Assembly (NCBI GenBank): GCA_947034885.2
Contig: OX344753.2
Span: 28,970,347 to 29,034,346, forward strand
Direction of reading: 5' to 3'
DNA from: Thuidium tamariscinum
Taxonomy: Eukaryota; Streptophyta; Bryopsida; Hypnales; Thuidiaceae
DNA length: 64,000 nucleotides
Shown: positions 1 through 64,000 of the stretch, piece by piece
How the letters are laid out: each line of letters starts with the position of its first letter
How positions within the stretch are numbered: the first letter of the stretch is position 1
The notes under the pieces: model-generated
The model's database searches: none
The model's input: only the letters and a program-made list of their open reading frames with translations
Told to the model about the DNA's origin: nothing
Made by a program: the position numbers and the translations under genes

Positions 1-2754
1 TAGATATGATGTTATTGGTCTTATACATTCATATCTTCTAAATTCGGTCATGATACAATCTGTATGTAACTAGTTTGACTAGAATGACCAATCCTTGCAC
101 CACAAATTCCTTTGTAGCGTTCTATTTTGCATATCTACATATGTTTTAATGTCACACCCTTGTTAATAAATTTCTTGATTATGTATTTACCAAAAGCACT
201 CCAAAAACTACCATTTCTAGTACAAGTACCAAATTTGGAAAAAAAAACACTATTGGACACATGAAACGATAGGAACTTGTAGTACATTGAATAGGAAACA
301 AGTGAAATTTTAAAAAAAAAATTTCATTGTGTAGATTATAAGATGTGAGCTTTCAAATTTATAGAAATTCCTTTTTTGGCCCAACAAAAAATTGGGCACC
401 TACAAACTAGTGGTAAGTCTAAACTAGTATTAAGTCTCTGGATCTTTGAAAATAAATTTTAAGTTTCTAGTTATGATAAAAGTGATTTTTCTCAAACTAC
501 TTAAACTATCCATTTACAAAAAAACAACCCAATATTAGGTCATAACTTTTGATTCATATTTCTAAATGTTCTAAATCTTATTATATATAGAAAAAAATTT
601 ACACCTTCTATTAAAATTTAGGTCCAAAATACGGATATTTTAAATTACATGTCTCAACCTAAATTTGCTATGTTGCCAAATTTACTATGCTCATCCTTAA
701 CCCCTAAATGCCCAAGCCTTTTCAAGTGTGTTTTGACTATGGAAAAAACGCATTGGCTTGTAGTCATCTCTAATGAAGCACATTGATTTTTTTTCAAAAT
801 CTAACCATACAAATGTTTAAAGAATTGTTTATTAATAAATACTCCAATTTTGAGTGCAAAATTGTATAGGAGTTGTGAGATTATAAAGAGAGAAGAGTAC
901 ATTTTTTATATTTAGTATGCTGCCTTTATCCACAATGCTTCCCAAATTTGTATATAAATGTTTTTTGGGATTGGAGGTGGCATGAACAGTTACATAGAGT
1001 GTTAGCACACTAAAATGAAATTCTAAAAAACTTGATTTCACATGAAAAGCTATTAAACTCATTACACAATCCACCTTGCAATTGTTGAAATGCAATTATT
1101 TTTTATAAGTAGAAATTGTAAGTAGCTCCAAATCAATAGTTGTATGTTAAAATTTTCAATGGTGAATATCATGAAAATACTTTTGTACACTTGTGAGCTC
1201 TCCTAACTCCACCCTCGAGCTAAGAGTTTTTCACACGGGTCTTGTGTCTAATCGAGTTTTCTTCCTAATTGGGTAAAAAAGAAAGCCTTCCAAGCAATGA
1301 ACTCTTTTAGTCACGTCTTTTGAGTGTTTCTAATCTAATTTCGTGGTTATAATTCTTTCTATTCTATTCTAAAATTCAACCCAACGAGGCCCTATTCTAT
1401 TCTATTTTATCAAATGATGTTACCTAAACCTAATTCCAAGCGTTTGGTAAAAAGAAACTTAACAGTAAAACAATGAGAATGAAAATCAAATGTGAGCGGT
1501 TTACCTCCTCTGCGTAAATCTCCATGGTCCCGTCGTCAAACATCATCATGTGTAAATATTCCCCTACAACCTCGCCATCGAAATCATCCCGACTTTCCAT
1601 CTAATCCATAGTAGTTTCCCACAACTGTTGGTAAATTTCCTCCTAATTAAAAGAAACCACTGGAAGTTATGTAGATTCAAGTTAATTGCACATTCTCTCT
1701 TCAATTCCTAATTTATTGGTAATTGGAAAATGTCACAATATTTTGAATCTACTAAATAGTTCGAATGATCAATGGAAATCCTATCTAATTGTTAGTATTA
1801 TTATTTTTTGATTAATTGAATTAGCAAATTAATTGATTAGCAACTTAATTGAATTACGAATTTAAGAATTAAATTTCACCTGATTTTGAAGTAATGACTT
1901 GTTCTTTTGTTTTCTTTCTTTTGGCTTTTGTGAATGAATTAGAATTAAAATATTATCATCAAACCTAATTAATTCAATTTCTTGGTAATTCCTAACGAAA
2001 TTGGTTGTCAATTAGTTTGGCTTTTTAGAATTAATTAAAATAAAGAATTGCAACCAAATCTTTTATAATCCAATTAATTTTAATTTCTTTTAAATTCCTA
2101 AAGAAATTGGTTGTCAATTTGTCTTTTTTAATTTGGCTTATGAGGATTAATTTGAATAAAGAATTGCAACCAAATCTTTTATAATCCAATTAATTTTAAT
2201 TTCCTTAAAATTCCTAAAGAAATTGGTTGTCAATTTGTTGTTTTCCTTTTGGCTTATTAGGCCTAATAAAACAAAACTAACAAAATCCAAACCTTTTAAG
2301 AATCTAATAGCCAAAGAATGTAGAACATTCCAAAAGACCGAGAACAATTTCAATAGTGTTATTCCAAATAAATGGATTTTTTATTCTCAAAGGTCAACCC
2401 CCAAGAATAAAGAATCCCACTCTATAGTGTTATTCCAAAGAAATTAGTTTTTTAATCTAATTTGTCACGGTTAGGAATCTCACCACCTTAATCTTCCACC
2501 TAGTTCTCTTTCTTTCTCATTCTTATTTTGCAAAAGTTGTTGCAATTTTGAGAGTTAGAGGATGGCTATGGCGGTTGAGTTGTCGATGGTTGAAGAACTT
2601 CTTAGATGTTGCAAATTTTAAGTTTTTTGATGGAAAATTGAAGGGAGAGGTTGGGAATTTCCCTTCCAACTCCTTTTAATTTGGTTAAAAATTTCAATGT
2701 TTGCAATGTCAATTAAGCAAAAGGTTTTGTGTGATAGTGAAACTTACTTGAGTT
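1..2754. other. AT-rich gene-free spacer
   Basis: No coding region with convincing composition is visible on either strand; the short open frames are ordinary for AT-rich DNA. The stretch from about 1,780 to 2,460 repeats short TTAATTNAATT and AATTGGTTGTCAATTTG phrases, as in a decayed tandem or dispersed repeat. A TTAA followed by CCCCTAAATG at 697-710 resembles the ends of piggyBac-type elements further on (see 6,771 and 56,583). Confidence 0.6.
697..715 (+). repeat. piggyBac-type element terminus (orphan)
   Basis: TTAA at 697-700 is followed by CCCCTAAATGCCC, the same start as the element end at 6,767-6,780. The sequence to its left (about 630-690, including TTGCTATGTTG) resembles the DNA just inside the right end at about 13,770-13,835. 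Adjacent or nested copies of one family are likely. No partner end was identified. Confidence 0.4.
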
Positions 2755-2780
2755 GATTTGAGTTGTAGTTTTGGTTTAGA

Positions 2781-2868
2781 ATCAGTCCCTGGACCTCCGA
2801 ATCAGTCCCTGGACCTCCCGAAATCAGTCCCTGGCCTCCGAAATCAGTCCCTGGCCTCTCCGAATGAG
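2781..2868. repeat. Four-copy 20-bp minisatellite
   Basis: Four near-identical units starting ATCAGTCCCTGG lie at 2,781, 2,801, 2,823 and 2,843. They lead into a GC-rich island (about 2,870-3,005) that stands out from the AT-rich surroundings. The island could be part of a retrotransposon LTR or a captured fragment; no gene is recognisable in it. Confidence 0.75.
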
Positions 2869-3005
2869 CTTAGAGCTCCCTCCCACGACCCCGGCTGCCC
2901 AGCCGCTGCCACGTGGCGAGGCGCGGTTGGTCCGGGCCCTCCGTCCGTCCTTCCTGGCCCTTCCTTCAGCCGGTTCGGGATCAGCCCGACTGGCTTGGCC
3001 GGCTC

Positions 3006-6000
3006 TGTCTAATTTTTGGTATTTTTTGGATTACTAATCACCTTTGATTTTCTAGATTATCACTTGACTAAACTAAATAGATGTTGATTGACACTAAACT
3101 AATAATCAACACGACTAACTAATGGGGGAAGGAAATAAGGGCTAGACTTAACTTAAAGGAAGTGAGCCAACCTTGCTACTTTTATCAATCTATAATCGTC
3201 CCAAGGTCGCCACGTAACCAAGTGTGAAAGGAAGGAAGGCAACATGCAACAAGAGATGATATAGAGAGGAGCCTTTCTTCTCTTTTAATCCTTGAGTACT
3301 TATCACCACCTTGCTAATTTCTCTTGGTAAACGCCTTTATAGTGTCTTGAATTTATTTTCTTTCTACCTTTGATTGTGGGTTCAAAGCTTCGCCGTGTGA
3401 GGTTTTAGCAATAGTATTTTGACACTTTGATCGCAAAAGGAGGTGCACATGACAGTGCTTAATCGGACTTTCACTTTAAGTTATCAAAATTTCCCGTATT
3501 TCAAGGTTTTGCACTCAAAGGAGGTACATATGATAGTGTTTGAACCGAACTTTGATGCTCTGCACTTGAAATTTCCGCTCTACGAAGTCAACGCAAGATC
3601 GAGGCTTAACCTCTTACACAAATTTTCGGAATGAAGAGTCAATTGAAGGGGCCCTAAGCCTTCAAAATTCCACAACGAAATACATAAAACTTGGCCAAAC
3701 CGTTGGTCCAAGTAGTGCTCCAGCCACGCCGGTAGCACTTAAGTGAAATAACAAAGTGTCGGTGCGAGAAATAAGGGTACTGGCAACCTCGAGGGGGGCC
3801 CATATATACCCGTGGCCAGGCCCCTCTCGGTAATTGTCGGTGAAAACACTTTGTTACTTCCTACCCTAAACTACCCTAATGTAATTCCAAAATATTAGTT
3901 GTTTAATGGTGGAAATTTCTAAAAACATCCCCATTTTGTCAAAGAAATCTTGGCCAAATCAAATCCAAGATCTTAACCCAAAATATTTTGGAATTAACCC
4001 TAATTTACGTAGATATTTTGCAAATTAACCAAAAGTTATTTTGAAAATTGTCTTTCTTTAGCCCAAAGATGGCTTTTTACGCAAGAAAGAGATCTTGACC
4101 AAATTCAATCTTTGATTTTCCAAGAGATATTTCCAAAATCACTTCTAATTAACCGCAATTAACGATTAAAAAGTCAAACTAAGAGCTGACCCTCTCTATC
4201 TTTTAGGGAACAACTCGAAACAAAAAACCGTCTGCGCCATTGTCTTCAGAAGACCCCAATTAGCCTAAGGGACCCCTTACCCCACACTCCTAGGCCATTT
4301 GGGCATCCAAATTGGAATTATGGTAACTCCAATTAAAAGTAAAAAATCTAACTTTTAGGATTTGCGCATTTCGATGAATCTGTCAGGCTAGGGTTGTTAG
4401 GAATGTCCGTGAAAGTAAGGAATGACTCCTTATTTGCAACAATTGGACATCATTCGCTCCTGATACGCCAGTCAACCCGCTGTCAACTTGTAACTTCCAG
4501 TAAATTTCGATGTCGATGTCGGTTTTGGTAGTTGGGAATGTTGGAATGTCTTCAAACTTGACCGGGCGCTTATTAAGCACACAAAAACCTATCCTAATTT
4601 TTAGTGAGATTTTACCGCATCATATGTAATTTCTATGATTTTACGAACATTTCTATGTGCGGTTGACTTCCCATGGAGTCAACGTGGAATTTCGGAAAAA
4701 TCCGAAATAAATTGGGTAACATCTAGGGCAATCCTAGATTCTTGGTGTAAGTCCCACGCAACCTTGCATCTTTCTAATTTTAGCAATTTGGAATTACTTT
4801 GCCCAATTGGACAATTTCATTCCCGATGTCCGGGAATCTTGGACAACTGTTTGATTCTTGTTCGCTCCTGGCATGCTCCTATCCTTGGAATACCTCTCTG
4901 TAGTCTTCAATCTCTAATCCTCCATCTTTTGCCTCGTGAAGTTCGAAATCTCCAAATCTGTTATAGTGGTTTTACTTTTAAATTCAATTTATTCTAAAAT
5001 TGAACTTAAGCCCTAGTAACTCTCCCACGCTCGTAGTAGACTCTTTTAGCTTAGTCAGTATGTCACGTGCATCCTTAAAAGGTTGACTTTGCACAGACAT
5101 TCGCTAGGACTGACTAACTCTCTATTCCTTATTTATCTCGGAATTACTAAATCTTTACATAAACTTGCTTTGGAGACTTAGAATGATTCAAATTTCTAGT
5201 ATTAGGAATTTTCCACCATCTAAGTTGGTTTTCCACCATTTTGGCATAGACTGACACCAAAACTCCCTCAACATTCTTTTTATGTCTTTTTCTTGAATAT
5301 TTTGACTAATTTTCGCCATTTAATCGCGAAAAATGGACCCAGAGTCCTGAGTGCCATCTCGAGGGCTCACAACACTTCCCATTGGAACCATTTGCAAAGC
5401 AAATGGATATGTACAATTTCTTGGATTTCAAATCAATTGAAATTGCTAAACGCTAGGAAATGAAGATTAATTGGCAAGCTTTACTCTTCACTTTTGGTAC
5501 ATGTATGCCTTTGAAGACTTCTAAATAATCAAATATGTATTTTTTTCAGTGAAAAATAAAAGTTTTCAATAGTTAACCCTTAAAATTGCTCAAATTTTTT
5601 TTAAATGGTCAAAGGAATTTAACTACCCGCTCAAAAATGGGCTTGAAATTTCAGATCGACCATATATGTGTACTTTATAAGTCCTAATCAAATGACTAAG
5701 CTATTGTGATTTTTTGTACCAAAAGAATGAGACAAAAACTAACCACACTGTCTTGTAGATGATTATTTATCCTTTCTAAAAACGTAACACTTGACCCAAT
5801 CCAACTTTCCTAGCGTAAGTTATAGATGGATTAAGTTTCACACTTAAAACTTCATCCATAGATTTCTACTAGCTTTCTAATTCAAAATGACTCCAAGTCT
5901 TAAATGAAGATTATAGACATTAACCTCTATTGATAACCCAAGTTTGGTTTATACTAAATGATTTCTTTAATTTTTCATCCAAATCTAGTTTAATACTTCA

Positions 6001-6766
6001 TCTTCCTAGAACTTCTACAATTTATAGTAATTCTTTGAGTGATAGACATCTATGGAATCTAATTTATTGGTTTTACAAGACTATGGTCTTAACCTCCCCT
6101 TTTCATCTATTTTATGAGTTCATAATTAGGATTTCTTAGTCCTTAAATCTCTATCTAAGTATTGACAACTTATTATTTTTAATAGTTTCATTTTTTTTCT
6201 TTTACATCTTAATTCTAGCTTTTTAAGTTGATATAACACTTACCCCCTTTGTTTCACTAGAAGGCTCCAAATCAAGTAGAGTCTCTATCTTACTAAAAAA
6301 CTTCATTTCTTTATTTTGACCATTTTGTAATAGTTTTTTCTTGACTTTTTTGTGCTAAATGACCTTGTAGAGGCAAGTGAAACAATGTGGGAGCAAATCT
6401 TTAGATTTGCAAGGTTGGCCTAGCCCATTTAAAGCTCATTGTATGAATTGTACCTTCAAACACTAGTATTAACAATGTGTTTAATGACCACATCATTGCT
6501 ATGAAAATTTGATTATAAAGTCAACTAGTTTGTTATTTATTGTGAATATTTAGGTTAGGGAATATGTTTTTAGAATCTTAGTATTGCCACCACCCTTCAA
6601 TAATTAAAAATGATAGAACCAACAACATTTTCAAACTATACTAAGAAAATCTTACTTTGCACATGGATTTTGAATGTCTAAACAATAGCTTCTAAGCTAG
6701 TCGTTTTGCATAGATCTAAAGCATGGGTTTATTCTTCTTGAATGCATGTATTGCTAGCACTATGTT
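3006..6766. other. Gene-free spacer with old repeat fragments
   Basis: No convincing gene. At about 3,436-3,490 and 3,518-3,575 a phrase beginning AAAGGAGGT is imperfectly duplicated. At about 3,790-3,830 an inverted pair (CGAGGGGGGCC / GGCCCCTCTCG) surrounds a TATATA, perhaps an LTR promoter remnant. The part around 4,440-4,650 is a diverged copy of sequence at 19,420-19,650. The rest is AT-rich and featureless. Confidence 0.5.
4440..4650. repeat. Dispersed repeat, copy 1
   Basis: It shares ordered phrases with 19,420-19,650: GCTCCTGATACGCCAGTCAAC against GCTCCTGGTATGCCAGTCAAC, and CTAATTTTTAGTGAGATTTTA in both, at similar spacing. This is an old dispersed element of unknown class, possibly LTR material; no ends were found. 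Confidence 0.55.
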
Positions 6767-7469
6767 TTAACCCCTAAATGTCTTAGACTATGTTTTGAAG
6801 AAAGTAGTCAAAAAAGGGGTGTTTGTGGAATGTGAGAAGTGGACAATGCATGATGGGATTTTTTCAGATTTCAACCATAAGATCTTGAACTAGACTTCAC
6901 AATACATCAACTTACAAATTTTCATTGGTAAATTCATTGATGTGAGTGAGATCTAAAAGTTCAAAGTTCATTTTTTTTTTCCACTGCAAAAATTTCGGGC
7001 AGCTGCACTTAGACTGCTGAATTCTACATGTATGCAATTTGATTTTGGTGGTTACTCTTTAGATTAGGGTACTTATATAAGTCAAGAACACACTAGAAAA
7101 ATTTCAAAGCCATTGAGCAAGTAGAACACAATCTAAACAACATAATTGTAGACTGAGGTTTGGCAAAAGTGGTGTACACTGGCATTTTTTCCATCAATGA
7201 ATTCCTTCTTTTGATTATTTCAGATCAAAAATCTGAATGGTGTAAGCAAAGATGTGAACTTACTTTACGACAAAAAATTATCTTCCTTACAAAATTCACA
7301 AATCTCAAAGTGTGGGACTCAAAAATTAGCCACAGCCTTCTGAGCACACTTCAGGCTTTTGGGCACCCCTCGAATTCAGGGTCATTCCTTCAACCCGGTC
7401 TTCTTCCTCTGACAAATCGGCCTTCAGCAATCCCCAAACTAGAAAGTCCCAAGGGTGCCAGTCAAACCT

Positions 7470-7562
7470 TGCCTCGAAATTGTCAGTTCGGGCGGACTCT
7501 GCCTCATGCTACACAAATCCTGCCTCGAAGTTGTCAGTTCGAGCGGACTCTGCCTCATACTG
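7470..7562. repeat. Two-copy 48-bp direct repeat
   Basis: A phrase of about 48 bp containing TGCCTCGAAGTTGTCAGTTCG occurs twice in tandem with few differences. It lies in a locally GC-richer stretch (about 7,330-7,720) that has open frames on the plus strand but no recognisable protein. A gene exon is possible but unsupported. Confidence 0.6.
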
Positions 7563-7989
7563 ACGGAGGCACTTGAGGTGGCCAAGGAGATCACAGCATT
7601 TCAAAGGCTGGGGGATGAATGCCGGCCCCCAACACATGGATGCACTTGGGAGTCTATTCGTCCACATCAGCCCCTCATGCCCTTAGTCCCTCATCTGCGC
7701 TCAGAGGACTGCTCCCAAAACTGGGAGCAAAATTTCAGTTTCTTGAGAATTCACTTCAAGCTTTGTGCTACTTGGACCCTCCTCCATAAAATTACTAAAA
7801 TGATGCAAGAAAGCTAAACATGATGACACCACTGTAAATGGAAGCCTTCATTGGGTATGGTTTTTATGAATGTAAATGAAAAGATTAGAAGAGAATTATA
7901 AAGGTAAGCTAGGCAATGATAGAGGGTTCATAAATGTAAGCCAAAACAATTAGAACATAGTTTCATAAATTTGAAATTTGGGGGGACAT

Positions 7990-8290
7990 AATCATGGAGG
8001 GGAGCAAAAAAAAATAGGGTACAATTATAGAGGTTTAGGGTACATGATAGAAGGTTTTCTAAGGAGACAAACAAAATAGGAGACAATCATAAAGGTTTGC
8101 CCAAAACAAATTCTACACAATCATGGAGGGGAGCAAAAAAATAGGGTACAATTATGGAGATGAGCTAATACATGATAGAAGGTTTACTAAGGAGACTTCA
8201 AAAAATAGAATACAATTCTAAAGGTTAGCCCAAAACAAATTCTATACAATGATGAAGGGGAGAAAAAAAATAGGGTATAGTTATAGAGGT
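7990..8290. repeat. 129-bp tandem repeat, about 2.4 copies
   Basis: The phrase AATCATGGAGGGGAGC starts at 7,990 and 8,119, with a diverged third start at 8,248, giving a 129-bp period. The array sits between the left end of the piggyBac-type element and the 3' end of its transposase gene, so it is subterminal. Subterminal repeats often matter for transposase binding, but nothing here shows that directly. Confidence 0.75.
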
Positions 8291-8302
8291 GAAGAAATAA
8301 AT

Positions 8303-8367
8303 GTATTAGGTGTATTAGGTGTATTAGGTTTACTAAGTTCACCTAATACACCTAATACACCTAATAC
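8303..8367. repeat. Perfect 27-bp hairpin
   Basis: Arms at 8,303-8,329 and 8,341-8,367 are exactly complementary around an 11-nt loop. Each arm consists of about three tandem GTATTAGGT units, so the structure is an inverted pair of a 9-bp repeat. It lies about 220 bp beyond the stop codon of the piggyBac transposase gene, on the 3' side of a minus-strand transcript. It could act as an RNA hairpin near the 3' end or form a cruciform. Confidence 0.85.
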
Positions 8368-8587
8368 TTCTGAGAGCACATGTTTGTAAAGCTAAGATCC
8401 AAAATTTCTATATGTTTTGGAAAAATGGTTAGAAGATCTACTAGAAGAAATAAATGTCCAAAAAAATTATAAAGGAGAGAAGGCTTTACATAAAGCCCAC
8501 ATTTTCAAAGCTATGCAATCACAACTACAATAACTTTTGGCAAGACTTTACAACTAATTCTCCTAAAAACACATGATTGAATTTACC

Positions 8588-10456
8588 TTATGCTCTTTGG
8601 TTGTACGGCCGTGCATAGCGATGTCGCGGCCCATAGTGATACTCCTCAAAACATCCCCGATTTAGGCATAAAAATACCCGATTGCAAGTCCGGCAATAGT
8701 AAGTACACTTAGGGTCCCCACATACTATGCATGGTCGCCTCAATCGACTTGAAGTTGGCAAGTGAGGGCGTGGAACTTCTTCTTCATCCACATTAGTTCC
8801 TTGCCCTTGCCAATTTTGTATAAGAGCATCACACAAATTGGCCTTGAATTGGAGGTGAGTAATTGATTTTTTTGGATGCCGACGTTGGTGCAAGAGTCCT
8901 AGGTAGATGATATACATATTCACCACCATTGTATCCAATAAGAAGTAAAAAACTCGATGCCACCACTTGTGGGATCTAGTTTGGCTAGAGTATGAAGCTC
9001 TAAGTTGGTCCGCTACATCAACTCCCCTCATGTGGGTGGTGTATTCCAAATGCATAGGGGAGGTTGGAATTGCATCTCTTCTTGCCCCATTCCTTCGAGG
9101 AATTGTAGGTATCGGCACACATGGAAACTCAATAAGCAAAGCATGAGTGGAAATGAGAAGGACCGGGGGTTTATCTTTCCACATGACACATGCAATGCCG
9201 TGAGATTCATGCATCCTCCACTCTAATGTCCCTTGAGGTGAATTTGTCCAATTTTGAACCGCTTTTAGTTCCACGGGTAGGCCCACCCGATTTGACCTCA
9301 TCGTACCAGTGGCATAAATATCGAGTCCCGACAACTCCGTAAATAATCCAATGCTAGAAAAATAGTTGTCCGTGACAACTACATGCCCCATACCTTCTAG
9401 CCCATTCAATAACCTCATAACCACATTATGTGCCACATTGGCCTCCACTTGTTGCACTGGCGGTATTGCGTGCACTCCTTCATGTCCAGCTCCACAATAA
9501 ATTTCGAAATTGAAAACATATTTTGATGATGAGTCCGCCAAACACCAAACCTTGATGCCCCATTTTTGTGTCTTTTTAGGCATATATTGTTGAGCCGGAC
9601 AATATGAGCCTTTGTATCCTATCATCATTTCGTCAATAGTAAGGTACTTCCCTAAAGTCCACTCACGCTTGAAACTATCTCTAATATCATGAACAAACCA
9701 ACGTACTTGCCCCATTTTATCATAACCGGGCATATCTCTCTCCCTAACATAGCTAGATGGGTTGGTGACATACAAACATCTAGTTATTGCTTCAAACCTC
9801 TTCCTAGACAATATTTTAGAAATTCTAGGGCAATGAAAAAAGGACCCTTCTTTGCTCCAATATGTCCTTGTGTGTGGTTGTTTTTTCAACCCCATAAACA
9901 TGCGAGTTGCTAAATAGGCTTTCAATGTTGCAACCGTCAAAGGCAACCATCCTTGTCCACCCCTAGTTTTTCCATGCTCATCTGGTGTGGTTGCATAACG
10001 ATTACTCTCTACAACGATTTTACACAAGAGAGTATAAGGCCAAAATAATGAAAACAATTGCATGAAGGTGGGCATGACACGGAAACTTCTACGTGGCCCT
10101 CGTGCACCTACAAAAGTTTTTCGTGAGGGCTCAAAAGTGAAATGGGATCGTGACCATGTAGAATTCCTAAACCTATGTTTCACACTCAAAGGGTTGTCCG
10201 GGTCTCCACCATCACTACTTTCATCGCCATCATATGCATCCTCACTTTCTGATGAATTATCCAATGTAGGAGCACCATTACCCATCCTTCTTCTTTGAAC
10301 TCTCCTTCTCTCATGCATGGTATGAGGATTGACATATACCTCATTAATTGGTTGGCCAATCGTCCAAGGGGGGCTCAGGATCAAATGGAAAATGTTGAAC
10401 TCCATGCAAATTGATGACAACCTCATCCACCAAGTTGGAATGTATTGTGGGTGCAC
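8588..10456 (-). CDS. PiggyBac-type DDD transposase (PGBD-like)
   Basis: This is the catalytic part of a cut-and-paste transposase that excises and inserts DNA at TTAA. The open frame is 622 residues. The three expected Asp motifs are present: LTIDEMMIGYKGS (about residue 275), VVVTDNYFSS (about 363) and MRGVDVADQL (about 478), with spacing close to known piggyBac proteins. A Cys-rich zinc-binding tail follows (CIVCGDPKCTYYC, then a C-x4-C-x4-H-like stretch, about 575-608). The N-terminus is acidic. Met47 (MHERRR) is a more natural start than the first Met. Upstream of about 10,350 a different frame looks coding (HSNLVDEVVINLHGV), preceded by a splice-acceptor-like TTTCAG near 10,480. This suggests an earlier exon and a frameshift near 10,345-10,355. 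The core looks intact; activity is uncertain. Confidence 0.9.
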   Translation of the reverse strand: MHPQYIPTWWMRLSSICMEFNIFHLILSPPWTIGQPINEVYVNPHTMHERRRVQRRRMGNGAPTLDNSSESEDAYDGDESSDGGDPDNPLSVKHRFRNSTWSRSHFTFEPSRKTFVGARGPRRSFRVMPTFMQLFSLFWPYTLLCKIVVESNRYATTPDEHGKTRGGQGWLPLTVATLKAYLATRMFMGLKKQPHTRTYWSKEGSFFHCPRISKILSRKRFEAITRCLYVTNPSSYVRERDMPGYDKMGQVRWFVHDIRDSFKREWTLGKYLTIDEMMIGYKGSYCPAQQYMPKKTQKWGIKVWCLADSSSKYVFNFEIYCGAGHEGVHAIPPVQQVEANVAHNVVMRLLNGLEGMGHVVVTDNYFSSIGLFTELSGLDIYATGTMRSNRVGLPVELKAVQNWTNSPQGTLEWRMHESHGIACVMWKDKPPVLLISTHALLIEFPCVPIPTIPRRNGARRDAIPTSPMHLEYTTHMRGVDVADQLRASYSSQTRSHKWWHRVFYFLLDTMVVNMYIIYLGLLHQRRHPKKSITHLQFKANLCDALIQNWQGQGTNVDEEEVPRPHLPTSSRLRRPCIVCGDPKCTYYCRTCNRVFLCLNRGCFEEYHYGPRHRYARPYNQRA

Positions 10457-10657
10457 TGGAACTCTCCCCTAGCCTGAAACCACCATAGAAGCATATATGT
10501 TCATATGTTTTTTATAAGCCTTTGAGGAAATTTTAGTCTTAGAAAATTTAGTACATTGTTTGAAAATTTGTGTTTTTATTGCACTGGAGAGTACTTACAG
10601 TATTGAAAAAAAATTAGAAACTATACTAATGTAATGGCCACAGGAAAACACGATCTT

Positions 10658-10757
10658 GCAAGTAAACCCATCTGAACCCAACTGCAAGTAAACCCATCTG
10701 AGCCCAATTGCAAGTAAACCCATCTGAGCCACAACTGCAAGTAAACCATCTGAGCTA
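10658..10757. repeat. 26-bp tandem repeat, four copies
   Basis: Units starting GCAAGTAAACCCATCTGA lie at 10,658, 10,684, 10,710 and 10,737, nearly identical. The array sits between the piggyBac transposase gene and the acidic gene upstream, probably in an intron or promoter. Confidence 0.85.
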
Positions 10758-10823
10758 ACTCAGTAGAACAGTACAGGGTACCCACATAAAGGAAGCATCT
10801 GCAGTCGCAGCCTGCCCAGGAAG

Positions 10824-12910
10824 TCACTCGGCAGAAACTTGCGCGCTCTCCCACCCAACGCATGTCAACGGCTCCTCTCCCTCGTCACCTTCATTTGGCC
10901 GTTGGATACTGTTGCAATCGCCTTGACCGTGGGATGGTTCGGTGGGCCTCCGATGACCACCAGATGTCTTGCCTTGTTCGCAACGTCTAGCCATTAGATG
11001 GAGCGATTCCAAATCAATGCATGCGATGCCCACGCTGTGTGGACTTTGGATCCGTGAATGGCGCAATCTAGGCTGGGCATGTAGGCCCTCCTCAATTTGA
11101 AAACTTGGCGCGCTCAGCGGTGCTTCTTCTCTCTCTTGCTGGAATGTCTTCCTACTTGGATGCGGCTTTGCAAAATTGCTTTGTGAATGCAGAACCTCGG
11201 GGGGCCACGGAAATCCATCTGGTGGGGGTCCGTAGTCATCGTCGTCATCCTCAGAGTCTGTACTGCACCCTTCACATGATGAGTCTCTTGCTGCTGCAAG
11301 CTCTTCTTCGTCTTGGTCTTGGCTTCCCAAGAAGTCAGTGTCCGGTTCTCCTATAGGCATGTCACGTACAATGTTAGGAGGGAGATGGGGCTCAACTAGT
11401 TCGTTGATGGTCGGAGAGGGAATGCAGTCACTATAAGAAACCCCCGTTTTAGGTAACGAGCCCTAATTTTTTATAACGGATTTTGGGTGATGTCAATGTT
11501 GACAACTCAAAATTTTTATGTCGACAAAACTGTCCAATGTAACATCAATGTCAACAGTCCAATGTTTTTATGTCAACATTGATGTTACATTGGACAGTTT
11601 TGTCGACATAAAAATTTTGAGTTGTCAACATTGACATCATCCAAAATCTGTTATAAAAAATTAGGGCTCGTTACCTAAAACGGGGGTTTCTTATAGTGAG
11701 TTGTTTGCTTCAATGTCATCGTCCGAGGAGTCTGTGAAGGAGTAGCTTGGACCCTCTGATGTTGGTTCTCCAGACTCATTCTGCTCGTCCTACTTTTGTT
11801 GCAGGCGGTCACTGCGGCGGGGAGGGAGGTCGTCCCTTGCGAGCTGCAGACATCGATCAAAAGGTAAGCGTCAGTCTCTCTCCAGGTTAAATTTTTTTTT
11901 TTCAAAAAAAAAATGTATATTTGTACATCATGGAGACACGAGTTGGAATTAGGAGTTAGGAACAGCTTATCCATTTTCCCTTCTTGAATCGAGCAACCCT
12001 CGGCATGTCTCTTGAGTGTACTTGTTGCAGAGGTGCTTGGTAAATTTGGCCACACTCTCTCCTTGATGAAAAGAGGAATTTTTGGGTGAAATTGTTGCCA
12101 TTCGCACCAGCCTAAGCACTGTGCAGCTTGCTTGTAGAAGTGATGACGGTAGTTAGAAGGCTGTGGATTTGGAGGCCACCACAAACTTCCTTTTAGTAAA
12201 AGTAGTGAGCGTAAGTGTGGGATGCTGAGCAATGCTACTACCCTATTTGCTTGGTTTGATGATGCTCCCTCCTTGCTTGTCAGAATCTTGAATAGCTGAT
12301 GTGCAATGGTTGTTGCTTGTACAGGTTGAAGTAGTGGCACATCAAGCTCAGCTAATGGTACGGCTTCCTCAAGACCCAACGTCAGTATCGAACTTGGAGT
12401 TCTGATCAGGTCTTCTCCCTCCACTCCACCGTTCAGTACTTGCGGTGTGAAGATGCCGCTTCTTCCGAGGTTGGGCCGAACTGCACTCGATGTTTGATCC
12501 AATGTTGTAAGTTCTGCTATGCTCCCACTTTGATATACGGGTACTGCACATTCAACTTGTTGATTCTCCGAGACTGATGGAAAATGTCTGCTCCAGGTTT
12601 GAATAGTCAATGCCGCACATGCTTCGTGAAGGTGTCGATCCAACTTCGGCAGCCCAGTCGATGCTCCCAGCCCAATTGATGCGTGCTGCCCAGTCGATGC
12701 TCTCAGTGCAAGCCGCGGAGTTGGCCCAGTCGAAGCTCTCGTTGAAGCTCCTACTGCGAGAAGCGGAGGCAGTCCGGTCGAAGCTCCCACTACAAGAAGG
12801 GGAGGCGCGCCAGGCGATGCTTCCGATGCGCCAAGCTGAAGTGGCCTAGTCGCAACTCCCACTGCGAGCAATTCAAGCGGCCAAGTCGTCCCGCTCGCTT
12901 CATCAGTCAT
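10824..12910 (-). pseudogene. Unknown acidic/Ser-rich gene split by a MITE
   Basis: I do not recognise the product. From 12,910 downward a 411-codon frame starts with Ala/Ser/Thr/Leu-rich repeats (GAST phrases, roughly residues 25-95). It continues through ordinary-looking protein sequence to about 11,960, where a poly-pyrimidine stretch suggests an intron. Below this, a frame encoding FTDSSDDDIEANN is interrupted by the MITE at 11,429-11,698 and resumes as CIPSPTINELVEPHLPP. It runs into an acidic region (STDSEDDDDDYG) that ends near 10,824. Removing the MITE and one AGT copy keeps this frame open, good evidence that it was coding. It lies between the ends of the piggyBac-type element and reads the same way as the transposase, so it could be its N-terminal exons or a second gene. 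Confidence 0.45.
11429..11698. mobile_element. CACTA-type MITE with 3-bp target duplication
   Basis: The element starts CACTATAAGAAACCCCC and ends with the exact reverse, GGGGGTTTCTTATAGTG. It is flanked by AGT at 11,426-11,428 and 11,699-11,701. The two halves are complementary over more than 100 bp each, with only scattered differences, so the 270-bp element is one long foldback. CACTA ends and a 3-bp duplication are diagnostic of the CACTA (En/Spm) superfamily. It has no coding capacity and depends on a transposase elsewhere. It lies in a probable exon. Confidence 0.95.
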
Positions 12911-13845
12911 ATTTTAGTGTTGTAACAATTGAATTCCTAAGCGATGTATACCATGTCATGAATCTGGTAAGCACAACATTGCAAAGATCTAGAGAGCCAC
13001 CAAGGAGATCACATTGTTATTTCTTGGTTTGGTACCTGTTTTTTATTTTTGTGAAGATGTGTATGGGATGGAGTTATTAGCTGTTATTTTTGACTCTTGA
13101 TTAGTACCAATTTCATGACAATCATGCATAGGGAACATTGAAATTCAATTAGAGTGGCCCAAAACAATGTAGGGATTAGTACAAATCGGATTTTTCAGGC
13201 TCAGAATCGATGTCCAAAGGTGGTACTAGAAGTTTAGTCCAATTGGTGTGAAGCTGCATTCATTCATGTATTTTTTGATTCTTGAATTTTGCTTGAAGCT
13301 ATAGGAGAAATCTTGGTATGATCTATTTTGAGCAGTTGTTAGCTCATGGTAATGACAGAGGTCCGAAAATCAAAATTTGTCGTCTCAATTGCATGCTTCA
13401 TGAGCAATCTTTTGTGTACCTGTAGTCGTGCGTGTGTGGCTAATATGAAGCCTGGGGTGTTGGTAATGCTAGGAAATTAGATTTAGTGAAAGTAGTGCTT
13501 AAAGGCAGAGTCTGACACTCTGCGTTGTCAGGCCGAGAACCCGTTTTTGTAAAACCGGACAACCTTGCCCCAAGCTTTGTCCCTTGGCCTTTGGGCACTA
13601 GTTCCAAATTTTCAACCACAGTGTAAATGGCTTTGCCCGTGCTGCCCTTCGAGCAAAAGAAATCACTCTGGAGCTTCTAACTTTTAGTCTATAAATTAGA
13701 TTGAACTGAAATAAATTGAGTTGCAAAGCTACTCCTTGTCCACACATCCTCTAAAAATTTTGGACCAAAATATTCTTTTTTGAATGACTGGTGGCCTGCC
13801 CAAAATTGCTATGTTGTCAAAAAAGCCAGTTTGATCGTTTAGGGG
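12911..13845. other. Noncoding right part of the piggyBac-type element
   Basis: No gene is visible. The last 100 bp before the TTAA (GGACCAAAATATTC, TTGCTATGTTG) resemble sequence at about 630-690. The first part may be promoter for the minus-strand acidic gene that starts at 12,910; no clear TATA box stands out. Confidence 0.4.
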
Positions 13846-14499
13846 TTAAAATACAGTTAATCTTTCAAGGGGAAGACTTTTGAAGGTTTTTAGTGGAATA
13901 GAGGGAGTAGTAATTAGACTTTTCTACTAGAAGTTATAGATGGATGAAGTTTGACTGCTAATTGGTTCATAAAACTTCATCCACGTTTTCCTTCTAATTT
14001 ACAATTCAAATTTAAGCTTTAATTTCACTTGTGGATTAAAAATTTTGACGTTTCTCCAATTCCCTCAATTTATTCCAAAGTTTTAAATTCTAATTTTTTC
14101 ATCCAATTTAAGCTCTATACTTCATCCACCCCTATCTTTTTCAATTAAGTCTAGTTTCTAAGTTTTAAAATGTTTCTGAAAACCTCCAAGAAAAATCTAC
14201 GAGATTATGAATCTAAAACTTAAGAAAAATCTAGTCTACTTACTTTGACTTAGACTTATAATTAGGCTATTTGATATAATTGTGGATTTTTGAAAATTAA
14301 AAAAAGTAGTATAAGTTAGAATTTTACATTGGCCTGAGCTACAGCCAATAGATTATTGACCACTCTTTTAAAATTCTCTATAGTTTGCCATTATCCAATG
14401 ATGCTTGGTAGTTTTGTCCATGGCTAAAAGAAGGGTCTAAATACAATTGTGAAAAATTTCCTATATTTAAGAAAAAAATTTACTTAACTATTAACTACT

Positions 14500-15020
14500 A
14501 ATAGAAGCAAAATTTAAATATTTAATCTCTCTAAGATGGAATTAAAATGCACTAATCCCTACAGTGAGATTGTTCTAGAAAGAAAAGTAAACCGTGTGTA
14601 ACTTTTCTATTTGAAAAATTGTCAAAATTGCATTTAGAAGGGAATTCTACATGTCATTTTTTCAAAAAGATGATCAAACAACCTCCAAAACAAGATTGTC
14701 CATAATTTTCTCATAACAAATCCAAATGGAATGAACTAAAGATTTCCATGTAGAAAATAATATAATCTATTATAAAAATATTCTGATTTTTTTTAATAAT
14801 AAAATTTTTAATTTGTTTTAGGTTATCCCCTCTCCCTTGTTTTGAGCTTATTTGGGTATAACTTTCATTCAAAGGCTTTGATTGAAAGAAAAATTCAATA
14901 AAATTCATATTAAGATTATGAAATTTTCTATCATAAAAAAAATTCAAAAAATTAAGACAAAAAATTAGTCCGTAGGTACCTATCTGGAATTTCATTTGTT
15001 TCTTGAAGGTCCTGTAGGGG
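14500..15020. mobile_element. Relic of a piggyBac-type nonautonomous element
   Basis: About 500 bp matches the right half of the MITE at 56,583-57,504 in the same order. Shared phrases include GTGAGATTGTTCTAGAAA and AATCCAAATGGAATGAA. It ends GGTCCTGTAGGGG followed by TTAA at 15,021-15,024, corresponding to GGTCCTTTAGGGG-TTAA in the other copy. The left end could not be placed. Confidence 0.7.
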
Positions 15021-15024
15021 TTAA

Positions 15025-17799
15025 ATAGAAAAAAAATACAAAAATCCCTCGAAAAAGAATAGTACCAAAATAGGCATGCTACATGTCAACATAGTATTTG
15101 GTCTGGATTAGAGTATTCTACGTGGTATCAACCTGAATCCACTTATAGATAGATTAAAAAGCCAAGAATTAGTGGAAAATTAGGATACTTGAGTATTTAG
15201 TTTCACATGTGACTAAACCTAGCTAATTAGTCCAAAAAATCCCTAGCAAAGTTGTTTGAATAGGGGCTCAAGAAGAGATTTCACTTCATAGCATCAATGA
15301 AATAGAAGAATTCAAATTGTTGACATGCAAGTGTTACTCATGCAAGATGGACCAATGGAAGGAATCTAGTGATAAATAATGGCAGTTCAAGGTTAGTATT
15401 GTGCTAGAGGCTCGATAATAGGATCAATTTCAAAATATTCTTTTGGATAAAAAGATTCTTTAATTATCGGGGCCAATTGAGGGATTTGGAATTTTGTCTT
15501 CGTTTTCCACATGCATAAGACAAGAATGTGAGCCTAGACTTATTTTTTGGGATTCTATAAGAGATTCAACAAAAAATCCCAAAATTTTATGATAGTCAGA
15601 GAGTGTCTTTATAGGTGATCAATTGCTAAGATGTTTTGTGGAAAATTCCTTGAAAATTTTCAAGATCTACTAAAACCTCACTAAAAATTAGGATAATTTT
15701 GTATGCTTATAAAATATCCTGACATTCAAAAGTACATGAACCAACGAGATTCTTGATGACTAGTGCATTCAAAAATTGCAATAGTTGACATCAATTGATG
15801 CATTAGGAGCATAAGGAATTGGAATGAAGTCAATAATGGTAGGTCTTTTTTTATCCTCCCTTTATCCTTCTAATGACTTAAGAATCTAGGTAAGTTACTT
15901 CTTGCAAAAAAATCAAATTTCAAAGGTTGGATTTTCATCCATTTTGGTTTTTAAACCTACACTAGGTTTTATTGAGATTTTGGGCTTTGAAAAAGGGATA
16001 TATTTTATTTTTATTGAAAATCGCCTTATAAATTTAAAGGAACAATCTGTTTGGAGTTTGGAGTTAATCTCCAAAAGTTTGCATGTAGGTTCATTGATGT
16101 TTGTGGCTTTGACCACTTGTGAGAGGTGTTGCAAGCTTATTGGTGTGATTACTAAACTTATTGAACTGTTTGGAATCTTGAGTCAAGTTTTATTGAGGTC
16201 CTTAGTTGATTTGGCATCGTCTACTTATTTTATTGAGTTACTTTGAGTATATTCCATCTTGTGTACTAATCCTAGAGTAACTCTCTATATGACTTGGTAA
16301 TGTTGCTATGGGAAGCCTTTTGCTTCAATGTTTTGAATGTGTACAAATAGAATTTATACTAATTTTATAGCATTTAAGTATTGTTTTGTATCCTAGATCT
16401 AATGTGTCTATATGAACCTTGTTTTGATTCACAAGTGGTATTAATAAGTCTTTCTAGGAGGGCAAAGCTTTGAATCCCCAAGGGATTAAAGATTTTAGTA
16501 AACTATCTAAATTAGATCTTACAATGAAACTTTGAAATCCCCTAAAGAAGCCAAGGTTTTAGTTGGGTGTCAAATTAGAGCCTATAGCAAGCTAGTGATC
16601 ACTATAAAGTTCATGTTTAAAGTTTAGTTTCCAAAATATGTTGAAAACTATCCAAAGTTTAGACTCTAAAAAGTAGAAAGGTAGATGAAAAAGGATAGTA
16701 GGGGATATTGGACCACATCCTTGTAGTTTTGTCTACACCCTCAGTACCTCATCCCCTGTGTTCTATTTTTTGCTTTGTTTTATCTAAGATACTATTCTCT
16801 TGTTGTCAAGAAATACTACTAAACTCTCTTGTTGTTAAAAAATATATTATTTTTTGTATATATAGTAGAAAAAAAGTCAGGCTAGCCCATCCAAATCCCC
16901 TAGTACCTCAAGGCAAGCTCCTAGTTGACGGCTATGGGAGCCTGATTTCCATCCTTTAAAATGAAGTGAATACAATTGGGTTCAAAGCAATCCTAAATCC
17001 TATGAATGTCTTAGCGTCAATCCATTGTGCCTTCCAAGCAATGAATATTTTCTATCTATCTTAGGTTTGCTTTAATCTATTCTACTTTTAAATCTTAGAC
17101 TATTTTTTTCCTATTTTAAGTTGATTTTTTTCTTTCAACTTTATCTCTCTTTTACTTTGCTTTGGATTCCTATTCTAGTTCTATACTTAATCTCATTTTT
17201 TTCACTAATTCTACTTCTAATTCCATTTTGACTTCCATTTTAGATTGCCAATTCTAACTTGATTCCCTACCTTAACCTAATCTTCTACTCTACTTCTACT
17301 TTCACTTTGATCTTTATTTCTAACTTGACTTGCCAATTCTAATTTGGCTTATTCTAATTTTTTGCTTAATCCTAATCCTAATTTGACTTTTACTTCTGAT
17401 TTCAGTAGCTAACTTTAATCTAATTTGCTACTTAGTCCTAATTCTAATTTGACTAGCTAACTCTAATTTGAACCTCAAGCTTAGTCTAATTTTTCTATCT
17501 TGACTCTCTATTGTAATCGGATACTATTCCTCATTTGACTTCCCTATTTCTATTCTTACTTCTCAACTATTTGACCTTCTATGCACTTCAATCTTACCTC
17601 TACTTCTAATGCTATTAGTTCTACTATATTTCTACCCTATCTTTTTAGTGTCGCATGCTACTTTGGAGGCTAAACTTTGGATAGGTTTCAACACGTTTTG
17701 TAAATCAAACTTTAGATATGGATTCAATTATGGAGGTCAATCAAGGGGTTGCTATAGGCTTTTGTTTGACACCCAACTAAGATTTTCTATCCCCAGGGG
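15025..17799. other. AT-rich spacer, no gene seen
   Basis: AT-rich with no convincing coding region. From about 17,080 to 17,580 the plus strand is a long pyrimidine-biased, low-complexity tract built from TTCTAATTTGACT-like phrases. Confidence 0.5.
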
Positions 17800-18150
17800 G
17801 TTGAAAGCTTTGCTATCCTGATGGGACTCACTAATGCCTTTCCCAAAACATGATGTGATTAGTAATACACCAATAAAAACCTTGGATCCTTAGAGATTCA
17901 GAGCTTTGTCATCTCAATGGGACCTACAAATGCCTTTGCCAAAACACATTGCAGTTAATGAGAGACCTCTAGTACTTTAGACCCTTAGCGAGTTCAAAGC
18001 TCTGTTGTCCCTGCAAGACTCACTAATGCCTTTGCCAAAACATGACATGGTTAGTGACACACCACTAAACCTTTGGATTGTTAGGGATTCAAAGTTTTGC
18101 CATTCCAATGGGATTCATTATTGCCTTTGCCAAAATACAATGGGTTTAGT
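17800..18150. repeat. 96-bp tandem repeat, about four copies
   Basis: Diverged units containing AAAGCTTTGCTATCC-like and CACTAATGCCTTTGCCAAAAC-like phrases start near 17,804, 17,900, 17,996 and 18,091. An isolated related unit (GGGCAAAGCTTTGAATCCCC) is seen near 16,460. No conserved protein is encoded. Confidence 0.75.
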
Positions 18151-20979
18151 ATAGAGGAAGTAATCCAAAAACAATCGAGACTTGAGACCCCATGATTGGT
18201 ATGGGCTTTTGGATTAGTAGATATTAAGATTCACAAGCTAAAGGCTCCTCAAAGCGGCATCGCTAGGCCATATAGGAAGTTACTCCGAGTTTAGTATGCA
18301 AGACAACCTAGCTTCACTCGTAAAACTTTCTACAAAGAAACTCCACTCAAAGTAACTTGACAAAGTAAGTAACTAATGCTACATCAATAAAACTCTCAAC
18401 AACATGTGATTCAATACTCCAAATGACTCCACTAAGTGAATCTTGTACACCAACTACTCTTAAATGCCTCAAAGAAGTGGATAAACCACAACTATCACAA
18501 CTACATATACACAAGGAAGGCTCTCAAACCTCCAAAAATGTAAAAAATACCTCAACCAAGGCAATAATGGACTAAGACACCATCAAAGGTTTCTTGGCTT
18601 CAAATGCCAAGAGTTTCAATGTTAATTGAGTTCAATGTTTCCACTTATAAAAGTGTGGATTCAAAGAGAAGGACAAAGCTCCTATACATAAAAGTGTGGA
18701 GCAAGTAAAAGAGAGTTTGAGGTAAAAATGAGCACTCTTATATACTTTCTTGGGGCACTCCCCCCCCCCTTCCACCTCAAAAAACTAAATTTCACCTTAG
18801 ATCTTAAATGAATGTAGGTTCCTCTCCAAATCTATAGGTTTCTACTCAAATTCAAACCAAAGACTTACACCTATTGACTTAGAATTTACACTCCTAAATC
18901 CTATAAATTATTTTCATTGACTTGGTTCTTATATTTGTTTGTTTGAATTCATCCAAAATCAAACTAGGGATTCACATCCAAATTCAAACTAAAGACTTAC
19001 CCCTATTGACTTAGTCCTTGCACCCATTGACTTGGTTCATATACTTGTCTTTTTTATCTCATCTAAATCCATAGGTTCCTAATGGTTTCCCAATTAAACG
19101 AGGAGTGCTTACCTAAATTCTAACTAGGGACCCCTATAACTACATTTCTTCATTCTAAGTTGGACTAAATTTCTAACTTTTGGAGATTGATTCCAAATTG
19201 CAAATGGATTGTGCTATTAGCTCTAGAAGTTCCATTTTTATTTCATGGAAAACCCCTCCCTATATCTATGTCTACAATCTCTAGGGAACCTAGTATAAGT
19301 TAAAAATCATTATGGATAAAAATCCAACTTTGAGAATTCAACTTTTTTGCAAAAAGAAACTTCATTAGGCTCTTAAGCACAAGTGGAGGAGTAAGAAAAT
19401 AACTATAGGTGGCCTCATTCCACTTTTTTATGCTCCTGGTATGCCAGTCAACTACACTATAATTTTTGAAGGCATTAGTTGACAAAGAATCTTGCCAGTT
19501 GAGGTTCTTTTGACTATTATAATGTGTTGAAACTTGTTGGGGTGTTTTATTAGTATTAAAAAGGTATTCTAATTTTTAGTGAGATTTTACTACACCTTGG
19601 GAATTTTCTAAAAATTTCCCACTGAAGGATCTTGCGGTTGACCACCTAGAAAAACATTCCTTGAATATCAAAAAACTTTGAGGCTATTTATAAGACCTCT
19701 CATGGAATTCCACAAAGTAGGTGTAGGCTCACATCATTTTCCTACTCCTTTGGAGAAGGAAGATAAAATCCTAGTCCCTTCAATTGACCTTAACAATTGG
19801 AGAATCTTTTACTCCAAGGGAAATCTTGGGGGATTGATCCAAATACTTCTAGTCTCTCATGTGAAACTCCATCCATATACCGCCATACTTGGTGGCTAAA
19901 TACCTTCCATTGGCTTGTTTTGCATGTATAATACCTACAAACCAATAATTGGGATTTTTTCTATTTCCTTGATTCTATGGAAAAATTGAAATTTCTTTAT
20001 GGAACCCTACTCTAACATCTCACTTAGTTCGTATAGACTAATTAGCCAAACTTAATTGCATGTAGAGTTCATTACTCAACTATAACATCATATTCATTAA
20101 TTTGGGAGATCAAGAACCTCCCAAATTAAAACTATTCATTTACATGAGCAGAAAATCATGTATAATTGTATTAAATTAAAATACGTGGCTTTCATTTCAT
20201 AAATCAAGACTTGCAATTTCCATTAAAATGATAGTTTTAAGTAGAAGAAAAAATATAATTGTAGTCTCTATTTGGTGCCACCTTTTAAAGCCACAGACTC
20301 CAACTGCAATTTGTATCCAGGCTGTGTTGTTCGATACTAATTAATATGTGAATATTTTCATTAGTTAGTCACCGCATTAAGTTGGGGTATATTGCGAGAG
20401 GCAGTACAAGAGACTGATTGTTGTGTACTTGGAGGCACGGGTTCAATTCCTGTTGACCTCCATCTTATTAAGCCGTGGCGCTATCCTGATATTGAGCTAG
20501 ATTGAGATTGTATTCTACCATTTACGCAACAAATTTTTATTTTCAAACATTTTTTTATTAAGAATAAAGGAACACAGCTATTACAGTCAAAAAGAAAATA
20601 ACAAACGCAAATATATTAGTATATATATATAAAATATGTAGAAGTCCAATCATTTTATTAAAACAAAATTATAATGCAAATAGTGTATCTAAAAACAAAC
20701 TATAATATTGCATAAGTCAAACACCACTTATTCAATTGCAATATGTTAAAAACATTTGTAATACAATGTCCTACAAACCAAAAATACAAATACTAAATGC
20801 ACTTCTATTCAAAGTTTAAAACTACAACATATAAATGACTCCCATTTGAAACACAATGTAATACAAACAATACTCAAATCATTTGTAATACAATGTCTTC
20901 CAAAGAATACAAAAATTGTAAATAGACTTCTATTTGAAGTTAATGTCTAGACCCTATAAGTCGTTCTCATTCAAACACA
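18151..20979. other. AT-rich spacer with dispersed repeat copy 2
   Basis: No gene seen. A ten-base C run lies near 18,765. The segment 19,420-19,650 is a diverged copy of 4,440-4,650. Around 20,400-20,462 there is a tRNA-like T-arm (ACGGG-TTCAATT-CCTGT) without a convincing cloverleaf. Beyond about 20,560 the sequence is AT-rich up to the 3' end of the next gene. Confidence 0.5.
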
Positions 20980-22199
20980 TCAAATATATGAAGCAAGGCT
21001 TTGCTTGATAATTTCAATTTGTGCAGCCGGAATCTTGAGCAAGCATTGGCGAGTATCTTTCTTGATTTGAGACTTCCACGCCGTCATCACAACATTTGTA
21101 GCTTCCCAAACTGGTGGATCAGCAACATCAACCTTCCAACGTAAACCTCGTTCAGTGTCCCATCCAGTGTAAAAGTCTTGAACATCTTGGCTCCTAGAAG
21201 TTGGGCGAAAATATTGAATGAAAATGCAGTTTGGTTTTTCAGGGTTACTATTTGGATCAGACAAGGCCCGTGCAATCCAAACTGGCTGTGAATTACCATC
21301 TGCGGGACGAACTGCAACAAAATAACCTTCAAAGAGGTCACGACCAATCCTAAATGACGGTTGTGGACGACCCCTCAAAGGTCCAACGTACGCTTCATCC
21401 TCCCTAAACTCTTCACGATCCTTGCCATCATCTCCCAACTGATCAACAGGGTTCACTTGAATTCGAGTAGTCGGCCAAAATCCATCCTTCAAAACATCTC
21501 AAGCAGTAATTGGTTCTTGTAGAGCATCCTTGACATCACGCCAATAGTAAACCAAATGTTCATAACGCCTTCGACACTCTCCAGTAACATCTGCATTGCA
21601 CAAGTTCTCCCAATACTTCACGAACCCTGCAATGCCTTTCTCAATGTCCTCCAAACCTCTCATTGGCTTTGGAGGAACTGGCAATGGAACTCTACGGGGC
21701 CACAAACTGCGCCCCTCAGAATCTTCCTTCCACAACTTGATACCGCCACCATCTTCTCCTAACCATTCCATGTCAGTGCACAACAACTTGTACTTCATAA
21801 CTGGAACTCCATTAGAATCAAGGTAGAATTTCACTTGTTGAGGCTTCGTATGTCCAACAAGCAACTCATCTCCATCTACAAAAGCCCCTGCAATAAAAAT
21901 TTTGAAATCTGGCACCTCTTCAATGAGGTGAGGGATGGTAGGACTGGACTCAACATCCATGAACGACTTCATAAGCATTGGGATTGTTGGAAAGTTTTCC
22001 TTCTTCAATAACATACTCCACCTTCCAAACAATGCATCAATGTCGTCATGGGTGTGACCCACAATCATGAAGTTCACAAATACTTCTCTGAAGATCTTGT
22101 TTGCAACAAGTAGAGACCAAAAACAAAAAACATATCGATTCTTATTGTCGCTTGTGGCATTGTCCATCTGCACATTCAAAATAGGAGGTAATGGTGTCG

Positions 22200-25100
22200 T
22201 AGCACAGGAAAGCACAATTCCTTCTCTAAGGCTTTAGAATGCACTAAATTAGCCTTAAAGTGACTCGTGTATCGTTCCCAAGAGATTTGGTCGAAAGTTG
22301 ACGAAAGACCGGAATACGTTAGTGGTTATCACAACAAAACCCAAGCAAAAGACTGATCCGGTCTTGGTTTCCAACGTTCCTAAGATTTCCTTGGACCTGA
22401 TTACCAGATCAATCCTTTATCCTTCCAAACTAAGTCTATCTATCTATACCTGTATGTTCACCACCTTGATGCTTACGCTCACTAGATATGGGACTAAAGA
22501 CCGGATACTAGTAGCTGGTCCAATCCCTAGTATGGTAACCAAGTGTAAGTTTAACCTCGATAACAAGAGGGATCTGCTTGTTTGGGCGTTTAGGAAGGAA
22601 GCTTACTCCTACCCTTCAAGTTTTAAAGTGTCAGAAGTTCCACTTATGAGTAAAAAGAAACTACTACTACAAACAGACCGGAATACCTCACAACTGGACC
22701 GGGACTAATCCGACCCAGCAGGTCACGCAAGCACTCCTGCCTAATCCTAACAAAGACTACAACGACGGAAGAACCAGTTAGTCTAATCCCTGGTAGAATA
22801 AGGGCGGTAACTTATGCAAGAGAGCTGAATTTCCTCACTTAGTCCTTCTTTCTTTTACAGAGACCGGATCACCATTCAGTTGGCATTTGGCCGGACGCTC
22901 CCGATCTCAAACCCAGACTCTACAAGTGTCTATCTCTATCAAATACTCCCTAGACCAGTTTCAGAAAGCACTGTGGGATCCTGCACAAATTCCCTATCAA
23001 AACCGAATTCACTTTAAGTCCAGAGACCGGATAAACTGACCATCCGGGCACACACTTATCCACACAAGGTTGCAATCCTAACCATCACCATAAGACTTTG
23101 ACAAGGTCCCATGCACACAGTCCACTTCAGAGTGAATCAGAAAGGTTCTGACTTGTATTTGCAACACAAAAACTTGTGAAAGTAAGATAACATAATGCGC
23201 GCCCGGATTCAATTACGAACCGGGTTTAAATACTAAACTGCAAGAAAACCTAAAAGTGCAAATGGAATCAACACCAGCCGCCAAGTATGCCACCTCACAT
23301 TCCTCTACAACTTGGGTAGGTTGACTTCCACAAAACTACAAAAATACCAACAAAATAGGATCACAGATCCTACATATCTGGATCCGGTCTAAGTTCAAAA
23401 GTTCCTATCCTAAATATAACTTGGTTTAGCCGCCTTCCTATCTACCTGTAATTAATGCCCCCTATTTCCTCGCCTTCTTGAGAGGCGACGCACCTTTCTG
23501 GGCTGGCTGCTTCTTCGGAGACCGGTACATCTTGATGGGCTTGGGTTTCGGTTTGGTCTTACCCCGCGCCCTGGCCCTGGTCTTCGTGGTCTCTGCCAAT
23601 GCCTGGTCCGCATCTGAGTACTGTTCCGACTCATCACCGGAGTCGGTCTCTTCCTCCGAGTCCTCATCTTCCTCATCTGACTCCTCTTCCTCTTCATCCC
23701 GGGCCTTCCGCTTCACCTTGGATGTCTCCGCGGTCTTCTTCTTGAATCCGGTGATGGGCGGGTGGTGCACTATCTTGCTTTGCGGGGTCTGCTCCCCCAC
23801 TCTCTCGGCAGTCCGGGCTGGTCCCTGGCTTGGTGACCCGGATCCAGATCCGGTCTTCAGTATAGAGCGGACCTGCACCGTTGCCTTCGCTTCCCCTCCG
23901 GTCTTTGGTTGTGTGATGACCGTGGGTGATGACTTGCTTGGAGAATCATCCAACAAGGTGATGAACTTGGTCTTCTCCCTTGGTGGTGTAGTTCCCCGGA
24001 TTATCTCCCTCAACACAATCGGCTCGGGTTCCGGCTCCTTGGTCTTCTCGGGTTGAGAAACCCTAGGCTCTTCAATCCGGGCCGGTGGGACAGATTCCTC
24101 CTCCACCGCGTCGGTCCTGGTTCCCTCTTCCTTCGCCGGTTCAGATATGCCGGCTTCTACCTCGACAGTTGCTAGTGGTGGCTGATCCTTCGGTTGCTCC
24201 TTCTCCATCTTTGTCTCTTCCGGTCCTGAGACCGGAGCAGAACTAGCTTGGACCTCCGTGACTACTGACCGCCACTTCTCCAGCGCTGCCTCCATTTTCT
24301 TGTTGTAGGCCACCAGAGCTGTAAGCATCTGAGGACCCACCATCTTGCCTGCTTCCAAGACCTTCCTGTCGAAAAGCATGGCTTTGTTGACGACTTCACC
24401 CGGATGCGTGATGAACTCTCGGATTTCTCCGAGTGTGTTCCGGGCCTGCGTGGTGAGTCGTCTCTCTTCATCCAGCTCCTCCTGAGTGTGATGGAGCTCC
24501 CTCCTCAGGGCTGAGACCTGATTTGTTAGCCGGAGTACCTCCTCTCTGTCCCGACTATCATGAGCCTCCTGAATCAATTCTCCCAACACCTCCATGATCT
24601 TGGAGGGGGGAATAGAGCCTAAGGCTTGGCTTATGGCCCGCAATAACCCTCTCTCCTCTAGGTGGTGCTTTCTGAAATCTTCCAGGTCTCGCAGGATCCT
24701 TAGCAAGGGATCCTGTTCCCAGACCGGATCTAACCTCTGGGCTTCCCCGGCTACTACAGGGGTTTCTAGAGGTGGATCCTCTCTTCCTACCTCTGGAACC
24801 TCCTCTACTTCTTGTGTGCCTCCTTGATGCCCCTCCTGACTCTCATCCTCGGAGTCCTCCTCATCTTGGTCATTTTCCGCTTCCGGGTCTGCAATCTCAT
24901 ACTCTATCAATGCAGCCCCTACCTCGTAAGCTTCCATCTCCTTCTCTCTCAAGAGGTCTAACGAATGATACAGATGAAACAGGAATGGTGAAATGGGAGA
25001 GGGTTTAGATTTCCCAATTCCTTTCACCATTCGGTCCATCCGGTCCCTCATAACTAACCCCCAATCTATCTTCCTGTCTCCCGACAGTGCACCAAAGACA

Positions 25101-26110
25101 GTGTTGGCCACGGTGACCGTAATCCTACTAGGTCTATCCGGGTTCAAGATCGCCATCATGAACCGCAGTAGCCTCTTGTGTCTAGCAGACACACACTCTG
25201 CTACTGTAAAGCCGTCCTTCGGGTTGGTGGGCCTGCGGAACTTCCCTTGGTGGAATTTGTCCGTCCGGGTGCCCGTCGCATCTCCTCCTTGCTCGAAGGC
25301 GTACACCTTGCGCCACATCGCTGCACTCCACTCCTTTGGCAGCGCCCGGACCGTCCCTTTCCACTCGTTGGTCTGGCCGGCCAGTAGCTCCTCCACCATC
25401 GCCTCATCCTTCAGGTTCCAGGGGTGAGCCATGAACCCCTCGCAGCCCATCTGCCTGAGGTCTTCCTCCAGCTCCCTCTTGTCTTGTGCGTCAGTTGGCA
25501 CGACCGGATTCACATTCCGGAAGGCTAGAATCCTTCCTTCCTGCACCTCTTCTGCCATCTCTCACTTGACGCCTACACAATCTAGGCGCGGTCCAACTTA
25601 ACTAAACCTCCCGCGCTCAAGAACCTGTCAGCTAGCGTAGTGCTATTCGCTCAACTATGTACCAGACCGGATTGACAGTTTATCTATCCCTTCTCTCTGT
25701 TTGTAGACCGAATACTCTATCTCTGGCCGGAAACCCTTTCTCGAACTGCGTGCAAGAAAGTGGCAGGACCTGGCCCTGCTTCCCTGGTCTTATACTTTTT
25801 CCCCCGGCATTAATTACTGACCGTTAGGTTTAAACCAGTCTGGTCACGTGGGAGAGATCCCGACGATCTCTAGACTCGGTAGCCACTCATTACCTATCCG
25901 GTCTCGGTCGCTAGGTGGGCGGAATCCGGGATTTCATACGCTGTCCCTTAACGTAGTTTCTGGTTTACGGTCTAGGGTCTTCCGGTTTCCGGTCTTGGTC
26001 CCAATTATGTGTAGAAACTAAGAAAACAACAGAAAAAAATGGGGATTGAATAGATCCCTCTTCCCGTATTTTGCTTAAGAACCTGCTTAGGTGAATTCTA
26101 GGTTGCCACA
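22200..26110. mobile_element. 3.9-kb insertion with 10-bp target duplication
   Basis: AATGGTGTCG occurs at 22,190-22,199 and 26,111-26,120 on either side, and removing one copy restores the interrupted reading frame. The ends (TAGCACAGG on the left, GTTGCCACA on the right) are not inverted repeats of each other, and I found no long direct terminal repeats. On the minus strand the element starts TGTGGCAAC and ends TGTGCTA. A 9-11-bp duplication fits a Mutator-like element without terminal repeats; an internally rearranged LTR element is also possible. It is GC-richer than its host gene and rich in GACCGG. It carries one long minus-strand ORF. Confidence 0.75.
23462..25558 (-). CDS. 698-residue protein of the insertion, possibly gag-like
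   Basis: This is one uninterrupted ORF. The N-terminal 200 residues look globular (phrases such as MAHPWNLKDEAMVEELLAG, MWRKVYAFEQ and SPFLFHLYHSLDLLREKEM). They recall plant transposon/gag-like proteins with an N-terminal Trp-rich domain, but I cannot name a family with confidence. Next come an acidic linker (DQDEEDSEDESQEG), a probable coiled coil (about residues 320-400), a proline/glutamate-rich middle, an acidic run (EEEEESDEEDEDSEEE) and a Lys-rich basic tail. There is no zinc knuckle, protease, reverse transcriptase or integrase. If gag-like, the element is a nonautonomous TR-GAG type; otherwise this is cargo. It is the only protein in the insertion. Confidence 0.6.
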   Translation of the reverse strand: MAEEVQEGRILAFRNVNPVVPTDAQDKRELEEDLRQMGCEGFMAHPWNLKDEAMVEELLAGQTNEWKGTVRALPKEWSAAMWRKVYAFEQGGDATGTRTDKFHQGKFRRPTNPKDGFTVAECVSARHKRLLRFMMAILNPDRPSRITVTVANTVFGALSGDRKIDWGLVMRDRMDRMVKGIGKSKPSPISPFLFHLYHSLDLLREKEMEAYEVGAALIEYEIADPEAENDQDEEDSEDESQEGHQGGTQEVEEVPEVGREDPPLETPVVAGEAQRLDPVWEQDPLLRILRDLEDFRKHHLEERGLLRAISQALGSIPPSKIMEVLGELIQEAHDSRDREEVLRLTNQVSALRRELHHTQEELDEERRLTTQARNTLGEIREFITHPGEVVNKAMLFDRKVLEAGKMVGPQMLTALVAYNKKMEAALEKWRSVVTEVQASSAPVSGPEETKMEKEQPKDQPPLATVEVEAGISEPAKEEGTRTDAVEEESVPPARIEEPRVSQPEKTKEPEPEPIVLREIIRGTTPPREKTKFITLLDDSPSKSSPTVITQPKTGGEAKATVQVRSILKTGSGSGSPSQGPARTAERVGEQTPQSKIVHHPPITGFKKKTAETSKVKRKARDEEEEESDEEDEDSEEETDSGDESEQYSDADQALAETTKTRARARGKTKPKPKPIKMYRSPKKQPAQKGASPLKKARK

Positions 26111-27830
26111 AATGGTGTCGCTGGAACTAAAAGTTCCGGTACAGGCAACAAAGAAGCTTGGCAAATTTCCGCACCCTTCAGAACACTCTTAAACAATGAA
26201 GCCGAGCCTGAACCCTCAAACAACAACCGTGAGGATGACTTTGGCGCCATCTCCAAATCCCGCAACAATTTGGCCATAGAACCGATGGTATAATTGGAAT
26301 CATGAGGGAAAATATCCAAGCCATAATGCGCATAACGGACATCTCCATGACCATAGGCAATCATGCCAGTGACAGAAAGGGGCAACTTCACTAGTCCATC
26401 GATCTCCTTACTCTTGTGAGAAAAGACAGGAGAAGTAGTCTTAGCATGGTCCATCTTGTCGTGCATGATTGTGAGGCATTCATGCGGGGAAGTATGAGAC
26501 ATATATCGGTTTGCATAGTACAACTCCCTATGTGCACGAGCAATGGCAAGATGTTTGTCGAGTCTTCTTGACCATTTCAAAGCACTCTCAGAGCCAGCCA
26601 AAGCACTCTTCCTGAGCTCTTGCAATTTGTCACAAGTACCACACCGAGCAAAATTATCTCCGGGCCTCTTCACATCAAACTCAGCAAATTTAGTGGATCT
26701 AATCTTGCTCAAGCTAGAAGGTGAGACCCCTTTCAGTCCAAAAGCAGCATTCGCCTCGTTGATTTTCGGAATCTGGTTCTTCCATTGAAATGTAGCTCGG
26801 AGAATCATGGACACGACCTTGTCTCCTGACTTCAAAGTTCTTGTTTTATGTGGCATGTGATCAGCTTCTTTATCTAGAATGCACTTCAACGTAGCTGAGG
26901 CTTGTTCAGTGTGCTTCCTCCGCTTAGTCAGCCCCGTGTTACCGTGATCTCTTGCTTCACGTTGATCCTTGGCATACGTTTGATACCGATAAAATGTTGC
27001 TTCCGGAACCCCAGAGATAAGCATCCATGCCCGCATGCAAACATTGACACCTTCCACCGTCACCATCTTCCTTTCGTTCGAATCATGATGAATGCTTTTG
27101 TGTACTTCGGTTTTAAGGTGGGCTCTGAACTTGAATGTAGAACGCTGGTACATTCGTTCACGGAAGGCTCGAATTTTCTCCCTAGGAAAAGGCTGCACAC
27201 AATTCTTGGCACAACAGACTCTGCTAGACACCAAGTTGATGGAATCTTGCGTAAGTAGCTCTTTCGCTCTCAAACCAGTCTCGCGAGCTGGATTTCTGAT
27301 TACACTTGCGTAGGGGCGTGCCGATGTTGGCACAGGTGGGTTTAGAAGAGTAGCTTGTATACGATTGAAGTTGTCTCGAGCATCATGATCATGGAGACTA
27401 GCTCCACGGCAGTGAACTAGTTTGATGGGCCACGCCACAAGAGCATACACTTGTTCATGAGGAATGTCTTCTTTAGAATGTGTCTTCGAGATGTGGACAG
27501 CAATATGGGTGTCTCCAAGAGGACCATTGGCACCAAGGACTAGATCTGAATTGATACTATGGCAGGTGCCCTCTCCAACAATGATGCCGTTGTCGTTGTA
27601 AAGAGTCACACACTTTGTATTCCACAGTCGACGTGGTAGACCTTCACACTCAGGCACACCAACATTCATCGCCTCAATATTTTGGAACTCATCGTCTGAA
27701 GAGAACACCATCTCCGAAGACATGTCTGTAGTAGACATCGTACCTGAACAAGTCATATCGAGAAGGACAGTAAGTAACACTGAATAGACGGTTCTTTTTG
27801 ACCGAGTACGCCTCACTTCAACATACGATC

Positions 27831-28387
27831 AGCTCGAATCGAGCTGAAATGCAATTTTAAAATATTGAAAAACATTCCTTTATCATTCTCCTAAGAATAC
27901 CAGATATATATGTTGAGATCATTGCAATAATAATCAGTACAATTTTTATCATAGAAAAATACTACAGCAGATATCTACATTCCGTACAAATTATAATATT
28001 ATGTAAGATATTATTATGTACAATTAATTTCAGGACTAAGTAAATTGGGTCTTTTTTCAAAAGATCCTGGGGTAACTAAGATTAATGGAACCTGTGAAGT
28101 TTTGAGTTTTCTGAAAGTATTTTAGCTCCAGTCGAGCTACAAAGCTGTCGCTAAAACAGAGCCCTTCTTAATTTTTCGACCCAGCACTTCAGCTCGACTC
28201 GAACTGAAATGATGATATGACGTTTTCAAGTTGTTGCTTTCATTCCAAGCAGCACTTCAGCTTGAGTTGAGCTGAAGGGAAGCATTCCCATTTAAATGGA
28301 TTCACAAATGACTTACATTCTACTGAATATATTTTATTCAACATATACAGACTATCACTTCAGCAATGATTCAGCTCGAATCGAGCT
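27831..28387. promoter_or_regulatory. Cluster of five 15-bp palindromes upstream of the DUF7869 gene
   Basis: Copies of AGCTCGANTCGAGCT lie at 27,831-27,845, 28,124-28,138, 28,191-28,205, 28,259-28,273 and 28,373-28,387. The first and last are perfect; the others have one to three changes. Most are flanked by TTCAG before or TGAA after, extending the palindrome to about 21 bp. They sit in the noncoding DNA just 5' of the gene start, the first within the inferred 5' intron. The same motif lies in the introns of the ParB/methyltransferase-like gene. Confidence 0.85.
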
Positions 28388-28591
28388 GATTTGCAAGATT
28401 AGACCTAGTATTCCGTGTTTTACGGAACAAATCCAAACGCAGTTCAATAAAAAAACTTACTATAAATAGTAAACCGAAAATCACGGAACATTGCTACACT
28501 CTCTAGCAGATGGAACGGCCCTAACGATTATGAAACTATGATGGGCTAAAGCTTCGACGGACGCTGAACCAATCCAGAATCTAATGCGCAG

Positions 28592-29095
28592 ATGTCTAAG
28601 AAACGCAATGAACCCCTCTTTTCAGCAACGAAACAAAGGCAAGGAACATGTATACCACTGCCAAACAACAAAGCTAGCACAGGCACAAATGCTAACCGGA
28701 AATAACTTGCGCGGATACCAATCTCGATGATAGCAAAGGTTACAAACCGGGAACGAGTTGTGGTGCTTAGCACTGCCGATGACAACAAAGGCAAACAACG
28801 ACTTCGCAGACAAGAAAGAGTGCACTATAGAAATTGTGACGACGCAAGCCAGCAACAAAACAGAAGATCTGATGTGCACGCCAACATCGAGGCAGCCGAG
28901 GACGAAAGGGTGAAAGAGAGGTTTGCAAGTGCTGTTGCGACATACACTCGGCTCCTTGCGCGGCAAAAAAAAGCGCCAACTCATTTGGCGCTTTCGAAGA
29001 TGCGGAAACAATTTGAAATGGTTCCGGAATCTCCAAAAGCCACCTTCACTGCACACCAGAATAAGTGGCGCCCCAAAGTTCAGGAACTCTTATGA
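28592..29095 (+). pseudogene. Short basic protein gene remnant, unknown
   Basis: The frame starts with Met at 28,592 (MSKKRNEP) and has a TAA at 28,703-28,705. It continues in the same frame to 29,095, ending KWRPKVQELL. The second part is charged and helical-looking (ERVKERFASAVATYTRLLARQ), unlike random AT-rich translation, and the region is GC-richer than its flanks. It is divergent to the DUF7869 gene and about 200 bp beyond its palindrome cluster. I do not recognise a family. It could be an exon of a larger gene or a decayed accessory ORF of the same element. Confidence 0.4.
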
Positions 29096-29199
29096 CCATT
29101 CCAGTCAATGTCCCCGCAAAATGTTTGGACTCTTTTGCCGTCGACAGATTCCCTTTATTTTATTCGTTGACTTCTGCCTGCTATAGTGCTGTGATACCA

Positions 29200-30504
29200 T
29201 GACATTTGGTACGTCATTCCAAACCAAATCCTACTAATTTTAACTTCATTATTATGAAGAAAATCTCCAATGTATTCTGAAATCCGAACTATAAATCGAA
29301 AAGAATCTTACACTGAATACAATGGATCCTTATGATATTTTCGTAATCTACAATAGGGAAAGGGTTCGGTTGATTTGCATACGGCTTCTTTTCTTTATGT
29401 GATATTTTCACTTTTGCAGACAGTTTACGATCAAGGTTCACAATTAGTTTTTAGGGTTGAAATTTTAGGTTCTCTACGTAATACACTCATGAAAATGGTT
29501 TACACTTGACGAATTCATAGAAGTTTAATCTATGTATTGTTCACTATAGCTTAGTTTCTCTAATTTCACTTGGCATTCATAGAAAACAAGATATTCGGTT
29601 GAATAGTATAGTTTTTATAGAGATAAAAAGGTTATTACTTATTTTGGCAAATTCCACTTGGCAACAGAAAGAAAATGGGATATTCAAATGGTTAGTACAA
29701 ATTTTTCGACACATACATTACTATTTATTAAGATACATGGTTATTGAGATAAATTATAATTAAAATGCTTGAAGGTAACTACTTCCGCTTTATTAAGTTC
29801 TATCCTTAGTATCCTAATATTTTTTAAACTGACAACAACAAACTTCTTTGCAATTCTAACATTTGTCTTCACTATAGATTCTTTAATTAGTAAAACAACT
29901 TCATTTCTACATTTTGGTTTCTTTTGTCAATAAAACCTTCAACATTTAATTAATAAACATTTTTCATTACAACTTCTTCTTTGACTTAGAATTCATATGA
30001 ATAAATCCCAAATCATTGTGAAACATAGATGATGCCTAGTACAAACTAGTAATTCATCTATATATGATTGCATCCAGAAGAATAAAATTTTATTGCAAGT
30101 TCAATCCCGTTGGAAACATTTTAACTATATGATTGATTTCCATTTTTTCCATGTCCAGAAATTTATGACAAATATAAAAGAGTAGTTGTAAATACAGATG
30201 TTCACTTTTTCCAACATACTGATGACGACTAAAACAAAAAAAAAGTAATTATGTATACAAAACTTGAACTTCCAAACTATATATGTTACTCACCAAAAAA
30301 TATAAAGTATTTAGTACTCTTTTTGTTCTCTAAATTAAGTGAACCATGTATATGATTCTTAGCATTTCATTTGAAGCCTCCATTCTATCAGCATTTTAAA
30401 GAAAAACCAACACTTGTATTGTCTTCAGATAATCATGAAGAAAAAAGTATTCTACAAGTTTCAATGTCACCGAGGATGAATGTTCTACAATGTTGACGAT
30501 TCTG
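29200..30504. other. AT-rich spacer before the satellite
   Basis: No coding region, clear repeat or element end is visible in about 1.3 kb of AT-rich DNA. Confidence 0.6.
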
Positions 30505-33125
30505 TGTTATTGATTTTTTTATGTATTTGAAGGAAGTAAAGAATCCTGCCATTTTTTGGAAACGAATTCAAGGCCTGTTTTCCCTTAAATTTCACGTAAA
30601 GGAAAGCCAAAAAAAACTGGGTACAAGTTGGAATAAGTAAGACCTTGAATGTTGTATGTTTAATATAATGTTTTTGGTTCTTTTGTGTGATTTTCTTCTA
30701 TATTTGAAGATAGTACACAATCCTGCCATTTTTTGCAAACGAATTCAAGGCCTCTTTTCTCTTAAATTTCACGTAAAGGAAAGCCAAAAAAAAATGGGTA
30801 CAAGTTGGAATAAGTAGGAACTTGAATGTTGTATGTTTAATATAATGTTCATGGTTCTTTAACTTCTTTTGCCCAATTTTCTTCTATACTTGAAGATAGT
30901 AAAAAATCCAGCCATTTTTTGCAAACGAATCCAAGGCCTGTTTTCTCTTAAATTTCACGTAAAGGAAAGCCAAAAAAAAATGGGTACAAGTTGGAATAAG
31001 TAGGAACTTGAATGTTGTATGTTTAATATAATGTTCATGGTTCTTTCGCCCAATTTTCTTCTATACTTGAAGATAGTAAAAAATCCAGCCATTTTTTGCA
31101 AACGAATCCAAGGCTTGTTTTCTCTTAAATTTCACGTAAAGGAAAGCCAAAAAAAAATGGGTACAAGTTGGAATAAGTAGGAACTTGAATGTTGTATGTT
31201 TAATATAATGTTCATGGTTCTTTCGCCCAATTTTCTTCTATACTTGAAGATAGTAAAAAATCCAGCCATTTTTTGCAAACGAATCCAAGGCCTGTTTTCT
31301 CTTAAATTTCACGTAAAGGAAAGCCAAAAAAAAATGGGTACAAGTTGGAATAAGTAGGAACTTGAATGTTGTATGTTTAATATAATGTTCATGGTTCTTT
31401 AACTTCTTTTGCCCAATTTTCTTCTATACTTGAAGATAGTAAAAAATCCAGCCATTTTTTGCAAACGAATCCAAGGCTTGTTTTCTCTTAAATTTCACGT
31501 AAAAGAAAGCCAAAAAAAAATGGGTACAAGTTGGAATAAGTAGGAACTTGAATGTTGTATGTTTAATATAATGTTTTTGGTTCTTTTGTGTGATTTTCTT
31601 CTATATTTGAAGATAGTACACAATCCTGTCATTTTTTGCAAACGAATCCAAGGCCTCTTTTCTCTTAAATTTCACGTAAAAGAAAGCCAAAAAAAATTGG
31701 GTACAAGTTGGAATAAGTAGGAACTTGAATGTTGTATGTTTAATATAATGTTCATGGTTCTTTTGTGTGATTTTCTTCTATATTTGAAGATAGTAAAGAA
31801 TCCTGTCATTTTTTGCAAACGAATCCAAGGCCTCTTTTCTCTTAAATTTCACGTAAAAGAAAGCCAAAAAAAATGGGTACAAGTTGGAATAAGTAGGAAC
31901 TTGAATGTTGTATGTTTAATATAATGTTTTTGGTTCTTTTGTGTGATTTTCTTCTATGTTTGAAGATAGTACACAATCCAGCCATTTTTTGCAAACGAAT
32001 CCAAGGCCTCTTTTCTCTTAAATTTCACGTAAAAGAAAGCCAAAAAAAATGGGTACAAGTTGGAATAAGTAGGAACTTGAATGTTGTATGTTTAATATAA
32101 TGTTTTTGGTTCTTTTGTGTGATTTTCTTCTATATTTGAAGATAGTAAAGAATCCTGTCATTTTTTGCAAACGAATCCAAGGCCTCTTTTCTCTTAAATT
32201 TCACATAAAGGAAAGCGAAAAAAAAATGGGTACAAGTTGGAATAAGTAGGAACTTGAATGTTGTATGTTTAATATAATGTTCATGGTTTTTTTGCCCAAT
32301 TTTCTTCTATACTTGAAGATAGTAAAAAATCCTGCCATTTTTAACAAACGAATCCAAGGCCTGTTTTCTCTTAAATTTCACGTAAAAGAAAGCCAAAAAA
32401 AAATGGGTACAAGTTGGAATAAGTAGGACCTTAAATGTTGTATGTTTAATATAATGTTTTTGGTTCTTTTGTGTGATTTTCTTCTATATTTGAAGATAGT
32501 ATACAATCCAGCCATTTTTTGCAAACGAATCCAAGGCCTCTTTTCTCTTAAATTTCACGTAAAAGAAAGCCAAAAAAAATGGGTACAAGTTGGAATAAGT
32601 AGGAACTTGAATGTTGTATGTTTAATATAATGTTTTTGGTTCTTTTGTGTGATTTTCTTCTATATTTGAAGATAGTAAAGAATCCTGTCATTTTTTGCAA
32701 ACGAATCCAAGGCCTCTTTTCTCTTAAATTTCACATAAAGGAAAGCGAAAAAAAAATGGGTACAAGTTGGAATAAGTAGGAACTTGAATGTTGTATGTTT
32801 AATATAATGTTCATGGTTTTTTTGCCCAATTTTCTTCTATACTTGAAGATAGTAAAAAATCCTGCCATTTTTAACAAACGAATCCAAGGCCTCTTTTCTC
32901 TTAAATTTCACGTAAAAGAAAGCCAAAAAAAAATGGGTACAAGTTGGAATAAGTAGGACCTTAAATGTTGTATGTTTAATATAATGTTTTTGGTTCTTTT
33001 GTGTGATTTTCTTCTATATTTGAAGATAGTATACAATCCAGCCATTTTTTGCAAACGAATCCAAGGCCTCTTTTCTCTTAAATTTCACGTAAAGGAAAGC
33101 CAAAAAAAATAGGTACAAGTTGGAA
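30505..33125. repeat. 177-bp satellite array, about 15 monomers
   Basis: The monomer contains GAAGATAGTA, GCAAACGAATCCAAGGCCT, AAATTTCACGTAAA, GGGTACAAGTTGGAATAAG and TGTATGTTTAATATAATGTT, and recurs every 175-180 bp. Two monomer types alternate: one with TTTTGTGTGATTTTC, one with TTTGCCCAATTTTC. In the right half they form a three-monomer higher-order unit of about 530 bp (compare 32,110 with 32,640, and 32,463 with 32,994). Several monomers keep a 62-codon plus-strand frame open (starting 31,736, 31,912 and 32,442), probably a by-product of high identity. The length is nucleosome-sized, as in many plant satellites. Confidence 0.95.
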
Positions 33126-33650
33126 TGAATGGGACCTTCAATGCTATAAATTTTAAATAATATTCACAGTTCTTTTGCTCGATTTTTTTATATACTTGAA
33201 GAAAGTATTTCACGTGGGCAATAGACCAATAAAATACGTAGAAGTTGGAATGGTCGTAGACCATTCGAATCCATGAGGAATTCTAGTTTCTTCAAAGGGA
33301 GCATGGCCAATTCCATTCATATTCCGAGAAATGTCTAATTAAACCCTATCATTTTCTCAACATTCAAGCGAGCATCAAATTATGCCTATTTCACGTGCGC
33401 AATGGATCAAAAAAATACGTAGAAGTTGGAATGGTTCTTCTGCCCGACTTTCTTATGCATTTGAAGATAGTAAAGAATTTTGCATTTTTCACAAATGAAT
33501 TCAAAGCCTATTCTCTCTTGAATTTCACGTAAAGGAAAGCAAAATGAAGATGGGTACAAGTTGGAATAAATAGCACCAAAGATATTCAATGTTGAAGTCA
33601 CCACTTGGTTATTGTGTTTATTTTTTAGTTCACAAGTCATTAACTGCATG
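33126..33650. repeat. Degenerate edge of the satellite
   Basis: Two related segments starting near 33,205 and 33,385 share CTATTTCACGTG, GCAAT and AAATACGTAGAAGTTGGAATGG, about 180 bp apart. The second continues into a diverged satellite monomer up to about 33,570. This looks like the old, mutated border of the array. Confidence 0.7.
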
Positions 33651-33903
33651 TTAAAAGCAAGTTTATCTTTTTGAAGAATGAAAAAAGAGATCCAAAAAAA
33701 AAGGGGTACACTTCATGCAATGAACAATTATTCATTGCTTTGGAAATAAACGTGTGTTCGTCTTCTCTCTAAAATATTCTATTTTTTGAAGACATTCATC
33801 TTAACAAAATCTTCTTAATTCTTTAAATATAATGAAGATTTGTGGAAAACTTGAACTCAGCGGCACCTTCAATTATTGCTTTCTACTTTTACAATGTGGG
33901 TCG

Positions 33904-34619
33904 TTGCAAGAAACACTTACCGGTTTTGGCTCAAAATGGCTCAAAATCAATGAGTCCTGTGAGTCCTATGACCCTTTGAAATAAATTTTTTTTAAATTGA
34001 AAAAAATATGGATAATTTGAAGAGCAATGAGAATATTATGTCTCTTGAAATTCAGACCTAAGAAATTTTTTCTCTAAATGTTATAGACAATGGAAAATAC
34101 AATGAAAATAGCTCTTTTTTCACTAATTTGGTAAAAATAGTAAAAAAATTCAAAAAAAGAAAATGAAAAATCCTTTTTTTCTTCAAGTAAAGGTATTTCT
34201 TTTCCAACAAATTTCATATTTGGAAAAAATAAATTCTATTCTCTACACGTGCGCAAAGTCAGCCACTTTGGCGACATGTGGAAGCTGGACAGTTTAATAT
34301 TTTCAAAAATCCTTTTTAGGGATTGTGTAACTATACTATATATCTAAGCATGCCAATTTTCAGCTCAAAATTTGCATTTTTGGGTCAAAAATAGGACTAA
34401 AAACCCCCAAAATGGCCAAGGTAGTCAGCCAATCGGGGGCAGTTTAAAAATAGTAAACTAATTTTAAAAAAACTGAAAAAATCACACAACATATAAAACT
34501 TTTTTGTTCACCTTCATTCCAAATTTCAAGTTGATAGGGCAAACTATGCAAAAGTTATGAGCAAAAAACTACCTGTTGGAGGTCAAGGGGACAAAAAATA
34601 GGACAAGTGTTTCTTGCAA
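33904..34619. mobile_element. MITE with TTGCAAGAAACACTT ends
   Basis: It begins TTGCAAGAAACACTT at 33,904 and ends with the exact reverse complement at 34,619. There is no coding capacity. The flanks (TACTTTTACAATGTG on the left, ATGTATATTTCAAAT on the right) resemble an uninterrupted relative at about 34,795-34,860 (TATTTTTACATTGTATATTTC, then GTATGTTGTAGAAAT), which supports insertion. The AAGAAACACTT end resembles the CACTA-type end at 43,744 and the MITE at 11,429, so a CACTA-related family is likely. The flanking TCG/TCA is an imperfect 3-bp duplication. Confidence 0.7.
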
Positions 34620-37298
34620 TCACCCATGTATATTTCAAATACAAAATGTGCTACTGTATGTTGTAGAAATCAAAGGTAACCTTCAAAGTCCAATCTTTTG
34701 TCATGAAGACGTGGTACAAAAGAAACATAAAAGTTGTAAACCTGTGCGACATTAAAGAGATAATGGAAAATTGAAATATGGACACCTTCTTCTTCTCTAT
34801 TTTTACATTGTATATTTCAAATTGGGTGTCTTTTGCTGTATGTTGTAGAAATGAAACCATTGAAGTGTAATCTATATCACGTGAAGGCCAACCAAAAAAT
34901 GAAAATAGAAGTTTTAAACTTGTGCGTCATTAAGGAGTCGTCAAAAAATTGAACTACAGACACCTTCTTCCTCAATAATTCTTCATTTGTTCAAAAAAGT
35001 TCGAAATCCCATTATGGTTTTGAGAAACTGTGGTTAAGAAAAATTAAACAACGTGAAGTTGAAGCATACCGTCCAAAATATACATACCTTAATCGTTAGG
35101 AGATTTTAGGATTTATTAATGGAAAAACTATTTTCTTGATGATTATTGTCTCTATAGTAGAAGAAGATAGTGAATTCCTATATTGAATTAGAAAGCTTTA
35201 ATATAATTAAGTGGAGACTACTTTAAAATATATATTTAAATTTTTATGTTCCAATTTCTTTTATCTTGTACAAACCCATCCAATTGAAAAGATGAAATGT
35301 TACTATGATTAAGAACATGTACAAATTTATAAAGTTGAACCTATCTTAGAAATAGAAAGGAAAAAAAAGAGTTTTCTTCATTCCATTAATTTTGAATAAT
35401 TTAGGATTCTGCATAGCATTCAGTGAATAATAAATAATGTGATAAATAAATGACACTATTGAAATTTTTTTTTAGGGGATTGAACAGTCCTTATTTCTAA
35501 CTATAAATAGTTGTCATGTTGAAGGTATGTATATTTCCATATTGTTTAATAAGAAAATTAATTAAATTCATGATTATTTTAATAGTCGTATACTAGAAGC
35601 AGTTACTACTATGTTGGGCCAAAAGTTTTTAGGGGATTGAACTTGTTAAATTTACAAATCCATGTTCTGAAATGCATTGAAGAAGCGCACTTTGATGTGC
35701 TAAAGAAACGTCATTCACATGCTTGTCAATTATAGCACTTAAAATGTAATTCATGATACAACATATGCAATTCCAATTAATGAGGAACAAGTGCTGAACC
35801 TATCAAATTTAATGAGGTACAAGTCATGAAGTCATCAAATTTAATGAGTTACTAGTGGTGAAATCGTCAAATTCAAAATCAAATAATTGCCTTTATAATG
35901 ATGCCAGTATGATGGCCTTGCTACTTGTCTTTCACTCCTTAGAATGCAACCTCATAGCATTGACAATCATTTTGTATTAGTAAACGAAGCACATTATTGA
36001 AAAGAAGTGTTAATGTTTATTTCTTGAAAAGATTATTAATTCATTTCATTTTGTAAAGTTTTGAATTACATACTTCTGTACTTCATATTTGGGTAAATTT
36101 TTTGTTAATTGTAGAGTATTTTGACTAAAATATTGAAGAATTAATGTATAGGACAACTTACTTCAATTGAAATAGGGAAGTAAGGCAATAACTCATAGAA
36201 TCCAAATTTAACAAGAAATCAAACATATGAGTACTAATTTGTTTATAATAATTAATTAGTAGCCTCTACTTGATATTAGACAATAAAGGACCTTGACAAA
36301 ATAAGGTAAGATGTATTTATAGGATTTATTTTAAAATTCAAAAACGTACTTACATTTCCTTGAAAGAATATGAAATAATAATTAATGAACATTATTTAAT
36401 TTTGAAGTACATTTAACTATGCAAAATGAAGTACATTTGTACATTTATTTAGTCACAGAAATTGTTAATAATTGAAATGGGACATCAAATATTTTCATTT
36501 TACTTTGGCATTAGGATTAAATAGATTTTCATAGTATCTTCTTATGTAAATTTGAAGGCATTCTTAGTGGTAGGACAAGGCATAGAGGATTTATTTAGTT
36601 AAATGTAATGAATAAGAAATAGTCATTGTAGGAGACCTTTGAAATACAATGTTAATTCTTTTCAAAGATTTCTTTTTATTAACAACAAATAAGTATTTGA
36701 ATTCATGTTCTCTTGAATTAGAACATTTGAGGAAGATTTATACAACAATAATAGGCTCTTCACTAAATCTGTATTATATCATTAAATGATAACAAATTCA
36801 TGGAAATCAATAAAGGACTTCAAATAAATTTTTTTGGTAGAATTACAGAAAAAAGATAGAATTACCATAATACAATTTGTACATATAAGATATTCAGAAT
36901 CCAAATCCTATCGATTATAGGATGTGGGGGGGGGGCCTTTTGGAATTTATGATTCCTAGAATTGTGAGAATCATTGATAATAAAATAATCAAAGGAACTC
37001 TTAAATTGAGGTAAAGAATTGTAGAAGATTCCGACACTGCACTCTTGAAACTGCGAAAAAATAATTACCATTTTATTTTATATGCAAGTAATCCTTGTAA
37101 TGTGTTCAACTTCTCTTGTTTGCCATTACATTTTTAGGTTTTAGTTGAATATGTAACTTTGGATAGCTTTTGTAGTTTTTTATTGAATATAGTATATTTG
37201 TTCTATACGTGTCAACAGACTAGATATCAATTTCTATAGGCCTGATGAATATCAATTTAAGTCGGGTGTGCATTTTTTCCAGGTACTATTTTTAAGAG
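34620..37298. other. AT-rich spacer, no gene seen
   Basis: About 2.7 kb of AT-rich DNA without a convincing gene. An eleven-base G run lies near 36,928. Two related segments at about 34,630-34,720 and 34,810-34,900 (TGTATATTTCAAAT ... TGTTGTAGAAAT ... GTGAA) are a diverged local duplication. Confidence 0.5.
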
Positions 37299-37600
37299 GG
37301 GCATGCTTTTTCCGGGTATTAATTGTAGTGGGTATGACCTTTTCCGGATTCCATTCCACATTTCGTAGAAGGTGATACTCGGATTCCAATTCTAAAGAGG
37401 GGCATCCTTTTTCCGGGTATCAATTGCAACGGGTATCACCTTTTTTGGGTTCCATCTCACATTTCATAAAAGATGATACCTGGACCTCAATTCCAACGGG
37501 TATGGACCATACTCCAGTACCATCCACACGGGTAGATGATACCCGGATATCAACCACACCGGGTTGGATTCAGCCGGGTATCCCAGGAAGCAGCTTCCTC
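37299..37600 (+). promoter_or_regulatory. Probable promoter with a 98-bp tandem repeat
   Basis: Two diverged copies start AGGGGCATGC (37,299) and AGGGGCATCC (37,397); both contain TTTTTCCGGGTAT and GGGTATNACCTTTT. CCGGGTATC-type words recur in both orientations up to about 37,580. The downstream sequence CTAGGGTTTGGCGCTC followed by CT-rich DNA resembles a plant transcription start with a telo-box, so this is probably the promoter of the ParB/methyltransferase-like gene. Confidence 0.5.
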
Positions 37601-38854
37601 GACCCGCTAGGGTTTGGCGCTCTTGTTACTCTTCGTTTGTTGCCTTTTCGTATTCTTTGCTGCTTTTCCTTGTTGTTTGTTGCTTTTCCGTGTTTTGGGC
37701 GAGTCTTTCGCGTGATGCTTGCGAGATCGTTCTGCGAGGTTTAGCGGTAGTGTTCGGAAGACGTATTCGCGCATGTGAGAGGAGCGCTTCATCTTTGTTT
37801 CAGAGAAGCGCTTCACCTGTGTGTGAGAGGACTGCTTCAACTTGTGGGAGGAGCGCTTCACCAACTTCCGAGAGTTTTCCACGGCACCACCGATTTTCCC
37901 TCTCGTTCTGTCGCGATTGACGGTCGCAGTGTGGGTTTGCAGTGCGAGGTGTGAGGTTGCTGTCCAAGATTTCTGGTTGCCTTGCGATTTGCGGTGGGGA
38001 CAGCATTTGCGTTTATTGACGGTGAGTGAGTCTTGCTAAACCTTATAACCTTCAATGCAGGTTTAGTGCTTTCTTTGATCAGGTCTTTCTGTAAAATTTG
38101 CTTGTATTGTTTGTTTAGGTTTTAGGGTACATTTCTATGTGTTCTATTAAGCTTCATTTAAAGAAGACACAGAAGCTTGTCTTGAGTTGTGGATTCATTT
38201 CTCTTGATTTATTTCGGTTGCTTAGCCCTGCATCTTGTTTGTACAAAAGTAATCACGGTTCCAGTGTGTGAGAGAACGGAGGTGGGCTTCCGCTCAACTC
38301 GTTTGAGTTGCGAGGGTTTTTTTCCTCTTGATTAGGTCTGCATTTCCTCTTGCTTAGGCCTGCATTGTGTCTGAGTTTTGAATCACGATTTTATTGTGTG
38401 ATTTTCTGAGGTGTAACATGCAAATTTGAGGGATTAGATTGGCAATTCAGCTCAATTCGGTTGATTTGGTAGCGTTAAGAATACGAATTCGAGTGCATTG
38501 GACCGTATTGTGTGCTTGGCTAGTGCTTTTGAGATTCAGAAGCTGCATGTAGTGAAATTCTGGCTTTCCTACGTGATCCATAATTGTTAGCTGTTGTAAT
38601 GAACCTTGAAAATGTGGAATTCCTTGTAGATTTTCGAGGTATTTGTGCGTATAGGAAGGTTGGGAAGGACGTTGGGACGACAGTGCATTCCTCGACCTAC
38701 AGAGTAAGTGAAGTTCTGTAACCTAAATTGAATTCCAACTTTGGTAATTGAAAGTACAGCGTATATCATGGGGAGATGCCTGAACCCTAAACAGAATTTT
38801 GCATTGATTCATATCTAATTCCATAATGTGCATCATTTGAATGAGTAGTCTAAA

Positions 38855-38974
38855 ACCCTAAACCCTAAATGAAAACGCTAATTTCCAGTGTTTTTAGAAG
38901 TCTACAAAGAGTATGACGCTCTGTAATATATGTATCGGCCCCAATGATAACCCTAAACCCTAAACCCTAATCCC
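38855..38974. repeat. Interstitial plant telomere-type repeats
   Basis: Short CCCTAAA runs lie at about 38,855-38,870 and 38,951-38,974. Similar runs occur at 51,676-51,699 (TTTAGGG orientation) and 53,961-53,989. They match the Arabidopsis-type telomere unit, and tie the sequence to a green-plant nuclear genome. Confidence 0.85.
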
Positions 38975-38990
38975 TTAGTTTTTGCAATTT

Positions 38991-39371
38991 AGCTCCAGTC
39001 GAGCTGAACTGCAGAGTCAGCTTCTTTCTATAGATTCAGAGTAGTTGGTGGTAGTTCAGCTCGAAACGAGCTGAACTGCAAACTGTTTTTATAACTGAAT
39101 GCAAATTAATTTAAATATCTTCCTCTTCAGATGACTCTTTTATTCATTTATTATTTTTGTATGAGGATCCAATTCCAGTTCTTTAGCATTGTAAAGATTA
39201 ATATACGGATCTTAGAACCACAGAGGCTGCAGTTTAGCTCGATTCGAGCTGAACTCCAAGCAAATAAAAAATAACCAATGAAAAAAACAATGATCTTTCG
39301 GCGTTGAACGTATAATGAACAAATAATCTCCTCATTGAATCTCACCTATGAGATTGAGCTCGAATCGAGCT
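38991..39371. promoter_or_regulatory. Four 15-bp palindromes in the leader intron
   Basis: Copies of AGCTCGANTCGAGCT lie at 38,991-39,005 (two changes), 39,058-39,072 (one change), 39,236-39,250 (perfect) and 39,357-39,371 (perfect). Flanks are mostly TT(C/T)AG before and TGAACT or TAAACT after. They are spaced 65-180 bp apart just upstream of the first coding exon. Confidence 0.9.
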
Positions 39372-40874
39372 AAACTGCAAGTTTAGCAAGCATTCTAATC
39401 TAATAATCCTTTCCAAAACAGAATGGAGGAACAAGTGGCTAGCCTCGAACAGTATTTTTGAAAAAGCGACGTGCAGAACCCCGACGACATCGATGAGGAG
39501 GACATGATGCTCTGTGAGGGCAAGTTCTGGGAATTCAAAGACCCAGACCAAGTTGAAAGCTGGAGTTTTCACATGATTCCTTTCAAGGAAGAAATAGCCT
39601 TCTTATACAAGTTCAAGAAGTCAGCTGTTTTTCTACAACTGTCATTTGATGAACGAGTGAAGGACGTGGAAGCAGATGCGCATCCCGCGATAAAGATCAA
39701 GTGTGTGACATCTGATCCAGATATTCCTAAGGAGGACCAGTATCATTTCACCATTTGCCTTGACTCAGTTCTCATACCATTCACCTTGACTCCATTTTTG
39801 AAGAGTCTGGAGCGAACGTCATTTGCAGATGAGATAAAGGAGTTAGAAAAAAAACTAGATAATAAAGAATGGCAGAATGCGAACGGAGCCCCAATCAATG
39901 GGAAAAAACTTTGTGCCAAGCTCCGATACATGTTCAGTGATCTCAACACTCTGAAAGGGAAGATACAGCTCAGAAATCAGCTAGAGAAGCCACGCACGGT
40001 GTCCATGAACACCGAGCATTCGGGAAGGAGTGAGAGTTCAAAACGCAACTCTGTCGTGGAGACCGGGTTTGGAAAACCAAAGCGTGCCTCTCAAAGGCAA
40101 CCAAGGAATCCCTCTCAAAAGCAAGGAAAGAAAGCCGGCCCCTCCACGTCCAAAGTCGTACTACCCACCAAATCCACAGAGCAATCCGAAATTTCGGAAG
40201 GGAGCTATGTGGAAGAAATGGTAAACGTTCCTCACTCCCGCAAGACCGAAAGAAAGCAAGATTACAAGCAAGTGAGTGAGGTGTACCAACGGTTCTGGTC
40301 TACTTGCAAAGACGCTTACGTCTTCCCTGTTGGTGAGAAGAAAGAGATTGAAATCACAAAGCTCATCGCTGCTCCTTCAACCTTCAACATTTGTTCGAAG
40401 GAAACACGCATTGTTGATGATATGGTAACTTGGCTTCTAAATATTCTGGACAAATCTAACAAGCAAACCCTATGCGTTATGTCGGTGGGACACTCTGCAA
40501 AGCCAACCAAATGGGAGGATATTGAAGACGGCAAGTTCTATATCATCAATGGGCAGCATAGTGTAGAAGCAAGTGAAAGGATTGTCAACGACGCTAACGA
40601 CATCGATGAGGAGACCAAGAAGAATTTTCAGAAATGGGAATGCTTTGTCGTGTGGTCAGCGGATGAAGAGAAGCTCCGGAACATTTCAGCATATTATAAT
40701 CGAACAAATCACTTTGTGGCAACACAACCATCGTGGGCCACGAATATTTTGGGAGCGCGATCCGTGTGGGAGGCCATGGATAGGCCAAAAAATCCGAAGG
40801 AGGCTTCCTCCGTTGGGACCACCTCAGCGATTAGACGAACAGCGGATAATCTCCGCAACAAAAATAAATTCAAT

Positions 40875-41011
40875 GTAAGCATTGAACATTGATATTGCCT
40901 GCCTTTTTTTGTATGTGATTTTCTTCATACCTGATTGTGACTCTTCTGTGGTTTAGCTCGACTCGAGCTAAAGTAGAGAACACCTCTAATGTGGACGGAT
41001 TGTGATATCAG
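40875..41011 (+). other. Intron 1 with a perfect palindrome
   Basis: A GTAAGC donor at 40,875 and a GATATCAG acceptor at 41,011 join two frames in phase (..NKNKFN / EFEKAVY..). The intron contains a perfect AGCTCGACTCGAGCT at 40,955-40,969. Confidence 0.8.
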
Positions 41012-42355
41012 GAATTCGAAAAAGCTGTTTATGTTCGATTTTCAATGATCGATGTAAACAAAAATCTCAAGCTGTCCAAGGCGAAGGACAAAAAAGAGAA
41101 GCTGAAGTTGACGAATGAGTTGAAGCTGATCACCGCCCCTGATGATGTTTACAATCTCTGGAAGGAGGTCATAACAGCCGCCGCCCACGGAGAGCTTTTT
41201 AACCGGGATACGGAGAAGCTGTTTAATGCGAGGACCGATTGGAACCCAGAGAACTACATGCTCACCCGGGAATTCTTCAAGTTCCTTGGCAATCTAAGCT
41301 ATCCTGAGCTGGGAAAGCTTGCAAAGCATATTTTAAACCAGACGGGTGACAAAAGAAAGCATTGTTATCCTAAAGTGACGATTAAGGCAATATCGTCGGT
41401 GCTGGATAGCTGCTACACCACGAAGGAATGGGCGGAAAGGCGGAAGCGGAAGCATCTCGTAAAAAAAGAGCTTCACCAAATCAAGCCGGAGCTTGGCCTC
41501 ATGAACGCAAACAACGAAATTATCGTTGAAAACTGGAAGGCCTTCAAAAACGAACGCATGTTTTCCAGGGCCACTATGGATGTTCTCCTCGACAGGCCTG
41601 GGGAGAGGTACTTTGTGGAGGCAAAGATGGTGAGGTCAAAGAACAAGACTTGTGCTCAGTTGTCGCTAGAAGCGTTTTCTTTTTTCCAAGCGTTTCTTGA
41701 GCACAAGACAAAATTTGTCAAGCCAACGGCGAATGGATACTACCGGACGTACAACGAAATAAACAACGTGACGTCGGAGTGGCCCAGAGGTATGTGGTCG
41801 GAGGAGACGCCAAAGAAAATCGGGCTCGGAGTGGTTGATTTCCGTTGGCTTCCAGGCATGAGCAAGAAGAACAAGTCGATAGTCGACTGTCCATATTTTG
41901 TTGAAGTCGTGAGCTCAATGTTCAAAAAGAGTCCCAAGCTCGGAGAGATTTCATCTTGGCTCTTCATTTGCGCAGACGAGAAGGAACAAGTGCAGGTTTT
42001 ATGATTTGTAGAAACCAACAAGGCTCTGGACAAGTACAACATTGAGTACGCCGACTACTACGTTGGGAAAAATGACCGGCTAGGTGATGCAGCAGCGGCA
42101 AGGACACCAAAGAAGGTTCTTCTAATGTTCTTGCAGAACCTCGCGAATCCTGTGCAGGTCAGAATTCCTGAGGAGTTCCTGTGTCTCGACACGAATAGAT
42201 ACATGAAAGCGCGTGCGTACAGTGAATTTGAGTATCGGCTAAACAATCTGGAACTCCACATGGAATTCTATTTGTGGCTAATCCGCAAATTCTGTACCCC
42301 TGGGATGTGTGTCTTCTCAGGATTCACAGGCGAGAAGTTTACCTGCGCTGCCATG

Positions 42356-42490
42356 GTGGGTCTATTTCTTATCTATGCAGTAATAGCCTTCGCTTACTTG
42401 TGTATTGTTATGTCATTCAGCTCGAGTCGAGCTAAAATGTGCTTGCTGTCATTAGTGAGTTATCTAACGATTAATCTCTTCTTGTTGCAG
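42356..42490 (+). other. Intron 2 with a perfect palindrome
   Basis: A GTGGGT donor at 42,356 and a TTGTTGCAG acceptor at 42,490 bound 135 bp with no stop codon. It is nevertheless called an intron because its translation is a Leu/Ile/Val-rich run that breaks the methyltransferase-like motif. It contains a perfect AGCTCGAGTCGAGCT at 42,419-42,433. Confidence 0.7.
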
Positions 42491-43737
42491 ATGAGTTGCG
42501 TCCACGTTTACGCTACTGGGCTCTTAGAAGAGTCACCTTACTGGGAAGAGCTCTGCTTGAAGGCCATGACATTGGACAAGGCAGACTTTCTGGAAAGCGG
42601 CTATCAAAAAAAGTCGCAAGATGTTGCCCCTGGTTCGCAGTCCGAGCCTTCATTATCAAAGAGGAAACTGCGATCCAGTCAAGACTCGCCTGGCATGAAA
42701 CAGAAGCGAAGGGCGGCTCCTGTCTTCGAAGACTTTGAGGAGTTCTTGGATGATGAGGAAGACGAGCCCGACGACGATGTTGAAGAATTGGGGCTCGACG
42801 AAATAGCGACTCCAATGAGTTGCCTACGATCAGACGTCCCCGGGTCCGTGGCGTCTTCAATGCTACCGCCAGCTGCTCAAACGCCGAAGACTCCTACCGA
42901 TGCTAGTCAGCTAGAACGTAAGAGGAAGAGGGACAACATGGCAATCGTCATGAAGCAGATGGAGCAGATGCAGAAGTTGCAGATCGATCAGATGAATGCG
43001 CAGAACGCCCAGAATGCGCTTCAGCATAAGAAGCAGGAGCTCGCCGTAGCGCAGCTTCGGGAAGAAAGAGAGAGGGACTGTATTCAGCTAGAGAAGGACC
43101 GCATGGAGCAAGCAAAGGTGAACGAAGCAAATTTGAAGATTCAAGAGCAAAATGCGCAGTTCATGCGGGAGCAAGCAGAGGCGAATAGATTGGAGAAGGA
43201 GAGAGACAGGGCGGAGCGAGATAAGAGCAACCAAATTCTGGCCTACTTGTTAGACAAGGCTGGCATTGTGCCGTTGGCAGCAATTTCTCCAGCCTCTGAA
43301 CCTACGCAGCTGCAGATATCGGGGCGGCCCTCAACATCAAACGACAGCAATGTGGCGAGTCCTCAAGTGGCCATTAATGTTGCGCCGCCCCTCTCGATGG
43401 AATCTCCGGTCGCAACTCCTCTCCCTCCCCCTCTTGATGAGCAGTTTCCGGAGACCTCAGTCGATAGGGAGCTGAATGTCATACATGACGCGCGCAACCC
43501 CCCTCTGGATGACGAGTTTCCGGAGACCTCATTCGACAAGGAGCTGAATGTCATACATGACGCGCGCAAGCTTGCCGAGCAAGAGGGAACTTCCGCGGCG
43601 GCAGATAGTGTTGTAGTTGGGCACAACCTGGCCGTGGATGCTTCCGAAGCGGAACTCGGGAGCGCTTCCCTTCCCACTGAAGATCCACCAGCAGGTTGTG
43701 CCCAATGACAACTTGGTTTTTCTTTCTTTGTAGTTTT

Positions 43738-44350
43738 AGCTCGCACTATAAGAAACACTTGTTTTTGGTGTTGTTTCACTGAAACAGAGCATGTTCTGCT
43801 AAGTAGTCCGACATTCTTGAAGAAAAGGCGTTCGGAATGGGAATTGTTCATGATGTCTACTTGAACAAGGAGAGTGTCATTCACAACAGATTGTAACTTA
43901 ATAATGACATTGTTGTTCATGTTGACATCCTTCCAACATTATAAGGAGAAAACAGGAATCGAATTTTCCTAACTTGTTTTGTTCACATTATAAGGAGAAA
44001 ACAGGAATCGAATTTTCCCCATTTTTTTTTCCAAATGGTTTTTTCTTTTCCAACTATGTTCGTAGTTCATTTTTTTGGGCAACTTCTCACCCTTAAAAAC
44101 CTTCTCTTACTACCGATAGATGAATTTGAGAATGAAGAAGCTGGGAAAAAAAAAAAAAAAAAGGAAATACATATAAATATATTTATATATATCGACTCCA
44201 TCACCCTAGAAATCCCCTGCCTAGCTGGATTTTGGATTTAGAACCTCAACAATAATTTTGAAAAACTCTAATTTTTTTTTCAAAGTATTGAGAGGCCCTT
44301 CGGAGATCGTACACTTTGAAATTTTAAACTACATGAACCACATTCCCACG
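43738..44350. other. Half palindrome cut by a CACTA-type end, then spacer
   Basis: TTTTAGCTCG (half of the palindrome) at 43,734-43,743 runs directly into CACTATAAGAAACACTTG, a CACTA-type terminus close to those at 11,429 and 33,904. No matching right end was found. A 34-bp phrase containing TATAAGGAGAAAACAGG occurs twice, at about 43,938 and 43,988. The remainder up to the giant hAT element is AT-rich with an A run of about 19. Confidence 0.6.
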
Positions 44351-44358
44351 GTCATAGG
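44351..44358. repeat. 8-bp target duplication, left copy
   Basis: GTCATAGG immediately precedes the CAGGGTTG end of the giant hAT element and is repeated exactly at 61,615-61,622 after its CAACCCTG end. Eight bases is the standard hAT duplication length. Confidence 0.95.
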
Positions 44359-44379
44359 CAGGGTTGCTTCCGTCGCGTC

Positions 44380-44830
44380 ACGTCCGTCCGTCAGGATGTC
44401 CGTCCGCTGACGTGACGGGGAGCCGAGCGTCCGTCAGGATGAAATTAACGACAGAATCCGCGACAGAGGATGAAAAATCTTGACAGCGGTCGTGGACACC
44501 CTCACGGACGACCTCCGTGGACGGCCTGGAAGGACGTGCTCGGTGGATAGTTCCGATGGACAGTCCTGGCTGACTGGACGGCTTGGATGGACACTCTGGA
44601 TTCTGCGGACGGTCCGGATCCGGTGGACGGTTTTAGGGGACGGCCCGCTCAGACGATCCGCGGGGTATGGACGGCCCCGATGGACAGGCTGTCTAGTGGA
44701 CGGCCCGGACGGACGCCTCCAGATCGACGGTCTGGGTACGGTCTACGCTTGGGAAGGACGGCTTGGATTGAAAGGAACGTTGGACGGCCTGGGTTCGATG
44801 GACGGCTTGGGCTCCGTGGACTGGAACTCT
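44380..44830. promoter_or_regulatory. Left subterminal GACGG array
   Basis: About 450 bp in which GGACGG, GACGGCC and TCCGTC words recur every 10-25 bp, giving a local GC content far above the surroundings. No gene starts here, so the array belongs to the element end. Ac transposase binds AAACGG-type subterminal words; by analogy GACGG could be the binding word of this transposase (inference). Confidence 0.8.
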
Positions 44831-44979
44831 TTATTTGTAAGACTTAAAAGTCTGAGTTCATATTCGCAATCAAAATTTTCTCACTAGTCTATGTGGTTTA
44901 ACCATCTCTAAAAAAATAATTTCAAAAGTTTTGTATTTTAGGCCTTCCATTAGTTCCATAGTCTAAATATAATATATAT

Positions 44980-46265
44980 TCTGTATTTAAAAAAAGAGTG
45001 TTAATGGTTTGAATCAAAAAAATGGAAATGGTTTGAATGAAAATAACGTTAATGGTTTGGAATTGTGAATAAAAAAAAATGTAAAACTGGTTTTGAAAAA
45101 AAATGTGTTAATTGTTCGAATAAAAAAATTATGGAAATGGTTTGAATTAAAAAAAAACGTTAATGGTTTGAAATGTTGAATGAAAAAAAATATAGAAAGG
45201 GTTTGGAAAAAAATGTGTTAATGGCTCGACCCAAAAAATTTGGAAATGGGTTGGGAAAAAAATGTGATTAGGGTTTGACTAAAAAAAATATGGAAATGGG
45301 TTGAAATGTTGGAAAAACAAATTTAGAAATGGTTTGGAAAAAAAATGTGTTAATTGTTTGACTAGAATAAATATGGAAATGGTTTAGGGTGAAAAAAATG
45401 GCCAAGTTTTGAGTAAAGAAAAACGGTAATGGTTTAGGGTGTTGGAAATAAAAATATAGAAATGGTTTGGAAAAAAGATGGGTTAATGGTTCGACTCAAA
45501 AAAAATATGGAAATGGTTTGAATCAAAGAAAAAGAAAAAAGAAATGCTTTGAATAAAAAGAAAGTTAATAATTTGAAATGTTGAATACAAAAAAATATAG
45601 AAATGGTTTGGAAAAAAAATGTGTTCATGTTTCGACTAAAAAAAATATGAAAATGCTTCGAATAAAAAAAAAATGGAAATGGGTTGAATAAAAAAAATTG
45701 GGAATGGTTTGAATAAAAAAAAAGGCAATGGTTGGAAAGGTTGGAAAAAAATATATAGAAAGGGTCGTGAAAAAAAATGTGTTAATGGTTCGACTAAAAA
45801 AAATATGGAAATAAGTTGGAAACAAAATGTATTCAGGGTTTGATTAAAAATAATATGGAAATGCTTTGAAAAAAAAAACTTTCATGCTTTGAAATGTTGA
45901 ATAAAAAACATTTAGAAATGGTTTGGAAAAAAAATGTTAATGCCTTAATGGTTAAAGCTCAAATTAGAAATAGTTTGAATCAATAAAATGGGAATGGTTT
46001 GAATAAAAAAGAACGTTGATGGTTTGAAATGTGGACGACAAAAAAATATAGAAATGGTTTAGAAAAATGTGTTCATGGTTCGACTAATAAAAATATGGAA
46101 ATGGGTTCAATCTAAAATATGGAAAGGGGTTGAATCTAAAAAATGGAAATGGGTTAGGGTAAAAAAATGGTTATGGTTTGACATGTGGAAAAAAAATGTG
46201 GAAAAATGCGGTGGGAAAAAATTGGGTTAATGGTTTGATTAAAAAAATTCGAAATGGTGGGAATA
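44980..46265. repeat. A-rich minisatellite, plus orientation
   Basis: Degenerate units of about 30-35 bp, such as AAAAAAATATGGAAATGGTTTGAA, alternate with ATGTGTTAATGGTTCGACT. The array is about 1.3 kb. The complement of the same units forms the array at 52,370-52,740, so the two arrays are inverted relative to each other inside the hAT element. Confidence 0.85.
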
Positions 46266-46738
46266 AAAAACAAAAGCATATATACTTGTGGCATATGTAA
46301 AAAATAGAATTTTGGCATTTTTTAAAAGTAAACTTAGAAAATATACTTTAAGTGAAAGTATGGCATTGGATTTAAATGAACTTGTTGCACATACATTTCA
46401 AGCAAACATATTGAGTATTCTTTTCATTTGTTCATGGTTAAGTTTTCTGTTTAAGTGTTTAACAGATAATACAGTTGTACGAGAAAAATGAAAATGCTTC
46501 ATTGCCCAAAAAATGTACTTTTGCAACATGAGCAATAAACGCTCGTAAATGGTCGTCATAGCCAAATACTATTTACAATACTAATATACTATACATCCGT
46601 CTAATGGCCTAACTCATCACCAGAAGGTATTCAACCTTGTTCTGGTTCTACAATGCCTTTGGCTATACTATTTCTCAAAAAATCTTGCAATCCTTCTCTA
46701 GATTGCAAACTGTTCAACATAGCCACTATGGTCCGATC
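46266..46738. other. Spacer, 3' of the RING gene
   Basis: AT-rich, no gene. It probably includes the 3' UTR of the minus-strand RING gene. Confidence 0.4.
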
Positions 46739-49039
46739 TTATCGATCGTGCAAGTAGGAAGAAATGGATGACAACATTTGCACCTCATTGAACGTAGTGT
46801 CTTCGATGAACCTCATTTGTGCCTCATAATCCAGGTCTTGGAGTATTCCGATAGGGTTTCCGCTGGAGTCAAAAACCACATTCTCTGGATGTGGTCGGCG
46901 CACGAACTCCTCTCGGTCCAAGTCCCAATGGCCACCAGCAAGTTGGCCAAAAAATACTCGCCGCCCTGGATCGCCCGCACCAATCAGCTTCTTGCACACC
47001 TCCGTAATCTCCGCATCATCGATCCACGGAACGTCTTGCACGCTGCGCATGGTGAGGTGTCTACTGTCATGGCTCCACTTCCACATCCATATCATGTCAT
47101 TACCCCAACTCCCTCTATTCTCATTGCCAGGCAAGTTCTCTTCGTTTAACTCAAAGTGCGGGGGCATGTGATGCTCCAACCCAAATTGGGCGTACAACCG
47201 CCGGTGCAAAGGAGCCTTGCATTGCACGCACCGCTTTCTTGTGACCATGTGCGGAATGAGACATCCGGGGTGGTACATATGTCCACACGTTCCAAGGCTC
47301 CATCCACCCTCGGGCCCAAACGGTTCCATGCAAATCATGCACGTCGTTCCATCCTTCACAAACACGGGAACTGTGGGCCACAGTAAGGAGGTATTGCCTT
47401 CTCTATCCACGGGCCCGTATCGGTGTCTCGCGGTGTTGAATTGGAAGTCTAGATGCGGATGCCCGTCCCAATCAATGCTTGCATTATCGCGATTTGTGGG
47501 CAATGTAACTGGAAACATGTCCTCCAGTCGGGCCTACGATGTCAAGCCAAAATAACGTTGGCTACCATCTCTAAATTCTGCAGCTACTCTCCTGACCTCA
47601 CGCTGCAGTTGCGCAACCTCGTTCATAGCCAAAGTGCATGCCAATCTCATGTTGCTCATGGCAAGCAACCTTTGCTCCCGGTCAGTTGCTGTTTGGAGCA
47701 ACACTCTATCCTTCATGGCATTTACAAATGCCAACTCGTCCTGTAGTCCCTCCAAAGCCGTTGATACAACCTCTATGTTGGCCTTGGCCTCATTGCACTC
47801 GCCCTCTGCACGCTCCACTCGTGCCACAATGGCATCGTACGCCACCCGCTCAACGCTAATGAACTCTTGGCCCAACGCATCTGTTGATTGGTTTGCCGCA
47901 TTTGAACTCTCACCATGAAAATGTGGTGTTGGGAATATACCACGAGGCCGCACTTGGCGCACCGTCAACGGGTCAACTGGCTCAATTAGACCATATGTGG
48001 TCCGCTCCACGACCTCATCCAATGGTGGAGTGCCATCCATGCTTTGGCGACGTACACGTTCAAGCAAGTCAATGTTACTTGCTAGTAACTTAGCATTCGT
48101 TTCCTCCAAAGCCTTCACCCGTGCGTTGTGGGCTTGTACCTCCATCTCGTGCCTTCGCCCAGCTTCTGCACCATCCTCACGCAGCTAAATCACCAATGCA
48201 CGTAATGCCTCTAATTCCCCATTCGCTCCAAATACTTCATTAATTGTCGTGGACGGGGGAATTGGGTGAATGGCGAGTGGCATGGGCTCGCTTGGACCAG
48301 CAATGGGCGCCTCCAATTCGGGAGCCACCGGGTTTTGTTCGTTGGCGCCTTGTAGTGCATTGTCGACCTCCATGGGGTCCGCGTCCGCCGCTTCGTCCCG
48401 TTGTGCCCAAGCCACTCCTTCGCCCTCCAACTGCACTGCAGGATTGGGTGGAATTCTACGGCTTTTAGTAGGGAAACGGCCACCCCGTTGTTTTGCTGTA
48501 TACGTGTTCCAATCCATGTCCTTGCCCAAAAAAACCTCCGCATACGCCATTTGACACAATGCGAGGGTCCCATCCTTCTTCGAGAGGGTCCCCCAGAGTG
48601 CCAATGCCACCTCGGTCAACCACTTCTTGAACACCGGGTGTATGCAGTACTTTATCAATGCAACGCCAGATCGCACTTGCGTCTCATTTCTCTCCCGTGG
48701 AAAATGGCGGTTGATGTGGGCCCAGTCCACGTATGCCCGACATGTGGTGCGGGTCCATGGCTCAAGCACATGTTCCCACCTGGGTGCGGCCAAAACTTCA
48801 CCAGTGTTGAAAGTCGCCCAGTCTACAGTGTTCCTGTTCCCACGACGCCTCCTGTGTGGGGGTTCACCTTCATGGGTCACCATCGCCTGGTTTTCTACCA
48901 CTAGGGGGTGATTTGCAGGAACTACCACCTCCTGGTTTTCTACCACTGGGGGGTGATTTGCAGCAATTACCACCTCTTGGTTCTCTGCCATGGGGGGGTT
49001 CTCTACATGTAGTACCATCTCTTCAGGGTTTAAGGCCAT
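46739..49039 (-). pseudogene. Coiled-coil and RING-H2 cargo protein with two amber stops
   Basis: One reading frame of 767 codons is interrupted by TAG at 48,185-48,187 and 47,534-47,536. Part 1 has three tandem ENQ-V-V-ANHPP-type repeats and an Arg-rich stretch, then a conserved-looking segment (TWGTLSKK-like, about 48,500-48,750) of unknown family. Part 2 (48,184-47,537) is mostly predicted coiled coil. Part 3 contains a RING-type zinc-binding pattern (CMICMEPF ... TCGHMYHPGC ... RCVQC, about 47,200-47,350), as in E3 ubiquitin ligases. The Met at 49,039 is preferred since GTGTGCAG, a splice acceptor, lies just upstream. The promoter side has a TATAAAT near 49,240-49,246 and a GACGG array at 49,290-49,830. 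Q-to-stop change (CAG to TAG) would explain both breaks. Role within the transposon is unknown; a RING ligase could act on host silencing or on transposase stability (speculation). Confidence 0.75.
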
Positions 49040-49284
49040 AGTACCTGCACACAATGCCACAACACGGTATGTATGTACAGATGACTATGATCTGCCTCCT
49101 GTTGCGTGAGGGCAACTGGAATGTGGCAAAGCAATAGCCAAATGCTTGACTTCCTCCCGAATTGCAATGCAAAGCTTTTTTCAAGCTAGGACAGAGCAAC
49201 TCAAGAGAGAAAGCAAGGTTCATTGCGGCTGAATTTGGGATTTATACTCCCCATTACCAAGGCTCGTTAGGAGTGTTAATTTGT

Positions 49285-49830
49285 GTCTAATCACATCGCC
49301 ATGCACCACCTGGAGCCGTTGATGCGGACGGCCATCGACGGTTGGGGCGTCCACGGAGTGTCGACGGAGGTTCGGGAGGTCGTCGACAGGTTCGGGATGA
49401 CGTCACAGAGGCCGTCCACAGGTCCGGCGCCGTCAACGAGGGCGAAAAACATCATGAGTTCGAAAATCCATAATTACTCCGCCGAATTACAAATTCGATG
49501 GCCCAAAATGGCTCTTCGTGACGGCCTGCCTGGCTCCGGCCCGAGGTCCTGGACGGCCCAAATTCGTTGCGGACGGCCTGCCCAGGTCGTGGACGGATTC
49601 CGAACGGCCTGCCCAGGTCTTGGATGGGCCCGTGTTGCTGGACGGTTTTCTGGACGCCCTCCGTCCTGCCCAGGTCCTCGACGGGCCCGTCTTCCTGGAC
49701 GGTTTCCTGGACGCCCTCCGTCCCCGTGACGGCCTGCCCAGGTCCTGGACGGGCCCGTCTTCCTGGACGGTTTTCTGGACGCCCTCCGTCCCCGTGACGG
49801 CCTGCCCAGGTCCTGGACGGGCCCAATAGG
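49285..49830. promoter_or_regulatory. GACGG array at the promoter of the RING gene
   Basis: Dense GACGG/GGACGG/CCGTC words at 49,310-49,440 and 49,515-49,820. The second part contains an imperfect repeat of about 60 bp built on GACGGCCTGCCCAGGTCCTGG and CTGGACGCCCTCCGTC. It lies upstream of a TATAAAT (minus strand, 49,240-49,246) and the RING gene start. It resembles both element ends and the other cargo promoters. Confidence 0.75.
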
Positions 49831-50206
49831 TGGCTACAATATATACCCTCAATTTCAATTAGGCAGGTGGAATCCAATTAGACAGCCAAGATCCAATTAC
49901 GCAATTGGTATTCAGTGAGGCAGTTGAGATGCAATAAGCTGTAAGACAGCTGAATTTTAATGACGGTGAACTGGTGAAGATTGCCAATGCAGTACCTGTA
50001 TACTGTAATTTTTATTGGAGCTCAGTGAGTTAACATTCACAGCTTGCATTTCTTTTTAAAAAATTTTGGGATTCATTCATGATTTTGACAAGTGTGTGAC
50101 TCATTCAGATCTTGTATTTCTTTTTAAATTTTTTTGGGATTCATGATTGTGACAAGTGTGTTAGCCATGTATGCATGGTAGGAGGCTAAGATTCCACTTA
50201 TTTAAT

Positions 50207-50905
50207 TAGCCTATTTCTTGAAATTCAACAAAACATAATAAATTTGAAATTTGGAATGGGAATTTCTCATAGAACATGAATATTCTATGACATTCCAACT
50301 TATTCCTATTTTTTTTGTTCCCCCCTTTACGTTGATTTTCAATTTTATAGGCCATTTTGAATTTAACCGAAAAAATGGCAAGGTAGCCTATTTCTTGAAA
50401 TTCAACAAAACATAGTCTATTTGAAATTTGGAATGGGAATTTCTCATAGAACATGAATGTTCTATGACATTGCAACTTTTTCCTATTTTTTTTGTTCCCC
50501 CCTTTACGTTGATTTTAAATTTTATAGGCCATTTTGAATCTAACCCAGAAAATGGCAGGGTAGCCAATTTTTTGAAATTCAATTAAATATATTTAATTTC
50601 AAATTAGGAATGAGAAGTTGTCATACAACACTCATGTTCTATGACGTTCAAACTTATTCCTATTTTTTTGCTTCCCCTCTTTACTGTGATTTTCATTTTT
50701 ATAGGCGATTTTGAATTGAACCCAAGAAATGACAGTGTAGCCTATTTTTTGAAATTCAACAAAACATATTCAATTTCAAATTTGGAATGGGACCTTGTCA
50801 TAGAACATGAATTTTCTATGACATTTAAATATCTACTATGTTTTTTAGTTCTCCATTCAAATTGATTTTCAATTTTATGGGACATTCAAAGATTAACTGA
50901 TAAGG
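50207..50905. repeat. 177-bp tandem repeat, about four copies
   Basis: Units start TAGCCTATTTCTTGAAATTC at 50,207, 50,384, 50,561 and 50,738, exactly 177 bp apart. Each contains GGAATGGGAATTTCTCATAG and TTATAGGCCATTTTGAAT-type phrases. The sequence is unrelated to the satellite at 30.5 kb, but the period is the same. It is noncoding. Confidence 0.9.
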
Positions 50906-52369
50906 TCGTCTCAACAAGTATCTAACAAACTATTAAGCATTATATCTTCATTTATCAACATAGGCTAAAAAAACATATTTTGGTTATACAATGTCCTAAG
51001 CGAGGTGATTTTTTAAATGAAATTACAAAACGAAATGGAATTCATGTGAACTCTTGTCTTTAATTTATTTGTACCACTCTTCCTTAAATTTTCACCTATC
51101 AAAAAAATTCCGAAATCTGATCTCAATGCCACCAAATAGTAGACAAAATTTTTAACAAAGAAGAATACAAATTCTATAGTTATTTTTTTTTATTAAAAGT
51201 ATATAGTGAAAGAAAATATGTAAGTGGCCATGCGTTTATTTTGAAATATTCTTATACAATGGCATAAATGATTTTTGTAAAGTAAACATGTAACACTGAA
51301 ATTCATTTTTCTAAGAGAAAAGTTCTATATAAAATTATTTGCATTTAATGAGACTACGATTGTTACGGCCGATATAAAGGTATTAGCAAAATTAAACAAC
51401 AATTTAGAAATACAAAAAATTCTAGGAAGAATTTAGCATTCAAATAATGAAATAGTATTAAAGTATAAGAAAAAGTAGATTGATCATCTTTTGTAGGATG
51501 CTTAATCACCTTAAATATCCAATGGTAGATTCTTGAACCTGTATTTGTCAATAAAATTAAAGTGACTATAAAACTTTGTCTATTTCAAAATATTTGAGAA
51601 CCCTTGTCATTTGTGCTACCTTGTCCATTCCTTGATTGAAGTTGTTAAATTAGTTTTTGTAACTCCGTTCCAGAGTTTAGGGTTTAGGGTTTAGGGTTTT
51701 TTGAAATCATCTTATCCAATCAAAAGAACAACTATGTCAAAAATGAATTCAGAATTTAAGATTTTTTTAATATCATATTTCAAAATTTTAAAAAGGAATT
51801 TTAAATTAATAAATAGGACCTAAAATAGCATAGTTTTTAAACACAATCGGCTTATTAAATTTCCTAAGTTTTCTTATTATATAAATGAATGTGAATATGC
51901 TCTTGTGCCTTTAAATTGGTTTTAAATATTGCATTAGGATTGTATACTATAGTTTAATTTCTCTATTGTGTGCTTTGTTTTCTTATAAATGGTGAAATAT
52001 AAATAGTTGTAGCTTTGATTTTTTATTTTCAAATTCTTTAGTGGCACAAAGATAGCATATGCTGTGCGTTTCACCATGTTCTTAGTTCATCAAAATCCTT
52101 GAAGCTAACATGTTTCCTTGTATACAATGTTTTTGATCTTCTCAATATTTTGTAATTATGAAATGTAGAAAAAAAATAGGGTGTTCAAAAATAGTCCTTC
52201 AAAGAATTTACAAAAGAAAATAGGGTACTCTAAAATACACTCCGGTAGCTTTATTTCTACTAATATGGAGGGAAAAAAACATGAGAAGGGCATAAATACC
52301 CCCCCATTAAATACCCCATTATCGCACGTGGTTACCAAAAGATAAGGGGTGTGAACCCCCCGAGTCTGT
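50906..52369. other. AT-rich spacer within the giant hAT
   Basis: No gene seen. A TTTAGGG telomere-type run (51,676-51,699) is present. Confidence 0.5.
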
Positions 52370-52740
52370 TATTCAAACCATTCCCATTTTTTTTATTCGA
52401 ACCATTTCCACATTTTTTTCCAAACCGAACCATTTCCATATTTTTTTAGTCGAACCATTAACCCATTTTTTGGTCCAAATCCCTTCTATATATTTTTGCC
52501 CAACACCTGAAACCATTAACGTTTTGCTTTATTCACACCACTTCCATTTTTGGGATTCAAACCATTTCCCTATTTTTTTTAATCGAACCATTAACACATT
52601 TTTTTCCAACCCATTTCCACATTTTTTTAATTCAAACCGGGCTCGACAATTTCTTTCCAAACCCTTTCTATATTTTTTTGGGGTAACTTTTTAAACCCTT
52701 TGACGTGTTTTTTTGGTTCAAACCATTAACACACTTGCGG
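52370..52740. repeat. A-rich minisatellite, inverted copy
   Basis: Units of TTCAAACCATTTCCATATTTTTTT and TCGAACCATTAACACATTTTTT type are the reverse complement of the array at 44,980-46,265. It is shorter (about 370 bp) and degenerate. Confidence 0.85.
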
Positions 52741-54119
52741 AATTCTAACTCTTTCTTCTAGGGTTTATCATACACTTCGGCAAAGAGAGGATTAGAGTGG
52801 TTTAGGGTTCCACAGAAGAGTCTAAATTCTGAAAATTGGTTGGTGCCCACTAACAGAGTCTTGCTTGCCAGTGCCCCCGTCCTAAACTCCTAATTAGTGC
52901 GTTAGTTCACTTATACTTTCATAACTCATAGTTTCATAACTCATAAGTAGAGTACATGACTACATGACCAGAATATTATGCAATATAGTAATATACTAAT
53001 ATGTACATGTAGTACTAATCTAATTTCCTAAAAAATATATGCCTAGTCGGATGGCTCCCGAATTTAAAATTGAGAAGTTTAAATCCCTACATATCCGTAG
53101 GGCAACTTCTAAAATTTAGGGTCCATCACTTCAGCCATTCTCGATATGAGCTGAAGCACTGGAAGGCAATGTAAAATTTTAGCCGTGTACATTACACACT
53201 ACCCACCAACAAGTTTAGGATCATCCAATTCTGCCATTGAAACGAATTTTGCATAATATAATCAAGCATACCAAATGTGGATTTCACATAAGTCAAATTT
53301 AGTTTTTGGTGAATTGTTTCATTCAAAACTCATGGTTTAGCATGATAATTGATTATAAAACATTGGTGATGAATTAGCATTAATTTGCAAAGAGGAGATA
53401 TGTAGGAAACATCCATATGCACATCTTTCATACCAAAAAACATCCTAGATTCCTAGTAAGTTACAACAATATAATTGGGTTGAAGAATTCAATTAGGCAT
53501 TTTATATGACCCCATTTTGTAAAATAGATGTATGTACGCTTGAATTAGATTTAGGCAAAGTCATTGTACGGAAATGATTTAAGTTCCTCAAGGAGTTATA
53601 GTGTGACCATCAAATAGCAAATGCTAATTAAGCCGGATTAAATTATTAAAATTAGCTCCTATTTCCTAAATTTGCGGGGGAGAATGAAATTAGATGGAAA
53701 GGGAGGAAGTAGAGCTTTTTGACGACACAACTGAGAACGGATACGCATCAACCAAAGAGGTATGTGTTTAGACTAGAACCAATAAGTTTAATCATTTCAT
53801 GTTATTTCTTTTATTTACTTCAAAATTTGCAAAATTAGATTGACGCTAGGAAAAGAAAGATCAATTACCGAATACAAATTATAATGCACTTCTTAAGTTA
53901 TTAAATTACTAAACTAGACATTTTACCCTCATTTACGCAAAAGTAAAAAGGAACTTAAATCCTAAACCCTAAACCCTAAATCCTAAACCTTCGGTTGGGC
54001 AAGGGCTTTAGGCTGGGTTTTTGACCTTCTCAAAATTCAGTGTCAGCCCTTAGATGGGCGGTTTCTGGCCTGTTACCTTATTACCTTGTAGAGGAATTTC
54101 AGTTGCACGAGGCTTGCCA
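52741..54119. other. Spacer upstream of the kinase-like gene
   Basis: AT-rich, no gene. A decayed palindrome-like sequence (CTTCAGCCATTCTCGATATGAGCTGAAG) lies at about 53,129-53,156, and a CCCTAAA run at 53,961-53,989. Confidence 0.5.
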
Positions 54120-54510
54120 TTAAGTCTTCGCTGGCATCTTCACCGCCCTGTGCTTCCCCGACGATCCCCTTAATGGTTCAGAATTCCCGGGATGCCCTGT
54201 GGGGTCGCGTGGACGGCCTCGTTCCACAACGGACCCCCGAATTCCCAGGACAGCTTGTGCGTCCCCTCGACGGTCTCGCAGTTCCTCGACGGTCCCCACG
54301 ACGGCTTTGAAATTCCCGGGACGGATGGGGTGTCCCGTTGACGGCCTCATCGTCCTCGACATTCCCCTTGACGGCTTCCGAATTCTGAGGACGGCCAGCG
54401 GCCCAGCGCGTCCCCTCGACGGTCTCGGAGTTCCCGACACCCCTTGACAGCTTTCGAGTTCCCTGGACGGATCGGCCGTCCATGCGACGGCTCGCCAACG
54501 ACTATATAAG
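54120..54510 (+). promoter_or_regulatory. GACGG array and TATA box of the kinase-like gene
   Basis: GACGGC/GGACGG words recur about every 15-20 bp with CCCGGGACGG-like and TTCGAGTTCC-like spacers from 54,140 to 54,490. TATATAA follows at 54,503-54,509, placing a transcription start near 54,535. The layout (array, TATA, short leader, leader intron, ATG) matches the hAT transposase gene. Confidence 0.8.
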
Positions 54511-54704
54511 GTGGGCCAGGTCCCCCACTCTGCACGAGTCTCTCCTGCTCTGACGGTGCTCTCTTGCCCTGGATTGGTTGCAGTCCTTGCTTGGGAGCGC
54601 GGGTGCTTGTGAGGAGGCTCGGCTGAGGAAGGGGGGATAGTTTTTACATTTGTGAGTACTGAACCCTAATTCCTTGGTTTTACCATCGCATATTATTTTT
54701 CAGA

Positions 54705-56366
54705 ATGGACGGGCGAGGTGCGTCGAAGCGCAAGGTTGATGCGTGGTTTTCAGGCATCGGAGATTCTGTTGGTAAACAGTCTCCAGAATCCATTGACTGC
54801 GTATCGGAGGCAGTATTGGCCGGAGAAGGGGTCGGTGGTGTGGCTGGAGGAGAATCTTCGGGGGCCAAGAAAAAAAAGAACAGGCGGAGGCACAAGGCTG
54901 CGAATACAGACGACTGGCCAAGGAAGGCTGCGACCAGGAAAGTGCAGGAAGTGGCATTGGATTTTCTGGAGCAATATACGATTGCTCAATTGAATACGAC
55001 CTATGTCTCGCGTGGATTGCAAGGGGTGGAGACAATAAAAAAGAAATTCACCCACATGTTTTGGACAACAATGGGCGAGGATGAGTGGCTTGAAGATCAC
55101 ACAAAGGAACACTTCCGTCGTTGGCTTGACGAACAAGTGCAAACTTGTGTTTTCAACATCGCCCAAGTCGCCGCATCGGTAAAGGGCTTCAAACGAGATG
55201 TAGCGTCGAAGCAACAAGCATTGCATTTGTTGCACAAAAAGGTGTATTGGTGGCATGATGCAATGCGAGCGCTGTCTTCCAGCAATATCCGCTCTGCCCC
55301 ATGGTTTCAGCAAAGCCAAAGCTTGTCCCTAGGCCAAGCGGGTGCAGGAGGAGTGGTATTTCTCGAACGAGGAGTGGTGGTGGTTCCATTGTCAGGCCAC
55401 AATAAACAAGGGGGGCACGGGAGGGTGCGTAAAGTGAGCCTCCAAAATTCAAGGCACATTCCCCCCACGATGGAATTGGCGGGCAAGACAGCCCTATATG
55501 TGGATCAATTGAAGAAGTCGCAGGAGAAGTTGTCCATCGAGGCTTTGGTTTGTCCATGTAATCATCCAGGGGTCATAAAATTTTTTGCTATAAATGACAT
55601 GACCATGGAGTGTTATTCTCAATGGTGGAATGGAGGAACATTGGGAGCCATGTTCGCCTTGGACCACAAAAACCGAGATTATGCTGAGATCGGGGAGCTT
55701 GCCTACCATGCAACTCCACAGACGATGCAAGAAGCCAAAAGACTCTTGGCTTATCGTAGAAACCGCACCGAGCTTGCATGGGCGTTAATTTGCATCGTGG
55801 ATGCGGTGCAACAATCTTCGGTGCTCCACAACAACATCACGCCAGAAAACATCATGTTGCATTTTCCGAATGATGATGGGCGAACAGTGTGGATTGGACT
55901 ATGTGATTGGGGAATGGCTAGTCGTATCAATGAAGAAACCCATTCTTTGTACCAGTTTCAATGTGGAAGCCAAATGCGGGCTACACGTAAGAAACGTTGG
56001 TGGGTGGCCCCTGAATTGATGTATGTGACTGGAGAGGCGGGCACTTCGGTATCCCCCACTCGCGTAGATAGGGCACCATGTGTCAGTATACATACGGACG
56101 GATTTGCTGTTGGGAAGCTTGCAGAGAGGATATGGAAGAAAGACCGCGAAAATACGGAAATGCTTCTCGACCATACAGCGTTTGGTACATTTCAAGCCAC
56201 ATTGGGCGAATTGTGCAAAGAGGACCCACTACAACGACGCACGGTTACGTACGCCGTGGGACGAATTAGTGGCACCCCCTTATTTTGGACTCCACCCGTG
56301 GATTGCTACCGCGAGGCCCGCAAGGAGCAAGCACTTCTACAAGAACAAGCAAGGAATGAAGATTAG
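54705..56366 (+). CDS. Kinase-like cargo protein, catalytic Asp missing
   Basis: One clean 553-codon ORF, the only uninterrupted gene of the element. The N-terminus is basic (KKKKNRRRHK), followed by a helical region (about 70-200). A protein-kinase-like domain spans about residues 235-500: a degenerate glycine loop (GHGRVRKVSL), SIEALV..CNHPGVIKFF (helix C and strand 4), LHNNITPENIML in the catalytic-loop position (about 372-384), CDWGMAS for DFG (about 398) and VAPELM for APE (about 434), then HTDGFAVGKL. In the loop, His and Asn-Asn replace His-Arg-Asp and Thr replaces Lys, so phosphotransfer is unlikely although the DFG Asp remains; this is a probable pseudokinase. An acceptor (TTTTTCAG) one base before the ATG marks a leader intron, with a donor at 54,652 or 54,609. 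Confidence 0.85.
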   Translation: MDGRGASKRKVDAWFSGIGDSVGKQSPESIDCVSEAVLAGEGVGGVAGGESSGAKKKKNRRRHKAANTDDWPRKAATRKVQEVALDFLEQYTIAQLNTTYVSRGLQGVETIKKKFTHMFWTTMGEDEWLEDHTKEHFRRWLDEQVQTCVFNIAQVAASVKGFKRDVASKQQALHLLHKKVYWWHDAMRALSSSNIRSAPWFQQSQSLSLGQAGAGGVVFLERGVVVVPLSGHNKQGGHGRVRKVSLQNSRHIPPTMELAGKTALYVDQLKKSQEKLSIEALVCPCNHPGVIKFFAINDMTMECYSQWWNGGTLGAMFALDHKNRDYAEIGELAYHATPQTMQEAKRLLAYRRNRTELAWALICIVDAVQQSSVLHNNITPENIMLHFPNDDGRTVWIGLCDWGMASRINEETHSLYQFQCGSQMRATRKKRWWVAPELMYVTGEAGTSVSPTRVDRAPCVSIHTDGFAVGKLAERIWKKDRENTEMLLDHTAFGTFQATLGELCKEDPLQRRTVTYAVGRISGTPLFWTPPVDCYREARKEQALLQEQARNED

Positions 56367-56578
56367 AGAATAGTATTTTAGTGGCAATGTAATCATAGAC
56401 GTACCTTAGTACTTGCTTTTACCACAGTATAGTCCACGAACTTTGCCTCACTGAATTTTGTACTAACTCCTTTTTGAAATAAATATATGTAAATCTTTTT
56501 GTTCCATTCGAGTACGATTCCGGTGAGTGGATTTGTGAGTAGTTCTATCCCTTCGCAAATTTTGGACTTAATGCCATG
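56367..56578. other. 3' side of the kinase-like gene
   Basis: The short AT-rich sequence between the kinase-like stop codon and the nested MITE probably contains the 3' UTR (AAATAAATATATG near 56,478). Confidence 0.4.
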
Positions 56579-56582
56579 TTAA

Positions 56583-57504
56583 CCCCTAAAGGACCACGGC
56601 CGTTTTTCAACCCAAAACCACTCAAAACTGCCATTTTTGTTCCATTCATCCATGAAAAACAAAAAAACTAAATTTTTAGAATCTAACCATAGGATCTTGA
56701 ACTTTACTTAACTAAGATGATGTGGTGAAAATTTCATGAAGTTTGACCGTATAGATAGGAAGATATGAGCATTCAAAGTTGGAAAACAAAGTTTTCTTAA
56801 ACTCTAGTTTGCAACTTCAAATGACTTTGTCCTCCATTTATGTAATCTTTTTGCACTACAGACCTTGAATTAAAAAAAAATTTTATTGAGAAATTGAGCT
56901 AAGAGCTTAGGAAAAAAAATTCACAAAATAAAGACTTTTTTTCATTCTTTAAAAAATTGTCAAGTAGATGTAGGTCCAAGATTGAAAGAAAAACTAAATT
57001 GCAAATATCTCATAGATGGAATTGAAACACAATAATCCCAATGGTGAGATTGTTCTAGAAAACAAAATCAACCTTGTCCAACAATTTTTTTTGAAAAATT
57101 GTGAAAATTGCATTCACAAATGAATGCTATAAGTTATTTTTTCAAGAAGATGCTTAGATTGCCCGAAAAACAAGATTGTTCATAACTTTCACATTACTAA
57201 TCCAAATGGAATGAATCAAAGCTTTACTTGTAGACAAAAATATAATCTATAAGAAAAAAAAATTATTTTTTTAATTTTGAAGTTTTTGTAGATTTTTTTT
57301 TCTGCCCGGCAACATGAAAATTATGTTTACGATGGCATAACTTTTGCTCCCGGTCACCAATTGAAAAAAAATTAATATTTCCACGGAGCTAATCAGTTTT
57401 TTTATCTTATGTGAAAATTTCAATAAAATTCATTGAAAATTGAAGTCACAAGTACCTGCCCTAATTCTTAAAGTTCCCCGAGGGGACTCTTGGTCCTTTA
57501 GGGG
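56583..57504. mobile_element. piggyBac-type MITE nested in the giant hAT
   Basis: It starts CCCCTAAAGGACCACGG and ends TTGGTCCTTTAGGGG, inverted repeats of 14 bp, and is flanked by TTAA at 56,579-56,582 and 57,505-57,508. TTAA duplication with CCCC ends is the piggyBac signature. It has no coding capacity. Its right half matches the relic at 14,500-15,020; its left part matches 6,860-6,910 inside the piggyBac-type element with the transposase, a likely source of its mobility. It landed in the gap between the kinase-like and hAT genes. Confidence 0.92.
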
Positions 57505-57889
57505 TTAATTCAATACTTTCAATCATTTTCTCCATATTCCAGATTATATTTGTTTTCTTGTACAGGGCAAAATCCATAATGATCTCAAAATATCCAAGCA
57601 TATAGGTAACCAGCTTCGAAGAATGAATCCAAATTTAAGAGTATAGAACACATGGCAAACGACAAAGCAAATATTTCCATTTCTTGGGACAAATATCCAT
57701 AAATGGATCTGTTGTTGTGTTGTAGAATTTGTGACATGTGAAGATAAAAAATTTCTACCCATGCGCCTTACATGAGCACAGGAAGCATGGGTAGTATTTA
57801 TAATTAATGCCGAATTTCACATGCAAGGTATTCAGCCTTACACAATATTACATAAGATGACATGGAGACATTTTTTTCCCTAGATGCTC
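57505..57889. other. Spacer, 3' of the hAT transposase gene
   Basis: No gene seen; probably the 3' UTR of the minus-strand transposase gene. Confidence 0.4.
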
Positions 57890-60800
57890 TCAATGTCTTG
57901 CACGTGTACGATTAAGAGCCATGCTCCTTGCAGCAGCCTCTCGCGTGGTTGCTTGATTGTCTTGAGGTGCAGGTGGAGGACCTCTACGAGTCCCTCTATA
58001 ATCACTATCTCCCGGAACTTCACCATCTTCACCTATACTAGGACCCATGGATTCATCATCATGATTGGACGTTGCCCTACCGACTTCGCTTGGTGAGTTG
58101 TCAGGGCTGTCTGAGCCTTCACCTACTATAGAAGCCAATCTGCGGATTGTTCGCCCCCCTACTCCATCTCCAGCGATATCCACATTGGGCTCCGTCGGTC
58201 CAGGGAGAAGACCTTCGCGGAGAAATGGTATACTCGCCGCTTCTTCCCTTCTTAGCCTTCTACGTGTTCTTCTAGTCACACGTTCGTTGGTAGGGCCTTC
58301 TTCACGTGGCCGCGGCCGTCGATTAGTAGTGCGTGTAGGCGGTGCAACGGGTTGTTCTGAGGATGGAGGTGCATTCCTTCGCTCGGTCATATTTAGAGTT
58401 GAGAAGAGACCGGCCAATTGTGTACCGACTGATGGAGTTTCTTGGTTGGGGCGGGCTCTAGAAGATGAAGGCCCTGCTGAATTTTGGACGGGTGGATCAT
58501 CCAAGCTAGGCACTTGTGGTCGCACGCCAATCGTGTCTCGACACAATGTGCGAAAGTCTATCTCGACACCAATGGGGGATCTGTGGCTACGAGTGTTCCG
58601 CGCCACTGGGGGATCTGTGGCAACGACCTCATCTTCGCCTTGTCTTTCTACCACAACGACATGTTCATGTCTCCGGGTACGCATTTCTTCTTCAATCGGC
58701 CTTATAACTGGCGAAGGTGGGGCTTCAACCCCTTCGTTTTGATTTCCACCACTTGACCCCGCAATCGATGTACGTGGCATCCATGACGGACTGCCATCAT
58801 TTCCCCCGTTGTCATTTCCACCCTCGTCTCCCCCATTGTCATTTCCATCCTCATCTCCCCCGTGGTCATTTCCATCATTATCCGCGCCATCAAAGTCAAA
58901 TACGGACTCGTCAATTAGGGGACCCCTTTCTTGCCTTTCACCCAAAGGCCGAAATGGTGGATCATCATCGCCATTGGAACTGTCGTCTAAGTCATCGTTG
59001 TTAGCGTCTGACATAACCGAACCACGATCCAAGCCATCTGATTCGGTTGTCATGGAATCTTCAGACAACATGTTCTCAGTGTACCATCGTGCTGCATCCG
59101 CCGCACCCCTTTCCCTGAGAGTCCTCGAATTGGTATAAATGTAAACCAATTCCTCCGCGCGCTTAGATGTCAATCTGTTGCGAGACTTGCTGTGGACAAA
59201 TGAATACATGCTCCAATTGCATTCGCATGAAGATGCGGAACATACTTGTGCGAGGATCCTTCTTGCAATAGGTGCAAGCGTATGAGCACCGGCTCCGAGA
59301 AGATCCCACCATTCATGTGGCTCCAAATTCAAAGTATTCACATCGGGAAGTCCAGCGAACATGCCTCGGCGGTCTCGAAAGGATTGGTACTCAAACAAAG
59401 CAGCTGCATATCCCAACCCTCCAACTGCCAATTTGCGTAGTACTCTAAGAATGGCCTCCTTTGCCTCGTTATCGTCTATTAGTACAATTTCATCAAGGAG
59501 GAATGGGTTGAGCAGGGCAGCTGCGTAGTGCAAATCGGTCTTCATCAAATCCCATCGTTCGTAAAACGCATATTCAGCACGGTCCGCATAATTTGCCTCC
59601 AATGAAAATGGTCGATTCCTCAAAGCCAAAACATGCTTTTCTAGCTTCTTCATCACAATCCATGCTTTGCCCATGACTGGATGTTTTCCATCAAACTCTC
59701 GAAGAGCCACCAACACAGGCTCTACCATATGCACGAAGTTGAGACACCTCCTCCAGAACTCATCCTTTCGAACCCTACGTCGAACCTTTTCTGCCTTATT
59801 GTGTATTGCAGCGTTCGAGGACCTCACATATTCGTTCCACTGCGGATCATGGACTGTAGATTCCACGGCTTCCTTGACCTCGGCCAAACGCTCGATCATG
59901 AGGAACATGGTCGCAAAACGTGTCTCAATGGGATTCTTCAACATGAGATTAGGAGAATGTCGTCGGAAAATGGCGAGTGGCATGTGATGCGTACGAATGA
60001 ATTTCACGATTGATTTTGCTTTCTTCACCATTTTGACCACCCAAAGTTGCTTGCCCCAATCTTCAAGTAGAAGGTCAAGTGCATGCGCGGAACAACCTTG
60101 GAAATATAGGTGAGGGAATTCGCGAGTAATTTGAGTACCAGCCAAACGCATGTTTGGCGCATTGTCTGTGCAAACTTGCACCACATTATGTCCCCCCATC
60201 GCGTCAATCTAATCGATCATGCGATTAGCCACATAAACAGCGTCTTTGCTTTCACCTGTAGTGTCCACCGATCCCAAAAATACTTCTCCACTCGTGCACG
60301 ACAACATTACATTGATCAATGGCCGATGGGTGACATTGTCCCATCCGTTAGAACATATAGTGACACCGTACTTGTGGATAGGCCCCCTTGTCTTCTCCGC
60401 TACCAGTGCAGCCACTTCCTCCTTTGTTGATGTCATGAGCTTCGTACGTATGGCATTGTAAGGTGGAGGTTTGTAAAGAACTCTGGACTCGGAGGTTGAT
60501 TTCACGGCATCCACAAAAGCGGGGTGTTTCACCACATTGAATGGGATATTTGCTTCGTAGAAAAACTTCGCCCACTTCTTGTCTAGTACTTGCTTTTTGG
60601 ATGTGTCCATCCCTTCTTGTACGGATAATTGCCTCAGCGGTCGACTATGGGTCGAAGAAGGGACAGGCGCCTCTGATGATCGAACTTGAGAATTTTGGCC
60701 CAAAGTATTTCCTCCCCCTCCACTAATTGAGATTGAAGCATTGGGTAGTTCTTGATCACATACCACCCTCGTTGGATTCGATGACGGTGATGTCACTTCC

Positions 60801-61051
60801 ACATCATGTTCCTCTTCGTCTTCGGAGACCGTAGGAACATTCCCCCCACAATTGAAAAACATAGCCTTCACTGCTGCACTGGCCTTGTTGCACATTCTCA
60901 CTCTGGGGAGGGTGTCATTTCGTCTATAACCCAAGTGGAAAAGCAAGCGATCCTTGCGGTAACTAATCTTCGTTTTGCAGAATTTGCATTCCACTTTCCC
61001 ATCCTCTTGTAGCCTGTACCAGGGTTCCCATTGTGTCCTCCCCCCTCCCAT
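57890..61051 (-). pseudogene. BED-finger hAT transposase with one amber stop
   Basis: Encodes the transposase expected to cut the CAGGGTTG ends. One frame of 1,054 codons has an in-frame TAG at 60,209-60,211. Order: a BED-type zinc finger (VECKFCKTKISYRKDRLLFH, about 60,910-60,990); a DUF659-type region (TICSNGWDNVTHRPLINV, then VVQVCTDNAPNM); and the C-terminal dimerisation domain (EWWDLLGAGAHTLAPIA ... SKRAEELVYIYTN, about 59,130-59,330). A long disordered tail of about 380 residues follows, with GNDNGGDEGG repeats and Pro/Arg-rich parts, unusual for hAT enzymes. In the CSDGW-type motif the expected Asp is Asn, which would remove a catalytic residue. The start at 61,051 follows an acceptor (TTTGTGCAG, exon from 61,077). 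A leader intron of about 58 bp reaches the GTAAGTG donor at 61,135. This copy is probably inactive. Confidence 0.9.
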
Positions 61052-61264
61052 TGCTCCCACTGGTTCTTCACTTGAAACTGCACAAACAAAACAGGTTAGT
61101 ATTCTGTTTGGATGTGATGTGGAAATAACACTTACTGCTTTTACAGCAAGTGTTCCTCCCACACACTCTTCTTGGACTTCACTCTAGTGCAATGGCTGTG
61201 TGCCAACCAGGTCATAAGAGCAGAGATCAACAAGGAAAAGTGACCTTCAAATACACGGCTTGTG

Positions 61265-61614
61265 CTATATACTGTGAAGGCCTGGCAGCAGTCGTCCAGT
61301 CGACGGCCTGGCCGTCCCCGCAGCGTGGACGAACTCTAGACGCCGTGACCGTCCGCTGAACAGAAAACTGTCGAGGCGACGGCTTGGCCGTCGCGCCTAA
61401 ATCCTAAAGCCGCGGACGCTCTGGCCGTCCACGCGACGGCCAGCTGTCAAGGCGGCCGACAGGCCGTCTGCGCGTTGTCGACGGACTTCATCCGCGCTGT
61501 CGACGACGCCGTCAGCATTCGGGACGGCCTCTGACGCGTCCTGACTCGTCACGACTGACGCGTCATGACATCCGGACGGGAAAAGCCCACGTCACGTCGG
61601 GATAGACAACCCTG
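61265..61614 (-). promoter_or_regulatory. hAT transposase promoter and right subterminal GACGG array
   Basis: A TATA box (TATATAG on the minus strand, 61,265-61,272) is followed by about 320 bp dense in GACGGCC/GGCCGTC/GCGACGG words up to the CAACCCTG end. The transposase promoter therefore overlaps the element end, an arrangement that lets a transposase repress its own gene by binding the end (inference). Confidence 0.8.
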
Positions 61615-61622
61615 GTCATAGG
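61615..61622. repeat. 8-bp target duplication, right copy
   Basis: GTCATAGG directly after the CAACCCTG end, identical to 44,351-44,358. Confidence 0.95.
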
Positions 61623-62564
61623 GCCACGGTCATAATTTTGCGTCATGAAATTTTACTATTCACATATTTTTATAAAAGGACTTAACACTTTTTTCCCTGT
61701 TCGCTTAACCCTTGAAGGACAGAAGTCCCCTCGGGGGACACTTGGAATTTCGGGCAACCTTCTGTGACTTGAATTTCTTAAATTAATGTCCCTATGTTGT
61801 ATACAAACCTGAACTAAATTGTACACTTCAATATATATTAAAATATTTATATATATATATATATATATTTATATATACCTACTGATGTTAATCAGTCGAT
61901 CAATCAAAAATGAAATGCATATGTTCATTAATTCATATAGATATATTTGTAAGTAATACATCTACATTTTTCCAGTTCTTCAATTATTACAATAACATTT
62001 CATTTGTATTTTCTTCTTTACATTTACATTTTCATATGTTTTTCACTATTAGCATATTATGATGTTACAATTTCGGGACACATTAATCTTTTCATGTTCA
62101 TTGACATTTGCAAATTCATACATAAAATTGTGAAACATACGTACCCCTCACGCTTTAACCCTACTGAACTACTTCACTCTTGAATGCGAGAAACTGTTTT
62201 GCTGTGAAACCAAATACCTTGTACAAAAGCAATTCAATAACACATTTTGCCAACTTCCACATGAACAGGCTGTACAAATGACCGTTCTCATACTGACTAA
62301 CATCATACGTGACTCTGCGCGAGCCACAAGAACTAAAACACTGTGTCTCACACTACATACAATTCCCATACATTGCTGCTACTCTTGGTGGTTGTGGGAA
62401 CACACACTTCCAAGCACTGATGCCTTCATCACTGCCTAAGTGTTACGTCCTTGACATTTTGCAGTACTCCCAACTCTTGTTCAGTGGAACATTCATGCTT
62501 GAACTTCTGATACTCCTCTTGGTGTACGAATGTGCACACCACCTGTACCTGGTGGAACAGTGTT
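61623..62564. other. Spacer with piggyBac-type terminus and TA tract
   Basis: TTAA at 61,705-61,708 is followed by CCCTTGAAGGACAGAAGTCCCC. This region is similar in inverted orientation to the right end of the MITE at 57,420-57,504, including the CCCCGAGGGGAC palindrome. Its partner end was not found. A TA-rich microsatellite lies at about 61,840-61,880. The part from 62,160 on probably holds the 3' end of the CACTA gene. Confidence 0.55.
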
Positions 62565-63996
62565 CTACTCGAAACGCAACGTGTTCGGTTGCAAACCTAT
62601 GAAATCAGCATCATTGCCAACTTGTAAGACATTTGGAGTTGTCTTCGCAAAAGAAGGTTCCTCGCGTCTACCTCGAACATCTGTTCGGCACACTACTTTC
62701 CAACCACACTTATGTATGTCGTTTGAGAAAAATACTTGTTGACAATGTAAAGGGAATGCAAATGAATTGGCGTGCACTTTTCCATCCATGTGGTTGAAGT
62801 TCGCTAGGGTGAATCCATACTTGTCTCGAACTATATTCGGTGATCGCGTATCCCGTGACGCTCGAACCCAATCACATACCAACACAGTGGTGCAGTGATT
62901 GCGATAATCCAATTCAAGGATTTCCTCAATGTACCCCACATAATCATCTGTGGTCTCTGTTGGCCTTCCATTCAGAGTACCCCACTGTAGCTCACGTGTA
63001 AATGATGCCACGACATACGAATCCCTTGTCACTAGAGCTGCTTCTGAACTTCGAACTCTGAAGTGTACTCCGAAACAATACATTTGTCAGTGTGAGTTCG
63101 CATGCCGTTCAGGCGGTTCAATATATTGTAAAACATCGGGATCCACATCTTCACCTGCATTACATGCTTCGTTGATGTGCTTGCGAAACCAATCCGCAAA
63201 ACACGGCAACTCCAGCAACTCCACTAGATACCGAAGGCCTCTTAGACCATGATGACGTCTACTTTCAATTCGAAATACCTCACGCTGCTCCCATCTGAGC
63301 GCTTTCGCTGTTGCATATAGCCTACAAATGTAGAACGTCATATCGAATTGAGAGCATGTCAACTAGTCAAACTAGCAATGCAATGTACAATTCACTGTTT
63401 CAAATGCCCGCCTTGATAGCTTACCGTTTCCTATGGTCATCCTCACTTAATTTTATTTGTTCATCCGTTGCACTTTAGGTTTATAAATTGTGACATGAAA
63501 CTGAACGGTTCAAAACTTCATGAAGTGTATGGAACAACTATTTCGTTCTGTGCAGGAACAGCTTTCATGGTACCAAACTTTGCGTCATGGACATTACAAT
63601 TTCAGCCATGAAGTGCAATATGACAAAAGACATACAATTTATTAGACACACTTACTCGCGCCACGGTTGCAAGCATGCAGCATTGTCCAAAACAAACGTA
63701 TGTGCATAGCTCCGCATTTCTTGGGACATCTTGCGCTTCCTTGCCTGATGAGGAGATAAAATCTCGTCATTAATGATGGCGTCTTCCATGCCATCCCACA
63801 TGCGCTGTGTGGTGCCTCTATATTGCTTCATGTACTCCGTACAAAAACCTAGTGTGTCTTCCATTCGGTACCCTTCGGCTATACTTCCCTCTGGATGTGC
63901 GTACGTTCGAACATAATCTTTCAATGTCTTCATGTACCTCTCGATTGGGTACATCCAACGACAATGTACTGGACCACACATGAATAATTGTTGCAC
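62565..63996 (-). pseudogene. CACTA (En/Spm) transposase, 3' exons, truncated by window edge
   Basis: Three exons read on the minus strand. The first (about 63,996-63,653) encodes RWMYPIERYMKTLKDYVRTY ... HPEGSIAEGY, the hallmark DUF4218 segment of Tnp2/CACTA transposases; it ends at a GTAAGTG donor. A small exon near 63,425-63,470 encodes SEDDHRKR before a GTAAGC donor. The last exon (from about 63,330 down to 62,565) contains a DUF4216-like segment (CFGVHFRVRSSEAALVTRDS ... VGYIEEILELDY ... VLVCDWV). An in-frame TGA at 63,087-63,089 separates SH from QMYCFG, suggesting decay (CGA to TGA). The catalytic N-terminal part lies outside the window. This could be a full element whose far end is beyond 64,000. 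Confidence 0.85.
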
Positions 63997-64000
63997 AAGA

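Follow-up and report, generated by a model that had tools for sequence, protein, structure and literature searches.

The window, a 64,000-nucleotide stretch of DNA that was analysed as a whole, most probably (probability approximately 0.85) holds a decayed copy of a large hAT transposon, a cut-and-paste element of autonomous type that carries three genes and belongs to a high-copy family. The copies found elsewhere in the genome show that a unit of approximately 17 kb carrying these three genes moves as a whole and duplicates 8 bp of its target, and that short relatives exist in which only the ends remain. A first-pass annotation had described a cargo-carrying transposon of the hAT superfamily, and this description was supported by the same genes in other copies and by an empty site with a single 8-mer.

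The element occupies window positions 44359-61614 (17,256 bp) and is flanked by an exact 8-bp target-site duplication, GTCATAGG, read from the sequence at 44351-44358 on the left and at 61615-61622 on the right (unstranded). The limits first annotated, 44351-61622, were exact for the ends and the duplication, but they took in both duplications, which lie outside the element proper. The terminal inverted repeats were also read from the sequence. The left one, CAGGGTTG (44359-44366, + strand), starts the 30-mer that was counted genome-wide, and the right one, CAACCCTG (61607-61614, − strand), reads CAGGGTTG inward. They agree at 8/8 bases and at only 11/20 over 20 bases; the outer bases are the same in nine full copies, giving terminal inverted repeats of at least 8 bp as is usual for hAT elements. 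When 3,310 CA[AG]GG...CC[CT]TG pairs in the window were checked for identical flanking 8-mers, 0.05 was expected by chance and one was found, the 44359-61614 element, and the identical 8-mers annotated on its two sides were the sole match among these pairs. Ends and duplication are intact, as first annotated, but the damage to the window copy had been missed: its transposase and RING frames are broken, and it is a decayed member of its family.

The hAT transposase gene (57890-61051, − strand; TATA-like box at 61271) was assigned by Pfam and forms an open frame of 1044 aa in other copies. In the window copy, DUF659 was found in two halves together with Dimer_Tnp_hAT (5e-8), and the frame has one in-frame stop (60209-60211). 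In an open copy, one full DUF659 (6e-36) and Dimer_Tnp_hAT (1e-9) were found. The frame was open in 6/10 copies (window included). A BED zinc finger is expected as the DNA-binding domain at the hAT N-terminus; zf-BED matched the window transposase weakly (E = 0.09, below the cutoff) and was absent from the matches of the open copy at E 0.01. No transposase-type domain other than DUF659/hAT was found by Pfam in the six main frames of the element and the three genes of one open copy, and a PDB sequence search with a piece of the transposase gave no match.

The first accessory gene (46631-49039, − strand; TATA-like box at 49246; Pfam) encodes a coiled-coil and RING-H2 protein, 787 aa long in other copies. 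The RING finger lay above the Pfam cutoff in the window copy (6e-7) and scored 26.9 against 27.3 bits in another copy; the coiled-coil part was read from the sequence and from the low-confidence helices of a structure model. In the window this gene has in-frame stops at 48185, 47534 and 46739 and a 17-nt deletion, and the frame was open in 15/21 copies (window included). The second accessory gene (54705-56366, + strand; TATA-like box at 54503; Pfam) encodes a kinase-like protein of 553 aa, and its frame was open in the window and in 12/19 copies (window included). The kinase-like domain (Pfam, 2e-7) fell just below the cutoff, at 31.0 against 31.7 bits, and PDB sequence searches gave no match at 0.01 with the window kinase, and with that of another copy E was 0.35 or worse. 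All three genes had been named in the first pass, as an internal hAT transposase, a RING/coiled-coil gene and a kinase-like gene, and these assignments held. Two single-sequence AlphaFold models, with pLDDT of 36 and 37, were too low to use. The HxD loop of the kinase reads HNN in the window, where the catalytic Asp seemed to be missing, and HND in 15 other copies, the loop of the remaining 3 of the 19 not being extracted. A pseudokinase was considered and dropped for the family; because HND is present in 15/19 copies, the family kinase may be active.

In the genome (363 Mb, apparently that of a plant), the left-end 30-mer was found at 304 places and the right-end 30-mer at 341 places with up to 3 mismatches, compared to 0 for the backwards control of each. 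Nine of ten fetched copies were full-length (16.7-17.2 kb), with the same order and approximately 90-98% match to the window by segment. Near-identical copies with a star-like tree are spread over many contigs, and all three frames are open in 4/9 of the full-length copies. Among 100 exact left ends listed, 45 had a right end 14.9-30.9 kb away (36 at 15.5-17.3 kb, 8 at 18.8-30.9 kb and 1 at 14.9 kb) and 33 had one 0.36-0.93 kb away, 78 paired ends in all; 22 were left without a size class. No copy of intermediate size, from 0.93 to 14.9 kb and including any 3-7 kb form, was present among the 78. The 8-bp duplication was exact in 15/20 long copies, had one mismatch in 1/20 and was absent from 4/20, and all 15 exact ones were different. 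These 20 comprised the window copy, the nine above (exact in 7/9) and ten more (exact in 7/10), six of the last ten being read at their ends only. In the short copies it was exact in 5/6 and had one mismatch in 1/6. An empty site was searched for one copy, C4, with 17/17 candidates scored; 15 paralogous places matched the site without a break (90-98% over 178-180 bases), and C4 alone was split. The RING gene, whole or in part, was seen in 22/22 other copies and the kinase gene in 20/22, the remaining two not being reached. Both checks proposed in the first-pass annotation, for further copies with the same cargo and for empty sites with a single 8-mer, came out in its favor, and cargo solely outside hAT ends, which it had named as grounds for giving up the reading, did not occur.

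Its other such ground was that two smaller hATs had met here by chance, and for this or a meeting of three, with a coincidental outer duplication, the window does offer some material. The internal motif blocks, similar to subterminal arrays, could be remnants of ends, and inside the element two weak pairs of 8-mers like those of the ends (two mismatches allowed) have flanks matching at 7/8 positions, with 5.3 such pairs expected in the window. However, no internal pair of like ends has an exact duplication, seven of the nine more full-length copies in the same order have exact private duplications of their own, the empty site is uninterrupted at 15 places, and the 78 paired copies include no pair from 0.93 to 14.9 kb. 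The meeting of two smaller elements is excluded by these copies, and a chance meeting of any kind is very improbable. An old segmental duplication whose ends resemble those of hAT elements by chance, instead of an active-type element, would fit the broken transposase and RING frames of the window copy. Its probability is smaller still, close to nil, given the ends and private duplications, the empty site, the short relatives and a star-like tree of near-identical copies on many contigs.

Within the transposon, four unstranded blocks of GACGG/GGACGGCC motifs were found: at the left end (44359-44850; 36.6 GACGG or CCGTC per kb), at the right end upstream of the transposase gene (61280-61614; 35.8 per kb), and internally upstream of the RING gene (49290-49840; 39.9 per kb) and of the kinase gene (54120-54510; 30.7 per kb). 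Each of the three genes has a TATA-like box in the interval that separates it from its motif block. GGACGGCC was confined to the four noncoding blocks, in 15/15 cases in the window element and 202/202 in nine copies (the latter read off by position), and with one mismatch allowed it was in the blocks in only 39/62 cases. Among 256 bins, the 7-mers common to both ends singled out the ends themselves plus both internal blocks. Self-alignment gave no extended alignment of the internal blocks to the ends, only short words in common; for this reason, and from the 39/62 count, a single protein that binds all four blocks is at most a candidate. The right-end block includes a 112-bp motif-bearing unit whose repeat number varies among other copies. 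The remaining noncoding DNA holds an A-rich minisatellite array of degenerate units of approximately 24-26 bp (44987-46267), its inverted copy (52369-52749) and a 177-bp tandem array of 3.8 units (50207-50886), all unstranded. None of the nine full copies matches segment 50208-51833 over any long stretch; at this point they carry different or shorter DNA.

This arrangement bears on an ancient fusion, in which smaller elements with motifs of their own would have joined and the internal blocks would be former ends; one might have brought the RING gene (44.4-49.8 kb) and another the kinase and transposase genes (54.1-61.6 kb), and the whole would have moved as one unit since. Every gene starts beside a motif block, as the transposase gene does at the true end, and an AT-rich spacer with tandem arrays parts the two halves; yet no terminal 8-mer (at most one mismatch) is found at the borders of the inner blocks, and these blocks lack extended similarity to the ends. 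Such a fusion is unlikely, though it deserves to be kept in mind.

For the transposase, comparison of the window with nine copies gave an omega of 0.37 (p = 0.001). The kinase gave 0.37 (p = 0.011) for the older differences between subfamilies and 0.48 (p = 0.18) for variants common to the main clade, and its one-copy variants were near neutral (0.93). For the RING gene, omega was 0.43 (p = 0.019) for variants common to the main clade and near neutral for one-copy variants (0.87), and constraint was not seen between the two subfamilies (0.85, p = 0.31) or between the window and nine copies (0.90, p = 0.36). These omegas come from few substitutions and several tests, with p values uncorrected; the near-neutral one-copy variants of both accessory genes support the null that was used. 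On these small numbers, the substitution counts show purifying selection on transposase and kinase while the family spread, and the evidence for the RING gene is mixed. An alternative code with TAG as sense (TAG makes up three of the four in-frame stops) was rejected on two grounds: the window frames end in TAA, TAG and TGA, and the same genes are without in-frame stops in most other copies. Origin of the stops by C-to-T decay of CAG was abandoned after comparison with other copies.

The weak constraint on RING, together with frames that are not open in 6/21 RING and 7/19 kinase genes, would suit captured host passengers without a role in the element, in Pack-type fashion, and capture of coding DNA by hAT elements is known from the available text of one study (PMC8903248). 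Against this, both genes consist of a long frame, apparently in a single exon, and are preceded by a motif block and a TATA-like box, the kinase constraint resembles that of the transposase, RING and kinase recur in 22/22 and 20/22 other copies, whole or in part, and the 78 paired copies lack a 3-7 kb form. Passengers are accordingly rather improbable, and the two genes, having spread many times with the transposon as one unit, therefore look like working parts of it.

As members of a three-gene transposon, the copies would be cut and pasted by a transposase that recognizes the short terminal repeats together with the GGACGGCC arrays of the two ends, and damaged copies would be served by transposase from an intact copy. 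The motif arrays before both accessory genes and the transposase gene may constitute a shared promoter or regulatory input of a small regulon, acting through transposase feedback or through protection from silencing. Most speculatively, the RING protein, which would be ubiquitin-ligase-like, and the kinase might serve the element via host silencing factors or the transposase. By analogy, and at somewhat less than even odds, the canonical autonomous form could be a three-gene regulon behind an end-marking motif array, with accessory proteins that counter host silencing or tune transposition, a hAT counterpart of VANDAL/VANC. VANDAL21 belongs to the MULE superfamily, and in VANC-type anti-silencing an element-encoded protein binds a motif and removes methylation.

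Searches of PHROGs, NCBIfam and Rfam gave no match, nor did three queries against viral contigs; the end pattern had one match in a viral contig (L001). In prokaryote contigs a word pattern matched 42 and 8 stretches, none of which was confirmed. It seems to be the 17-kb unit with two further genes that has succeeded at high copy number, and the paired ends sampled include no intermediate size. If the accessory genes serve the element, it would be an accessible case of a cut-and-paste transposon with its own signaling proteins, and the shared motif would give a handle on gene coordination and escape from silencing. With numerous copies that are nearly identical, some of them open in every frame, and with short end-only relatives, the system lends itself to experimental tests.

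Elements of the hAT superfamily are usually pictured as a few kb long with one gene, and Chlamydomonas Gulliver is about 12 kb. In the available text of the papers cited here, Gulliver is named as an autonomous hAT, and plant hATs (Ac/Ds, Tam3 and relatives) have target duplications of 4-8 bp, terminal inverted repeats of at least 8 bp and a hAT transposase (PMC6027215); Ac has subterminal repeats (PMC10368747) and a length of 4.6 kb (PMC3260210). The present family shares with plant hATs the 8-bp duplications, 8-bp terminal inverted repeat, transposase, end-keeping short relatives and, with Ac, subterminal repeats, but it differs in its length of 17 kb compared to 4.6 kb, in its two extra genes and in motif arrays that also lie internally, before genes. 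No multi-gene hAT with RING and kinase genes was found in the literature surveyed, as far as its available text goes. Starships are likewise large elements with a transposase gene and cargo, but they use a DUF3435 tyrosine recombinase (PMC12506042, PMC11623301, in the parts available), whereas DUF659/hAT was the sole transposase-type Pfam match here. The fungal ToxhAT/ToxTA (14 kb, carrying ToxA), also a large cargo-bearing DNA transposon and once called hAT, was reclassified by its authors as a likely non-autonomous Tc1/mariner type with a 2-bp TA duplication and a 74-bp terminal inverted repeat (PMC12506042, same parts); in contrast, the present family has 8-bp duplications, an exact 8-bp terminal inverted repeat and its own hAT transposase. 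Pack-TYPE elements, including Pack-hAT, are similar in having hAT ends around non-transposase coding DNA, but are described in the text at hand as non-autonomous carriers of gene fragments (PMC8903248), unlike the whole frames and transposase found here (transposase open in 6/10, accessory frames in 15/21 and 12/19). VANDAL21/VANC of Arabidopsis differs in superfamily and motif, and no VANC-like protein was recognized in the element. Both are nevertheless multi-gene plant transposons with a dense, noncoding short motif that changes by tandem repeats and lies, among other places, upstream of a gene (PMC5735166, PMC10398659, as far as available), a pattern formed in the present family by the GGACGGCC blocks and the tandemly duplicated 112-bp unit.

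The element was found to span positions 44359-61614 of the window (17,256 bp), beginning with CAGGGTTG at 44359 and stopping with CAACCCTG at 61614, and GTCATAGG was present at both 44351-44358 and 61615-61622 as an 8-bp target duplication. Among the 3,310 hAT-like end pairs in the window, 0.05 pairs with identical 8-base flanks were expected and one was observed, the element's own. The limits proposed in the first-pass annotation, 44351-61622, which take in both duplications, were correct to the base. For the BED finger the hit was weak and below cutoff (E=0.09); on the other hAT features tested, the element is a hAT transposon.

The hAT transposase gene (57890-61051, minus strand) encodes DUF659 and a hAT dimerisation domain, and its frame in the window copy is broken by one stop codon. 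The element had also been described as carrying a RING/coiled-coil gene and a kinase-like gene. The RING-H2 finger was recovered in the former (46631-49039, minus strand), which has a 17-nt deletion and three in-frame stops in the window copy; the middle part of the protein appears coiled-coil-like from the sequence and from the helices of a low-confidence model. The kinase-like gene (54705-56366, plus strand) stays open over 553 residues, with a kinase-like domain detected just below the Pfam cutoff. Its loop in another copy, vlHnDitPENim, aligned to viHkDlkPENil of RIPK1 with an E of only 0.35; the loop read HND in 15 of 19 copies and HNN in the window, the other three not being caught by the search pattern.

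The further copies by which the first-pass annotation had proposed that its reading be checked proved to be numerous, and the full-length ones had an identical gene order. The genome searched comprised 363,211,507 bases in 19 contigs. With the first 300 bases of the element as query, 312 first-look candidates were obtained, of which 40 were scored; all 40 matched at 97-100%, 22 of the matches started exactly at the element's first base, and apart from the window itself every match started within 4 bases of that position. Allowing up to three mismatches, the left 30-mer was found at 304 places and the right 30-mer at 341, compared to 0 for the backwards controls. Nine of ten retrieved copies were full-length (16.7-17.2 kb) with order unchanged and resembled the window at approximately 90-98% by segment, the stretch at 50.2-51.8 kb being different; the tenth was interrupted by an insertion of approximately 15.6 kb and was read on its RING side only. 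A further 12 copies were sampled at both accessory genes: RING was at the expected position in 11 and shifted by a 3.7-kb nested insertion in the remaining one, and the kinase gene was present in 11, two of them incomplete in the sampled stretch, the displaced copy not being reached. Overall, whole or partial RING and kinase genes were found in 22/22 and 20/22 other copies, respectively.

Exact 8-bp duplications, all distinct, flanked 15 of 20 long copies (the window, 7 of the 9 and 7 of a set of 10, six of those 10 read at their ends only; the split tenth copy was omitted). One further copy had a single mismatch, and four copies or end pairs had no matching duplication: C2 (520915), C1 (49927832), C6 (25347080) and C3 (26453728), named by contig and position. 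The left flank of the C2 copy lies in a repeat also found at window 23630-24129 (99%), where its right flank had no match, which suggests a rearrangement. The empty site with a single 8-mer, searched for with one copy, that on contig C4, was found at 15 other places, where the flanks were joined uninterrupted by a single CTGGCATG (90-98% over 178-180 bases), and the C4 locus alone was split. This shows that the whole 17,136-bp C4 copy was inserted in one event.

Size classes were determined from 100 exact left ends listed from contig C1 to part of C5, the window copy not included, each paired with the nearest same-orientation right end within 31.5 kb. Paired lengths were 15.5-17.3 kb for 36, 14.9 kb for one, 18.8-30.9 kb for eight, which likely contain nested insertions, and 0.36-0.93 kb for 33. 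The remaining 22 were unpaired because the right ends listed comprised only two exact variants and a few others. Among these left ends no pair fell between 0.93 and 14.9 kb, and the family therefore exists as a 17-kb form and short relatives. By extrapolation, a 45/100 long share across the whole set of 304 left ends would correspond to approximately 140 long copies. The six short relatives read were motif-rich, with ends matching the long form and 8-bp duplications that were exact in five and had a single mismatch in one. Short relatives, 0.36-0.93 kb from end to end, were seen on contigs C1-C4.

With the window counted, open frames were found for the transposase in 6/10 copies, for RING in 15/21 (one displaced copy omitted) and for the kinase in 12/19 (omitting two copies incomplete in the sampled stretch and one not reached; one kinase scored as open is 7 bases short, perhaps from the end of the sampled stretch). 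All three frames were open in four of nine full-length copies. Selection was assessed against the substitution spectrum of the noncoding segment 56450-57850 as neutral expectation, with small substitution numbers and uncorrected p-values throughout. One-copy variants were near neutral for RING and kinase (omega 0.87 and 0.93, respectively), as expected after insertion; for the transposase omega was 0.53 (p=0.013), so this class is not neutral there. For older differences, between the window and the nine copies, omega was 0.37 for the transposase (S22:N22, p=0.001), 0.40 for the kinase (S17:N17, p=0.006) and 0.90 for RING (S30:N68, p=0.36). For the kinase, the comparison of the window and the C1_49.9M copy with 17 copies gave 0.37 (S13:N12, p=0.011), and variants common within the main clade gave 0.48 (S5:N6, p=0.18). 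For RING, omega was 0.43 for variants common within the main clade (S14:N15, p=0.019) and 0.85 between the two subfamilies (S22:N47, p=0.31).

Four motif blocks, at the left end (44359-44850), the right end (61280-61614) and internally (49290-49840 and 54120-54510), were first spotted by eye and by counts, and then by a scan defined from the ends alone, in which 7-mers common to both 500-bp ends were counted over 256 window bins. The two ends shared 118 7-mers compared to a shuffle mean of 73 (s.d. 13, maximum 118; 200 shuffles). The ends and bins 49251-50000 and 54251-54500 stood out, unmatched by any of 100 shuffles, and a weak excess was seen in bin 54001-54250 and, outside the element, in a few others. 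GACGG/CCGTC occurred at 31-40 per kb in the blocks compared to 0.64 elsewhere. All 15 occurrences of GGACGGCC in the window lay within the blocks, as did 202/202 in the nine copies within the four corresponding ranges, compared by position; with one mismatch the pattern was weaker (39/62 in blocks, 5 elsewhere in the element and 18 outside it). One accessory gene lies downstream of each inner block, and the transposase gene downstream of the right-end block; in all three cases the interval contains a TATA-like box. A simple geometric estimate puts at approximately one in 270 the chance that two randomly placed blocks both land in the 700 bp upstream of the two accessory genes. In other copies the right block contains a 112-bp unit in varying number.

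Several other features were observed in and around the element. A 309-bp repeat (approximately; 76% identity) occurs at 56981-57287, between the kinase and transposase genes, and at 14501-14809 in the surroundings. Short telomere-repeat arrays of plant type lie in the element in opposite orientations (51675-51699 and 53956-53989), which suggests a plant host. The satellite at 30511-33207 comprises 15 units of 177 bp; an array within the element (50207-50886) has an equal period and showed no similarity to it at E 1e-4. Adjoining the element, a DUF4216 frame (62565-63086, minus strand; 1e-6, just below cutoff) has a domain typical of CACTA-type elements. At 39462-43708 (plus strand), a series of long frames without clear Pfam match (SfsA, E 0.04) terminates in TGA stops, two in one frame, and contains INGQH, which resembles ParB-like proteins; this is perhaps another mobile-element gene. 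An open 626-aa transposase frame at 8588-10468 (minus strand; DDE_Tnp_1_7, 4e-74), of piggyBac type, is strongly CWG-depleted (observed/expected 0.14), and 272 bp near it (11428-11699) match their own reverse complement at 93%. A DUF7869 gene (21499-27828, minus strand) is apparently split, with profile positions 2-52 at 26098-27828 and 54-192 at 21499-22233 and a 699-aa frame at 23462-25561 between them; no long terminal repeats were found there, and 23630-24129 within this stretch is the repeat that recurs beside the C2 hAT copy.

According to PMC10368747, the sites of action of hAT transposases are short terminal repeats, and subterminal repeats are bound as well; in Hermes the left end is bound via several BED domains and the right end via none, and for Ac binding is reported to be cooperative. 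By analogy, the GGACGGCC arrays would be subterminal repeats for the hAT transposase, and the reuse of motif arrays before genes suggests feedback by the transposase. In VANDAL21, according to PMC5735166, noncoding regions carry the VANC21 motif at high density, among them a region upstream of a gene; protection from silencing, as with VANC21, is suggested as an alternative role of the gene-side arrays. The RING and kinase proteins may, at a guess, be effectors. No hAT with RING and kinase accessory genes was found in the literature searched, mostly without subscription papers and with preprints excluded, and a term search did not return the word hAT in the main text of a 2026 review on plant gene capture (PMC13317346). 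The fungal cargo-hAT precedent, ToxhAT, was reclassified by its own authors as likely Tc1/mariner-type, ToxTA (PMC12506042). Pack-TYPE elements carry fragments and are non-autonomous (PMC8903248).
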